NCBI GenBank assembly: GCA_000697665.1
Contig: KL197717.1
Span: 665,811 to 729,810 of the forward strand
Length of the DNA: 64,000 bases
Direction of reading: 5' to 3'
Source: Jaapia argillacea MUCL 33604
Taxonomy: Eukaryota > Basidiomycota > Agaricomycetes > Jaapiales > Jaapiaceae
A program made the position numbers and the translations under genes. This document shows, piece by piece, positions 1-64,000 of the stretch. Position 1 is the first letter of the stretch. Every line of letters begins with the position of its first letter. The notes below the pieces were generated by a model. The model worked only from the letters and a program-made list of their open reading frames with translations. It searched no databases and was not told the DNA's origin.

Positions 1-2450
1 AATGACCAGCGGGAGGTGACCACCTACCATTTAGTGTACACATTAAGGTATACTCGACAAGATAGTTTTCGCTATCTCACCTTCTTTTCCTTGACATCAA
101 ACAGTACGATCTTGCCGGTGCTCTGGTGATCGAGTCAGTGGCCGAAATAGAAACGAAGAAGCCCAAGAAAACTGACATCTCCAGCCACGAGGAGAGAGCC
201 GTTGGGGGAGAACGCCAGGGCCGTGACGGAGCCCTTGTTACCTTCAAGGTTCGCAGTTTCCCGTAATTGTTTTCCATCCCACTCATTGAGGCGTATCTTT
301 TGATCCTAAAGGAACGGTCATTAGGGATGCGTGGAAATCGCCGAGCAGTTTGGACACTATAAGCTCACCTCGCCGCCTATGACCACAAGAGAACCATGTG
401 ATGCAATGGCACTTGGTGTGAACTTGGTCGAAGTCTCGAAGACCTTTTGATTGGATCGGAATGCTTCGACGTTCTGCGCCTCCGCGACAAATACAGTGCC
501 GTCACCAGCGACAGCGACAGATTTGGGTTGTGAGCTTGTGGATGCCGCCGCCGAGCTATATAAAATCACGAGAGGGTTATTCACTGTGCGACATAAGCAG
601 GCAGGGGGAACGACGAACGTGAACTTCGAACCCTCAATTTCCCTGAGGCGATCATCGAAGCCGACGGAAAACACCATGCCATCGGGCGCGACAGAGAGAC
701 TAGTTACGAGATTTGTGTGACCTTCACCTTCAACATATGATGCATCTCCCGTCGTCGACGAGAACTGCAGTATCCGACCCTCCGCCGTCCCAGCTAGGAA
801 GGTATCTGAAGCCACCGGCACGGTTGCAGTGACCGCTTTAGTAGCTCCCTAAAATAAACCGGTATTAAGGTTCCCCGACGGTAAAGGGGCGGATCGATGC
901 AAGTAAAATTCATCGCGCACGGTAACCACCCTAACTGGTTTGTCCTCACTCCTTCGGTCGAGGACGTTTAGGTCACCCGACATTGAGAGCGAAACGATGG
1001 TGTCATTGCCTAGCCATATGTTCCCGACCTGCTGGTGATTGACACCGGAGCCAAGCGTCCATGTCGTAATAGATTTGCGATTTTCCACGTCCCCTGCGTG
1101 ACAGAACCTTAACGCATCGTCCTATGAAAAAAGAACAAAGTCCTTACACAGCTTTACAGTGCAATCGGCGGAGGATGTCACGAGCGACTTGTTATCCGAG
1201 TTCCAGTTGCCAGCCATCTGTCAAAGTCAAAGAAGAGGATGATCCGAGATCTTATCTACATGCACCAAACAGCACAGCTTACGATGGTTCCTTTGTGCCC
1301 ATTGTCAGTCAGCTCAGCAGCCGTCTCGCCAGTCAATCCGTCGTAGATGAAGATCTTAGCATCAGAACCCACACTGGCAAAGTGGCTGCCAGATGGCGCA
1401 TATCGAATATCCTGAACAAATTTTGTGTGGGTCTTGATGGTCTGGAGACAACGCGCTGCGTCAATCGATGGCGGATATGAACTCGACAGTGAGTTCCCGT
1501 CATTACCTTGTCAAACTTGTAGGGTGTCCCTGCAACAGCGTGTAAGTCAGAACAAAAGGGACGAAATACTGCACGCACCGAGGTGGAATACAATAGTCGT
1601 GTCGTCACTAGCTGTTACGGCTCGATATGGGCGCTGTGAGCGGATAGAAACAGCGTTGATGGGCTGTGATAAACGGGAAATTAGATAGAAGCTCCAAGGC
1701 CGAGTCGTGTCGACCTGCCGACCTTCTGATGGCCCATGATTTCCCCTACAGACGATCCCGTGTCCATCATGAAAGCGTGGCCGAATCTAGGAGAGGGGGG
1801 TCACCGATGACGGACGGATCTCTGCGAAATGATTTACTTCTCTCTTCCATCCCCGACCGCAATTATTCGTTTGCTTTCACCGTCCCATTCAAGGTCATTA
1901 CTGCTCGCATTTCCATTAGATCACTAGCGCGGTGTGGGGACGTTTCGGATTCACGCACATTCTCCCGGAGATGACTTTGTACTCGGCTTTGAGTGTTTGA
2001 TCACCACCGACAGTGTCCCAGATCCGAACTTCAATTGGGGGTAATGATGGACAGCTGAACACGACGCGTTTTCAATTCAGAGTGATGACATGGACGCACC
2101 GGTGCCGGAGGCATCTCCAGAGGCACAGTAATATCCCGAAGGCGAGAACCGAGCAACAGTCGCGTTTTGTGTATGGCCTGAGTACGCGGTTGCAATGGCA
2201 GGATTCTATCGGCGCCGGTGAGCCTCCATAGAAGCTTGCAGCCATGTGGATCTTTCACACTAACATTAAGATCCCGAATCTGAAGTATGCTCAGTCACTC
2301 TATGAAAGCCACAGGGTAAAGAGAGGTACGTACAATAACTGTCTTTCCGTTCGTGTAGATAATCTTGTCCTTGCTAGCACTGAGCTTCGTTGCCACTCCC
2401 CGAGTGGTGCTGGGGTTGCACGGGAACAGACTAGACACTTTGTAGGACAT
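1..2450 (-). CDS. AIP1: Actin-interacting protein 1 (AIP1/WDR1 family), 3' end outside window
   Basis: WD40-repeat protein that in this family works with cofilin to disassemble actin filaments in the cytoplasm. The start is the ATG at 2450, giving MSYKVSSLFPCNPSTTRGVA, which fits the AIP1 N-terminus. It is followed by an intron beginning GTACGT and then IRDLNV. Further exons read ATAYSGHTQNATVARFSPSG, then KTIKTHTKFVQDIRYAPSGS with ASVGSDAKIFIYDGLTGET, all typical AIP1 blade sequences. At 849-1080 the QVGNIWLGNDTIVSLSMSGD stretch is the characteristic second-propeller entry. The last visible exons give KIRLNEWDGKQLRETANLEG and STGKIVLFDVKEKK. An acceptor near position 25 opens an exon (VVTSRWS) that runs off the window. 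There are many short introns. The family assignment is firm; some exon edges are approximate. Confidence 0.9.
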
Positions 2451-2789
2451 ATTGCGATGGGCGATATGAAAGTAATGCTTTCAAGATGAGGGGGATTTGT
2501 AGGTCGTAGAACCCACTGCGGGCAACGGTGTTCAATCACCACTCCAAAGATAGGGGCTAATTGATGTTGGATATTCCTTTTTTGGTAATGATCTCGGAAC
2601 CAAAATATTCTGTCAAACTCAAGCTCGGCAACGCTCATTGCGAATTTGCAGATTAGCAGTACGTCGAACTGTAGTTCTGTGGCACAACGTCGACGTCAGC
2701 AACGGTTCAAAATACCTCATCGTCTCCATCAGCAGATCAAACTTAATATACAACGCCAAAGCGCACAAAAAATCACCGAAGGGACCAAC

Positions 2790-4271
2790 TCATTCACCCG
2801 ACACATCTGCGTAATTTTTGAGAGGGTTTTTCCTCAACGCCTCAGCTTCACTTGACGGCCCAACATCAGCTTCACCAGCACGTTTGGCTCTCATCACCGA
2901 TTCCGACACAGGTGTTCTCGGATGAGAGGGAGTCGTAGGCGCGCTCTGAATAATTATAGCCGGGGTCAACGAACGATTCATGCTAGCTATCAAGCGAGCG
3001 GCTCACCTCATCGCGGAAAGGTGTAAAACTTGGTGTCGAAGGAACCCCACCTGGCTCGTCACGGAATGGGGAGAACCCAGTTGATTTGGAAGGCGTCTGA
3101 GGGACGGCAGGTTTATCCTTTTCTTTCTTCTTGGAAACTGGAACAGGTGGAGGTGGCATCTCTGCAGCCTCAGCCGCGGTAGCTTCCTCAGAACCAGGCT
3201 CTGGGTCTCTAAACACCATAATCCTCGACGGGGCCCCACCCGACCGTGAGGTCGAAGACCCAGAAGCAGTCCTCCGACTTGATCCTGCTCGAATCGTCGT
3301 ACCAGCTGCCTTTTTCACTTCAGGAATATTTTCCTTGACGCGTGATTTACGAGTACCGAGTTCCGGATAGGGATTCGTTTCCGAGGAGGACGATTGTGAA
3401 CCTGTAGGGTCGACAAAGATCTGCATACGAGCATTCGGTGGTGCCCTTGTAGGAGCTGCAGCGGTAGAAAAGACGTCACCCTGCTCAGAGGCTGGCGTGG
3501 AAGTGGATGTTGTGGCCAAAGCTGCTCTCCGAGTCCTGGATGACGATTCAGGCGCTGCAGCGGGTGGGGGGTTTGCAGCAGGTGCAGACACCATCATTCT
3601 TTTCTGAAATTCGCGATGCTTGTTCTTGAGACGATCCAGAGGTGAAGCTTGCCTCGCGATAGCCAATAGATAAATTTCGTCGGCTTCCGTTCGGCTGTCT
3701 GTTTTGTTGGTGGGGTGGTAACGAAGAAAGTGATGAGTTTGACTCACCGACCGCTCCGCTCCAAGGCGAGTGCATACTCTTCATACATCAGAGCAAAATC
3801 CGTCCCTATCTCGTTCGCCATCAAGAACTTATAGATGATGGCGGGTCTCTCGACGTAGGAGGCGTAGAGAGTCCAGAGCTTCAAGTACCTCAAGTCGTTT
3901 CGCCATTTCCCATCCCTATCATCCTTCAAAACCCTAGTAGCCTCCTCTAATAACTCCAGTAACCCAGATTCGGCGCTGTGGCCTTGAGGGTAGTTCTCTA
4001 CCGTCCAATACACCAACTGACAGTACGCATCCAAAGGGTCATCATCTTCATCCTCCAAAGCAACCTCGACATTAATTCTAAGGCGGTTTCTGGTGGAAGC
4101 GAGGCGAGCGTCGCGTTGTGAATGTGGAGTAGAAAGGATGGCGGAGAGGGTTGTTGCTCGTCGACCTGAAGCCAACGGCTGGATATTTTCCTTGGCCGCC
4201 TCGAGTACGTCACAGTCTACAATGGCCGGCACATCGTCTTGAAACACGTCGTCGATGGCTGGCGCCGACAT
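2790..4271 (-). CDS. mad3: Spindle assembly checkpoint protein Mad3/BubR1-like (no kinase domain)
   Basis: Component of the mitotic checkpoint complex that inhibits APC/C-Cdc20. Exon 1 (4271 to about 3747) holds the Mad3/Bub1 homology region I, a TPR-like fold: DPLDAYCQLVYWTVENYPQG, then RNDLRYLKLWTLYASYVERP and FALMYEEYALALERSGR. A GTGAGT...CAG intron joins it in frame to RTEADEIYLLAIARQASPLD. Two KEN boxes are visible, AAKENIQP near residue 30 and RVKENIPE in the middle of exon 2; family knowledge makes these APC/C-Cdc20 contacts. The second half is Ser/Pro-rich and disordered. A last intron (GTGAGC...TTCAG, about 2951-3007) leads to a final exon ending NYADVSGE. The total is about 480 residues with no kinase domain, which argues for Mad3 rather than Bub1. 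Confidence 0.9.
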
Positions 4272-5664
4272 CGAAGGATAGTTTAGCTAGTTGGCTCGGG
4301 TACAATGTTGGGACAGGGTACGAACGGTCACGGTCACGATGTAACGCGTCGCGTCAAGGTTCAATGTGACCGTCACTGACACCTGGCTTCGGACTTTCAC
4401 CTGGTTTTTTAAAAACTTTTATCTCTTCCAGTCACCCAACAATGGCATATTTCTAGTCAACTCTAGTTCCAGAAAGCCCCCAGCAAAGATCTCATCAAGT
4501 GGAACATCTACCACAAGGAAGGGAAGCGAATGCTGGCGGCTGAGGGTTATGCAAGCTTATGTAAAATCGCGTGCAAATTCAGTGCACTGTGATCGACGTG
4601 AAATCCCTTTCAGATCTCTGTGCTCCTCACCAGTAAAGGGACCCCATGCTGGGGGTATACACAGCTGTCGGTTCTCATCCAGATCTCTTCATCGTTCGAG
4701 GAATCAATTCAGCCGGTTTACTTCGCCAGTTGGATCCTTGGAGACACCTCACAGCCTTCTCCTGTGGGCGTGAATGATGTAGCCACTTGTTAGCGCTCTC
4801 CGATCGGTGACCACGCCTTATTAGATTGGTGGATCGTGAGAGGACGCTGACCCATTGCCTGCGGCAGTAGAAGACGGGAAAGCTCGACTTCGTTCATCCG
4901 TCAGGACTTGGGGCCTGGGGTTTTTTTTGAGGGGGGCAGGGGAACGCATGGTTTCAGATCAGAGGGATATGGTTCGGCCAAGAGAGGTTGGTTATTTGAC
5001 CTGGTTGTTGAAGATTATCCAGTCGAACGGGCAAGGATAGGAATCCCAGCAAGCTAGCTAACGACGAAGGATGGATGAGCTCCCTTCGAAATTGGGTCCG
5101 ACGCTGATAGATGATGTCGAGATTGTTCGAAGACAATAATTGTAGTCTGGGAATTCTCCTCCACTAACTGTGGATTCGAGAGATTAACGGAGGCGAAGTC
5201 TCCTAGGATCTTTGAGGGAGCTCCTTCACCATGTTAGGGAGGTTGGTTCGTACGGAATGCCGATGATTCTAAAATATCGAACTCTGAGTGCCCATGCTGT
5301 TCTCGAGCACTTCGGGCATCCACTGACAGTGAGGTCACCTCGCCAACCTTCTCTTTCGGCCCGCATGTCTTTTCGGAGCCTCGGTCGACGATGGTAAAAC
5401 TCATTTTGCGAAAGTTTACCCCGCATTTTCGCCACAAATCTATCATCTGGTCATCGACAACCTACTATCTCGACGATTCCTCTGCTTGACTGAACCGTTG
5501 TACAAGTCGCAAGACCGATTCTCGGGGGTGTGCCGTAGGGCCGAAAGAAGCGGAGCTGTCAGACATGTGGGGAAACCTGAGACGAAGAAGCAAACACTCG
5601 GACTCTGCATCCAACTTCTCAACGTCGTTGGCGCTGCCCCACTCCATAAATACGACATCAACCC
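4272..5664. other. Intergenic region, no gene recognised
   Basis: About 1.4 kb between the divergent mad3 and MFS permease genes, so it must hold both promoters. Open frames on both strands are short and show no family features or convincing splice joins. I see no tRNA-like or repeat structure. Confidence 0.5.
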
Positions 5665-8039
5665 ATGTCTTCTCTTCCCGCACCAAGAGGCTATCAACCA
5701 ATACCAGGTTCATCCGATATGGCCAGCGTTATCGATACACAAGCAGATTCATACGGCGACGACAAGGATGCCCAGGTCGGCGTTACAGACCTCAACAAAT
5801 CTCTGACTTCAGAAGGTCCATTCGAGAAATCTGAAGAGGAGAAGAGGTTGGTGAGGAAGTTGGATCGCCTGATATTGCCTTTTGCTTGTCTCTTGTACTT
5901 GTTTGCTTGTAAGTCACCCTTCAACTCGTACTCTCATAGGGGCGAAGGACGAAAAGGCTCATGGAAACGAGTTAGACTTGGACAGAACGAACCTCGGTAA
6001 TGCTCGACTCCAAGGGTTACCTCAAGATGCCTTGGGAGGAGATCCAACAGGCAATCTCTACGCTTGGGTCAACTCTGTCTTTTTCTTCTCATACGTTCGT
6101 CCTCTCACCCACCTCATCACCCGTAAAAACCCCAATACTAAAAACCGCTCCAGATTCTATGTCAAATACCCGCTACAGTCATCTCGAAGTTATACCCTCC
6201 TCGAGTGTGGCTAGCATGTGCAGCGATTGGATGGGGTACATGTTCAACTTTGATGGTACGCGTTCCCTCCTCTCTCCCCCTCCCCCACCAACACCAACCC
6301 TACTACTACAGTCAACTGCATACAACCCAGCCGGTCTTATGGTAGCCAGAGTATTGTTAGGCGTATTCGAAGCAGGGTTCGGTCCCGCAATCCCCTTATA
6401 CTTTTGTATGTTCCCTCTACGCAATTACCCTCTGTAGCCCCTCTGACACGACGACAGCACTGTTCTACACTAAGAGCGAAATGGGCTTGAGGATGGCATA
6501 TTGGTTCGGCTTCGCAGCCGTAGCAGGTGCCTTTGGTGGTCTAATAGCCTTCGGGATCCAACACGCTCATACTGCGATTGCAAACTGGAGACTCTTGTTC
6601 ATCGTCGAGGTACGTCCACCACCCTTCGTTTTCTCCCCCAAAAAACTCAATGAGTTGGCTGCACTTAAAAGGGCATACCATCCGTCCTCCTTGGATTTGG
6701 CGCGCTGTTTTATTTACCAAACAGACCTGAGATGTCTGATGTCTTCACTGAGGAAGAACGTCAACTTGCGATTGAACGTATGAATAGAGACCAGACGGGG
6801 GATGTGGGGTTGACGGTTAATAAGAGTACGTACCCTCTACTTATCCCTCGATTTGTTATTTCTCATTGGCATGTCAACCCAATTAGAGCATATATGGGCC
6901 GCTTTGAAAGATTGGAGGGTCGGTCATCATCACCCGTACACTCCCTCCATTTCTAATGCCTCATCTAGATATACATGGGAGGTGTAGTCTACTTTGGCCT
7001 AAACTGCGCTCTCGCCTCCATCTCAGCTTTCCTCCCAACCATAATCAAGACTTTCGGATATAGTCAGTCCTCACCCCTATCACTCAAAAAAACCCAAGTT
7101 CTAAAGAACTCTTTTGTTTTGCGCACTAGCTAACGCCCTCGCTCAACTACTTACCGTACCACCATACGCCGTCGCCGCCATCTTCTTATGCCTCTGCGCT
7201 TACATCTCAGATCGAATCCAATCTAGAGGGCTTATCATGGCTGGGTCATGTGCATTGGGCGGCATAGGTTACCTGTATGTACCCATGATCTCCCTTTCGA
7301 ACTCTTCCTTACTCATAAAGCGGTTGGACCCCTTTCAAGCTTGGTCCTAACCGTCCAAGAGAACATGCACGTCAGGTATTTTGCCACCTTTTGCATCACT
7401 AGTGGTACGTATACCACTATCGGCGTGATTATCGCTTGGTGTAAGTCCCCTTCCCCACATACACACCGCCCTAAAAATCTCTGAGGGAATACGATGATTT
7501 AGACGCACATAATTTGGGATCGGAGACGAAGAAGGCGACGGGTATACCGATGTTCATGGCCATCGGACAATGTGGCAGTGTCCTAGGATCGCAACTCTAT
7601 CCCATCACAGACGGTCCCAAATATATGTGAGTGTCCTTGCGCATGTCGTCGGTGTGGCCGATTCTGATGGTTCACCCATTAATTTAGTAAGGGATTTGCT
7701 GGTGAGTTGGTTTGTTGTTCGAGGTGAATGGATAGAAACCGATGTTGCGTTTTAGTCACCTGCGCTCTCGAATTCTTGGCTGCTATATGCTGCGTGATCC
7801 TTTCGGTATGTCGTTCCTTACGATTCTCCATCCTCTCTTGACGCATCGCTTCCCACAAATAGGTGTCATATCGGATGGATAACCGCCGTCGAGATCGTTT
7901 GTATGGTCGCCCTCGACCTGATACGAAAGTGGACACGTCGGAGCTTGCTGATAAGGTGAACACCATTCCGTTCCATTCGTCGTGCCATCATTGACTTCTT
8001 ATTTGATACTAGGCGCCTGAGTTCCGCTATGTTATATAA
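5665..8039 (+). CDS. MFS permease, anion:cation symporter (ACS; Dal5/Tna1-like) family
   Basis: Plasma-membrane major facilitator with about 12 membrane helices, interrupted by many short introns. The start at 5665 gives a hydrophilic N-tail, then EEEKRLVRKLDRLILPFACL (helix 1). The next exon opens with LDRTNLGNARLQGLPQDALG, the classic ACS-family loop after helix 1. Later exons read PAGLMVARVLLGVFEAGFGP, MGLRMAYWFGFAAVAGAFGG, then the central-loop signature LPNRPEMSDVFTEEERQLAI. C-terminal exons include GIPMFMAIGQCGSVLGSQLY. The protein ends FRYVI at a stop at 8037-8039 after a final intron. The ending and the NRPE motif are typical of allantoate/nicotinate/vitamin permeases. The substrate cannot be told from sequence. 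Confidence 0.88.
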
Positions 8040-8164
8040 TTGTTGTTCAGAAGATATTTGTATGATTATTGTTTGTGGATTTTATGATATTAACGAGTTG
8101 GAATTTGAATGATCTTTCGACCTTCGGTATGAAGATAAGAGTGTCACTGTCGTCAATCCAAAAT

Positions 8165-9553
8165 CTAGGGTCTCCAAGTGTCATTCCCGTCAGGGGCGAC
8201 AGCCTCACCTTCTCCTAAAAGGGTCAAGATCTCTTCCGCGATCTTGGTGACCTCCGGGAGATGCTCTCCAGCATCGCCATCCAGCCAATCCGTCACTACC
8301 TTGGCAACGATGCTCTTCTCTACCTCCCAAGGTGGCCGCAAATCATCGACCGCCTCCGTCCATCGCGAGGTACTCTCCCCATTCATTGATCGAGGAACAA
8401 GGTATCGCCATCTAATCATCTCAAAATATTCCTTCCAACTCCATCCAAAATTCCGTAAGGTTAGGTCTTGGACGAGAACAGAGACTTCGGAGCTTGATCC
8501 GAGGTCAAATCCCTCTAGCGCGAGTTCGCCGAGACGAACTTCTTCTGACAATGCAGCCGACATTCGGGACAGGCAGGATGCGTTGGCCCAGTTGTGATTG
8601 ATGGAAAGTGTCTCGCTGAGGCGTAGAAACGCATTTAGATGCGACTGGAGGGTAGATAGAGCAATGCTCACCCAAAATTCTTGACCTGTAAAGGTTCCAA
8701 TTCTTAGCCATGGAAAAACAGTTGGAAAGGTGTACAAACCTCGTGAAGCCATCCAGACGGAACAAACACACTCTCGCCGGGATACTGCCAAACAGTCAAG
8801 ACCGCATCTCTAGCCTTTCCAATATTTGGATAATCCCGTTCCACTCCTTCTCCAAACAACTCTGCCGGCATATCTCCCGTCTTACTGTCCCGAACGAGAT
8901 GAGCGAGTTCGGGTGGAACGAATCGCCATCTCTTGATGCCAGCCAACGAACAGCTCCAGGAATGACTGGCGTAGACGTCTCGATGAAAGTTGGTCGTCGT
9001 GCCCGATTGTCCGAGATAGACGAAACGGAAATCGTCTTCCCCCTTGGATTGGGAAGCAGCTGTGTAGCTGTTCAACCAGTCATCTGCGAAGAGTGGTGGT
9101 GTTTCGTATGCGGATGATTGTCCTGCGATGCACAAATGGAAGTCCTTGGTGCTCGAAATGAGTAATTGGGAAAGGACGTTAGAGTTTGAAAGGTACCTTC
9201 ATGTACACCCCAGCCGAGGGGTTGGTTCGCCAAATGGTTGCAAACTCGGGGAAAGTCATTTGCGATCTCTGTTGCCCTCCACATTCATCAGACTCGAGAC
9301 AGAAAGCCACCTCCACTGTACAAGATTCGAAAGCGGACTCGAGAGCGTCGATGTCAGGGACAGTAGGGCCGGGATCGGAGTGTCTGACCCATTCACTCGA
9401 GGCTTTCCATGAGAATATCTCTGGCATGGATATCAGGCATGGCTTCAAGGGGAGGAGGCAGCAGTTTAGGAAAGTTGGGTATGTGGGGGTATCGTGAAGA
9501 AAGTCTATATCGTGCACTCTGGTCGTGGCAGATGGAGGAATCTCGCATGTCAT
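8165..9553 (-). CDS. JmjC-domain 2-oxoglutarate/Fe(II) dioxygenase, JMJD4-like
   Basis: Predicted protein hydroxylase. Human JMJD4 hydroxylates a lysine of the translation release factor eRF1, so a role in translation termination is possible by family analogy. The likely start is the ATG at 9553 (MTCEIPPSATTRVHDIDFLH); the upstream frame has no ATG. An intron at about 9195-9143 joins YMK to DFHLCIAGQSSAYETPPLFA and then DDWLNSY, the JMJD4 landmark. The cupin core shows the iron-binding HxD in TTTNFHRDVYASHSWS and the second histidine in VPSGWLHE. Two closely spaced introns, separated by a tiny exon (VKNFG), connect this to ETLSINHNW, a sequence typical of JMJD4. The C-terminal helical region ends at a stop at 8165. 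Metal ligands are intact. Confidence 0.85.
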
Positions 9554-9679
9554 GGAGATGGTCAAAGATATGATCCATGATACCAACTGGAACGAGTGAA
9601 CCTCCGAGGGGCACCGCTTATCGCAAATCGTGTTCGCTGTTCAGAGTTTGGTCAAGATTGGAGCGGATATCCAATAAGT

Positions 9680-9702
9680 CACGTCACCTGATCTGTGACG
9701 TG
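9680..9702. promoter_or_regulatory. CRE-like palindrome in the duplicated promoter
   Basis: CACGTCAC, a 7-nt spacer, then GTGACGTG: perfect 8-bp inverted arms containing TGACGT (bZIP/CRE-like). It lies upstream of the Tyr-rich gene copy A and of the divergent JMJD4-like gene. Copy B keeps it at 28601-28623 with one arm base changed. A regulatory role is inferred. Confidence 0.4.
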
Positions 9703-9744
9703 CCTCGCGTCAAAACCCCCATGCTTGGTGGTCGACCCTCGAGC

Positions 9745-10399
9745 ATGTCGCGTTTTTCTTCCCGTAGCTCCCAAGAACGACAGGGATCGTCTACATATTC
9801 TATCACAAAGTCCTATGGCGGCTATAACAACTTCATGGCGTCTTTTGGGCTCAAACTTGGTGAGTTTGATGAGGCTAGGGAGATTGTGGAGGGTTTGAAG
9901 GCTGAGGATCTGGATGGGCAAGATTATGAGTCCTCTGGTAGGGCTTCTCAAGGATCTGTTGATAAAAGTCAGGAGTATAATCGTGGTGGATCTAAGTACG
10001 AGTATGAGGAACGATGAGGGGGTGATGCTTCCAGTGGTTCGTACGATTATCAGAGTTACCCGACTCGAGATGAAGAGGGTGCAGGATTGGAGAGGTGAAC
10101 CGACTAGCTCATATGATGAAGGTGATCTTGTCTGTAGATGCTTCGTCCAGTGGTTGATCCCCAAGAATATTCGCAGAGCGTCAGCCTGAGTCCGATCATT
10201 CCCATGGCCAATTGTCGGCGAACGAGTGGAATGGAGGCAACTATGTCTCTGAAGAACATTCGGAAGGCAGTGATGGAGGAGGATACGATTATCCCATTCC
10301 GGTGCAGGTGGATATGATGGTTATGGAGGAGGCGAATACGATGACTATGGTGCAGACGACTACAACGACTACGATGACGAAGGTGGGGACTACTATTAG
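9745..10399 (+). pseudogene. Tyr/Asp/Gly-rich protein gene, copy A (broken)
   Basis: Paralogue of the gene at 27880-28546 (-). The ATG at 9745 opens a frame containing TYSITKSYGGYNNFMASFGL, almost identical to copy B. The frame hits a TGA at about 10015 (after KYEYEER), where copy B continues through a Gly-rich stretch. The same intron is recognisable (GTGATC... to TTCGCAG, about 10119-10175). In the second exon a 1-bp loss relative to copy B (near 10295) shifts the Tyr/Asp-rich tail out of frame. Two independent lesions make a functional product unlikely. Confidence 0.7.
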
Positions 10400-10661
10400 G
10401 TTTGATCATTTCTGGAATGGATGCACGATACTAGTATCAAGTATGCCACAGGGAAAACAACCTTTGAAAGGAAATGGGATCAACATGATTCGGTATTGAA
10501 CGGCCACCCCATTCTGCTCAACAGCAACACTCCTGCAAAGTGGATTGCTACGATGACTGTGAACCAGATACAAAACTAATAGCACAAAGACGGGAAAGGC
10601 ACCCTTCTACAACTTTCATGGGGGCTAAAACGAAGCAGTTATCTATGGCACAGGCCCTATG

Positions 10662-11935
10662 TCAATGATAACATCCCCGCCAATTCAGATCCTCACGATA
10701 GTGGACACTGCTCTGTTTCGCTCCATAGGCATTGGTAGATCCGGGGGTGTGCCGACAACAATGTCCCCGCCAGTCGACACCCTCACGAATCCACTCCATT
10801 CTGTGATATGGGCTACTTCTGGGGACTGCTAAAGGCCCGCCGACAACCTCAACCACGATTTCCTGTCTCACTACATCTTCAGATGGACCACGAACCGGAC
10901 CGTAATTCGGATCCGCTCGAAGCGGCTGGGTTTTGTCCCTCGAGATGGATGAGAGCGTCTCGCGGATGATGTTGGGGGTGTCGACTGTAAACGGTATGAT
11001 AGACAAGCATTAGCTGAGGTAATTTAAATTTCACAGGAGATGATTGCTGAGCACGTACCAAGCGAGTACGTTTCCAATGAGCCGGTAGTTTGAAACGAAA
11101 TCAGCGATATCTCGTAGAGATTGCCCTTCTGAAAGTCAACATAAACGCGGCCACCAAAAAGCCGCCTTTCAAATTCAGACCCTGCTCTTTCACTAGCGAT
11201 GTCCCGGTGGTTGGAGAGTCCGACGTCAGTGGGTGTTGTGATATATGAACCGAGCACTCCACGAGCGAGAGAATGGGTGAACCCGTGCAATAGAGTGAGA
11301 TAAAAAATCAACCGAGCGCCGCCATAGGAGGGACCACACTGTTCGATTTTGAAAGTGAGTAAATGACGAACGAGATGTCGCATGAATATGACTCACAGGG
11401 GATTGGAACATGAAAGAGACACAAGCGTCGATTGATGTAGATAGTAGGGCACAGGATCGAGGGCTCACCCATAACCATGTTGGTTGCATCATTTCCATCC
11501 TCAGTATCAATCTCACAACCATCATTCGCTTTCTGCTCTGCTTCCGGAATTGAGAACGTATAAATCCACCTCCAGACCATCTTGCCCACATCATCGAACC
11601 CTCCCCTGGACGTGAACACAATTTTCAACTTGGGGGGACACTCGGCAAGACTCGGAATGCTCACCTCCGCGAGAAGGCGTTGATCTTGCTCAAGTTCCTC
11701 CCTCTTCGCCTCCAAGAAACTGGTAAGGTTCGACTCATATGTCCGGAGGGTGGCTTGAACCGATGAGGGAGTGGAAGTATCACTGACCTATGAGATACCC
11801 CAATATGTCGATCGCTAGATCAACTTATTGGGGTATCTCATAGGTTCCTGGTCACCAGCGTAGCTCTCCTTGAAGATGTACAAGAGGATACCAGCGGTCG
11901 ATTGACTTGTGAGCAACTTGTGAGGATACTATTCT
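10662..11935 (-). pseudogene. HxxxH-motif protein gene, copy A (broken)
   Basis: Paralogue of 26415-27690 (+). The core PKLKIVFTSRGGFDDVGKMV is followed by a CPTIYINRRL segment. Next come an intron starting GTGAGTCATATTC and an exon with GGARLIFYLTLLHGFTHSLA and EFERRLFGGRVYVDFQKGNL. The HGFTH pattern resembles a degenerate zincin HxxxH, and the layout recalls hypothetical basidiomycete proteins with an H-E-x-x-H helix followed by an ExG...FE..LFGG stretch; this is a weak family suggestion from memory. Compared with copy B the start codon and about 30 N-terminal codons are deleted. A 60-bp foldback lies in the coding part (11786-11845), and an extra base near 11436 shifts the frame before the intron. 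Confidence 0.65.
11786..11845. repeat. Perfect foldback: 20-bp arms, 20-nt loop
   Basis: The left arm ACCTATGAGATACCCCAATA (11786-11805) is the exact reverse complement of 11826-11845, with a 20-nt loop that itself holds a partial palindrome (TCGATC...GATC). Copy B of the surrounding duplication lacks it, so it arose in, or was lost from, one copy after duplication. It sits inside the decayed coding sequence. Confidence 0.85.
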
Positions 11936-12090
11936 CTGACCGCCGATCGTCGACGATCACTGCAGGCAGGAGGGTCTGGAATGACGAGTCATTGCTTCGA
12001 TCGGCGCAGCTTGAATGATCCTTCCAAATCCGGTCGCCCTGTCGATGTTCAACCTTCGCTGTTTGCACCCCAATCCTGACCCCTAAGTAA

Positions 12091-12527
12091 TAAAAAAAAA
12101 AGGACTAGCGAGCAACGAGAAGTTTCTGATCAGTGCAAGATTTCAACCCATACGAGTAATGACGTTACGGCCGACATATAGACTCATATTCCTGCTTGTG
12201 ATACGGCCCATACATTGAGCCCCGCTACATAAAGCAACCATGTGAATCGCTGCAAGGCGACTGTGGCATGAAATATTTTATCGACCAGATACAATACGAC
12301 TAGAGGTGTATGATGGGTGACAGTCAACACGAAGTAGTCACTCGGGTACAGAAAATATGGAACAAAGTCCGATGATGCAAGTCCAAATCGTCAATCCATG
12401 AGTTGTCCGTGTCCTTGCAGAGAGGTCATAAGAAATTGAGTGACTTCGAACCAATCGACAGTCAAGCAGAAAGCGGTGAAATTTGGCTAGCCAATGAGTC
12501 CAATTCTGATCAGGCAATTGCTATCCC
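12091..12527. other. Intergenic, nothing recognised
   Basis: About 440 bp between duplication copy A and the stop codon of the NRPS-like gene. It contains an A-run near 12095 and no coding signal I can support. It probably includes the 3' UTR of the large gene. Confidence 0.4.
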
Positions 12528-15500
12528 TCAATGATGTCGCTCCATCTCGATAATGCTGGGTAGGAGTCGAGTGGATGAGGGGTTTGACTTCAAGCCCGCT
12601 AGGAGAGGGTATGCGTCGAGGGACCGAGCCGGCCAGCCCGTGTAAACGCAACCCGATTCGGCTGTTTCTCCAGAGGTGAGAAGGGTATGCTCCAGAAGCA
12701 TTGAATTGTCCTCCATCGAGGCGCCGGAGAGCAGTCGGGAACCGGTGCGAAGCGCACATCTGGAATCATGACATGAGAAGGATATGAAGGCATGAACACT
12801 GAGCACTCACGAGTTCCCTATTTTCAGGGTATGGAGGGAGAATTTTCCTCGCGAATTGATATGAGCGACGACCGAGCAATCGTCTAAAGCCACTCTGTCA
12901 CCCAACTGGACGAGATCTGGCTCCGTCATCAAGCCTACTCTACCACCAGCAAATATCGCACAATCTCTTCCCATCTTAGCGCCCATAGCGCGGAAGAGCC
13001 ACACAATATAGGCAGAGCCAGTGATGTTACCCAAGATACCACCATTTCCGAAGGCTCGATAGAGAGTGCGAGAGAGGACGAGATGTAGTTGCCAACGTTG
13101 GGAGTATGAACTCTTGTCCCAATCGTAGCTTCCCTCCTGCCGACGACCGATAAGCACCCACTTAGTCGCGAGTACCCAACCAATGGCGAGCCAAGTCTGA
13201 ATGTGAAGGGCGACGACGAAAAATGAGGCGATCAGACCATACAAAGTGAAAACCTGATACCAAGTGTTATCGAAAATGTGGAGTTGCGGGAGGTGAATGC
13301 GGATTTCGTTCAGGATCTGGGTGCAGAAAACGGCGGGTATCGACCAGTACCCGGCTGATCCACCGGCGACGAGGAGGTTGATGAAGATGATCAAAGGAAG
13401 AGGAAGGACATAATAGGAAGCATCATGCTCGTAAAATGCCTTTCCGAAGGGGCTCATCGTGCTTCCGCCCACATCTTTGTGAGGCTTCGTGAAACACACC
13501 GCCTGTCCATGCTCAACTCCCATCCAAACCGAACCATCTCCATAAGAGCCATTACGGACACCCATGGCTCCGGAACCCATCACAGTACGCCGACCAACTC
13601 GAGTCCCAGGTAGCAATACAACGCGATCGGCAATCATCGCACCATCGGCGATGGTCACTCTCGCAGACCCAGTCGCGTCGGTGGTGAATATTTCGGAGCG
13701 GGATCCAAAGACAACGTCGTCCCCAATCTCGAGGAGCTCAGGATCGGGGCAGTAGACACCAGACCCTGGCCAATAAACCCGTTTCCCCACTTTGGCGCCC
13801 ATTGCTCGCATGACCACCGATACCATCTCGTAATGACTTCCCAGAATATCAAACGTACGACACAGAGCCTGTTGTGAAAGTAGGTTTTCGCTGATATGGC
13901 GCCGAAGGAGTGACCACTGGCTCGCATCAAACATCGACCCCTCAGTGTTCAACCCCATCAGCCGCTTGACGATGATACCGAGCAAGGTTTGGATGAGAGG
14001 AGGGATGATGATCCTAATGATGCGCGCAAGCGAATGCCACATAATCCGTTGGGGGGAAGCGAACCACTTGATGACGGTTTCCAAGGAATTCAGACCGGCG
14101 TTGTTCATCGTCTGTGTCAACAGCGCGAAAAGTGCGGCGAACCATGGAATGTAGGAGATGAAGGTGACCACGAAAATGATGGGCATAGCGACGAAGATTT
14201 GGAGAGCCCAATGAGGTTTGACAAAGTTGGTTCGGTTATAGCCAGCATGATTCTTGGGGACGGGCTCGTCATAGGACGAAGCGTGAGGACCGTATACAGC
14301 GCCATCAGGGATGACAGCACCAGGAGAGATCTGAGTGTAGGTGTTCAAAACCGCTCCCTTCCCAACGACGATCCTATCCAACCGGAAGTACCCATCTCGC
14401 TCAACACAAAAACCTCTCAAAAGAGCCCTATCGATCCTTGCACCATCGTGGATCGTCAACAAGTCATACTCACCCAACTTGGCCATCTTGTCAATCTTGA
14501 CATCCCTCCCAATTTTCGCGCCCAATAATCGGTAATAGGTCAACTCTAACCATGGATGCATCGCAAAGATACCACGGCCTGCAACCCGGATGAACTGATT
14601 AGTGATCCACCACCGAAGATGATAGTTGCTCCAAAATCTGTAGACGCCGGGTTTGTATCTCCCAATGACGATCCACTTGACCGCAATCGCCGCGAGAGGG
14701 AACAAGACTCGAGCAATCAACCTAGCAGCGATGATAGCCGTCATTAACGACCCAATCCTCTCCCAATAAGTCCCGTTGATGAAACGAGACATGGCTGCGA
14801 GGATGAAAACGATGGCCGTCCAGGTCATGGCTGCCTTGAGGGGATAGAAGAATATGACCGGAATGGCCTGGACGAGCAAAGGTATAGGATGAGTCTGCCT
14901 CCTTCCTTTATCCTCTCTTTCGAAGGTGAAGGCGAGAGTCTCCGAGTCCAAAGCGTCGCTACTCCAATTCGGACTCCCAATGAACTTTTCCGATCCAAGA
15001 GCCGTCGCAGTCGCAACAGCAGTCTTCGACATGGCATCCTGCATCTCAGCATCAACAAGAGTCGCGATGCCATTGATGGTGCTATAATTGAAAATCGAGG
15101 AAACCTTCAAACTAGCGCCCGTCTCCTTTCGAATGAAATGGGCGAGTCGACCGAGGAGTAACGAGTTCCCTCCAATGAGGAAGAAATCCGAATCGCCAGT
15201 GATCTCTCCAGGGTCGCGTTCCAACAACCTCGCAACTATATCCCTGACCATCAAAGCACGACTGGACATGATCGAAAATTGACGGTGCTTGATCTGCCTA
15301 TCCATCAATTCCCAATCCACCTGCCCATCAACGGTCCTCGAAAACACATCCTGAACGACGTGGATGGGGTTAGGCACGCAATAACCATGCAAAACCCGCA
15401 ACAATCGGTCGGTGATGATATTGGCGTCCAATCCAATTTCGGGGAGGACACCAACGAGAGCCTCGAGTGATCCATCTCTCTTCATCCTAACGGCAACCTC

Positions 15501-17570
15501 TTGAACACCCGAAATCTGCTCCAACATCCTTCCCACTCGAGGTACGTCCAGCGATACCCCAGTACACGATATCGGGTCAGAATGCCTCGCATGTCTCCTG
15601 GGGGCCTGAGCTTCGAAGTGCCTCGAGTAAACAGGCAAATCATCCGAAACGGTTCCCAGACCTAACCTCGTCGCCAACTTGATTCTCAAAGGTTTCCCAG
15701 CCGCGTTCTTAGGCAAGTCTTCCATATAAACGATCAAGAAGGGCCATTTCGAAGGGTGGAGAGCATCTCTCAACAATTCCTGCAACTCCGCGATGCCGAT
15801 ACGAGGTCGTGTATGGGCGGGGACGACGACCAAGCCGATGGTTTCCTGCAAGACGTCATGGTCGACGGAGAAAGCCAACACAGCCACCAAACGATCTTGA
15901 GCGACCTGAAGGACGGCTTCTTCAATCTCGAAAGGGGATATAACTTCACCCCCTTTATTGATGATCTCTTTTGAGCGACCAGTGATGTAGAGGTATCCAT
16001 CCTCATCCATATACCCAAGATCACCCGAGTCGAACCAACCCTGGCTCGAGAATGCCGACGTATCGAGGGGCACACGAGGATCAGGGGAGATTTCGTATCC
16101 TTCAAACGTCGGTAACCCTCGAATGCAAACAGCCCCCACCTCTCTCATCTTACATTCCAACTCCGTATTGCCAGGTTGTCGGATACTCAAATGAGGTCCA
16201 CAAGCGATACCGGAGCAACCGGGGCGATCGAGGGCGTAAGAAGTCGGGGGGGATGCTATAGGCATACATTCCGTCATTCCGTAGGATGGTAGGATGGTAG
16301 CGCCGAATGTGGAGCGGAGAGATGTAGCGAGGGTCGGGAGGAGACCTCCCGCTGCGTTTGCGATCATGCGTAGTTTGATGGAGGATTTTGGGAATGGGGA
16401 CGGTGCGGAGGAGAGGATGGCATGATGCATTGTTGGTGCGGCATAATACCTGCGATGTGATCGGAAACCGTTGGTGGAGAGCGAACGATAATGAGGGAAT
16501 AGATATAAAAGTGATTAGGAGGGACCAATCTTCCGACAAGAGGGAAAAGGAAACTAACCATGTTGCACCGCGCTCGATGATGATAGGCCAGAAGGCCTGA
16601 GCATCAAATCCCGTGCACATGATTGCACTCCCACCCGAGAACATGGGTGCCAACAAGTTACGGACGATACCGCCGACATGGAACAAAGGCATCATGTTCA
16701 CTTGAAAGGAATGAATGAGTACGGTGGTCACATAGCCAACAGAGCAAGGAAAAGACATACTGTTGACATCTTCTTGGCGGAGATCCCATGATTTAATGAC
16801 ACAGCATGTCCCAACAATCAAGGATCGCAGAGAATATGGGACTACCTGTGTATGTATGCGTGGTCAAGTCCATCGGTACAGAACTGAAAACCCGAGCGGC
16901 TTACCTTCTTCTTTCCACTCGTTCCTGAGGTATGCAAAACCAAGCTCTGATCATTCAAGCTATGTAATTTAGAGGGGTAACGTCGTCTTTTCCTTGGAAG
17001 GACACCCAAAGTCCGTTCATCGTCATTTTCCTCCATGACGTCCATATCAAACAAACCAACAGGACCGTTCGTCCTCCCGTGTACAAGAATAATCTCACAG
17101 TTCAAACGCCTCCTCAGCTCCCGCAACTCCAAGCGGTCAGCCGCATCCGACGTAGTGATGACCGCCTTTGCCCGTAAGTTCCTAGCATCTTCGAACAGCT
17201 CCGTCGGTGTACACGAGGAGTTGACAGGAGCGCACGTGTGGTACGCTGCTACCGCCAGCAAAGCCAGAGCGTTCTCGGGGCCAGTGGGCAAGACGACCAT
17301 GACCCTGTCATTAGGACCCAGCGGCGTGCCATGCAAGGTCGATGTTGGCAGGCAGAAATTAGAGATGAAATGGTGTAGAGTGTTATGGGATAGAGGGGGT
17401 TGTGAAGGCTCAGGGGACCAGAGAGCGGGGCTGTCTGTGGAACAAAGACAGTCGAGTAGGGTGTTGTATCGACCAGACTGGAACAGGTGGTCTGCTAGGT
17501 GGTCGCCCAGGGAAGAGCCATGCGGAGGGGCAGGCAGGGTGTGCAGAAAGCAAAGGGGAGTGTTCATCAT
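12528..17570 (-). CDS. NRPS-like enzyme: adenylation, carrier, then membrane/left-handed beta-helix modules
   Basis: Very large protein (about 1,590 residues) that activates a carboxylic or amino acid as adenylate and loads it on a carrier domain. Adenylation motifs: LVLHTSGTSGKKK (A3), MMPLFHVGGIVRN (A4), ATILPSYGMTECMPIA (A5), GWFDSGDLGYMDEDGYLYIT (A7), GRSKEIINKGGEVISPFEIE (A8) and PKNAAGKPLRIKL (A10 lysine). The carrier serine is in DSDFFLIGGNSLLL. Then follow several membrane helices and hexapeptide-type segments (GAKIGRDVKIDKMAKLGEYD; later GAKVGKRVYWPGSGVYC and GAKMGRDCAIFAGGRVGL). This order resembles bacterial Pls/PosA-type NRPS-like enzymes. Three introns interrupt the adenylation domain. 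A final intron (GTGAGT...TTCCAG) adds a last exon with SMLLEHTLLTSGETAESG, ending at 12528. There is no condensation or thioesterase domain. Product unknown. Confidence 0.85.
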
Positions 17571-19003
17571 GACCGTGAAAGTCGAGTCGTAAAAGAAAGG
17601 AGTTCCCTTCCTTGTGGAAACGAAAGGAGTGATAGGGGATATAACCTTGACAAAAGAATGGGGTAGCGACAGGAAGCGCTTGGATGCGGGGAAGCAGAAT
17701 TGTGCTGTTCGCCACCTGGAATGTTTTCAACCGGTTTTCATTCTCCGTAACATTATCCACTTCGGGCCAGCCAACATCCCAATACTTGTCAATCATTTCG
17801 AGGCCTAGAAACGTCATCTTTGCACGTTCACGCAGGCCAAAACACACCGCATTGTGATTCGAATACCCACTTGGCTCTTCGGGTCTGTTGTTCGCAGCCA
17901 GAAGCATCCATCAAGCCTGGAAGGCTCACTTTTGTGGCATGGATTGTATACGTCCTAAACGCCAACGCAATGAAACGTGCCCTAAAAAGACAAGAACCTG
18001 GCAACGGGGAGATGTATGTTCCACTTCGAGGCTTCATTTAGGCTGTGTTATTGCAGATCCCGTCGGATAAAATGCAAAAGCTGTCAAAGGGAAGCAAAGC
18101 GGTCCTTGGCGCACAGCCACATCCTTTTGACTTATGCGCGTCTCTACGTAAGCTCTTTCATATTTTAGCACACCGCGAAGCGTTCCCTGCCGCATCGTGT
18201 TCACGAAGGGCACCATGCTCCGACCCAGCGAACACCGTTCCGAGGCGGTGAGAGGGATGATTACGAATATGTGGACTTCGAGCGTGAATGTCCGTTGGAT
18301 AGGAGCATGGAAGGGTACTAAGTACGTACAGATGTTGGAGGATGATGGGTATTCAAAGGTGGAGTCGAAGACATCGCCGAGCAGCAAGTCTTCGCTGGGT
18401 ATGTAGGCGCATGGAAGGGCACTAAGTACGTCCATATGATGGAGGATTATGGGTATTCAATATTCAAGGCATAGACGGTGGAATCGAAGATGTCGACTCT
18501 CATTATCGTCAGTAGCCTCCAAATCGCTAGTCTTGCACTCAACTCGAATAATCCCTACATTGCAATTGCTGAAACACATCGACAAAAGACTAAACGACAG
18601 CAACAACGGAGAGGGGGAAAAAAACAGAAAAATCCAGCCAAAACTCAACACAATCATAAAACCGTCGTCAATGAAACTACTGTAACTAGCAATGATAGGG
18701 GGTCGTGAATGGGTAATGCAATCGTGAACACAGTATGGATATAAGAAAGAGATGCAAGTTGTGAAAAGAAAAAAGGAAAGACAATAGGATTGGATGCGAT
18801 GCGACGATCGAGGAATCTTGAATTGCAGGGATTATTCAATGAAAAGATTCGAGTAGAGTGGGCACTCCTTGGAATATGCAATAGGTGCGCGGTGAAGACG
18901 AGGAGGAGCGGGGGAAGGGGGCAATCGTATGAAGAGAGATAGTAATGTGCTGATCAAGTGATGAAGGAACGGGAGGAAAAGGTGAATGCAAACAGGTCCA
19001 AAT
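17571..19003. other. Intergenic region with a local tandem duplication
   Basis: It lies upstream of the NRPS-like gene and downstream of the rrm4-like gene stop. Open frames are short and without recognisable domains. The only clear structure is the pair of repeats at 18301-18499. The stretch 18600-19000 is probably 3' UTR of the rrm4-like gene. Confidence 0.4.
18301..18499. repeat. Two imperfect tandem units of about 80-90 bp
   Basis: Unit 1 (18301-18379) and unit 2 (18408-18499) share GCATGGAAGGGyACTAAGTA, then TGGAGGATkATGGGTATTCA and a GTGGArTCGAAGA block. Unit 2 has about 15 extra bases (ATATTCAAGGCATAG). The origin is unknown; no protein family is recognisable in either strand. Confidence 0.75.
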
Positions 19004-21911
19004 CTATTTACCAACAGGTTGTAATAACTGCGCCTTTTCCTTCAGCACCCCTGGATAGCTATTCATGAGATGTGCAAGCGATCGCAAATCTTCTTGATCA
19101 AGGAGTGCAATCGTAAGCTTGGGAGCACCCTTGACGCCGAAAGACTTGATAACTCGGAACCTGACAAACCATGGTTCAGTAAAACGATCCAACAACGACA
19201 ACGATACAAAGGGTCCGACTCACAGTTTATCTCCGAGAGTCTGTTTCTGCTGTTGAATAGGCTTGTCTAACAACGAGTTGATGAACTCGTCAGTGGCCTT
19301 TGACACAAGAGGGTCAGCCTTGGCCAAAGGTAAGCCAGTAGCAGAAGGCGAGTTCGCAAGCCTAATAATCTCCGCTGCAGGCAACCGCGCAAGCGACGCG
19401 ATAGTATACGTCCCAGGCGACGCCACCGAACCAGACGAAGGAGTAACAGGCGCAGGCGAAGCAGCAGTCGAAGGTCCTCGTGACGATAAATCCGGCGTTC
19501 GTGGACTCTCCACAAGAGTCGTAGACGTCGACACCTTCCTAGCAATAGGCGTAACAGGAACCGGAATAGGCGAAGCTTCAGGTTCATCTTCATCCCCATC
19601 ATCACTCTCCAACACCAACTTCGCATCAGCTACTTTCGCCCTCAAAACTTCCACATTAAACAAACACATCGCCCTCTCCCTCTTTGGCAGACTCATCAAC
19701 AAATCGGTCAAGTCTTTTTGTCGTGAAGACTCCAGTTTGCTGACCGCTAACAACATACGTTCTTTCTCCGATGTGGGTTGTGCGACTGAGCCTGATGGGG
19801 AGGAGGTACGAGGAGGTGTAGAGAGGGATGCAGAGACTGATATTGGGGTAGAAGGGTGCTCTGGAGCCGATGCCGTTGCGTTGAAAGTATTGGGATCCAG
19901 TAAACCATTGGAATCCTGCGAAGCAACAGGCGAAGGAGACTTTTCCGGCGTCTCCCCTCTTCTCTTGACGCGCAACGCAATTTGCGCCGATCGGACTTGA
20001 TCTGATAACTTGTGAGGGTCTTGGATACCAGTGACGACATCGCTGAGGGAGAGTCCAACAATGGACTCTACGAGCGAATCGACCTCGTCAGAGGGAACGC
20101 TATCCATAGCTTTGATTCGCCGACTGAGTTCGCCTGTGAGAACTTCTTTCCGAACGACTGGAGACAGAGCTGCCAACTCGTCGTAACGCATTGGCAAGTT
20201 CAATGTGCCGGCAAGCGCAGCCTAACCCCAGAAAAACACATCAGCCGGGACCCCACACAAGGAGAAAAGACCCACATTATAATAACTCCCACTGCCCCTC
20301 CTCAACCTCTGTTGTTCTCCAAGCGGACTCCCAGGTCCTGAACCTAAAAGACTTCCACTCCCACCCAACCTAGGACTAGTCCAGCCACCACCAAGATAAC
20401 TATCCCCAGCTTCACTAGCAGTCGGACTAGTAGCCCCACTCGCACTTCTCGGATGACCGTTTTGACCACCGAAACGTTGAGCTAGTTTTTCTTGACGGAG
20501 TTGTTTGGGTTCGTGAAGACGGACTACGATGGGTTTGGAACCGATGACTACACCGTTCATTGCGTGGAGGGCGGCGGCGGCTGGGCAGGCAGGGTTATGG
20601 GTGTGAGTGTGAGTTTGGGGAAAGAAGGAGTGAGATTCGGATTGCGATTGGAGGTGGAAGGGGAGGCAAGTACCTTGGTCGGGCTGTTGGTAGGATACGA
20701 ATCCGAATCCACGAGAATCGCCGCTTTCGTTACGCATCACTCGGGCACTACTGATCGTGAGCTCCAGCCGATTGGTATCGAACATCTTACATACCTGACA
20801 ATTTGTCCAAACTGTGAAAAACGGACGGAGTGAAACGAGATTCAAACCGAGTAAAGGAGAACGGAACGCACGTGGCGGAAATGGGAGAACAAGGCATTAG
20901 AATCTATATCTGCATCGAGGTTCTGAAAGCGGAGTTCAGCATCAGATCGTGTGGCAATAATAAAAGGTATACCTTGATGAACAAATTGCAAGGATCGATG
21001 AGCCCGCTATGGCTTCCTTGAGATAACTGTACTTGTTGACCAGGTCCGTGTATGAATGGTACAACAGGTGGTCGAGACGGGTATGAAGGTCGAGGAGGGG
21101 AATACTGCGACTGCATTAGAAACAGCACGTCAACCAAACCGGAACCGGGGATAGTGATGGCACAACAGGGATGACGAGAGGAAACAACAAACGTACCTGA
21201 GTGGGAGAGTAAGGGTATACAGCACCACTAGGCACAAAAGCCGGTGCACTTGGACTAAACTCTGAAGCGTTGGACCCAGCCCTTCGTTGCTGGTACATCT
21301 GGACAACGATATTATATCCCTCGACATCGGCGCAATGCATAGCTTCTTCTGCAACCCTGGCATCTTCCTCTCTCCAAAACTCTACAATACCCGTATCCTT
21401 CCCAAAACTGGTTGAAGTACGGACGGAGGCGAGGGCGCCGAATGGGCGGAAAAGGTCGTATAGTTGTGAATCGATGTAGCCAGGAGGGAGTTGTTTGATT
21501 AAACGTGGGCAGGCGCTGGGTGGGGGTAGAGGCGTGGGTGGATTCGTGGGTGGGTATGGAGATACGATCAGTAGGACTGGGGGTGTAACTCCGAGGAGTG
21601 GGCGTGACTGAAGAGTAGCCAAGGCCTTTTCGGCTGCAAAAGAACTCTCTTAGTTTTTCTGCAGCCACTCTCGTAAGGTGTGCCGGCTGTCAACACGTAC
21701 CCTTGTCTAGAAACTTGAATTCGATGGTCCCGGACAAAGCCACGTTTGATCCATCGCGAGGGATGTTAAGTCTGAAGGGCGCGCAGGATTGGAGGGAGCC
21801 AGCGAGGACTTCGTCTGAGATGTAAGGGGGAAGCCCTGTGACATACAACAGGGGCTCGTGCAAGTAGGGATGAGCGGCGAGTTCAGGATGAGGGGCGTAA
21901 TCGGCGGCCAT
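19004..21911 (-). CDS. rrm4: Rrm4-like RNA-binding protein: three RRMs plus C-terminal MLLE-like domain
   Basis: RNA-binding adaptor. Ustilago Rrm4, the best-known member, carries mRNAs on moving endosomes along microtubules. The start at 21911 gives MAADYAPHPELAAHPYLHEP, then RRM1 (LLYVTGLPPYISDEVLAGSL; SGTIEFKFLDK). RRM2 starts PRLIKQLPPGYIDSQLYDLF and ends near EEAMHCADVEGYNIVVQMY. The segment SEFSPSAPAFVPSGAVYPYS matches the PAM2-like or linker Ser/Pro/Phe stretch of this family. RRM3 begins GLIDPCNLFIK, crosses introns, and continues SARVMRNESGDSRGFGFVSY and KPIVVRLHEPKQLRQEKLAQ. A long Ser/Pro/Thr-rich linker follows. The C-terminus, QQQKQTLGDKLFRVIKSFGV then LTIALLDQEDLRSLAHLMNS, looks like an MLLE fold that binds PAM2 partners. 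The stop is at 19004. The ortholog call rests on domain order and remembered similarity. Confidence 0.82.
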
Positions 21912-22684
21912 CGTTGGTGGTCGTAGGCAGAGAGAAAGAGGGAGAGATGTCTAGATATTTTCCGGTAGTAATTTTGCCTGGGCGATGGGGGCTTGAAACA
22001 CGCCTGCGAGGGTGAGGACAAGAGGACAAGACAGACCTCACGGAACGCGACAGGCAACGACTTGGACCTCCAGAAAAAAGTGCAATCACAGTGGCTGCAC
22101 CCTTACATAACAAAACATGAGGCTGCGGGAATTGCCGCCCTTTGTTCTTGCCTCTTTCTTCCCACCATACTGTCCACACACCGGTTCCGTCCTCAATTGA
22201 CCTCTAGTGCTTGAACCTCCTTCAATATGCAGTCCCCCTGCAAGTGAACACTTTCTCTTACTTTTTGTCGTTCCTTTGTATCACGGTAACAATTTCGGCG
22301 GAATTCCCATCACCGCGGTTGCCAGTGTATGGAACGGTGACTTGCTATGTGCTCGGATGACCGCAATCTACCCAAGCTGCTCTATTGTTCGCTTTCGCGC
22401 TGTCCTGATGGTCTCTGCTTTGATGTCCCCCCTCTGCACCCTGTCGCTTGCACACCCTGGCTCCTGCTCTACCGCGCCTTTGGTCTCCTCCCAAATGAAG
22501 CGCAGACGCGCAGCCACCCAGCTATGACGCCTTTGGCCGCGTGATCGCCTCGAATGCCTGGAGCTCACAAAGTTTCCTACTCGTCATCGATGCAGGACCT
22601 CCGCAGCCTACATAAAACGGGCCGCGGACCTGCTTAGTGGGGCCATCGCCTACAACCTCCTAGTCTGTCAGACTCGACCATACA
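21912..22684. other. Intergenic region between divergent genes
   Basis: About 770 bp that should hold promoters for the rrm4-like gene and the small gene at 22685. Only short open frames; no repeats seen. CATAAAAC at about 22610 is a weak TATA-like site about 75 bp upstream of the small gene's ATG. Confidence 0.35.
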
Positions 22685-23143
22685 ATGGCATCAAATGTAA
22701 CCGACAAGATCAAGTACGCATGTTGGTTCATACATGTCCACGAAAGCTGACCATGCTTTTCGGAATTGAGGTCTCTCTTTGGTGTCGCTCACGGCTTGGG
22801 CGACATAGTCCGTGGAAGCTTTATGAACACTCTTGACAAGACTTTCCAATCTTCTTCCTCAGAGGCCCACGGCCCACATGAGGATATTATCCAAAAAGGG
22901 GTTCAAGAGTTTCGGGATGGCTACAATAAATTATGGGGAAGTAGGCAGGAAGTGGAGGGTCCTACAGAGCCGTCTGCGCAAAGTGCGCGTCAAACATCGT
23001 CATTTCCACCGGCTGGGTGGGAATCTCAAACGAGAGACGGGACTGGCGAGGGAGTTCAGAGAGTGAGTGGGAGACGTGGAGAGGAAAGCTTTGGCGGAGA
23101 TGTGAAGGCGAGAGGCAGAGACGGAGGAACTGACGACACGTGA
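22685..23143 (+). CDS. Small hypothetical protein, VAHGLGDxVRG motif
   Basis: The ATG at 22685 opens MASNVTDKIK. An intron (GTACGC... to TTGAG, about 22713-22768) joins it in frame to SLFGVAHGLGDIVRGSFMNT. The remainder is hydrophilic, Ser/Gly/Arg-rich, ending GRDGGTDDT at 23143 (about 134 residues). The K-x-x-F-x-V-x-H-G-x-G-[DE]-x-[IV]-R-G pattern occurs in small fungal proteins of unknown function that I recall only loosely, and some resemble CsbD-like stress proteins. No signal peptide or membrane helix. Function unknown. Confidence 0.65.
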
Positions 23144-23403
23144 TTGTCATGGTGTTTGGCGTGGTTCGAAGAGTTTTTGGAGATCTATGCAATGAAGGGT
23201 TCGGCCCTTCAGAGTATTTTCATGATCACACAACAGATAGTCTTTACTTTCCCTGAAACAATGACGTCGCGACAGTGCTTCTCAAATAACATGAACAAAT
23301 GTCCATTTGAGCATCGTTACAACTCAGCCGTTTTCTCCCTCCCAATATTTCCTTCAGCCTCGTGGAGCACGAAAGTTCTGAACCTGTGCATGAATAGCAT
23401 GTC

Positions 23404-26050
23404 ATGCTCAACAATCTCCCTGAAGAATTGCTCAGAGACATTCTGCAACCTCCTCCCACGTCCCCGACTCGCTTTTCGTCAACCACACTGACGATCCAAT
23501 ATTTTTCCGCTCAACACCTTCCACTTCCATCCTTCTGTTGGTCTGCAAGCGATGGCTTCGGGTCGCGACTCCTCTCCTTTACGAAATCCTTATCATCCGA
23601 TCCAAAGCCCAAGCTCAAGCACTCTCTTTGACTTTGCCCTTCAACAACTCTCTCGGGTTGTATGTCAAGAAACTCCGCATCGAATGTGGTTATGTCAGCT
23701 TTGGACAAGGGACCATCGAGTTGATGCCGAATGTCCCTCATTCGTACCTTTCTTTGGCTGTTTGGCCTGAAGATAACGTGTCGAATGTGTGCGCTTCCCT
23801 CGCGTCGCTCAGCCCGACTTGTGTGGTGCTATACGAATGCTCGGAGCAAGATCAAATGCTAGATAATGATAATACGCAACTCTTGTGTCTAACAATACAA
23901 GAGCGTGTCGTTGCGTTTTGGACGAACATGGTGGGTAAACGTCCCTTGTATCGGCCCTGTTTCCGTTCGTTCATTCTACCGCTACTTCCAAACCACCACA
24001 GAAATCATTCTATTTCCCATATCCATACCGCAATGGCTTCTACCAAGCCATCGATCCAACCAACATCCTCGGCAAGCGATAGTCTCTACAGCTCTCTCGA
24101 TAGCCCCATCTCTCGAACTGGTCATTTTCTCCAACATTGTTCTCAGACAGGATAACATCCTGAGGCACCATCCACTTCAAGTCATCACTAAAAACTACAA
24201 ACTGAAACACGTTGTCGTACCCGATGAATTCAAAGAATTGATAGAACCCGTACCGGATATGTCTTAAGGCGAGGAGAGGCTGGTTCGTCTGTTCATTACC
24301 ACCAATCAACTGTAGGACGCCATTCCTTTCACCCCGTTTGATGATCTCATGCTGGCCCACTTGTTAGATACGGCAACAACAACTCATCTCCCCGAGCACC
24401 CGTACCTCTTCCACCTGTAGACCCATTATATGTTCCCCTCGCCTCCGTTCCACCTACAATTCGCGACAAGATCTGGACCATAATCCTCACACACGCAATG
24501 GGTATTCATATGTGCAATCAACGTATGAGCGGTCCAGACCGTGGCTCCTTCTTCCAACAAAACTTTAACTCGACACGTTTCAATCTGCTATTAGTGTCGA
24601 AAACGTTCAACGGAAGTCTTCCTTCCCATCACCTGACAAAACACCTAAAAACTAACATAACTTTGAGTTGACGGCGTCTAGCGACACCATTGGTGTACGC
24701 CTACCCAGTCGTCCGTAGATCACATATGAAGATATTATCCAGAACCCTACAAGCCAACCCGTCTCTCGGTAGTCTCGTTCGCTCCGCGCTGATATGTACC
24801 GGCACAGGCGACGGAGAGGATGCTGATGCCATGTTACAAATAGTCTCTAGGACGCCGAACCTTCAACGGTTGTATGGTGTTACTAGTATGCGTGGAACAC
24901 GTTTTCGATGGGAAGGGTTTGAGACTTTGGCGAATACCTGTAGGGAGGGTATGTCTTGTTTGGGAGTGAAGATTATACCTCCTGAAAAGGGTGAGAGACC
25001 TAGTAAGACTGGGTAAGATGACTCTCTTTCGGTTCGCTATTCCTTTCACGATTGAATTGTCTTTAATGGTTTGCGTGGGGAGCAGATCTGGCGTAGCGTC
25101 CTTTGCGCTCTTCAACCATTTTTCGAACCTACGTTGGCTTCAGTGGGATTCACCACTCAGAATGACAATCGCGCCGAGGAAGAAAGACGTTTTGGCCACT
25201 TGTCTATCCAATTTGGAATCTATCATTTTTGGTGAATTCCATGCTTCGTTTTTGAACTCCATGACGGATCTCAGGTGCGAGCCTCTAATCTTTTTCATTT
25301 TCTGGGGAAAGCGCTCATGTGCATTCAGCTTACCATCGTTGAAAGAAGTCAACTTTGATCATCTCGGTTATGTCCCAGGAAGAAAGGAAAATTTGGTACC
25401 TTTCTTGACGAAACATGGTGGGAAGTTGAGGACGGTGCTGTTGTGTATTGATCATGATGTGCCGGTGTTTGATTTGTGCCCGAATATCACTCGGTTCGAG
25501 TATACCGATCAGGACAAAGTGAGTTTGGTTGCTCCTCTCATCTAATTCTTTGACATAGACTGTTCATGTTTGGTGGTTATGCCCCGTAGATCCCTAACCC
25601 GTCTCGGTTCAACTGCAAAGTTGATCATAATGCTTTGACCAAAGTGATCATCAGCTGCTTGTACGTCGCCCATTACCCATATGTCCAAATCTACTCCTCG
25701 TGATATGACACGACTGAGATTCGTGGCTTCCCCCCCAGCAACGCATCCGATTCACCCAGTAACACCCGCGGTTGGTCTCAATTCTTTGACGCCCTCGACC
25801 TAAGTCGATTCCCATCTCTATGCGAGATACAAACGTAATACTGTATCTGGCCCAAAACAGAGTGAGTAATGATTGGTTCGTTTTGACCGTATCAGTGGTG
25901 GGGGAACGCTAACATGTCTGAACGCTTAGGCGTGCAATTGAACAAAGTCCATGGCCTCAGGTGGCTGCCTTGATGAAGATGAGATGGGATGTGGATGTGA
26001 CGGATAAGGAGGGGATGAAGTGGAGGCCGAGACTGCAAATACGGGAGTAG
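23404..26050 (+). pseudogene. F-box protein paralogue, broken copy
   Basis: Homologous over its length to the F-box gene at 28737-31477. The ATG at 23404 starts MLNNLPEELLRDIL, an F-box head. A 1-bp deletion relative to the paralogue, between about 23443 and 23510, throws the frame, and the continuation (VCKRWLRVATPLLYEILIIR) is in another frame. An in-frame TAA stands at 24265-24267 where the paralogue has coding sequence. The donor that follows KAFN in the paralogue (GTGCGT) reads GGAAGT here. The end corresponds to a TAG at 26048-26050 (KWRPRLQIRE). Exons such as YVPLASVPPTIRDKIWTIIL remain readable, so decay is recent. Confidence 0.7.
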
Positions 26051-26414
26051 TTTGTACCCGAAGTCCCGAATCTCGATGGGTTTTTCATTGTTCACCTACA
26101 CGTCGATGTATGTGCCTTATTGCAAACAGGAATATCAGTTCACATGTCGGCCATAGCGCCATCGCCCCCACGGGTCGAAATCTCGCGGTGATCAGAAGCT
26201 TCTCCTCGTTGCTCATTAATCCGTTTTTTTTTGCTTAGGTGTCAGGATCGGTGCCCAAACAGCCGCGTGGACGGATTTACCGGATTTGGAAGGATCATAT
26301 TTCAAGCTGCGATCGAAGGAATGATGTCATTCCAGACCCGCGGTGATCCTCGACGATCGGCGGTCAGAGAATTGTACATAAGGTGAGATTCAGTTGCGTT
26401 TTCCCCCGTTCATC

Positions 26415-27690
26415 ATGGCTAACATCTTCTTTGAGGACAAGACCCCGGTCCCATCCACGGATTACCCCTTCCTTTACGACCTGACCAACACAGTCAGAGA
26501 TCACCTCCTTACAAGTCAATTGACCGCCGGTATCCTCTCGGACATCTTCAAGGAGAGCTATGCTGGTGACCAGGAACCTCCAAGCCTCGATGAGTTTCGA
26601 AGATGTTTTGCCGAACATTCCCCCAAGTTGAAAATTGTGTTCACATCTAGGGGAGGTTTTGATGATGTAGGCAAGATGGTCTGGGGGCGGATTTATACGT
26701 TCTCCATTCCGGACGCAGAGCAGCAAGGGAATCATGGTGAAATTGATACTGAGGATCGATGCGATGCAACCAACACGGTCGTGGATGAGCCCCCATTCCG
26801 ATGCCCTACTATCTACATCAATCGACGCTTGGTTTATTTCATGTTCCAAGCCCCTGTGAGTCATATTCATACGACTTCTCGTTCGTCATTTACTCACTCT
26901 CAAATTTGAATGGTGCTTCTATGACGACGCTCGGTTAATTTTTCGTCTCACTCTATTGTATGGGTTCGCCCATTCTCTCGCTCGCGGAGTGCTCGGTTCA
27001 TATGTCACTACACCCGCTGGTGTCGGGCTCTCCAACCACAGGGACTTTGTCAGTGGAAAAGCAGGGTCCGAATTTGAAAGGCAGCTTTTCGGTGGCCGCG
27101 TTTATGTTGACTTCCAGAAGGGGAATCTCTACGAGATATTGCTGATTTCGTTCCAACTACCGGCTCATCACAAACCTACTCGCTTTGTACGTGCTTAGCA
27201 ATTATCTCCCAAGTAACATCAATCGCCTCTGCTAACGCTTGTCTATCATACCGTTTACAGTCAACACCCCCAACATCATTCGCGAGACGCTCTCATCTAT
27301 CTCGAGGGATAAAATTCAGCCGCTTCAAGCGGATCCGAATTACGGCCCAGTTCGTGGCCCATCTGAAGATGTAGTGAGACAGGAAATCGTCGTTTAGGTT
27401 GTCAACGAGCCTTTAGCAGTTCCCAGGAGTAGCCCACACATCAAAAAATGGAATGGATTCGTGAGGGTGTTGACTGGCGGGGACATCGTCATCGGCACAC
27501 CCCCGGAATTGCCAATGCCTATGGAGCAAAACGGAGCAGCACCCAGTATCGTGAGGATCTGAACTGGCGGGGAAGTTATCATTGGCGTAGGGCCTGTGCC
27601 ATAGATAACCGTTCCGTTGTGCATCGGTCCGTATATATTCGTCCCCCTGAAAGTTGTAGAAGGGAGCCTTTCCCGTCTTTGTACTACTAG
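26415..27690 (+). pseudogene. HxxxH-motif protein gene, copy B (damaged)
   Basis: This copy keeps the N-terminus that copy A has lost: ATG 26415, MANIFFEDKTPVPSTDYPFL, then FKESYAGDQEPPSLDEFRRC and SPKLKIVFTSRGGFDDVGKM. After FMFQAP the intron starts GTGAGT, but the acceptor (GAACAG in copy A) has been removed by a deletion of about 12 bp. The downstream exon reads LIFRLTLLYGFAHSLARGVL. A base is missing in the TTCCAACTACC tract near 27156, and a codon that is GAG in copy A is TAG at about 27395. Both copies together suggest an ancestral protein of roughly 350-400 residues, possibly zincin-like. Function unknown. Confidence 0.65.
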
Positions 27691-27879
27691 TTTCGTGTCT
27701 GGTTCATAGTCATTTTAGCAATTCACTTTGAAAGAGTGATGCCTTTGAGCAGAATGGGGTGGCCGTTCAATACAGAATTGAGTTGATCCGATCTCCTTTC
27801 AAAAGTTGTATTCCCTCGCAACAGTTCTGGCATACTTCGTACTAGTATCGCGTGCCCGTTCCAGAAACGATCAAACCTA

Positions 27880-28546
27880 CTAGTAGTCCCCGTCTTCATC
27901 ATCGTAGTCGTCGTAGTCGTCTGCACCATAGTCATCGTATTCGCCAGCTCCATAATCATCATACTCGCCTCCTCCATAACCATCATAGTCACCTGCACCG
28001 GAATCGGGATAATCGTATCCTCCACCACCACTGCCCGAATGTTCAGAGGCATAGTTACCTCCATCCCACTCGTTCGCCGACGGTTGGGCATGATCAGACT
28101 CAGGCTGATGCTCTACAAACATTCTTCGGGGTCGATCACTGGACGAAAGGTGAGCATCTACTGAGAAGATCACCTTCGTCATATGAGCCAGTCGGTTCAC
28201 CTCTCCAATCTTGCGCACCCTCTTCATCTCGAGTCGAGTAACTCTGATAATCGTACTCCGAGCCAGCACCACCCCCTCCTCCCTCCTCATACTCGTACTC
28301 AGATCCACCACGACCATATTCCCGGCTCTCATCAAAATATCCTTGAGAAGCCCTATCAGGGGACTCATAACCTTCCCCGTCCAAATCCGCAGCCTTTAAG
28401 GCCTCCACAATCTCCCTAGCCTCATCAAATTCACCAGGTTTGAGCCCAAAAGACGCCATGAAGTTGTTATAGCCGCCATAGGACTTTGTGATAGAATAGG
28501 TAGATGGGTCCTGTCCTTCTTGGGAGCTATGAGAGGAACACGACAT
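27880..28546 (-). CDS. Tyr/Asp/Gly-rich hypothetical protein (intact copy B)
   Basis: About 200 residues. Exon 1 starts at 28546 (MSCSSHSSQEGQDPSTYSIT) and includes KSYGGYNNFMASFGLKPGEF and DEAREIVEALKAADLDGEGY, a folded-looking head I do not recognise. An intron of about 60 nt (GTGATC... to TTTGTAG, ending near 28128) joins SYDE to EHQPESDHAQ. The tail is a low-complexity array of DYDGYGGGEYDDYGAGEYDD type repeats ending DDYDDEDGDY at 27880. No signal peptide or membrane helix; the tail should be acidic and disordered. Copy A (9745-10399) is broken, so only this locus can make the protein. Confidence 0.65.
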
Positions 28547-28736
28547 GCTGGAGCGTCGCCAACAATACTAATCATTGCGGACAGGGGTTTTGACGCGAGG
28601 CATGTCACAGATCAGGTGACGTGACTTATGGGGATTGCTGGGAATCCACCCAAGCCCCGGACTGCGATGAGCGGCTCCATCTTCGTCTCTAAATCCATCG
28701 TTGTCTCTGCATTCAAACCTCCCCGAACAGTTCGTC

Positions 28737-31477
28737 ATGCTCAACGAATTTCCTGACGAGTTGCTCAGAGATATCCTGCGGCGGATATTTGACGTTTCCG
28801 ATGGACTGTTCGACGACAATAGCGACGCTCCAGTCTTCTTTCGCTCAATTCCATCCCCTTCTGCCGTTCTACTCGTCTGCAGCCGTTGGCTTAATATCGC
28901 AACCCCTTTCCTCTACGAAGTCATCATCATTCGATCCAAAGCTCAAGCTCAATCGCTCGCATTGACCTTGCAAGCTAACGGGTCTTTCGGGTTATTCACG
29001 AAAAGGCTCCGCATCGAGAGCGGCTATGGCTACTTTATGCAGGACACCATTTCATCGATGCCAAACATCACTCACCTGTACCTTTCTCTCGCCGTTTGGC
29101 CTGGAGATAATGTGGCAAACGTTTGCACTACGCTCCCATTGCTCAATCCCTCTTGTGTGGTGCTTCATGAGGCCTTGACGGACGAGATACCTCAAAATCT
29201 CAATACCCAACTCTTGGCTGAGACACTACGCGACTGTATTATTGGCCCCTGGACCAACATGGTACTCACTTTGCTCATCCTCCATATTTTTTCTGACCAA
29301 ATAGTTACAACTTGGTGACTCCAGAATACCTTCCACTTCCCCTATTCGTATCGCCATCACCTCATCCAACTCATCGACCCAAATAATGTCCTAGGTAGAA
29401 GAGCGTCATTGATCGCTACGGCTCTATCAATTGCACCAGCTTTGGAAACCGTCTTCTTCCGGAACGCCTTGTCGATGTTGGATACAGCCCAACGAACCAT
29501 CAAACCGTACCACCCTCTTCAAATTATCGCGAAAAACCCGAGACTTCGACATGTCGTTATTCCGGAAAAATACAAAGATTTGGTTGCTCCAGGATACATT
29601 ATCCCTCAGGGAATTGAAGACAAGAAACTTGTGGATATGTTTGTCACTCGGAGTGAGCTGTAAGAATCGTCTCCCGCTACTTTCCACCGTTGTGTCAGTG
29701 TTGATGATGAGTGAGCTAGGTACGGCGAGAGCAACGAACACCCGCAAGCACTTGTGGACATGGCTCCCCTACCACCAAAGGATCCGTCGTATGTTCCTCT
29801 CGCACGAGTTTCGTCGGCGGTTCAAGACGAAATATGGTCGATGATTCAATCACACGCAATGGAGATCCGTCTCTGTGGCCAGCACATGAATGATTCAGAT
29901 CACGGCTATTTCATCGGCGAAAAGGTTAACTCCACTCGTCTCAATCTAACGCTGGTATCCAAGGCCTTCAATGTGCGTCTTTTCCCAATCGCAGCATATC
30001 TCACGTGATAAAAGCTAACCCCCTCGCACTTTTTATAGCGTCTAGCCACATCCCTCATATATGGATACCCAGTCATACTGAACCCCCTCCGTGTCCAACA
30101 ATTCGCCACCACCCTCCAAAACAACCCACGATTGGGAGCTCTTGTTCGATCAGCGAAAATATGGGGAGGTGGAGAGAGTGCATTGGATATGCGAGAAATC
30201 GTTGCTAGAACTCCGAACCTTGAAAGGTTGTATGGTGGTGTGTCGGGGACGAGTTTTCATTGGGACGGGTTCGAGACCTTGGCTCAGAACGCTGGCTCTA
30301 CTCTTACATGTTTAGCTCTTCGGATTGGCCCACCTCGTCAGGGAAAACGAAGTTGGAAGGCTAGGTACGTATTCGTTTCTTCCTCGGGTGTAAGCCTGTC
30401 TTCGTATTTTTCTCAGTTGATTGGATCGGACACAGCGCCCCATTTTCACTGTTTAACAACTTTACGTCGTTGCGTACACTCCAATGGGATTCGCCTTCGG
30501 GGATGAGTATCACATCAAAGAAACGAGACATGTTGGCTACAACACTCTCTACGCTTGAATCTCTTACAATCGGTGAATTCCACCCATCGTTCCTGGGCGC
30601 CATGACTAATCTGAGGTGCGCATCCACTCTCCAATTCCACTCTCCGATTCCTAATCATTTTTCACTGAACCTGCTCTTGACCAGTTTGCCCTCCTTAACT
30701 CACATCAACTTCAACAATCTGAGCCATTCTAAATCCCGCAAAGAAAACCTTTCACCTTTCTTCAAGAAACATGGTATCAAGTTACGGAAGGTCCAGTTGT
30801 GCATTGATCACGATGTGGCCGTGTTTGATTTATGTCCGAATGTAACATTTTTCGAGTATACGAATCAGAACAAGGTGAGTTGAGCTTCTCCAGTCGGCGG
30901 CCGAACCCCCTCCTCCTCGAGCACCAATTCCCTCGGTAATACAGATCCCAAACCCTGCTCGGTTCAAGTGCAAATACAACCATACCGCTTTAGAGAAAGT
31001 ATCCATCATCTGTAGGTACGTACCAAGTTCCCTCGAACTCCCATCATCTCAATCCATACTGACACGGGAACGAAACCAGCCACCCACCCATCAGCCTAAC
31101 CTTCGATACATCCGGATGGCTTCATTTCTTCGACAAACTGGACCTGCATCATTTCCCATCTCTTCGGGAGATCCAAACGACCTATTGTACTTGGCCTAAA
31201 ACCGAGTAAGTACTTTCCCTTTTTTTTGAATCACTGCTGCTGTCGGTGTTGATGGAGTTTCGGTAGACGCACGATACAAAGCAGTACATGGCCACAGATT
31301 GCAGAGTTCATGAAGTTAAGGTGGAATAGTGATATTGTGGATAAGGAGGGGACGAAGTGGAGACCGAGGCTGCGTTGTGAATTTGAGGAAATCGGTGGGA
31401 GTTTGGAACCGCCGGGGACTGGTGACCAGTTAGAGGAAGATGGGCGGCAGTTGAGGCGGCCTTATTTATTATTGTAA
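28737..31477 (+). CDS. F-box protein (intact paralogue)
   Basis: Putative substrate receptor of an SCF ubiquitin ligase. The start ATG at 28737 gives MLNEFPDELLRDILRRIFDV, with PSPSAVLLVCSRWLNIATPF and LYE completing the F-box. After the F-box come leucine-rich, LRR-like segments (NITHLYLSLAVWPGDNVANV; PRLRHVVIPEKYKDLVAPGY). Introns with clear GT/AG ends follow PWTNM, TRSEL (GTAAGA... to GAGCTAG) and SKAFN (GTGCGT), plus several more. Later exons include DMREIVARTPNLERLYGGVS and LPSLTHINFNNLSHSKSRKE. The protein ends QLRRPYLLL with TAA at 31475-31477, about 650 residues. Its partner at 23404-26050 is a pseudogene. Substrate unknown. Confidence 0.75.
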
Positions 31478-32160
31478 CCAAGTGTATGCTGGAATTCTGA
31501 ATGGTATCATCGCTTTATGAGTGAAAGGGTTGGCCAGGGATGATGTCGAAGTCCATATACAGAACATTGCTCGTCTATGAATTCTGTGTATGAGAGACGC
31601 GTAACAAACCTAATGTCGAAGTGGTCGGTGCTGAAGCGCTGAAGTGCTGTGCCTAGTCAGCATCGACACGGCTCCCATTTGGCTACTATGACTCTGAGAG
31701 ACTTTGAAGACAACTGCCAGGCCTCACCGGCCTCACCTTTGGTACAATTGTTTAATGCGCGGTCTGGGACTCGATTCATAGATGATAACACTAGGTCAAA
31801 CCCCCACCGGTTCCCCGATGCGTCACTCAAGAGACCGTGACTGCCATATGAGAGCCCGAGGCGTGGTGGTCCAACCCATGCATCTCCTCATCGACCATCC
31901 GGTCCAAGTCCCATTGTTCTCAGCGAGAGGAAGCGACGCAAATCGACTGGATTGGTATGGCATGCGCACGGTGACTGTCACCCCCCCTCATCGTTGAACT
32001 CGCCATCATCTCTCATGAACGAGAACACACGTAGAATCAGAATTAACAGGAATTTCATCCAGTGCTGTAACAAAACAAAAGTCTACGAGGAATCCGAGGA
32101 GTATACCATAAAAAAGTGAACGAGTGAATAACAGCGACGACAAATTCCCAACGACATCAT
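31478..32160. other. Intergenic, contains a small hairpin element
   Basis: Sequence between the convergent F-box gene and ERG6. Apart from the element at 31543-31622 nothing coding or structural is recognisable. Confidence 0.4.
31543..31622 (+). mobile_element. Miniature hairpin element, locus 1 (about 60-bp core, direct-repeat flanks)
   Basis: A core beginning CCATATACAGAACATTGCTC is bounded on each side by ATGTCGAAGT (31543-31552 and 31613-31622), a 10-bp direct repeat like a target-site duplication. The core holds inverted arms CATATACAGAA and TTCTGTGTATG (one mismatch). The same core occurs in opposite orientation at 41564-41625, also between direct repeats. It is too short to encode anything. 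Confidence 0.6.
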
Positions 32161-33388
32161 CTACTCCGTGGTAGAGACAGGTTTCCTCGAGATGACCAAG
32201 TACATCGGCGTGAACAGCTAAAGGAGAAATAAACAGTTAATACGCCATATTGAAAGCGAACAAGGGAGAAACCCACCTTGGTCTGGCCACCCTTGACAAG
32301 CGCATCCCCAGCAACCTTCAACGCCTCCCCAACCTCCCAAGTCCCCTTCGGCAACATGCCCACCCACTCCATAACCCTCATAGCATTATGACTAACCAAC
32401 TTCCCACTCCAACTCATCCTCCAAACCGTAAAATAATCCCACCAAGTCTGGGCTTTCCTAATATCACCCTCAAGTGGATAATACCAAGGCACTTCATCGG
32501 GTCTCTCCGCCAAATCTTCTTCGTGTTCGATTTGGAAACCGACGGAAACGAGGGCGTTGCGGGATGAGGAGATGGGTCGCATTTCGGGGATACCGTTGCC
32601 GAATTCGATCTCGTGGGCGAGGGATTTGTGGGAGGGGATTGAAGGGTCCCATTCATCGGTCATCACCCACTCGTACACACCAAACTACCAAAAAACCACA
32701 GTATCAGCTCGAGGTCGTAACCGAACCCAAGAAAAAAACACTCACGATTCCTCCAGGTTTAAGCACCTTCATAATCTCCCCATAAACCCCCTCAAACGAA
32801 GGAGCATGCACAGTAGCCTCAATAGCATAAACAGCATCAAACGTCCCCTCCCCAAACTGTTCCCCCAATTTCATAAAATCACCCTTGACAAACTCAACCT
32901 GTCCCTCCAACCCCGCTTCCCTAGTATACTTCCTAGCCCTTTGGATTTGGAAATCATTGTTATTGAGGCCTGTGATATGGACATCTGCGAAGCGAGCGAT
33001 TTCGCGTGCGGGGCCACCGACGCCACAGCCTACGTCTAGGACTCGCATGCCTGGTCGGAGAGACATTTGGGCTGCTAGGTAGTGTTCGTGACGGGCTAGG
33101 GAGGCGGCGAAGGCTTCGCCTTTGTAGAAACGGGAGAAATGGAAGGATTTGGCCCAGCCGTATTCGTAGAGCTCGGTGGCGCCGTCGTAGTAGCCTACAC
33201 AAACACAAGGTTAGGATGTGGGAAGGGAGAGGGAGGGATGACGGACCGTTGACTACGTCGGTGTAACTGTCGACACGGTTGTCGGTGTCTACTTTTGCTT
33301 CGTTGGCCATGTCCTTTTGCCAGAAGGCGGTGTAGTTTTCGATGCGTTTGTTGACGCGACCATCGGGCAACTCAATGGCTCCGGGCAT
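32161..33388 (-). CDS. ERG6: Sterol 24-C-methyltransferase
   Basis: S-adenosylmethionine-dependent enzyme that methylates C-24 of the sterol side chain (zymosterol to fecosterol in yeast) in ergosterol synthesis, at ER or lipid droplets. The start at 33388 gives [20 protein letters not shown]. After an intron the sterol-contact region reads [23 protein letters not shown]-binding motif I is [18 protein letters not shown], followed by [17 protein letters not shown] and the acidic [11 protein letters not shown] motif. A short intron separates VLKPGGI from [21 protein letters not shown] last intron precedes [18 protein letters not shown], with the stop at 32161. The length of about 345 residues is normal. 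All key motifs are intact. A copy of its 5' end is found at 43477-43638. Confidence 0.95.
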
Positions 33389-34776
33389 ATTTAAGCTGCA
33401 AAAGAAAATAAGAATGAGTACCAGAATTTGGAAATGAGATGGGGGAGGGAAGAAGAGAGGGGTGGTCAGAGACTTGAATGGATCCCGAAGGAAACGACCC
33501 AGTGTACACAGCGTGTACGTCGAGGATTGAAAGTTGCATCATATGGAAGATGGGACGTGACGAGGATGCCGCCCAAGGGAAAGGAAATGGACTCACGGGT
33601 TATGGGAGTAAGGAGAGTGAGGGAGGGAGGGAGGAAGGGGAAGGAACGAAGAGGATGGGACGAGGGAGATATATGGCTGCTGCAGAAGCCACGACCAAAA
33701 AATCAGCCCATGCAAAAATACGGAATAACTCACGTGCTCGTGTCATTCTGCTAGCCAATCACAGGAAAGGGACGTTGATGAGACAATTGCGAGAGCTATT
33801 GCAACTCGAAGTTGACTTGAAGCTTGAAGTTACATGTCCATGAATCCTTCCTTTGACGATGGTGCGCTACTAGAACTGGAACGATAATCCATCGATAAAT
33901 CCGATGCAAGCACTGCTGCAGCGAAACAAAAATCTATCATCTCCGACACCAGCCAAAATCGTCCAATCATGGCACGAGTATCGTTCCAATCAGCCATGGC
34001 GCCATGGGCTCCAGGTGCATAATCACCATGACCTGACCAAAATCAAGGTCCCAACTCTCCTGGCCCCGTTGCTTGCTCCTATGGCCAGCGAACAAATTTC
34101 CCCTCAGCTTGCATGAAGGTCGCCCCACGCCGTAGCACCTTGCGCCACCGAGATGTTTAGTGTTGCTTGTATCCACATGACACTCCCGCAAGGTCTCGTG
34201 ACCGTCCGCCATCAACGCGCCTCCTAAAGCGAACCGCATCTTGGCTGACCACCATTCCCTCTTGACCCACAACCACCACCACCCCTATGCAACGACTCAC
34301 CTGTTACAATCTAGCATCGTCTCGAGCATCGTTTCCTCATACTTTAGTCAAGGTGCCCATCATATCCACGCTCGCATTCCTGCACTCATCGTTTGCCCTC
34401 CGTTCCTCAGACCAGGTTTCTCCTGTAGGCGTTCGTCGGCGCTGCCATACGTGAAGAACTTACTTTAATATGGTATGTGTTTCGTGCACGGCTCTTGTCA
34501 CTTCTGTGCCATCTGACATTGGCTTGTCTCCATCCTATGCGCTTCCAGCCTTACATTCTATCTCCTTGGCCGTTTCCGCTTTACACTCGTACTCTCACTT
34601 CCACACTATCCTCGTTTCTCATACACAAGCCATGCCTAACCGTCGCTGTGTTCCTCCTAGCTCTCCACCCCAATTGTCAGCCACCAGCCTACCCGTCAAC
34701 CACCATCCCTAGCCTCAACATATCGCGCATACCCAGCACACCTTGTATGTATTCCTTTCATATCTCACTTACCTCC

Positions 34777-34916
34777 CATGTAGCTTCGTACATATTGTAT
34801 CTTACCCTCATGTAGCTTTGTACTCACTGTACCTTATTCCCATGTAGCTTCGTACTCATTGTACTGTACCGTAAGTATTCCCATCATGTAGCATCGCACA
34901 CATTGTATCTCTCTCC
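34777..34916 (+). repeat. 32-bp tandem repeat, four units
   Basis: Units start at 34777, 34809, 34841 and 34885, each beginning CATGTAGCwTyGyAC and continuing to a TTGTAy or CTGTAC core. The first three are exactly 32 bp apart. The fourth is displaced by 12 extra bases (GTACCGTAAGTA-like). The repeat is imperfect, non-coding and of minisatellite type. Confidence 0.8.
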
Positions 34917-35495
34917 TCTCCCGCCGCACTTCTCGTACGGAAGGCTTCAGAGTTATATGGGTTACCGGGGGACCGGTGCCCATTCCTGGGGGTTTTGCAT
35001 ACTTTCCTCCAGGTTCTCTCTGCCATCCTGCCTTTAATGGCCAGTACTTGGAACGGTTTTGTTAATGAGCATTTTCGTTGTGTGTTATCTGGTGTGCCTG
35101 TGTGATGACTCGGTTCTTGTAATCTGTTCTTGACGGAGGGTTAGTGAGTGCCCCACCGCCGTCTGAACATCGGCGTGGCACCAAGTAGCTCGGGGCCCCA
35201 GCGCGCTCGGAACACGATCACGAATCACGATATCCAGCGGAAATTAACCTGGGGCGAAAGTGACGATGGTGGTTGCGATTGGGATTACACAAAGCACAAC
35301 TGCTTCGGCGGCCACATAGTCCTAGTACTAGGACAATCACTAGACCTAGTCGCCACCAACGATCGAACAAAGTTGCCATCTTGCAAAGGACCCTCGACGT
35401 TGAGGTAATACTGAACCGTCGTCAACGTGTGACCGGAACACACGAACTGAGGTGGGGTTCAATTAGTGGGTTCAGGTGGATTGTGTTCGGAGAGA

Positions 35496-35522
35496 GGGTG
35501 AGGGTAAGGGCGAGGGTGAGGG
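35496..35522 (+). other. G-quadruplex motif, five GGG runs with 3-nt loops
   Basis: GGG-TGA-GGG-TAA-GGG-CGA-GGG-TGA-GGG: five G-triplets with uniform 3-nt loops. Loops this short predict a very stable parallel quadruplex on the plus strand. It lies in a non-coding spacer just left of the big tandem duplication. Confidence 0.75.
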
Positions 35523-36518
35523 AGGAAGAGATACTGAAGTCGGGGGTGAATGAAGTTGAAGATTGCACTTCATATTGGAGGTCGATGAGGTTGTGAGTCT
35601 TTGAAGTGGACGGAAAGATCTAGGTGGAGTATCAGACCAGCCGGTGATGCCAACAGAACTTGTGAAAGAAGAGCGACAGGGCCAGGGAGAGATCGACTTA
35701 TACCACCACTCGTTAAAGCATCATACGAATCCAATTGTTTGAACATCGCAACCACAGTTTCGAGATACGGAACGACTTGTACTTCCTGATATGTCTCAGC
35801 AAAACATCGTGGTTCGAGGGTGCTCACGCTTTGCATTCCCAATAAACGTTTCCATAATCAGTATTTGTTACCTCTTGGTTCGGGTGGATGACGCACCAAT
35901 GGGGCGAAAAAGGCACCGTCCGAGACTTTCATCGTCGATGTTACAGATTGGAATGAGCGAGGAGGGTGCGGGGGGTTTGAGAGATGAGAACGATTTGTAC
36001 GGGGGGTCAGTTCACAGAAGATTAAATAGGACCTGCTACCGAGAGGTCTCAATCGAACGTTTGAATGTCATGGCGCCCAAATCCTCCAAAGTTGTTTGAA
36101 ATTTCATTGTGTTTGACACTCTCCGTCGTCGATGGAATTAGGGCTGAGAGTGGCGGTAATATCCCAACCACTTGCTATTCGTAGAAGCGCTCCCGCGAAG
36201 TGTTCGAGGAAAAGAAGCTCGTAGCGCATGAACATGCTTGATGATGACAGTTTGCGTGTCTCGCCCAAGTTGAAGGGTGTATCCTTGCTAAAGCGCCCAG
36301 GAGGATTGATGGCAAGAGGAAGTGCAACGTTCATCCAGCGTTTAGTCATTGGGAAGGCTTCTCAGTGGGCCCAAGGGATTTACAAAGCGATAGGGTATAG
36401 CAAGAGGCGCAATGGTGGGGTATATACAAAGAGTGATCAACAATGGCACTGAGTAAGCGAAAAAATTCGTAAATGAGATTTATTTAGGAAAGGAGAAGGG
36501 TTTCTCACCGCGTCGTGC

Positions 36519-38360
36519 TCAATCAGGAATGAAGAATGGCACTTCAAATATTTCGGCGTTATTTTCAATCGCGAAATGCTCTCTTTCAGAGGTCAAGGTC
36601 TTCCTCTCAGACTCGGCCTTCTCAGGAGTCATCGTCTCCGCTAAAACGTAATCCTTGACCATACTTCGCAACTCCACTGGAAGGTTCATGAGGTCGAACT
36701 CCTTCGATAGATTGAGAAGTGAGGTTCCGGCCCCCAGCTCATCCGTATACCACGAACGCTGTTGTGGAGGGACTTTCGAGGTCGAAAGGATTGGGAGTGA
36801 AGGGTCGACGAGGAAGAAAGATAAGATCTTGCGAAAACCAGGTTTCGACGAATCCGCGAGTTTGAAGGGATCAAACCGATGCTGGTATACGTTCGGAAAG
36901 ACGATGCACTTGTCTTCCACGATGGGAAGGGATCCTAGTCCTTGAGTGAGAGGGCGTTCGGCAGCCAGACCGAACGTCACCTGGTAGGCCTCGGCGTCGC
37001 TCGAATCGGGGGTTTGTCCAAACAAATTCCCTTTATCCCCATACCCAACAGCTGTTCGGAATTCCAATTTGGATTGATCAATGTTGCTGTGGGCATAACA
37101 ATATGTGCCGATAGCGACGATCTGTTCGTTCTCCAATCCTTGAACAAGCCAGTCTCCACCAGAGAAGGTAGGGCTCTCTGGTGTAAGGAAAATATTCACT
37201 ATCTTCACTATAACCTGGATCGTACGACCTCCGAGTTTGAATTCGTTACGGCGTTCTGTGGTGGATGGGGAGAAGAGTGCGGGGTCGGGGATGTGAGGCC
37301 ACCTATGTCCTTGGTCCAACTTGTCGATATCTGGGGCATCCCTTTTGCCAGGTTCGGGCAGATCACAGTCAGAATCAGGTTCTCGCCCGAGCCACTGCCC
37401 TGGGTCAACTGGGATAATGGGCGGGAGCTCGGGGCCAAGGCAATCGGAAAGCACGTTCTCGAAAAGCGGCAGGAACTTCTGGAGAATACCGGTGACAGCA
37501 AGGTAGAGAGGCTTGTGAGCGACAGGGTGAATGTTATTGATGTATCCTAGAGGCCGCATTCGACCCGAGGACGATACGCTGAAGTCGGTGGGTAGCCATT
37601 GGTGCGAGTGAGAGAAATTGAAGAAAGCGGAATCCGCGAGGTCTGGACGAGCATCCTCATAGTCGTCCATTGATGGGACATATACTTGAGTAGCCTCGCC
37701 GGCGGTTGACTTGACGACGAGGGACTCGTCGATTCGGTAGCAGTAGAGGGAAGGGTGGACGACGTCAAGGGCTTGATTTGGGACATCAGCGTCTGGATGC
37801 CACGTCTGTTGTTGGATTGAGAAGTCTTCCAGAAGGGAAGCAGCATCGAGGAAGGCAGATTTCAAATCGGGCGGTATGAGCTTCACTGACTGATAGACTT
37901 TGGGAATGGCCGTCGTCTAGAAAGAAAGTTTTCAGCGGACGGTTATGCTGAAGAATCATGCCAGTCTGACCTCAATACCCGACTCCTTGTCCCTGCGCGT
38001 CGCGGCGTCCTTCAATCCATCAAATATATAATGCACCTGCGCATCATTGATCCTCTCCCTCGGCCATTTTCCCTCGCCATATCGAGAACCCACGCGTATT
38101 GCTTCGCCAATACATCTTTCGACGGTCTGCGCATCTTGTTCGATGATCTGGTTCTTCCACTCTTGCACCACATTCTCGTCGAATATCTTCTCCCACCACC
38201 GAGGCTTCTCCTGGATCCGCCCAGCGAGGATTCGCAAACGCAACTCTACAAGAGTCATCGGGAGTTTTCCATTGCTCGGTTTGAACGGAGATGGGAAGAC
38301 TACTGCCTCGCCATCAGTGCTCGAATGGCCTTCCATAGGGCTTGTCTTCAGAGGGGTCAT
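36519..38360 (-). CDS. DUF4246-family protein, intact copy 1
   Basis: Fungal protein family of unknown biochemical function. Exon 1 starts at 38360 (MTPLKTSPMEGHSSTDGEAV) and contains EKPRWWEKIFDENVVQEWKN. An intron of about 56 nt ending TTTCTAG joins ESGIE to TTAIPKVYQSVKLIPPDLKS. The single large second exon holds DVVHPSLYCYRIDESLVVKS, then RPLGYINNIHPVAHKPLYLA. It continues with YQHRFDPFKLADSSKPGFRK and ILSFFLVDPSLPILSTSKVP, the DUF4246 hallmark. The C-terminal helix is LPVELRSMVKDYVLAETMTP, ending VPFFIPD at 36519. Length about 590 residues, normal for the family. The tandem sister at 44877-46711 carries a frameshift and a stop, so this is the only intact gene of the pair. Confidence 0.85.
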
Positions 38361-39711
38361 ACGGCTCGCAGGAAAAGAATAAGCCAGTCCAAAGCCAGTG
38401 ATTAAGTGTTGTGATATGTAGTGCCCGATGAAAGACAGTAAAAAATGAAGTCAACCAACGGAACCTCTTGCAGGGAGAGGTCACGGTAAGCGAGAGTGGC
38501 TGGAAACCTTGTGCAGGCCGCCGACTCGGACTCGCGGGCGCGACTGATGTATATACAAAAACATTTCTAATTGACCAACAAGTTGGCCCACTGGCAAGCT
38601 AACGACTTCACCCAGCTGTGCTTAAGCTTCATGACTTGCCGTCAACTCGAGGGCTAGGTACACAGTGCGACAGCTGGTAACGGTTACACTATGCATATGT
38701 CCAAACTATGCCTACAAAAGTAGGAAGTCCCACTAAGTTTCTTTCTCTTCGACAGGCCCACTCCTCGAGGAGTCGAGCAGAGGCTGTCCAAAGGACCCTT
38801 TACCGACTCGGAAACCGTGACCTCTCCAGTTGTACGAATCCGATAATTCCTTGCTCTTGGGCGGTTGCACAATGCTCCTGTTGCGCACTTAGGCCGTTCT
38901 TGTCTTCCACCAGTCATGTTGTCGCCTGCCAGAGTGTCCGGTAGAACCAATCTCTGCTCGTCGCTTGCTTCAACATTGTCAGTCAAAATCTTCTTTTGCT
39001 CGTTTCCCTCCCTTTCGCAGCCGCAACCACTCCGGAGGCCTGCTGATCCATAGAGTTATGTTGCTCCGAATTAGTGCCTTCCCTACAAGGCGGAATTTTT
39101 ATTCAACATCCCAGGTGATTTGGGTCACTTGTCTCCAACAGCTCGACGTCAATGGGCATCTCGGCCGTGAACTCTATCTTCACAAGCTTCTGGTCAGCAT
39201 TCCGCCTCCACTGCTCATAATACATCCGCTATCAAGGAACTGGTCCGTCGCAATGGGGTAACGGCCTCGCAGAATTCACCTTCTGTTCCTTTGAATGACA
39301 AGGTCGGTATCTTCCCAGTCATCATTGCCCAAGGTGTTTGGGAACACGGACATGGTTTCTCTAGCTCTCCAATCCAAACAGTTTGACTTGGCACCCTCAC
39401 GAGGCTCCGCCGTAACGGTTCTCCGGCGGCGTTTTGACGCGTCGGTAGCAATTCATCAATTCATTTCGCCGTCCGTCTTTCCACTAAGGCCAAAGTGGTA
39501 CCGCATTCACTAGCACCGGACACTTTGGCTAGCTGCAGCGGTTCACTTATGTACACCTCTACGTCTTTTTGCTCGACCGTTTTACAAGAGCTGGTATCAT
39601 CGTTGTGTTTGCCGCCCCATCAATCTGCTCTGAGATTCGCTGACGATTTCAAGGATAAGCTGTCGTCTAAGGATTCGTCTCCTGCTACTAATTCACCTTG
39701 TCGAGTCCACC
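38361..39711. other. Spacer of tandem copy 1, possible gene remnants
   Basis: It corresponds to 46712-48588 in copy 2. Plus-strand fragments such as SAIKELVRRNGVTASQNSPS and NDKVGIFPVIIAQGVWEHG (about 39220-39360) have counterparts in copy 2. A gene may once have been here, but frames are interrupted and no family is recognised. Confidence 0.35.
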
Positions 39712-41277
39712 ATGTCATTCACCGTCTCTCAAATTCAGGAGCACCCTGGCTCCTTTCTTGGTGCCTACTTGGCTGATCTCGTTCTCCAAGCTTTCCAAAC
39801 GGGTTTACTGGTTGATCTCTCATTAAAATTTTGGCGCCGGAGCCATAATGAGAGCGTTGGAACCAGAGTTCTTGTCGCCTATGTGATGTTTGTTGCATTG
39901 TAAGTTCATTTGCACCACATAGCCCTTATCTGTGTCGCTAATGGATGCATTTCGAAGGTTTCAGATGGGCATTAGTTTCTATTCCGCCTGGCGTGTCAAC
40001 GTAGTGCATTTTGGGGACTGGGTAGGATTTATTTATTTCCTTGATAATATAGGTTGACGATGAGTATCGTCCACACCTAAATTTTCAGATGGTTCTTCTT
40101 ACACTTGTTTGGCCCGACGAACTTCAAGGTCTCATGGTAGGTGACCGCGCACAATTTTTTTGTCGCCTGGCATCTGATTTCGCAGACTGTTGCACTGTCA
40201 TCCCCAGTCCAAGCGTTTTTGATATGGCGATGTTGGATTGTGAGTACATCACGCGGTCATTGTGGAACATGACTTAATCACTATCGTACCAAAGTTTACA
40301 CGCAAAAGTTGGGTGGTCCTTGTACGCCGATCCACTTTCTCGCCACGGATTTACAGGATCTGAAGACTTCCAGATCCCACTGGTATCTCTGCTTCTGGCA
40401 TCTGTCGTCTCTGCTGTTTATGTGTCTGTTGGCATGTTCACGATACGGTTCTCGACTCATGGACCTCTGATGACGAGTATCCCGGTTCGTCACGCCCGTT
40501 TGACAGGACTGCCATTTTCTGAGATCTCATAGGTTGATACACCTTGTCTGTCATTTAACTTTCTTCTCTTCCCTTGCCACTGATTTCCCTGTGACTTTAG
40601 TTGTGTTAAGCTTAATTTTGACTGCCGGTATGTGACTCTTTGTATCAAAATTCCCGGCGCACCATCGAGAATGACCTCACATCAGCTCTGGATTTCGCCA
40701 TCACCTCCACCCGCAAGTGGTCTATCATTGATACTATATCCTGGCTGACATTCAGACAGTTTTGTTCTTTCTTTCTCGCTCACGATCTGACGTGTTCAGC
40801 CGGAAGTTTGATCGGGTACACACTTCATCACCTTTCTTGGAGAACTCCCTTACCGTATTTTCAGGTATTCCAGCGGCTCATCATGCTATCGTGGGAAGCA
40901 GCAGTGGCTCCTTGTGGATGTGCAATTATCACAGCAGCCCTATACTTGGTCTACGTACGTCTTGTTTTGGCGATAAGTTTCCTAGGCCCACATCCAGTTC
41001 TTCAGGGCAATGGCAACTTTTGGTATCTCTTCTTCCGAGGAATCCTAGGCAAACTATATGCCATGTCCCTATTGATAACCTTGTGAGTTACTCTGCAAAG
41101 GATTCGGACAATTTGTCGAGTTGAAATCTCAGGAATTCTCGAGCGAAGTTACGCAGAAAGCTGAGGCCTAACTTCGTGGATCCAACCTTGAACCTCCCTC
41201 CTATTGAAGTTCATGTCACTGTCAGTCTTCTTGTTAGTTTCCTCTTCCCCCGCTACATGACCCACTTATCTGTGTAA
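39712..41277 (+). CDS. DUF6534-type multi-pass membrane protein, copy 1
   Basis: Predicted 7-TM protein of a family expanded in mushroom-forming fungi; function unknown. Exon 1 (ATG 39712) reads HPGSFLGAYLADLVLQAFQT and RVLVAYVMFVAL. An intron starting GTAAGT joins it to FQMGISFYSAWRVNVVHFGD. Short exons then give MVLLTLVWPDELQGLM and TVALSSPVQAFLIWRCW-like sequence, followed by TRKSWVVL and IPLVSLLLASVVSAVYVSVG. Later exons include ENDLTSALDFAITSTRKWS, PCGCAIITAALYLVYV and GNFWYLFFRGILGKLYAMSL plus LITL, the conserved last helix. A 2-bp insertion relative to copy 2 near 41248 shifts the frame, so this copy ends early (FLFPRYMTHLSV) and lacks the 30-40-residue hydrophilic tail. The membrane core appears intact. 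Confidence 0.7.
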
Positions 41278-41554
41278 TGAAGGGGTCGGGTCACGAAGGC
41301 GATGATACCACAGGGACCGACTCGGGGTCCTCCGCCGCTTCCGCGCCCCCACTAGAAAGCATTGTTCGTCCAGGGATAACTGAAAAATCGCGGTGACTCC
41401 TATACCCGTGTAGGAAATAACTAGCCTGATAGTTGGTCTCATCCCCTGTTTAGTGGTTACCGCCTTCCAATCCAAGGCCGGCTAAGAGTTGTCGCTACTA
41501 CTGTACTTTAGAGGTGAATCTGAATCTGTATGACAAGCACGGCTACGCACTTCC

Positions 41555-41634
41555 CTCGAAGTATACTTGTTACGGCATCTCTCATACACAGAATTCATGG
41601 ACGAGCAATGTTCTGTATATGGACGCTCGAAGTA
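41555..41634 (-). mobile_element. Miniature hairpin element, locus 2, with empty site in tandem copy 2
   Basis: CTCGAAGTA occurs at 41555-41563 and 41626-41634 around a 62-bp core that is the reverse complement of the core at 31553-31612 (shared ACGAGCAATGTTCTGTATAT). In tandem copy 2 the same place (about 50430-50450) has a single, slightly diverged flank (TTGGAGTA) and runs straight into AATCTGAG, as expected for an unoccupied site. Confidence 0.65.
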
Positions 41635-41853
41635 GGAAATCTGAGACAAGAACATCCCAGCATGATGATGATGCCACATAGTATCCTCGGCCAACATAGT
41701 TTCATGGATGCGGAGTGAGAACGAAAACATATTTCTGGAGCAACGCCGAAACAGACGGCCGGCGACTCTGCGACTCTTCGCAAGTCTTACCGGCAACAGT
41801 CGCTGCTAGTTGGCGGACCGGGGTCCCCAACCGTCCTGATCTTAAAACACCGC

Positions 41854-43476
41854 TTATTCATCAGAGTATTCATCAGAGTCTGAATAGTCGTCTTCATCGT
41901 CATCGAGCCTGGAAGGTCCAATCATTCGTGACCATCAGCCAGATGAGATTGAAGTTGATTCAAGATGACACTCACCATCCCCGCCGATTGTTGCGTCTCG
42001 GTCTCTCATATCGGTCTAAGTTCAAGTCTTCCTTGTGAACGTCATAACCCATGCACGAGACTCCCAACCATCAAAACAACCGTCCCAATAATCATCGACA
42101 GCTCCTTGAATAAAGGCAATTTCTTCTTCGGTGGCACGATCGTGTCGACAATCAAGTAGTTCCAACATCCTAGTCCCGCGAGCATGGGCCTTCTTCTGCA
42201 GATAGGGGATAATGGTCTTGAAGGTGACCTTGGAGTTACGTCCGACGCAGAGCTGTTCCAGGCCGGGGCACAACTCGTGGAGGCGGCCCATTAATAACAC
42301 CTCCCCCAACTCCGTGTGAGATATGCTCAGTGTTTTGAGATGATCACCGAACCTGGCAAGTTGTTCGATGAAAAGATGTTCATTCTGAGCATCCAGGTCG
42401 TCATCCCAATGAAGGTAAGGGTGGTTCAGTTGCCGACGATTAGAGCATCAATTGTAGGGAACTCAAGTCGCCGGAGGATCTCGAAACTGTAAACCCCGAG
42501 GATGAGCTCTCGCAACCCCGAGAGGACGATCGGAGATGATTTAGGGTCGGCAGCTTCTCGGAATCCATGTCTGGGTGTCGTCGACCACCCGTCCATGATC
42601 ATATCCACGCGGGGATGAGCTTGTTCAACGACTCCAGGCTCGCAAGGTTCGTAGGTCAAGGGAGGACCTAGATGTTTCTGTTCATACTTCTCTCGCACCT
42701 TAACAGCCCGGAGGAGGCCGTGAAGTATTTTCCCGACATCTCCACCAGGGTCCAGTGGCGAAGTTTAACCGATGCCCATATGGCACATCTTGAGACTGTA
42801 AAGTTGAGAAATGACTGGGATGGTCATATCTGTGGAGAAGCGATAATGGACCACCCCGCGTCCTTGGGTATAGGAATAGGGTTATACTAAACAAAATGGC
42901 AGGTATCCTCAGCGATGAGTTTAACCACACAAGGTTGAATGTACGGACGGATGAGAAATCGTATGAGACATGTCATATCAAAGCCATGCCAGGGGCCTTG
43001 GGAAAAATATCTGAACTCCTCCAAGTCGCGAACGAGTGCTTGTCGATAGCACGGAGTATCGTCTGGAAGGTAGACTTCCTGTCATTGTGGGCACAGACGC
43101 GTTTTGGACGAGATTCCGGTTTGTCCCAGTCGAAAGTCATGTCTAAGTCGATGTGGGCTAGGCGGGAAACGCCTGCTCGCTGCACAAAGGCTGCAGCCCT
43201 TAGGCACGGACTTTTGTCGAATTTGCTGACTTTGAGACGTCGCCAAAATTTGAGGGTAGATATAGTCGTGTTGCGGCTCGATTGGCACACTTGAGATGCG
43301 AAGAAGAGATCGGACACTCCAGGTTCAAACAAATTGCAAATGAGTACCAAAATATCAGATGGTAAGCGGTCGAAGCCGTAGTGGAGGCGTTTCTTGAACA
43401 GGCTCGTCAACGACTCGACGCATTTAAACCGATAAATCTCACCAGAGCCAAACGTTCCTTCTGTTGCTCCACGATC
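41854..43476 (-). pseudogene. F-box protein gene, tandem copy 1 (broken)
   Basis: Counterpart of the intact gene at 50638-52530. Recognisable pieces are KKRLHYGFDRLPSDILVLIC, then REKYEQKHLGPPLTYEPCEP, GLRELILGVYSFEILRRLEF and HELCPGLEQLCVGRNSKVTF. Disabling changes are a TGA at 42426-42428 after DALIVGN, where copy 2 reads on through NPLYLHWDD, and a deletion of about 40 bp near 42870-42895. The original first exon is also missing: the 5' end stops inside the coiled-coil exon (EIVEQQKERLAL) and is joined to an ERG6 fragment. The acidic C-terminal tail is still readable down to a TAA at 41854. Confidence 0.8.
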
Positions 43477-43638
43477 TCCAGTTTTCGGTGCGCTCGTCGA
43501 CACGACGATCGGGCAACCCAATGGATCCGGGCATATTGAAACTGAGGAGGAAAATAATAATTAGTACCAGAATTGGAAATTGAGATGGAGGAAGGAAGAG
43601 AGAGGGGCGGTCAGAGACTTGAATGGATCCCGAAGGAC
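43477..43638 (-). pseudogene. Duplicated ERG6 5' end (promoter-proximal DNA plus about 19 codons)
   Basis: The segment matches 33332-33486. The ERG6 start context is kept: ATG at 43534, MPGSIGLPDRRVDERTENW, against [19 protein letters not shown] in the real gene, and about 100 bp upstream match as well (GACTTGAATGGATCCCGAAG in both). It abuts the truncated F-box copy 1. The ERG6 frame is not in phase with the F-box frame across the junction, so no simple fusion protein results. Confidence 0.8.
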
Positions 43639-44231
43639 ATTACACTGTGGTTAAGCAAATTCGCCAAATCGGCGTAAAAACGGGAGATGGCGTACGAACG
43701 AGTCCCAGGACGATTGGTCCGACTAAGGTGAGGCACAAGCCATGTGAGAGTGATCGAAAAGCACTGGTCTCATTCCAAGTCCTTAGGTGGGAGCGGTCTT
43801 GGAACGAGACTACCAAAGTCCAGGAATCCCCCAAGAATCAGCCACGCCATAATTCAGGTCCCAAAATTGGGGGTGAACGAGCACGCCTCCTGTTTCACCA
43901 CCTTTCACGCCCAATCAAATACACAGGTCGTAAGCCGAGAAGACATGGGAAACGAATGCGGTTGACGTACACAACAAGAATCAGTCGTAGCAGCTTGAGG
44001 GGAACAGCTGAGAACAGGTGGGGTGGGGCATTGGGATGAAGTGTCGAGGTGGTGGGTTGGGTTCAGGTGACGAAGTCAAGTCCTGGCATGTGGGCGGAGG
44101 AGGTTGTGGTGGTGATGTGTGGGGAGGGGTGGTGGGATTGACGATGAGGTAGAAGGTGTGGGTGAAGGAGTGTGTGTGTTGTGGTTCGTCCGGTTGGCTT
44201 GAGTAATTTCGGATTGGTTTTGAAGAGTTAT
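43639..44231. other. Unique spacer between the two tandem copies
   Basis: About 590 bp without match to either unit. GT-rich on the plus strand around 44090-44190. No gene recognised. Confidence 0.4.
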
Positions 44232-44876
44232 AATGGGGATGAGCAATGGAACAAACAAGGCACCGTCTGAGACTTCCATCGTCGATGTCACAGATTACGA
44301 TGAGCGAGGGTACGGGGGTTTGAGATGAGAAGGATTTGTGCGGGGAGTGAGAGCGAGTTCACAGAAGATTAAATAGGACCTGCTACCGAGAAGCCTCCAT
44401 CGAACGTTTGGATGTCAGGGTGCCCAACTCCTCTGAATTGGTTGGAAATTTCATCGCGCTTCACACTCTCCGTCATCGAAGGAATTAAAGAGAGCGGCGG
44501 TGACATCACACCTGCGTACGTTTGATGGTAAGACAGTCAGAAGAAGGGAAGAAGGGCTCCCGCGAGAAAAGCTTGAGGGAAAGAAGCTCGTAGTAGCATG
44601 AGTACTATTCTCGAAGATGATAATGTGCGTGTCCCGTCCAGGTTGAAGGGTGCATCATCGCCAAAGTGCCCAGGAGGAGTGATGGCACGAGGAATGGCAA
44701 CGTTCATCCAGCGCACAGCTATTGGAGAGGCTTCTCGACGGACCCAAGGGTATTACAGAGCGATAGGATATGGCAAGAGGCACCAATGGTGAGGTATATA
44801 CAAAGAGAGGTCAACAATGGCACTGAAGCCGAGCGGAAGGATTCGTAAATGAGAAGGGTTTCTCACCACGTCGTGC

Positions 44877-46711
44877 TCAGTCAGGAATGAAGAATGGCAC
44901 TTCAAATATCTCGGCGTTATTCTCAAGCGCGAAATGCTCTCTTTCAAAGGTCAAGGTATTCCTCATATCATTGGCCTTCTCCAGAGTCATCGTCTCCGCT
45001 AAAACGAAATCCTTGGCCATACTTCGCAACTCCACTGGAAGGTTCATAAGTTCAAACTCCTTTGATAGATGGAGAAGCGAGGTTTCCGCCCCCAGCTCAT
45101 CCGTGTACCACGAACGCTGTTGTGGAGGGACTTTCGAGGTCGAAAGGATTGGGATTGAGGGGTCGACGAGGAAGAAAGATAAGATCTTGCGAAAGCCAAG
45201 TTTCGATGAATCGGCGAGTTTGAATGGACTGAATCGATGCTGGTATACATTCGGGGAGACGATGCACTTGTCTTCCACGATAGGAAGGGATCCCAATCCT
45301 TGAGTGAGTCGGCGTTCGGCAGCCAGACCGAAAGTCACCTGGTACGCCTCGGCGTGGCTGGAATTGGGGGTTTGTCCAAATAAATTCCCTTTATCCCCAT
45401 GCCCTACAGCTGTTCGAAAATCCACTTTGGATCGACCAATGTTGCTGTGGGCGTAACAATATGTGCCAATAGCGACGATCTGTTCGTTCTCCAATCCTTG
45501 AACAAGCCAGTCTCCACCAGGGAAGGCAGGGTTCTCGGGCGTAAGGAAGATGTTCACCAGCTTCACTATCACCTGGATGGTACGACCTCCGAGTTTGAAT
45601 TCGTTACGGCGTTCTGTGGTGGATGGAGAGAAGGGTGCGGGGTCGGGGATGTGAGGCCACCTATGACCTTGGTCCAACTTGTCGAAATCTGGGGCATCCG
45701 TTTCGCCGGGTTCGCGTAGATCACGGTCAGAATCAGGTTCTCGCCAGAGCTACTGCCCTCGGTCAACTGGGATAATGAGCGGGAGCTCGGGGCCAAGGCA
45801 ATCGGAAAGCACATTCTCGAAAAGCGGCAGGAACTTCTGGAGAATACCGGTGACAGCAAGGTAGAGAGGCTTGTGAGCGACAGGGTGAATGTTATTGATG
45901 TATCCTAGAGGCCGTATTCGACCTGAGGATGATACGCTGAAGTCGGTGGGTGGCCATTGATACTGGTGAGAGAAATTGAAGAAGGCGGAATCTGCGAGGT
46001 CTGGACGCGCATCCTCATAGTCATCCATCGATGGGACATATACTTGAGCAGCCCCATCCACGGTTGGCTTGAGAACGAGGGACTCATCGATTCGATAGCA
46101 GTAGAGGGAAGGGTGGACGACGCCAAGGACTTGATTTGGGACATCAGCATCTGGATGCCACGCTTGTTGTTGAATTGAGATGTCTTCCAAGCAGCATCGA
46201 GGAAGGCAGATTTCAAGTCTGGCGGTATGAGCTCCACCGACTGATAGACTTTGGGGAGGGCCGTGGTCTAGAAAGAAAGTTTTCGGCGGACGGTTATGCT
46301 CAAGAATCATGCCAGACTGACCTCAATGCCCGACTCCTTGTCCCTGCGCGTCGCAGCGTCCTTCAATCTATCAAATATATAATGCACCTGCGCATCACTG
46401 ATCATCTCCCTCGGCCATTTTCCCTCACCATATCGACAATCCACGCGTATTGCTCCGCCAAAACATCTATCGACGATCTGCGCGTCTTGTTCGATGATCT
46501 GGTTCTTCCACTCTTGCACCACATTCTCGTCGAAAATCTTCTCCCACCACCGAGGCTTCTCCTGGATCCCACCACCGAGGGTTCGCAAACGCAACTCTAC
46601 AAGAGTCATTGGGAGTTTTCCATTGCTCGGTTTGAACGGAGATGGGAAGACTACTGCCTCGCCATCAGTGCTCGAATGGCCTTCGATAGGGCTTGTCTTC
46701 AGAGGGGTCAT
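44877..46711 (-). pseudogene. DUF4246-family gene, tandem copy 2 (broken)
   Basis: Exon 1 (46711, MTPLKTSPIEGHSSTDGEAV) and its intron are preserved. In exon 2 a 7-bp deletion near 46195, in the codons for the copy-1 residues ASLLED, shifts the frame. Farther on, the tryptophan codon of copy 1 (GQW, TGG) is TAG at 45750-45752. After that an uninterrupted frame of 266 codons (45677-44877) retains the QHRFSPFKLADSSKLGFRKI core and ends VPFFIPD, so the sequence is still young. A product could be made only by an internal start. Confidence 0.8.
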
Positions 46712-47035
46712 ACGGCTCGCAGGAAAAGAATAAGCCAGTCCAAAGCCAGTGATTAAGTGTTGTGATATATATTATGTAGTGCCCGATGAAAGACAGTAAA
46801 AAATGAAGTCAACCAACGGAACTTCTTGAAGTGAGAGGTAACGGAGATGGGAAGACTACTGCCTCGCCATTAGTGTTCGAATTGCCTTCTAGAGGGCTTG
46901 CGGCCTGGATTGTCTTCGGAGGGGTCATGAATAAACCAGTCCAAAACCAGTCGGATTAAGTGCTGTGAGAGTGCCAGGTGAAAGCCACGGTAGTAAGTAA
47001 AAAATTAAGTTAACCAACAGAAGCGAGAACCTTGC
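46636..47035. repeat. Local tandem duplication, about 205 bp, private to copy 2
   Basis: ACGGAGATGGGAAGACTACT at 46636 recurs at 46841, and similarity continues to ACCAACrGAA at about 46815 and 47020. The unit covers the first codons of the DUF4246 pseudogene and its promoter. Tandem copy 1 has only one such unit. Confidence 0.75.
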
Positions 47036-48588
47036 GCTGCAGGCCGCCGACTGACCGATTGATGACTGGCGCGACGACTGACCTTCTGTATGTAGTACTG
47101 TAACAACTTTTCCAATAGCCGGTTGACCCACCACTGGCAAGCCAGCGCCTTCACCTTCGTGACTTGCCGCTCGCAGACACAAATCCATACTTTCTCGGGG
47201 ATTGCATCGATACGACTAAGTATACGGCGCAATCCCTGGTTGCCCCGTGCGACAGCTGGTTACACTAGTACTATGCCTACAAAATCAGCGAGTCCCACAA
47301 TTTCTGTCTCTTTGACCATCCGCACTTCTCGAGCAGAGGCTGTCCAGAGAACCCTTTGCCGACTCTGAAACCTCTCCAGTTGTACCAAATTCCTTGCCCT
47401 TAGACGGCTGTGCAACGCTCCTGTTCCGCATCCTTAGGTCGTTCTTGTCCTCCACCAGTCATGTGGTCACCTGCGACAGTCTTGGGTAGAACTAGTCTCC
47501 ACTCGTCGCTCGCTTCAAAGATGAATTCACAATATATTGTCAGTCAAAATCTTCTTTTGCTCCTTTTCCTCGCTTTCCCACCCGCACAGTGCACCCCGTC
47601 GCTCGGTTGTCCACAGAATTGTATTGCTGTGCCAAAATAGTGCCTTCCCTACGGGGAGAACCATTTACTCAACATCTCAAGTCATTTTGGTCGCTGGTCC
47701 CCAACTCGACGCCAATGGGCATCTCGGCCACAAACTCTATCTGCCAAGCTCTTCTCAAACTTCTGGTCAGCACTCCGCCTTTTCCCCCTTGAATATCGAA
47801 TCCATCTTCATTATCAACGTTCGGAGATTCACAACAGAGCAGGGGTGTTGACACTTTCGGACCGTATTTAGCGTCAACCCACGTCATCCGAGATTCCGAG
47901 CATCATACGGTGAGACATACTGGACTTTTCAGGCAGACTCATATGACCTATAATGCGAAGCATGCTGCACCGTACGTATCATTCGAAACGAGAGCAGCTC
48001 TGGAGTAGTGCTGTCTGGTTATCTGTGAGCACCTTCCTCGTGTTGGACGTCCAACCAAAATGACTCTATTTACCCTCCATTAACTCTTCCCGTCCACTGC
48101 ACATAATACATCCGCTATCAAGGAACTGGTCTGCAACAATGAGATCACGGCTTCGCAGAATTCACATTCCATTGCTTTGAATGGTGAGGTTGGCGTCTTC
48201 CTGGTCATCATTGTGCAAGGTGTTTGGGAAAACTGGCATGCTTTCTCGTTTGCTACTGGCAGCACCAAATGGTTTGACTTGGCGCCCCGCCCTGAGGTTC
48301 TCTGGTGGCGTTTGACGTTTCGGTAGCAATTCATCGGTTCATTCCGCCGTCCGTCCTTTCACTGAGGCCAAAGTGGCACCGGACTCACTAGTACCAGTCA
48401 CTGGGATAGCTGCAATGGTTCACTTATGTACACCTCTACGTCTTTTAACTCGACCTCGTTTTAAAAGAGCTAGTACTATCCTTCTGTTTGCCGCCACGTC
48501 AATCTGCTCTAAGATTCACTGACGACTTCAAGGATAACATCATCCAAGGACTTGTCTCCTGCTGCTGATCCACCTCATCGAGTCGGCA
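47036..48588. other. Spacer of tandem copy 2, possible secreted-protein remnant
   Basis: At 47521 a plus-strand ATG opens MNSQYIVSQNLLLLLFLAFP followed by PAQCTPSLGCPQNC, which looks like a signal peptide with cysteines, but stops after 39 codons. Later fragments (STSQVILVAGPQLDANGHLG; SAIKELVCNNEITASQNSHS; NGEVGVFLVIIVQGVWENWH) have matches in copy 1. A decayed or unresolved multi-exon gene is possible; I cannot assemble it. Confidence 0.35.
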
Positions 48589-50276
48589 ATGTCATCCATC
48601 CTCTCTCAAATCCAGGAGCACCCTGGCTCCTTTCTTGGTGCCTACTTGGCCGATCTTGTTCTTCAAGCTTTCCAAACGGGTTTACTGGTTGATCTCTCAT
48701 TAAAATTTTGGCGCCGGAGCCATAACGAGAGCGTTGGAACCAGAGTTCTTGTCGCCTATGTGATGTTTGTTGCATTGTGAGTTCATTTGCGTCGCATAGC
48801 CCTTATCCGCGTCGCTAATGGATACATTTTCGAAGATTTCAGATGGGCATTAGTTTCTACTCCACCTGGCGGGTCAGCGTTGTGCATTTTGGGGACTGGG
48901 TAGGATTTATTTGTTCATTGATGATATGGGTTGACGACGAGTATCGTCCACACCTAAAATTTCAGATGGTTCTTATTACACTTGTTTGGCCAGACAAACT
49001 TCAAGGTCTCATGGTAGGTGGCCGCTCACAATTTTTGTTGTCGCTTGGCATCTGATTTAGCAGACTGTTGCACTGTCATCCCCAGTCCAAGCGTTTTTGA
49101 TATGGCGATGTTGGATTGTGAGTACATCACGCGGTCGTCGTGGAACATGACTTACTCACCATCATGCCAAAGCTTACACGCAAAAGTTGGGTGGTCCTTG
49201 TACGCCGATCCACTTTCTCGCCACGGGTTTACCGGATCTAATCAACACTTCCAGATCCCACTGGTATCTATGCTTCTGGCATCTGTCATCTCTGCTCTCT
49301 ATGTGTCTGTTGGCATATTCACGATATGGTTCCCGACTCATGGACCTCCGATGACGAGTATCCCGGTGCGTCATGCTCGTTTGACAGGACCGTCATTTTC
49401 TGAGATCTCATAGGTCAATACACCTTGTCTGTCGTTTAACTTCCTTCCTTTTCCTTACCGCTGATTTCTCTGTGACGTCAGTTGTGCTAAGCTTAATTTT
49501 GACTGCTGGTATGTGATTCTTTGTGTCAAAATTTCCTGCGCACCGTTGAGAATGACCTCTCATCAGCGCTGGATTTCGCCATCACCACCACCCGCAAGTG
49601 ATCCATGATTGATTCCATATTCTGACTGACAATCAGCCAGTTTTGTTCTTTCTTTCTCGATCCCGATCTGATGTGTACAGCCGGAGGTTTGATCGGGTAC
49701 CCACTTCACCATTTTTCTCGGAGAACTCCCTTACCGTATTTTCAGGTGTTCCAGCGACTCATCATGCTATCGTGGGAAGCAGCAGTGGCCCCTTGTGGAT
49801 GTGCAATTATCGCAGCAGTCTTCTACGTGGTCTACGTATGTGGCTATATCTTACCGATAAATTTCCTAGGCCAACATCCACTTCTTTAGGGCAATGACAA
49901 CTTTTGGTATCTCTTTTTTCGAGCAATCCTAGGCAAACTTTATGCAATGTCCCTATTGATCACCTTGTGAGTTACTCTGCAAAGGATTCGTACAATTTGT
50001 TGAGTTGAAATCTTCAGAAATTCTCGAGCGAAGTTACGCAGAAAGCTGAGGTCTAGTGTTGTGGACCCGACCCTGAACCTCCATCCCATTGAAGTTCACG
50101 TCACTGTCAGTCTTCTCGTTGGTTTCCTCGTCCTGCTACATGATCCACTTATCTGTATAATGAAGGGGTCGGGTCGTGAGGCCGATGATACCACGGGGGC
50201 CGACTCGGGATCCTCCGCCACATCCACACCCCCACTAGAAATCGTTGTTCATCCAGAGGTGACTGAAAAACGATAG
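48589..50276 (+). CDS. DUF6534-type multi-pass membrane protein, copy 2
   Basis: The second tandem copy, with the same exon layout as 39712-41277. Exon 1 starts at 48589 (MSSILSQIQEHPGSFLGAYL), and the first intron starts GTGAGT and ends TTCGAAG. It continues FQMGISFYSTWRVSVVHFGD, then MVLITLVWPDKLQGLM, TVALSSPVQAFLIWRCW, TRKSWVVL and IPLVSMLLASVISALYVSVG. The last helix region ends in LYAMSLLITL, and the tail begins NSRAKLRRKLRSSVVDPTLN. This copy keeps a hydrophilic C-terminal tail (SGSSATSTPPLEIVVHPEVT) ending at 50276. Some middle exons are hard to place: the equivalent of copy 1 LTSALDFAITST has a stop-like TGA just after it, so minor damage cannot be excluded. Confidence 0.68.
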
Positions 50277-50637
50277 TGACGCCTATGCCCGTGTAGCAAA
50301 ATACTGGCCCGACAGCTGGTCCCGTGCCCTGTTTGTTGCGGTTATGCAATAGTTGTCACATGTCACTACTGCTGTACTTTGGATGGAGGTGGATCTGATT
50401 CCGTACGACAAGCACAGCTACGCACTTCCCTTGGAGTAAAAATCTGAGACAGCATGATGATGATGCCCACGGCATCCTGCCCAACCTTCATGTGTACGGA
50501 GTGAGAACGAAGAGCATATTTTTGCAGTATTAACGGAACGGACAGCAGGCGAAACCGCGACTCCGCCCAAGTCGTACCGGCAAAAGTCGCTGCTGGTTGG
50601 CGGTGGACTCCCTAAACGTCATTTTCGTAGAACAAGC

Positions 50638-52530
50638 CTATTCGTCAGAGTATTCATCTGAGTCTGAATAGTCGTCCTCATCGTCCTCATCGTCATCGAT
50701 CCTAAAAGGCCCAATCGTTCCTGATCATGAGCCAGATGAGATTGAAGTCGATTCTAGAGGATGAGACTCACCACCCCCGCCGATTGATGCGTCTCGGCTT
50801 CTCATATCGATCTAAGCTCAAGTCTTCCCTGTGAGCATCATAAACCCATGCACGAGACCCCCAACCATCCCAGTAATTGTCGACAACTCCTCGAATAAAG
50901 GCAGTTTCTTCTTCGGTGGCACGTTGTTCTCGACAATCAAGTAGTTTTAGGGTCCTAGTCCCACTTGGATGGGCTGCCTTCTTCTGCAAATACGAGATAA
51001 TGGTCTTGAAGGTCACCTTGGCGTTACGTCCGACGCAGAGCCGTTCCAGGCTGGGGCACAACTCGTGGAGGTGGCCAAGTAATAGCGCCTCCCCCAACCC
51101 CGTATAAGTTATGCTCAGCGTTTTGAGATGATCGCCGAATCTGGCAAGTTGGTCGACGAAGAGCTGTTCGTTCGGAGTAGCCAGGTTGTCATCCCAATGA
51201 AGGTAAAGGGGGTTGGCAACGATTAGAGCCTCGATTGCAGGGAGCTCAAGTCGCCGGAGTATCTCGAAGCTGTCAACCCCAAGGATGAGCTCTCGTAAAC
51301 CTGGGAGGACGATCGGAGGTGATTTAGGGTCGGCAGCTTCTCGGAATCCATGTCTAGGTGCCGTCGTCCACCCATCCATGATCATATCCACACGGGCATG
51401 GGCTTTGTCAACTACTCCGGGCTCGCAAGGTTCGTAGGTCAGAGGAGGACCTAGATGTTTCTGTTCGTACTTCTGTCGCACCTGAACAGCCCGAACGAGG
51501 CCGTGAAGTATTTTCCCGACATCTCCATCAGGGTCCAGTGGCGAAGATCGACCGATGCCGATATGGCACATCTTGAGACTGTCAAGTCGAGAAATGACTG
51601 GGATGGTCGTGTCTGTGGAGAAGCAATAATGGACGACCGCCCGCCCTCGGATAAGGAATTCGGCAAGACGGGGATTCCAACACGGCAGGATGGGTATAGC
51701 ATTATACCAACCGAAATCACAGGTATCCTCAGTGATGAGGTGAACCACGCGAGGTTGAATGTACGGACGGATGAGAAATCGTATAAGATATGTCATATCG
51801 AAGCCATGCCAGGGGCCTTGGGAGAAATATCTGAACTCCTCCAGGTTGTGAACGACGCCCTTTTTGGTGTACTTGTCGATAGCGTGGAGGATCGTCTGGA
51901 AGGTAGACTTCCTGTCGTTTCGGGCACAGACGCGTTTCGGACGAGCTTCCGGTTTGTCCCAGTCGAAAGTCATGTCCAAGTCGATGTGGGTTAAACCAGA
52001 AACTCCTGCCCGCTGTACAAAGGCTGCAGCTTTCAGGCCCGGATTTTTGTCGAATTTGCTGACTTTGAGACGTCGCCAAAATTTGGGGGTCGATATGATC
52101 GTGTTGCGCCACGATTGGCACACTCGAGATACAAAGAAGAGATCGGAACCTCCAGGTTCAAACAGACCACAAACGAGTACCAAAATGTCAGAGGGTAAGC
52201 GGTCGAAGCCGCAGCGGAGGCGTTTCTGGAACAGACTCGTCAAAGACTCGACGCATTTAAAGCAAGAAGTCTCACTAGAGCCAAAGATTCCTTCCGTTGC
52301 TCCGCAATCTCCTCAGCAAGAGCCTTTGCTACCTGCTAGGTGTGAGTTGTTGGCATTATGAAAGGAAAACGGCGCCCAACATTCGAATCCTGCCCGCGGA
52401 CCATGTCCAACGCAGTCTCAAGAAAGCCGATGGCTACGTCTTGACTACCGACGCGACGAAGCAAGCGTGAAACTTCAAGCAATTTCTCGGCTTGGATTAG
52501 CTGGCGATTCCGGTTAAAACTGGCAGTCAT
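50638..52530 (-). CDS. F-box protein with N-terminal helical exon and acidic tail (intact tandem copy 2)
   Basis: Putative SCF substrate adaptor of about 550 residues. Exon 1 starts at 52530 (MTASFNRNRQLIQAEKLLEV) and ends DMVRGQDSN. Exon 2 is a short helical or coiled-coil piece (VAKALAEEIAEQRKESLAL). An intron then leads to KRLRCGFDRLPSDILVLVCG with FFVSRVCQSWRNTIIST, a standard F-box. The long exon continues with leucine-rich segments (LPGLRELILGVDSFEILRRL; HELCPSLERLCVGRNAKVTF). After RINRRGG an intron (GTGAGT...GATCAG, about 50718-50773) joins an acidic tail, TIGPFRIDDDEDDEDDYSDS followed by DEYSDE, ending at 50638. Only this copy of the tandem pair is intact. Confidence 0.78.
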
Positions 52531-52877
52531 CCACCTCAGGAATAAAAACTAACTTGATTAGATTCCCCTTGCTCCAATGTAGCATATTCAGACGTCAATC
52601 TCTTCAATGAGAGAACTAGTTGTTCGATCTGGAGGACTGCACTAGTCAAATGACTGGTCAGCCCGACCATGGTGCACTAGTTGGGGGGCGAGTTTGGAGT
52701 AAGGTAGCTAGGCAAATTACAAGAAAATTTGCAGTGCATGGAATGCGAGGCTGGAGGCATGTCGGTCACGTGGGTGCCGCGCGCCTATCCCTGTCGTCCT
52801 CGGCTGGGCCATTCCTAGTTGTACACGACCATCCCTTCCGCAAGCTGGAGCTTCACCTTTCTCTCTACTAATCAGTC
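52531..52877. other. Intergenic between divergent genes
   Basis: About 350 bp upstream of both the F-box gene and the unknown gene at 52878. No feature recognised beyond expected promoter function. Confidence 0.35.
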
Positions 52878-55582
52878 ATGCCTAGGGGAAGAACCCCTTT
52901 TTTATCCGTCGAGTTTGATGATCCTACCGACCTCAATCTGTTTCTCAGCTCTGGTTTGGTTGAATCTGATGATGATAGTGACGATACAGTCTCTGATATT
53001 GATGGCCCTGGGCGCACTGTGGATAACCTAATATCCAGAGTAGGTCGGAAACTTGACAACTTACGCGACAGAACCTTTCCACCGTCAGATAGGCGGATCG
53101 AGCAGCCTGCACGGGTGTTGCTTCCTCGACCCCTCGAAAATATTGATGCATTCCGTAGCCTTATGAATCGCCGGTCACTTGAGACCTTGAGCCAGAGCGA
53201 TGGAACTGCTTCCGATCTGATTGGACCTGGGCGTACTCTGGGGAAGGCCTTCGCAGGAGTTGGAGGGAAAGTTGAAGAGGTACTTGGCCACGTCGGTGCC
53301 CGGTTAGGTTCAGGCCCCAATGCCATCATGGATCGCATTGTCACCCTCCTTGATGCTCTTCAGCGGGGGCCCAGCGGCTCCTTCGATGCCCCACATCGTT
53401 CGTCCGCTCTCTTTCGTGCCCCCCGACCACCCCATGTTCTTGTGGATGGTATTGTCCGTCGGTTTGCCCGCGACCCTAGTGTCGAATATTCTGAGATGTT
53501 GCTGGCAAGTTCGAATTTCAATGAGCAGTGCGAGCGACTGGTGCGTTTTCTGCGGTACGGAGCTGCCTTCTTTATGTATTCACATCTTTGGTTGAACGGG
53601 TGATTGCATCAGGCATGAAAAATCCAACACACAAACCCTTGCTGTAGTCGCTATATCTGCCATTGTCGCGGCCTACCCAGAGTCTCAAACGCTTTTCGAA
53701 GGATTTGGAGTCATCCAGGCACTGCGGGAGGCGTGTAACAAATGTTATATGCTCCCTAAGATGCACCGCGATCGACAGCTGCTCCTTGCGCCCTCTCGGA
53801 GAGCACTCTTGCTTTTCGCTGAGTCTGACGTCCTGAATGTCATCAAGGAGGTGGATGCCCTTCCAGAAGATGTTGAACAGTTTCCCGATCGTTTCGATTC
53901 TTTAATGTCCATTCTGATGAGACATACGGCGTGAGTTCTTCCCTTCACTTTCTGCTTGTGCTGACTACCTTGGCTTGATATACAGTGGTAACGATCGGGA
54001 TAAGGGACTTGCAGCCGGTCGTGGTCTGATCAATGTTAGTGGTAGATTTTTCTGGGCCCTTCCTTCAATTCCGCGTCACATCATGGAATACTGGGCTAAA
54101 TCGGCAGCTCACGCTGATCCCCTCGTTGGCAACACCTTCTTCACTCTGATCGACATTGTGCGCGCCTCTCTGGAGCCCGAGTTTTTCTGGTCCCACTTTG
54201 TCGTGCCGGTACTGCGAGGGTACGGCCGCACCGCCGCAGGTTAGTGAATCATATATCGAGCGTTGTCTCTAAAACACATTGTAATTTTGGGTTCGCTATC
54301 AGATGCAATCAGATGCAATCACACGACTGCCTCGTCGATTGAGAGAATTGATTGAGAGTGTCCCCCGCGATGCCACTTCTGACTGGTATGCGATGAAGAT
54401 GACAAATGAGACTCGAATGGAGCTTCAAAGCTTGCTGCACGGTTACCCAGAAACTTCCACCATCGAGTCGTATTTGCTTCCGAGCCTCAAGATGGTGACA
54501 TCACCATTTTATCAACTGTGGGGTGCTTTTTGTCGAGAATGGTACTCTCCGATATACGAACTTTGGCGGCCGGGTAACTCGGATATGTTTTTTCTTCGGA
54601 TTATCCCAAAAAGAAGACGAAGAAAAATGTGCAAGGCCTTGGTGAATTTATCAATGCAGTTCGTTCCCCAATCTCCAACCTGTGTCAATGTTCATAACTT
54701 CATGCAGGGACGACTGTTCAACAGACCAAGTCATTCAAGTTGTGGAACAAGATTTGGGCTGTCTGAGAGAGACTTTACAGATTTTGACCCGTCGTATTGC
54801 TACCAGTGTCGGCAACCTTGACCAACAAACCAACCAGAAATTGGGATCGCTTATCCAAGCCCTTTCCGAGAAATCGGAAAGTGCTAAGAATCCTCCGATG
54901 CTCGATCACATGCACCATAGCATCTTCCGTAAATACTGTACGGGCATTGCACGCAGTGTTTGCCCCGTGAACGGCATACTTACCGACCCTGAACCGACTT
55001 TCAAGGTGTGTCGTCGACAGAAAAATGACAACTCGTAGCTCATGGTTAAGCCAGGCATATGCGGTTCGCGGCCCATTCCGCGAATTCTCGAACTCTGGTA
55101 TTGACGAGGCAGGGCCGAATGAAGAAAAGCTATTGGCTGACATTGATGACCTCCGATGGGTTCCTGCCTTAGAGTTGGACGAGTTTCGAGCGCAATACGA
55201 CCCTATCGTCGTCACGGCGAACAGTGAAGCAAAGGAATATGTTGGATGTATGGTTGACAGGAGCAGGAATATCTTCCGTCTCTTCTCGGTTGCAGCGGAC
55301 CTAGGAATCGACGAGCCTGTGACGAGGTTTGTAACCGGTCCGCTGTACATTCTTGCTGTCCGCATTCCTGGAGATGGACGTACTGCTCAAGTCTATTGGT
55401 ATAATTGGTCAGTACTACCTGGTGGATCTTCTGGCGACTTCGCTCACCGAGGATAATTTATACTCTGCAGGACAACCACGAAGATAGTTCATGCCATCTC
55501 ACTCGAATCAACCCCTACACCCGAATGGCTACAACGGTGTGGTTTGTCGACGTCTCCCATGCTCAGCATGATGGAAATTTGA
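52878..55582 (+). CDS. Unrecognised multi-exon protein with internal GPGRT repeat
   Basis: Exon 1 (ATG 52878, MPRGRTPFLSVEFDDPTDLN) runs to ERLVRFLR at about 53544. An intron (GTACGG... to GCATCAG) joins HEKSNTQTLAVVAISAIVAA. Next comes MSILMRHTA, an intron, then GNDRDKGLAAGRGLINVSGR, and YGRTAA joins DAITRLPRRLRELIESV. Further on, an exon beginning DDCSTDQVIQVVEQDLGCLR is predicted coiled coil. The last part (LELDEFRAQYDPIVVTANSE; GPLYILAVRIPGDGRTAQVY) ends LSMMEI at 55582. Two similar N-terminal pieces, SDIDGPGRTVDNLISRVGRK and SDLIGPGRTLGKAFAGVGGK, suggest an internal duplication. The middle is helical and armadillo-like in feel, and I recognise no family. The introns between 54530 and 54720 are unresolved, and it could be two genes. 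Confidence 0.55.
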
Positions 55583-57732
55583 GTAGCTTGTCAACTCGCT
55601 GGGGAGTCTGAGCCTGAGATCGGTTATCGTTAGGGGATATTCAGATGTTGTTCTGTGAACATGTTTAGACAATCTGGCAAGTAGGTCGAATCTCGCTCTT
55701 TTGAATATTGTTGAACAGTGTATCTCGAGGATCCATCGGGACTCTATCCAAGCTCATCCCCAACGAGCAATGATTCAGTCGTGAATCTGTGCTCGCTATT
55801 ATTTTTAAGGCACTAATGATTATCTCATATACTTACCTCAGGTTACATTGCGTTCATGGAGCATGGGGGGAGCGACGGCGTGTATCACAATTTTACAGTA
55901 TCATATACAATTTACATCCAAGACTTGCAGGAGTCAAATGATAAGGAGGCGAAACAAGGAAGCATCAAACAACAGATAACAAAAATCCTGAACCGTTTGG
56001 GAAGGATAATGGATACTCGGGGACTTAAGCGGAGGTGAGCAACTGCGCGGATCGTATCGAGTCACAGATGAGGAGGAGACGCAAGAAACACACTTCCCAG
56101 CCTAGATATTATTGTAACTCCCTAAGTTCAATGACAGTTGTTAGTGAATGGGGAGTGATGAGTATAAGAACGAAGCGTACAAATTCGAGCCTCCCAATCT
56201 CCACTTCCCGTCGCCAATAATGAACTCACGGGACTCAAGTCAACTGAGATTACTGTAGAAGCAAGGCAGTTCCAATAAGCGCCCAACAAGCCGGAGGAAT
56301 AAAGATCGCGACAAACCAGAATTCTTATGTCCCTGCACCATACATTGCCATGAAGCGGTTTTCGCATCCCAAAACTGGACACTGCGATCCTTCGAACCAG
56401 ATACTACCCAGTTGGCGTCATGAGACACCGCAACGGATAGAACATAATCCTGGATAAAACAGCAGGTTGCGGTTGAGTCACGCGTAACCAAATCGCAGAG
56501 AACCATTGACGCACTGTATGTCCAGTGAAACTCATAGTACACAATCCTCCCTTATCACCCTTCCCATTCTTCACCAGCGACCCAGAGCCCGAAGCCCCAC
56601 CGCTGCCAATGCCCCCAACGTCCCAGTATCTCAACGTCTTATCCAAACTGCCGCTAACCAACTCGTTTCCATCTGGCATAAACTTGACCGAATAAACAGA
56701 ATCCTGGTGTCCTCGGAGCCTCTTCAAAAGCTGTCCAGTGTTGACATCCCAAATGCGAACGATGGCATCGAGGGAGCCAGCTGCCACGAGTTGACCGTTA
56801 GGTGAGATGACGACAGAAGTTACTCCGGCATCGGTAGCAGTCGCGTTTGGATTGGCGACAGAATTTGGTCCTCCTGAGCCATCGCTTTCTCCGTCATCGA
56901 TGCTCAGGATTTTACTGGTCCCGTCAACCATGTCCCATATCCTGGCAGTCCTATCGGCACTGCCACTAACGATCAACCGACCATCCTGAGAGAAGTCGAG
57001 CGAGTAGATTTCTTGTTGATGACCGTCGAAGATGTTGCGAATCTTTCGCTTTTCGATATCCCAAATCTGAGCGCAAAAGCCCTTAGGTAAGCCCTTTCTC
57101 AGGAGCAGAAGATCACACGTACGCGAATTTGTTTGTCCGCACCAGTAGCGAGGAACTTACCATCTGGACTGAAACAAACGCTTCGAATGTACAAATCTCT
57201 TTGCTTATCGGCGCTTTCGTCAGACAAGACGCTGAGCGGTAATCCAAAGAAATTTAGCCTGGCGGTGAAGTCGCGAACGTGAACCACCAACCATGTCTTG
57301 ATTCCAGTCTCAGCATCATATATCTGAGCCGTGTGGTTACAACCCGTCGCTAGGTACTTGCCATCGGCCGAGAATCTCACGCAACAAACCACGCTGTGTG
57401 GCAATCGTCGTCAGTCAATCACCCTCTTAACTCGAAAATCGACCGACCTCTCATGTGTTAACGTGTGTATCAACTCGACATCCAAAACCCTCTTCACTTT
57501 TGGATTAAAAACGGCAAACCAATCGCTTCCCTCCTTCTTCAACTCGGGGGGTATGTTGAGAGGGCTTGAGGGGCCCCCTGTTGTAGCCATCGGTCGCGCT
57601 TGGTCCCGATGGTTAATTGTTGGTGGGATTGGTGGAGAGAAGGGCTCTACGCGGAAAACTCAATAACCTGCGGAATCGATTGTGACTATCATAGGAGGAG
57701 CATAACTGAGTGATCAGTCTTGATTCGGTATA
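55557..57732. repeat. TUP1-region tandem duplication, copy 1
   Basis: Direct match to 58671-61025. It starts in the last codons of the gene at 52878-55582 (CTCAGCATGATGGAAATTTG in both) and ends inside the Arg/Asp-rich exon of TUP1 (rightmost shared bases TGATCAGTCTTGATTCGGT). The duplicated piece therefore carries only the 3' two-thirds of TUP1. Confidence 0.85.
56128..57590 (-). CDS. WD40-only TUP1 paralogue (N-terminus missing)
   Basis: The ATG at 57590 ([20 protein letters not shown]) aligns with an internal Met of full TUP1. It skips about 25 residues of the full gene's linker and lacks everything upstream, including the tetramerisation/Cyc8-binding helix. All propeller blades are present with clean splice sites: [140 protein letters not shown]. 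It ends [20 protein letters not shown] plus H at 56128. One codon (Glu in ATGAEDK) is lost in frame. No stops or frameshifts are seen. It could encode a propeller that competes with TUP1, or simply be a young, silent copy. Confidence 0.65.
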
Positions 57733-58670
57733 TTACGTTCTGTGGTAACGTTAACGTGCACCCCACCACCGGCTCTTTATGTAGACGAGATCTTCTGCCT
57801 CCTACCCTTTGCAGCAACTTGACCCTCGACTCCGCCGTACTTCCCGTCGGGCCTTAGGGCGTGGCCATGCCCTCTCCAGGTTGTCGGCTAATCCCCGTTC
57901 TCGTGGTCCGCGTCATCTACCTCGTCGATCTCACCGAACAGCTCTCTTCGAGTCATCGATGGTACATGTGAGTTTCAAAGTCCTTGCATTCGACAAGGAG
58001 TAAACATCCTCACTGGTCCCTCTTTTCTGGTCTCCTCAACCCCACTCCTCTACCCTAAACTCTGGATAGAGGTTGATTGATCCCCCGGACCTCATCCCTG
58101 GTCTTCCCCCCCTGATTCAACTACTACCACGCATTTTCAAGTGCTCTGTCTCTGTCCCGGCCGATTGCATTGTTCTGCATCTGTCTCGGTGCCAACAATG
58201 TGTATCAGCGACGATTCCTTTCGGAGAGCAAAGCATCATTCTTTGTCAATGGTTATCAATGTCCCTCAACACTGCTCCTCTGTCAGGCCCACTGGATAAT
58301 GTCCTACCTTGTCCATGTATACCCGTTGTCAATCCGGTTGGTGCTTACGAGTGTCCCCTGGCCATGTCTGTTGTACTGTTGTCGTCATATAGATGAGACA
58401 ATATCATGAGTTTATCCATCATTCATTTGGGTGTATACACTTTTTGCCAAGCTGGCTTCCCATCGGAGCCATCAATTACTCACATTGTGATCTGACCAGG
58501 TTACTTAAACTCAGCTGGTCAAAGGCTGAGCAGCTGCGAGCAACGGGTGTGTTACACAGCTGATCTCATCTGCTTGCACAATATGATTAGGTTGGCTGAT
58601 CACGCTCCAACCAGGTTGCCAAATCCCACCTGCTCACACCCTCAGCAGCGGGCGTCTTCACGCAGTGATA
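57733..58670. other. Unique spacer between the TUP1 tandem copies
   Basis: About 940 bp not shared with the repeat units. Short frames such as RRTSRRALGRGHALSRLSAN (57809-58003) and MSYLVHVYPLSIRLVLTSVP (58170-58409) have no recognisable family. No gene supported. Confidence 0.4.
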
Positions 58671-61025
58671 CTCAGCATGATGGAAATTTGAGTGCCTTGT
58701 CACTCGCTGGGGTGGCTGAGCCTGAGATCGGTTATAGTCAGGGGATATTCAGATATTATTCTGGGAACATACTCAGACGGTCTGGCAGTTAGGTCGAATA
58801 TCGCGCTTTTGAATATTGTTGAACGTCTTATCTCAAGGATTCGTCGGGACTCGGAAACAATATCCAAGCTCATCCCGAACGAGCAATGGTTCAGTATGAA
58901 TCTGTGCTCGCTATTATTTCAAAGTACATTCTCTCGTGTACTTACCCTAGGTTGCATTGCGCTCATGGAGCATGGGGGGAGCGACGACCTGTATCACAAT
59001 TTTACAGTATCATATACGATTTACATCCAAGACTTGCAGGAGTCAAATAATAAGGGGGTGAAACAAGGAAGCATCAAACAACAGCTAACAAAAATCGCGA
59101 ACCGTTTGAGGGGGATAATGGATACTCGCGAAACTTGAACGGAAGTGGGTAGCTGCGCGTATCGTATCGAGTCACGGGTGAGGAGGAGACACAAGAAACA
59201 CACTTCCTAGCCTAGATGTTATTGTAACTCCCTAATTTCAGCGATGGTTGTCAGTTAATGGTGAGTGATGAGCATGGGAACGAGTCCTACATATTCGAGC
59301 CTGCCAATCCCCACTTCCCGTCGCCAATAGTGAACCCACAGGACTCAAGTCAATTGAGATTACTATGGAAGCAAGGCAGTTCCAATAAGCGCCCAGCAAG
59401 CCGGAGGAATAAAGATCGCGACAAACCAGAATTCTTATGTCCCTGCAGCATACATTGCCACGAAGCGGTTCTTGCATCCCAAAACTGGACGCCGCGGTCC
59501 TTCGAACCAGATACTACCCAGTTGGCATCATGGGACACAGCAACGGATAGAACATAATCCTGCATAAAACGAGAAGTTGAGTGACGTGTAGCCAAATCAC
59601 AGAGAATCGTTCACGCACTTTATGTCCAGTGAAACTCATGGTGCACAATCCTCCCTTATCACCCTTCCCATTCTTCACCAGCGACCCAGAGCCCGAAGCC
59701 CCACCGCTGCCAATGCCCCTAACGTCCCAGTATCTCAATGTCTTATCCAAACTGCCGCTGACCAACCCTTTGCCATCTGGCGTAAACTTGACCGAATAAA
59801 CAGAATCCTGATGTCCTCGGAGCCTCTCCAAAAGCTGTCCAGTGTTGACATCCCAAATGCGAACGATGGCATCGAGGGAGCCAGCTGCCACGAGTTGACC
59901 GTTGGGTGAGATGGCGACAGAAGTAACTCCCGCATCGGTAGCGGTCGCGTTTGGATTGGCGACAGAATTTGGTCCTCCTACACCTGGCGTGGTCGAATTG
60001 GCACCACTGCTATTACCCGCTCCAGGCTTGTTGCCTCCGTTCGCGTTGGAGTTGCCGTTTGCATTGGATCCTGAGCCATCACTTTCCCCGTCGTTGATGC
60101 TCAGGATTTTACTGGTCCCGTCAACCATGTCCCATATCCTCGCAGTCCTATCCCCACTGCCACTAACGATCAGTCGGCCATCCTGAGAGAAGTCGAGCGA
60201 GTAGATTTCTTGTTGATGACCGTCGAAGATGTTGCGAATCTTTCGCTTGGCGATATCCCAAATCTAAGCGCAAAGGCCAATGAGGTAAACCCTTTCGTAG
60301 GAGCAGAAAGTCACGTACGCGAATTTGTTTGTCCTCTGCGCCAGTGGCAAGGAACTTGCCATCCGGACTGAAACACACGCTTCGAATGTACAAATCTCTT
60401 TGCTTATCAGCGCTTTCATCCGACAAGACGCTGGGCGGTAATCCAAAAAAAGTTAGCCCAGCGATGAATTAGAGTAAAGTAAGGCACCAACCATGTCTTG
60501 ATTCCAGTCTTAGCGTCATATATCTGGGCGGTGTGGTTACAACCCGTAGCTAGGTACTTGCCATCGGCCGAGAATCTCACGCAACAAACAACGCTGTGTG
60601 GCGAATGTCATCAGTCGAACACTCTCAGCCTTTGAAGAACTCGGAAATCAACCTACCTCTCGTGCGTTAACGTGTGTATCAACTCGACATCCAGAACCCT
60701 CTTCACTTTTGGATTAAAAACGGCAAACCAGTCGCTTCCCTCCTTCTTCAACTCGGGGGGTATGTTGAGCGGATCAAGATCCTCAAATGAGAACCCGTTG
60801 GACGCCGGCCCAGCCGTGGGCTCAGAAACAGAACTTGAAGAGGGATAAGGGAGGTGGCCGGAGGGGCCTCCTGTTGTAACCATCGCGCTTGGTCCCGACA
60901 GTTTATTGTTGGTGGGACCGGCTTGGAGAGATGGACTAAAATGCTCTACGCGGAAAGATTAATGACCTGCGGAATCGCATTATGGATAGCGAGAAGCATA
61001 CCTGAGCGATCAGTCTTGATTCGGT
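58671..61025. repeat. TUP1-region tandem duplication, copy 2 (part of the full-length gene)
   Basis: Partner of 55557-57732. On its right side sequence continues uninterrupted into the 5' half of TUP1, so this is the parental locus for TUP1. On its left it carries only the last codons of the neighbouring unknown gene, so for that gene the other unit is parental. This mirrors a simple unequal tandem event. Confidence 0.82.
58692..59138 (+). CDS. Uncertain open frame conserved in part in the sister repeat
   Basis: A 148-codon frame containing SNIALLNIVERLISRIRRDS and EHGGSDDLYHNFTVSYTIYI plus QDLQESNN, composed like an ordinary soluble protein. In copy 1 (55690-56038) the C-terminal half is open with similar residues (YHNFTVSYTIYIQDLQESND) but the first half has frameshifts. 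It lies convergent to TUP1 and could be an exon of an unrecognised gene or chance. No family known. Confidence 0.3.
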   Translation: MPCHSLGWLSLRSVIVRGYSDIILGTYSDGLAVRSNIALLNIVERLISRIRRDSETISKLIPNEQWFSMNLCSLLFQSTFSRVLTLGCIALMEHGGSDDLYHNFTVSYTIYIQDLQESNNKGVKQGSIKQQLTKIANRLRGIMDTRET

Positions 61026-61963
61026 CAGTCTTGATCCGCTTGGGATCTCTTTGCTCGCGTTCACGATCCCTGTCTCTATCTCTGTCCCGCTCCCTGTCTC
61101 TTTCTCGTTCTCGGTCCCTGTCCACCATCCGGTCTCGTTGTTCCCTTTCTCTCTCTCGATCCCTGAACCTCGCATCATAGGGGTCAGGATAAGCGGGTCC
61201 CGGATTTTGCAACGAAGAAGGTGGAGCTGACAGAGAAGGCGGAGGCGGTGCACCTGGGCCAACTGTTGGAAGTGGTTGAGGGGGGCCACTGCTTACGGAA
61301 GGGAGGTTTTGTCGAAGCGATAGGATTTCGCCGCGAAGCCGCTGGAGCTCTTCTTCACATTGTTGGCGGATCTTCGAGTGTTGGGCTTCAAGATCGTATA
61401 GGGATTGCCGGATGATGTTGAGTTCGTTAACTTGGCCAGAGACTGTATGTAGGAAGGCGATCAGCTCGAGAATTTCAATGTGCACAAAACACTCAGAAAC
61501 AGAGTAGAGAATCAACAAAGAGGGACACTGTTCACGATGATGTTGAGCAGATACTTGTTTTTTTTGGAATTGCCACAGTGAAAAAGACGCGGCTAGTAAC
61601 CAGCTTGGAGTGGCAGAGGACGTATCCTCGCAATGTTGGCGAGGCCACTCTCCGAATTACACCAGATCCTCGTTCCATTGATGACACAGAATTGGCTCAA
61701 ATTCGTACAAGGAAAAAACGACTGCGAGGGGGGAGAAAGTCTCACCCTTTGACTCAAACTCGTCACGTTGACCTCTAAGGAGCGTGTTCTCTTGAGCGAC
61801 ACCCTCAAACTCCTGGCGAATCGTGTCGAATGATTCATTTAGCCGCTGAGAAAGCGGTTGTGTGGGTGGACCTGTGGGTTGCAGGCTCCGATGCTGCAGC
61901 AGTGTCAAGAAGGCCGTGCAATGCAAAAAGTGATGAACTTACATTGTAAATAGATGAAGACAT
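59238..61963 (-). CDS. TUP1: General transcriptional corepressor TUP1, full length
   Basis: Nuclear WD40 corepressor that in fungi acts with Ssn6/Cyc8 on many promoters. Exon 1 is only MSSSIYN (ATG 61963), followed by GTAAGT. The Tup_N tetramerisation helix is [20 protein letters not shown], then [11 protein letters not shown], an intron, and [20 protein letters not shown] with [20 protein letters not shown] Pro-rich stretch and a highly charged RD/RE repeat ([20 protein letters not shown]) follow. The seven-blade propeller starts after [20 protein letters not shown] and [14 protein letters not shown]. Blades include [40 protein letters not shown] and [20 protein letters not shown]. Compared with the truncated copy, a Gly/Asn/Ser-rich loop ([20 protein letters not shown]) is inserted after [11 protein letters not shown]. 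The stop is at 59238; the last residues ([20 protein letters not shown]) replace the usual short ending. Confidence 0.88.
61045..61165 (-). repeat. Coding low-complexity Arg/Asp/Glu repeat in TUP1
   Basis: Hexamer-like pyrimidine repeats on the plus strand (variants of TCTCTGTCCCTG) encode about 35 residues of alternating RD/RE. The tract marks the region just upstream of the tandem-duplication breakpoint. Confidence 0.7.
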
Positions 61964-64000
61964 TGTTGCCGTTGCTTCACCTCAACAAGATGTGGATGAT
62001 TCGGCAACGATCGTTGGGCGGGGTATCGTGATCAAACAAGACCGCCTTTTATCTCTCCGAGGGCGCTACTTTCGGAAAGAAATAGATTGTGGTTACCTTG
62101 GCCGCTCAAGTTCCAAGCTGTGGAAATATCAGACCCCTGGGACGAGGGAAGGTTTGGAGGCTGGAAACGGTTGGCTGTCGGCAAGAGCGAGGAAGGAACT
62201 TTGTGTGAGCGAATGGTGTTTGGTTGATCCCGGTTTATATGCAAAAACGTGGCAGAGCTTATTGGCCGGCTTCTATTCTCACGCTTGGGCTTCTTGTACT
62301 CACCGCCGGCGTCCTATACACTTGCCATTCCTGGCGGTTACTCTCCTTTGATCCCCGGAATCCAAAATATTCCTGGGCACCGGTGTTCTGACAATAGATC
62401 TTCTAATTCTGACTCTCGGACATGGGAGGGGTGCAGGGAATATCCACGTATTTAGCCAGGTCTTTAATTCGATTGCCATCGCTTCAAATCACTTCCAAAT
62501 TCCAACACGTTCCAGTTAAGCTTGCATCCCTTCCTTGATCAACTCCACCCTTACCGATTTAACTTTTCCTTTTGAAAATCGGTGCATAAAATTTAGTTTA
62601 ATTTATCACACCATCTATAATACCTCAGACACTGATCCGCGGTCGGGAGCACAGGTAAGGGTGAATTTGTTAGGCTATCCCAATCACGCTGCTATGCACA
62701 TCGCACGGAATGTCGGTGCCGATATATATTTGGAAAGAATAGATACAATCATCGCCATTAGGTACGTCGCATAGTTCTTGATGGAGGGGGTCGGTTTTCT
62801 CCGTTGATCCATACTCACTCAGGAACCAGCCTTCAACTGATGCGTAAAATATGCCGTGACGAAAACGGAGCCTGATCCTGCGTATCCCCTTGATAAAGCT
62901 GAGGTGAGGTGGTTGAAAACAGTGCCACCTGGGGATCTTTTCCAGGACCCCGAGTGGTGACAAGTACTTGTGTACTGGACCTGCAACCCTCATCCTGCAG
63001 ACACACCACTGAGGCGTAATGGAGGTGGTATGGAGTCCCTGCCTGGATACCCAGTGCTCGATGGACGAAGAGGGGGGGATTTGTATGCCAATGCGTTCTT
63101 CTCGTTGACTTCGTGAATCTGAACCTTCGTGATCGTTTTTCGTAACCACTTCTTACCACGCCTTCGCTGTTCTGCGTGCCATCAAGATCCAGAGACGTCC
63201 ACGTCCAAGTTGTGAGCACTGAGAAGCGAGATATCGCATCCGGAGCGACGATTGGGTGATACAACAGAATCTTCAAAAGAGAATGAACCTTTTGTGGTGC
63301 TACTTCCATGACAAGGATTAATAAAGGCCAGGTCGCAAACTTCAAGCAAAGAAGTCCAGGTTAGAAATGGGTGACAGCAAGCACTTGCAGGAAGCAACTC
63401 CACATATCGGGAGAACTTGAACTGTACTCTGAGAAATAGATCCGATATATTCCACCAATCTTAAGGGGGAGACGACGAAGACACTTGCAAGGGGTGGTCA
63501 GAAGAGGTACTATCGTTGCCCCCGTAATGCAAACGTGACTGGTAGTGCAAGATCTCGTTTCTGAGGTTTCCTCCCTGCTCCGATCCTCTTCAAAAAAATA
63601 TGTTCATTCTATCTATTGGAACTAATGAGAATGCCCTATTTACATGTCGACTGGACAAGTCGAAGATGATGGAGAAATCAAAAACTGGCCGAAAATGGCC
63701 CATGTTACTGTGCAAGAATCTTGCACCGAGTACCATGCCGTTTCCACTTCAGATCCAGACCTACATAAATCAAGAGTTGTTTCACGGATGATATGGTGCT
63801 CACGATCCCGATTTTTATTTTGGAGAAAGTGAGGTCCTGAATATTGTAGAAACCATCTAATGCAAAGGGCGGAGCAAGCGTGACACGGGATGCAAGATAT
63901 TTTCAAGGTCCGATTGAATATCCGGCAGCAGGCAACGGGAACAGCCTCCAGACGGAGCTCAAATTTGGCCGCAAAGCCGCGTGACAAACCGTGATTTTTC
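61964..64000. other. Right-end region, no gene confidently identified
   Basis: It includes the TUP1 promoter side. Minus-strand frames at 62670-63149 and 62833-63345, and 63640-63987, overlap in different phases. A run such as KKWLRKTITKVQIHEVNEKN in a third frame near 63080-63150 might belong to a spliced or decayed gene. I cannot assemble a product or name a family. Confidence 0.35.

Follow-up and report, generated by a model that had tools for sequence, protein, structure and literature searches.

Tandem duplication and decay of redundant gene copies at a locus of Jaapia argillacea

The window, a 64,000-nt stretch of contig KL197717.1 of Jaapia argillacea MUCL 33604, carries a three-gene block (DUF4246, DUF6534 and F-box) twice in direct orientation; the disabled gene is not the same in the two copies. 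Does this pattern represent reciprocal loss that locks both units in place, as an earlier note proposed in calling it divergent resolution caught early, or does it reflect how a duplication was made and then decayed? Our analysis favors a single tandem duplication, with breaks in the F-box gene and in exon 1 of an ERG6-type sterol methyltransferase gene, followed by decay of the redundant segment; we assign this history a probability of about 0.7.

Extent of the duplication and its seam

Direct-repeat alignment paired 35897-43478 with the block ending at 52312 at 86.8% identity (7381 aligned bases, 976 mismatches). This bears out the direct repeat described in the earlier note, but the full unit starts further left, at 33334 in ERG6 exon 1. 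Copy 1 spans 33334..43479 (10,146 bp), its left edge placed by the ERG6 exon-1 homology at the seam and its right edge by F-box homology. Copy 2 spans 43480..52312 (8,833 bp, with indels). The left edge of the unit lies inside exon 1 of the ERG6-type gene and the right edge inside exon 3 of the inferred F-box model. Two adjoining direct copies, bordered by unique sequence and joined at a novel seam, identify a tandem segmental duplication, here a head-to-tail duplication of a 10-kb stretch, and its later decay is a common fate of duplicated genes.

At the seam (43479..43480), F-box exon 3 is joined straight to ERG6 exon 1, both on the minus strand. Base-by-base comparison revealed neither inserted bases nor shared bases (microhomology) at this junction, and both homologies end exactly at 43479|43480. 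We infer that this junction marks the original breakpoint. The native ERG6-type 5' end (33334..33492, minus strand, ATG at 33388) and the fragment at the seam (43480..43637, minus strand) are 85.5% identical (E 3e-45); translation from the ATG of the fragment, at 43534, would enter the F-box remnant in another frame and then meet a stop. The native gene has both features expected of ERG6, a methyltransferase domain and Sterol_MT_C (PF08498, 66.6 bits). Among PDB sequences its best matches were other methyltransferases, with a 24-sterol C-methyltransferase at E 3.7e-6. A genome search with a 168-aa ERG6 query returned no second close copy, only two other matches at 35% identity. ERG6 and the F-box gene each have one complete copy, at the outer edges of the duplication.

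The spacers to the left of the two copies (33493-35896 and 43638-44243) do not align to each other, so there has been further rearrangement at this place. Copy 1 alone contains a 62-bp mobile element (41564..41625) flanked by 9-bp duplications at 41555-41563 and 41626-41634. An Rfam scan of six element loci gave nothing near the gathering score (best E 0.36, 21.9 bits versus 62). Excerpts of one study describe target duplications of 3-9 bp in some introner families (PMC9860276).

Fates of the three gene pairs

The DUF6534 gene, on whose state the earlier note is silent, is open in both copies on an inferred model of 11 exons. Copy 1 (39712..41220, plus strand) comprises 282 codons with the stop codon unplaced and includes one GC-AG intron (40713-40759) and a 185-bp intron (40485-40669); copy 2 (48589..50105, plus strand, limits from the alignment) follows the same exon model, and its exons contain no indel or stop. 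The spliced models scored 58 bits (copy 1) and 60 bits (copy 2) against PF20152 (cut-off 28.2). Matches on unspliced genomic DNA were weaker, at 28 bits (28.9 with neighbors, including one TAG) and 26.5 bits; the TAG lies at the intron-9 acceptor of the model.

DUF4246 is intact in copy 1 only, as the earlier note had it. Copy 1 (36519..38360, minus strand; exons 37971-38360 and 36519-37916) is an open frame of 596 codons, stop included, that scores 299.6 bits against PF14033 (cut-off 26.7) and 39.9 bits against PF21666. Copy 2 (44877..46711, minus strand, 5' limit placed from the alignment) is a pseudogene, disrupted by a TAG at 45750-45752 and by the loss of 7 bp at 46188/46189. Both copies read WLVQG where ten aligned paralogs read WHVEG, a conserved His changed to Leu; WHVEG is the motif common to those ten sequences rather than a curated criterion of PF14033. 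We take the motif at the lost His to resemble the metal-binding motif of 2-oxoglutarate oxygenases, and the surviving copy 1 may, given that loss, be a pseudoenzyme. A profile of 7 DUF4246 sequences had no significant match in PDB (best E 0.75), an AlphaFold2 model of copy 1 made without an alignment had a mean pLDDT of 31.7, and no paper in the collection searched mentions 'DUF4246'. In a relative-rate test, copy 1 carries 7 derived changes and copy 2 carries 10 where L008 and L012 agree (26 unpolarised); for columns in which the ten paralogs show no variation, the corresponding counts are 2 and 7 (6 unpolarised). The genome holds ten other DUF4246 paralogs with an open main exon, so loss of this gene need not remove a unique function, contrary to what had been proposed.

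The F-box gene, in turn, is open only in copy 2 (50768..52670, minus strand; inferred exons 52554-52670, 52402-52500, 52276-52332 and 50768-52225; 576 aa), and the duplication edge at 52312 falls within exon 3 of this model. Copy 1 (41972..43479, minus strand, its left limit taken from the alignment) is missing exons 1 and 2 together with the first 20 bp of the 57-bp exon 3, all cut off at the seam, which bears out the missing first exon reported before. It has three stops and frameshifting length differences of 1, 5, 37 and 13 bp. Among these are the TGA already recorded at 42426-42428, which coincides with the 5-bp difference, and the deletion previously put at roughly 40 bp, which measures 37 bp; the 13-bp and 1-bp deletions and the stops TAG and TAA add to the earlier list. 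The intron-3 acceptor AG is still present. This structure and these lesions are direct observations. Copy 2 scores 26.3 bits against the F-box-like profile PF12937, above the cut-off of 24.3, and copy 1 falls below it at 21.1; no paralogs of the F-box gene were detected in the genome. The F-box frame of copy 1 has no ATG from its upstream stop as far as the intron-3 donor, and the ATG supplied by ERG6 lies in a different frame. With its first exons lost and the ERG6 fusion out of frame, copy 1 would yield no F-box protein by ordinary initiation. Because the seam adjoins both homologies exactly, the 5' loss appears structural, and the loss of this gene, at least its 5' truncation, would follow from the position of the seam.

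A probable single event and its alternatives

In the history that we favor, a break in F-box exon 3 of the inferred model would have been joined, with no microhomology in evidence, to a break in ERG6 exon 1, and the 10.1-kb unit copied head-to-tail, leaving ERG6 and the F-box gene with one complete outer copy each. The F-box copy at the seam would have lost its first exons, been joined in the wrong frame to the start of ERG6, and then decayed. DUF4246, duplicated whole, would have been redundant until copy 2 was disabled, while DUF6534 would have remained open in both copies. Consistent with this history, F-box copy 1 has 3 stops and 4 frameshifts whereas DUF4246 copy 2 has a single stop and a single frameshift, the duplicated unit does not take in exons 1-2 of the F-box model, and omega is 0.27 for the DUF4246 pair and likewise for the DUF6534 pair. 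The spacer divergence (K2P 0.22) fits it as well.

Evidence of past constraint and the failure of the left spacers to align count against this history. Omega for the F-box pair is 0.34, and its indel density, 4.4 per kb, is below half that of the spacers (11-23 per kb). A rough simulation gave a median of 0.50 for the fraction of time that F-box copy 1 was unconstrained (5-95% 0.15-0.92); the fraction exceeded 0.9 in 6% of the runs kept. Death of F-box copy 1 exactly at birth therefore fits poorly, unless copy 2 was strongly constrained.

This apparent period of constraint would be better accommodated if the original duplication had been larger and had taken in all of the F-box gene, with the 5' end of that gene and the body of ERG6 lost afterwards in a deletion spanning the boundary; the seam would then merely resemble a duplication breakpoint. 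The non-aligning spacers to the left of the two copies are also in keeping with such a deletion. We nevertheless consider it unlikely: it requires a second event, searches found neither the 2.4-kb left spacer in another long copy nor another close ERG6 copy, and no additional bases lie at the seam, though a clean deletion would leave the same picture. Less probable still is that F-box copy 1, placed behind the ERG6-type start region, was expressed as a chimera and selected for a time before it decayed; if so, a failed promoter capture would still be legible in the sequence. A literature search on partial duplications gave no match.

The single duplication followed by decay also has to be set against the reading of reciprocal loss as an early, locked-in divergent resolution. 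Different genes are indeed broken in the two copies, but two random losses hit different copies half the time. Spacer divergence (K2P 0.22 over 2166 bases, uncalibrated by any clock) and a gene-pair dS of 0.17-0.28 show that the duplication is old rather than caught early. One tract (38260..38464) is nearly identical to copy 2, with one mismatch and one 7-bp length difference, and is a candidate for gene conversion; its 130-bp run was reached in 0/300 shuffles. The claim that neither unit can be removed fails on gene order: the intact DUF4246 and the intact F-box gene are the outer genes of the duplication, and the interval between the lesions (37850-42045 in copy 1) holds 4046 of the 7381 aligned bases. 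An unequal crossover at any of these sites (55% of the total) would leave one block with both genes intact. Recombinants lacking a gene, which the earlier note foresaw, could arise from crossovers in the outer parts. Divergent resolution, as defined in excerpts of PMC5896889, involves lineages that retain the functional copy at different locations; here a single haplotype was seen, its copies adjacent on one contig, and one haplotype whose copies have each lost a different gene does not amount to divergent resolution. Spacer divergence and the loss-free crossover interval together leave the locked-in reading very little room. Least credible is an assembly artefact in which two haplotypes were placed end to end, rejected from the sequence itself because the copies are 13% divergent, the outer flanks are unique, searches that took the left spacer, the boundary spacer and 47770-48100 as queries turned up no other full-length copy, the broken genes differ between copies, and the transposed element with its target duplication occurs in copy 1 alone.

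Comparison with known systems

On the favored history, what remains is the ordinary decay of a redundant segment and not a divergent resolution, whether selected or at the population level. Two lessons stand out from an otherwise ordinary locus: the position of a duplication breakpoint can preset part of what looks like reciprocal gene loss, and the order of the lesions determines whether a unit can still be deleted at no cost. The seam should therefore be located before reciprocal losses in tandem blocks are counted in surveys.

Tandem segmental duplications whose breakpoint leaves one gene copy truncated at its 5' end are a common class. The locus shares with them its head-to-tail copies, a seam that joins two gene interiors and a truncated remnant at that seam; it differs in nothing essential and is a new instance of the class. 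DUF4246 resembles a birth-and-death gene family in its many paralogs across the genome, several of them clustered and some with stops or in pieces, and differs in that the pair in the window lacks the His kept in the other homologs examined. With divergent resolution, as excerpts on Mimulus pTAC14 (PMC5896889) and rice DGS1/DGS2 (PMC5555463) present it, the locus has in common redundant copies of which one is disabled by degenerative mutation. In the Mimulus excerpts, the functional pTAC14 copy lies at separate locations according to lineage, and some hybrids have none; here, by contrast, one haplotype carries adjoining copies that have lost different genes.

Extent and seam of the duplicated unit

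Comparison of the window (C9:665811-729810, in a genome of 43.7 Mb on 95 contigs whose gene content points to a fungus) with itself paired 35897-43479 with 44244-52312 as direct repeats; the match falls into four main pieces, 73-88% identical. The whole-block alignment of the copies contained 976 mismatches in 7381 aligned bases, a similarity far above chance level. An extra repeat pair, 33334-33492 and 43480-43637 (85.5%, E 3e-45), lay to the left. The former belongs to a minus-strand gene (ATG at 33388), of which it forms the 5' end; the gene has a methyltransferase core and a Sterol_MT_C domain (66.6 bits) and is by its domains a predicted ERG6-type sterol methyltransferase. Nucleotide for nucleotide, the bases as far as 43479 track the block's right end (offset +8833) and those from 43480 onward track ERG6 (offset -10146), with zero bases between the F-box-side and ERG6-side homologies. 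The simplest reading of this alignment is that 33334-43479 was duplicated in tandem, which would place the seam at 43479|43480. The earlier note had proposed a tandemly duplicated block of three genes, DUF4246 (-), DUF6534 (+) and F-box (-); the direct repeats bear this out, but its limits were too narrow, as the unit reaches 33334 in ERG6.

The left spacers (33492-35897 against 43637-44244) yielded nothing beyond 10-35-base matches at E 0.1 or worse, so one or both have been rearranged. Within the left spacer of copy 1, 34884-35088 has four matches at 78-83% on contigs C5 and C7 and is possibly a gene or transposon fragment.

The window holds other repeats. A second partial tandem duplication, 55559-57729 and 58668-61025 (main pieces 88.7% identical), has a layout like that of the three-gene unit and involves a minus-strand, TUP1-like WD40 gene; the right copy has a Tup_N part within 60946-61656, which the left copy appears to lack. 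A ~2-kb inverted repeat pairs 9671-11651 with 26605-28632 at 83% identity.

Fates of the three gene pairs

The 488-residue F-box query from copy 2 gave six genome matches, namely itself and five pieces of copy 1, and at E 0.001 no paralogs elsewhere in the genome. Our inferred model adds three 5' exons to the copy 2 gene. In this model the unit's edge cuts exon 3 after the first 20 of its 57 bp; these bases and exons 1-2 fall outside, and copy 1 is therefore without them; the 5' loss previously described as a missing first exon is real but larger. Copy 1 is further disabled by three stops (TAG, TAA and a TGA at 42426, the last coinciding with a 5-bp length difference) and by length differences of 1, 12, 3, 5, 37 and 13 bp, four of the six frameshifting. 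These confirm the reported TGA and deletion, the latter being 37 bp rather than roughly 40. The reading frame from the ERG6-derived ATG is out of register where it enters the F-box remnant and then runs into a stop, spliced or unspliced, and no ATG in the F-box frame occurs in copy 1 between the upstream stop and the intron-3 donor.

DUF4246 is intact in copy 1 alone, as the earlier note had it: copy 1 has an open frame (exons 37971-38360 and 36519-37916), and copy 2 carries a 7-bp deletion and one TAG. In copy 2, part of the DUF4246 start region occurs once more in a more diverged form, immediately upstream of that copy's DUF4246 gene (38284-38463, 46635-46821, 46840-47022). For DUF6534, an 11-exon, 282-codon model, whose exon ends are our inference and whose stop codon is unplaced, fits both copies with no indels or stops in the modelled exons. 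GT/GC and AG ends of all ten predicted introns are preserved in both, including a GC-AG intron at 40713-40759 (GCAAGT...CAG), and both spliced models score above the Pfam cut-off.

The genome has 19 PF14033 matches, the window pair being two of them. We aligned ten DUF4246 paralogs with an open main exon, including locus L015 (whose longer match crossed upstream stops) and excluding L017 (one stop), a broken gene at C8:972849-973969 and a distant gene on contig C43. All ten have WHVEG, as do L017 and L020, and the C43 gene has WHVAG; the corresponding motif is WLVQG in both window copies. Among 195 columns invariant in the ten paralogs, both window copies differ at 43, and at 37 of these (one a C-terminal gap) they share the same change. 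Most of this change is thus older than the duplication or was spread by exchange. The surviving DUF4246 is likely a pseudoenzyme or altered in function; no solved structural relative was found. DUF4246 is a birth-and-death family in this genome. Gene clusters lie at C8:926-1003 kb and C9:754-759 kb, some members having stops or being fragmented.

Age, possible exchange and a small inserted element

Spacer divergence over five stretches (2166 aligned bases) was K2P 0.22, with a transition/transversion rate ratio of ~4. Pairwise dN/dS (Nei-Gojobori, 500 bootstraps) was 0.094/0.277 = 0.34 (0.25-0.48) for the F-box last exon, 0.047/0.172 = 0.27 (0.16-0.43) for DUF6534 and 0.054/0.197 = 0.27 (0.20-0.40) for DUF4246, a pair under constraint since duplication. 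With a spacer K2P of 0.22 and dS of 0.172-0.277 the duplication is old by divergence, and the idea that it had been caught early is abandoned. We estimated the unconstrained share of time by rough rejection simulation, keeping the best 250 of 12,000 runs for each gene copy: F-box copy 1 had a median of 0.50 (0.15-0.92), DUF4246 copy 2 one of 0.33 (0.03-0.75). Judged by rates, either of the two may have died first. Structure favours an F-box copy 1 dead from birth, with which the simulation figures are in some tension.

Between the copies, the tract 38260-38464 differs by a single mismatch and a single 7-bp length difference. It includes the block's longest mismatch-free run, 130 bp with gaps skipped, a length reached in 0 of 300 shuffles that ignore rate variation along the block. 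This near-identity suggests past sequence exchange between the copies.

Copy 1 also carries a 62-bp insertion (41564-41625), absent in copy 2 and flanked on both sides by the 9-bp duplication CTCGAAGTA; a second match in the window lies at about 31551-31607. A genome search with one element copy gave 36 matches, itself counted and loci L049-L058 and L062-L081 among them, and flanks were inspected in 30, the six weakest being omitted. Flanking-duplication scores of at least 7 occurred at 17/30 element loci against 5/293 mismatched-flank controls, and scores of at least 6 at 19/30 against 11/293; six of the 30 loci did not exceed the score most frequent among the controls. The duplications span 7-10 bp; most often the element is 62 bp long and its duplications 9 bp. 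All copies share the same left end, and some (L069, L071, L076, L079) are shortened at the right. By eye we saw a stem inside the element but no terminal inverted repeats, and six loci submitted to Rfam matched no family. Without GT...AG ends the element is no obvious introner; it may be a very small mobile element of the non-autonomous kind.

Removability and divergent resolution

The locus is an old tandem segmental duplication in which the seam truncated the edge gene and a second gene lost one of its redundant copies. The earlier note had held that neither unit can be removed, a claim that the gene order contradicts: intact DUF4246, DUF6534 and broken F-box are followed by broken DUF4246, DUF6534 and intact F-box. 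A deletion by crossover between copies would join the left portion of copy 1 to the right portion of copy 2. Placed within 37850-42045 of copy 1, from the DUF4246 lesions to the leftmost F-box frame lesion, it would spare both intact genes; crossovers outside would lose one. This interval contains 4046 of the 7381 aligned bases (55%); of the 40 runs that are identical over at least 25 bp, 21 begin there.

Different genes are indeed broken in the two copies, but this falls short of the divergent resolution previously proposed. Two losses landing in different copies are expected by chance half the time, and the position of the seam at least partly determined one of them. In PMC5896889, divergent resolution describes lineages that retain functional copies at distinct locations, whereas here both losses lie in one haplotype.
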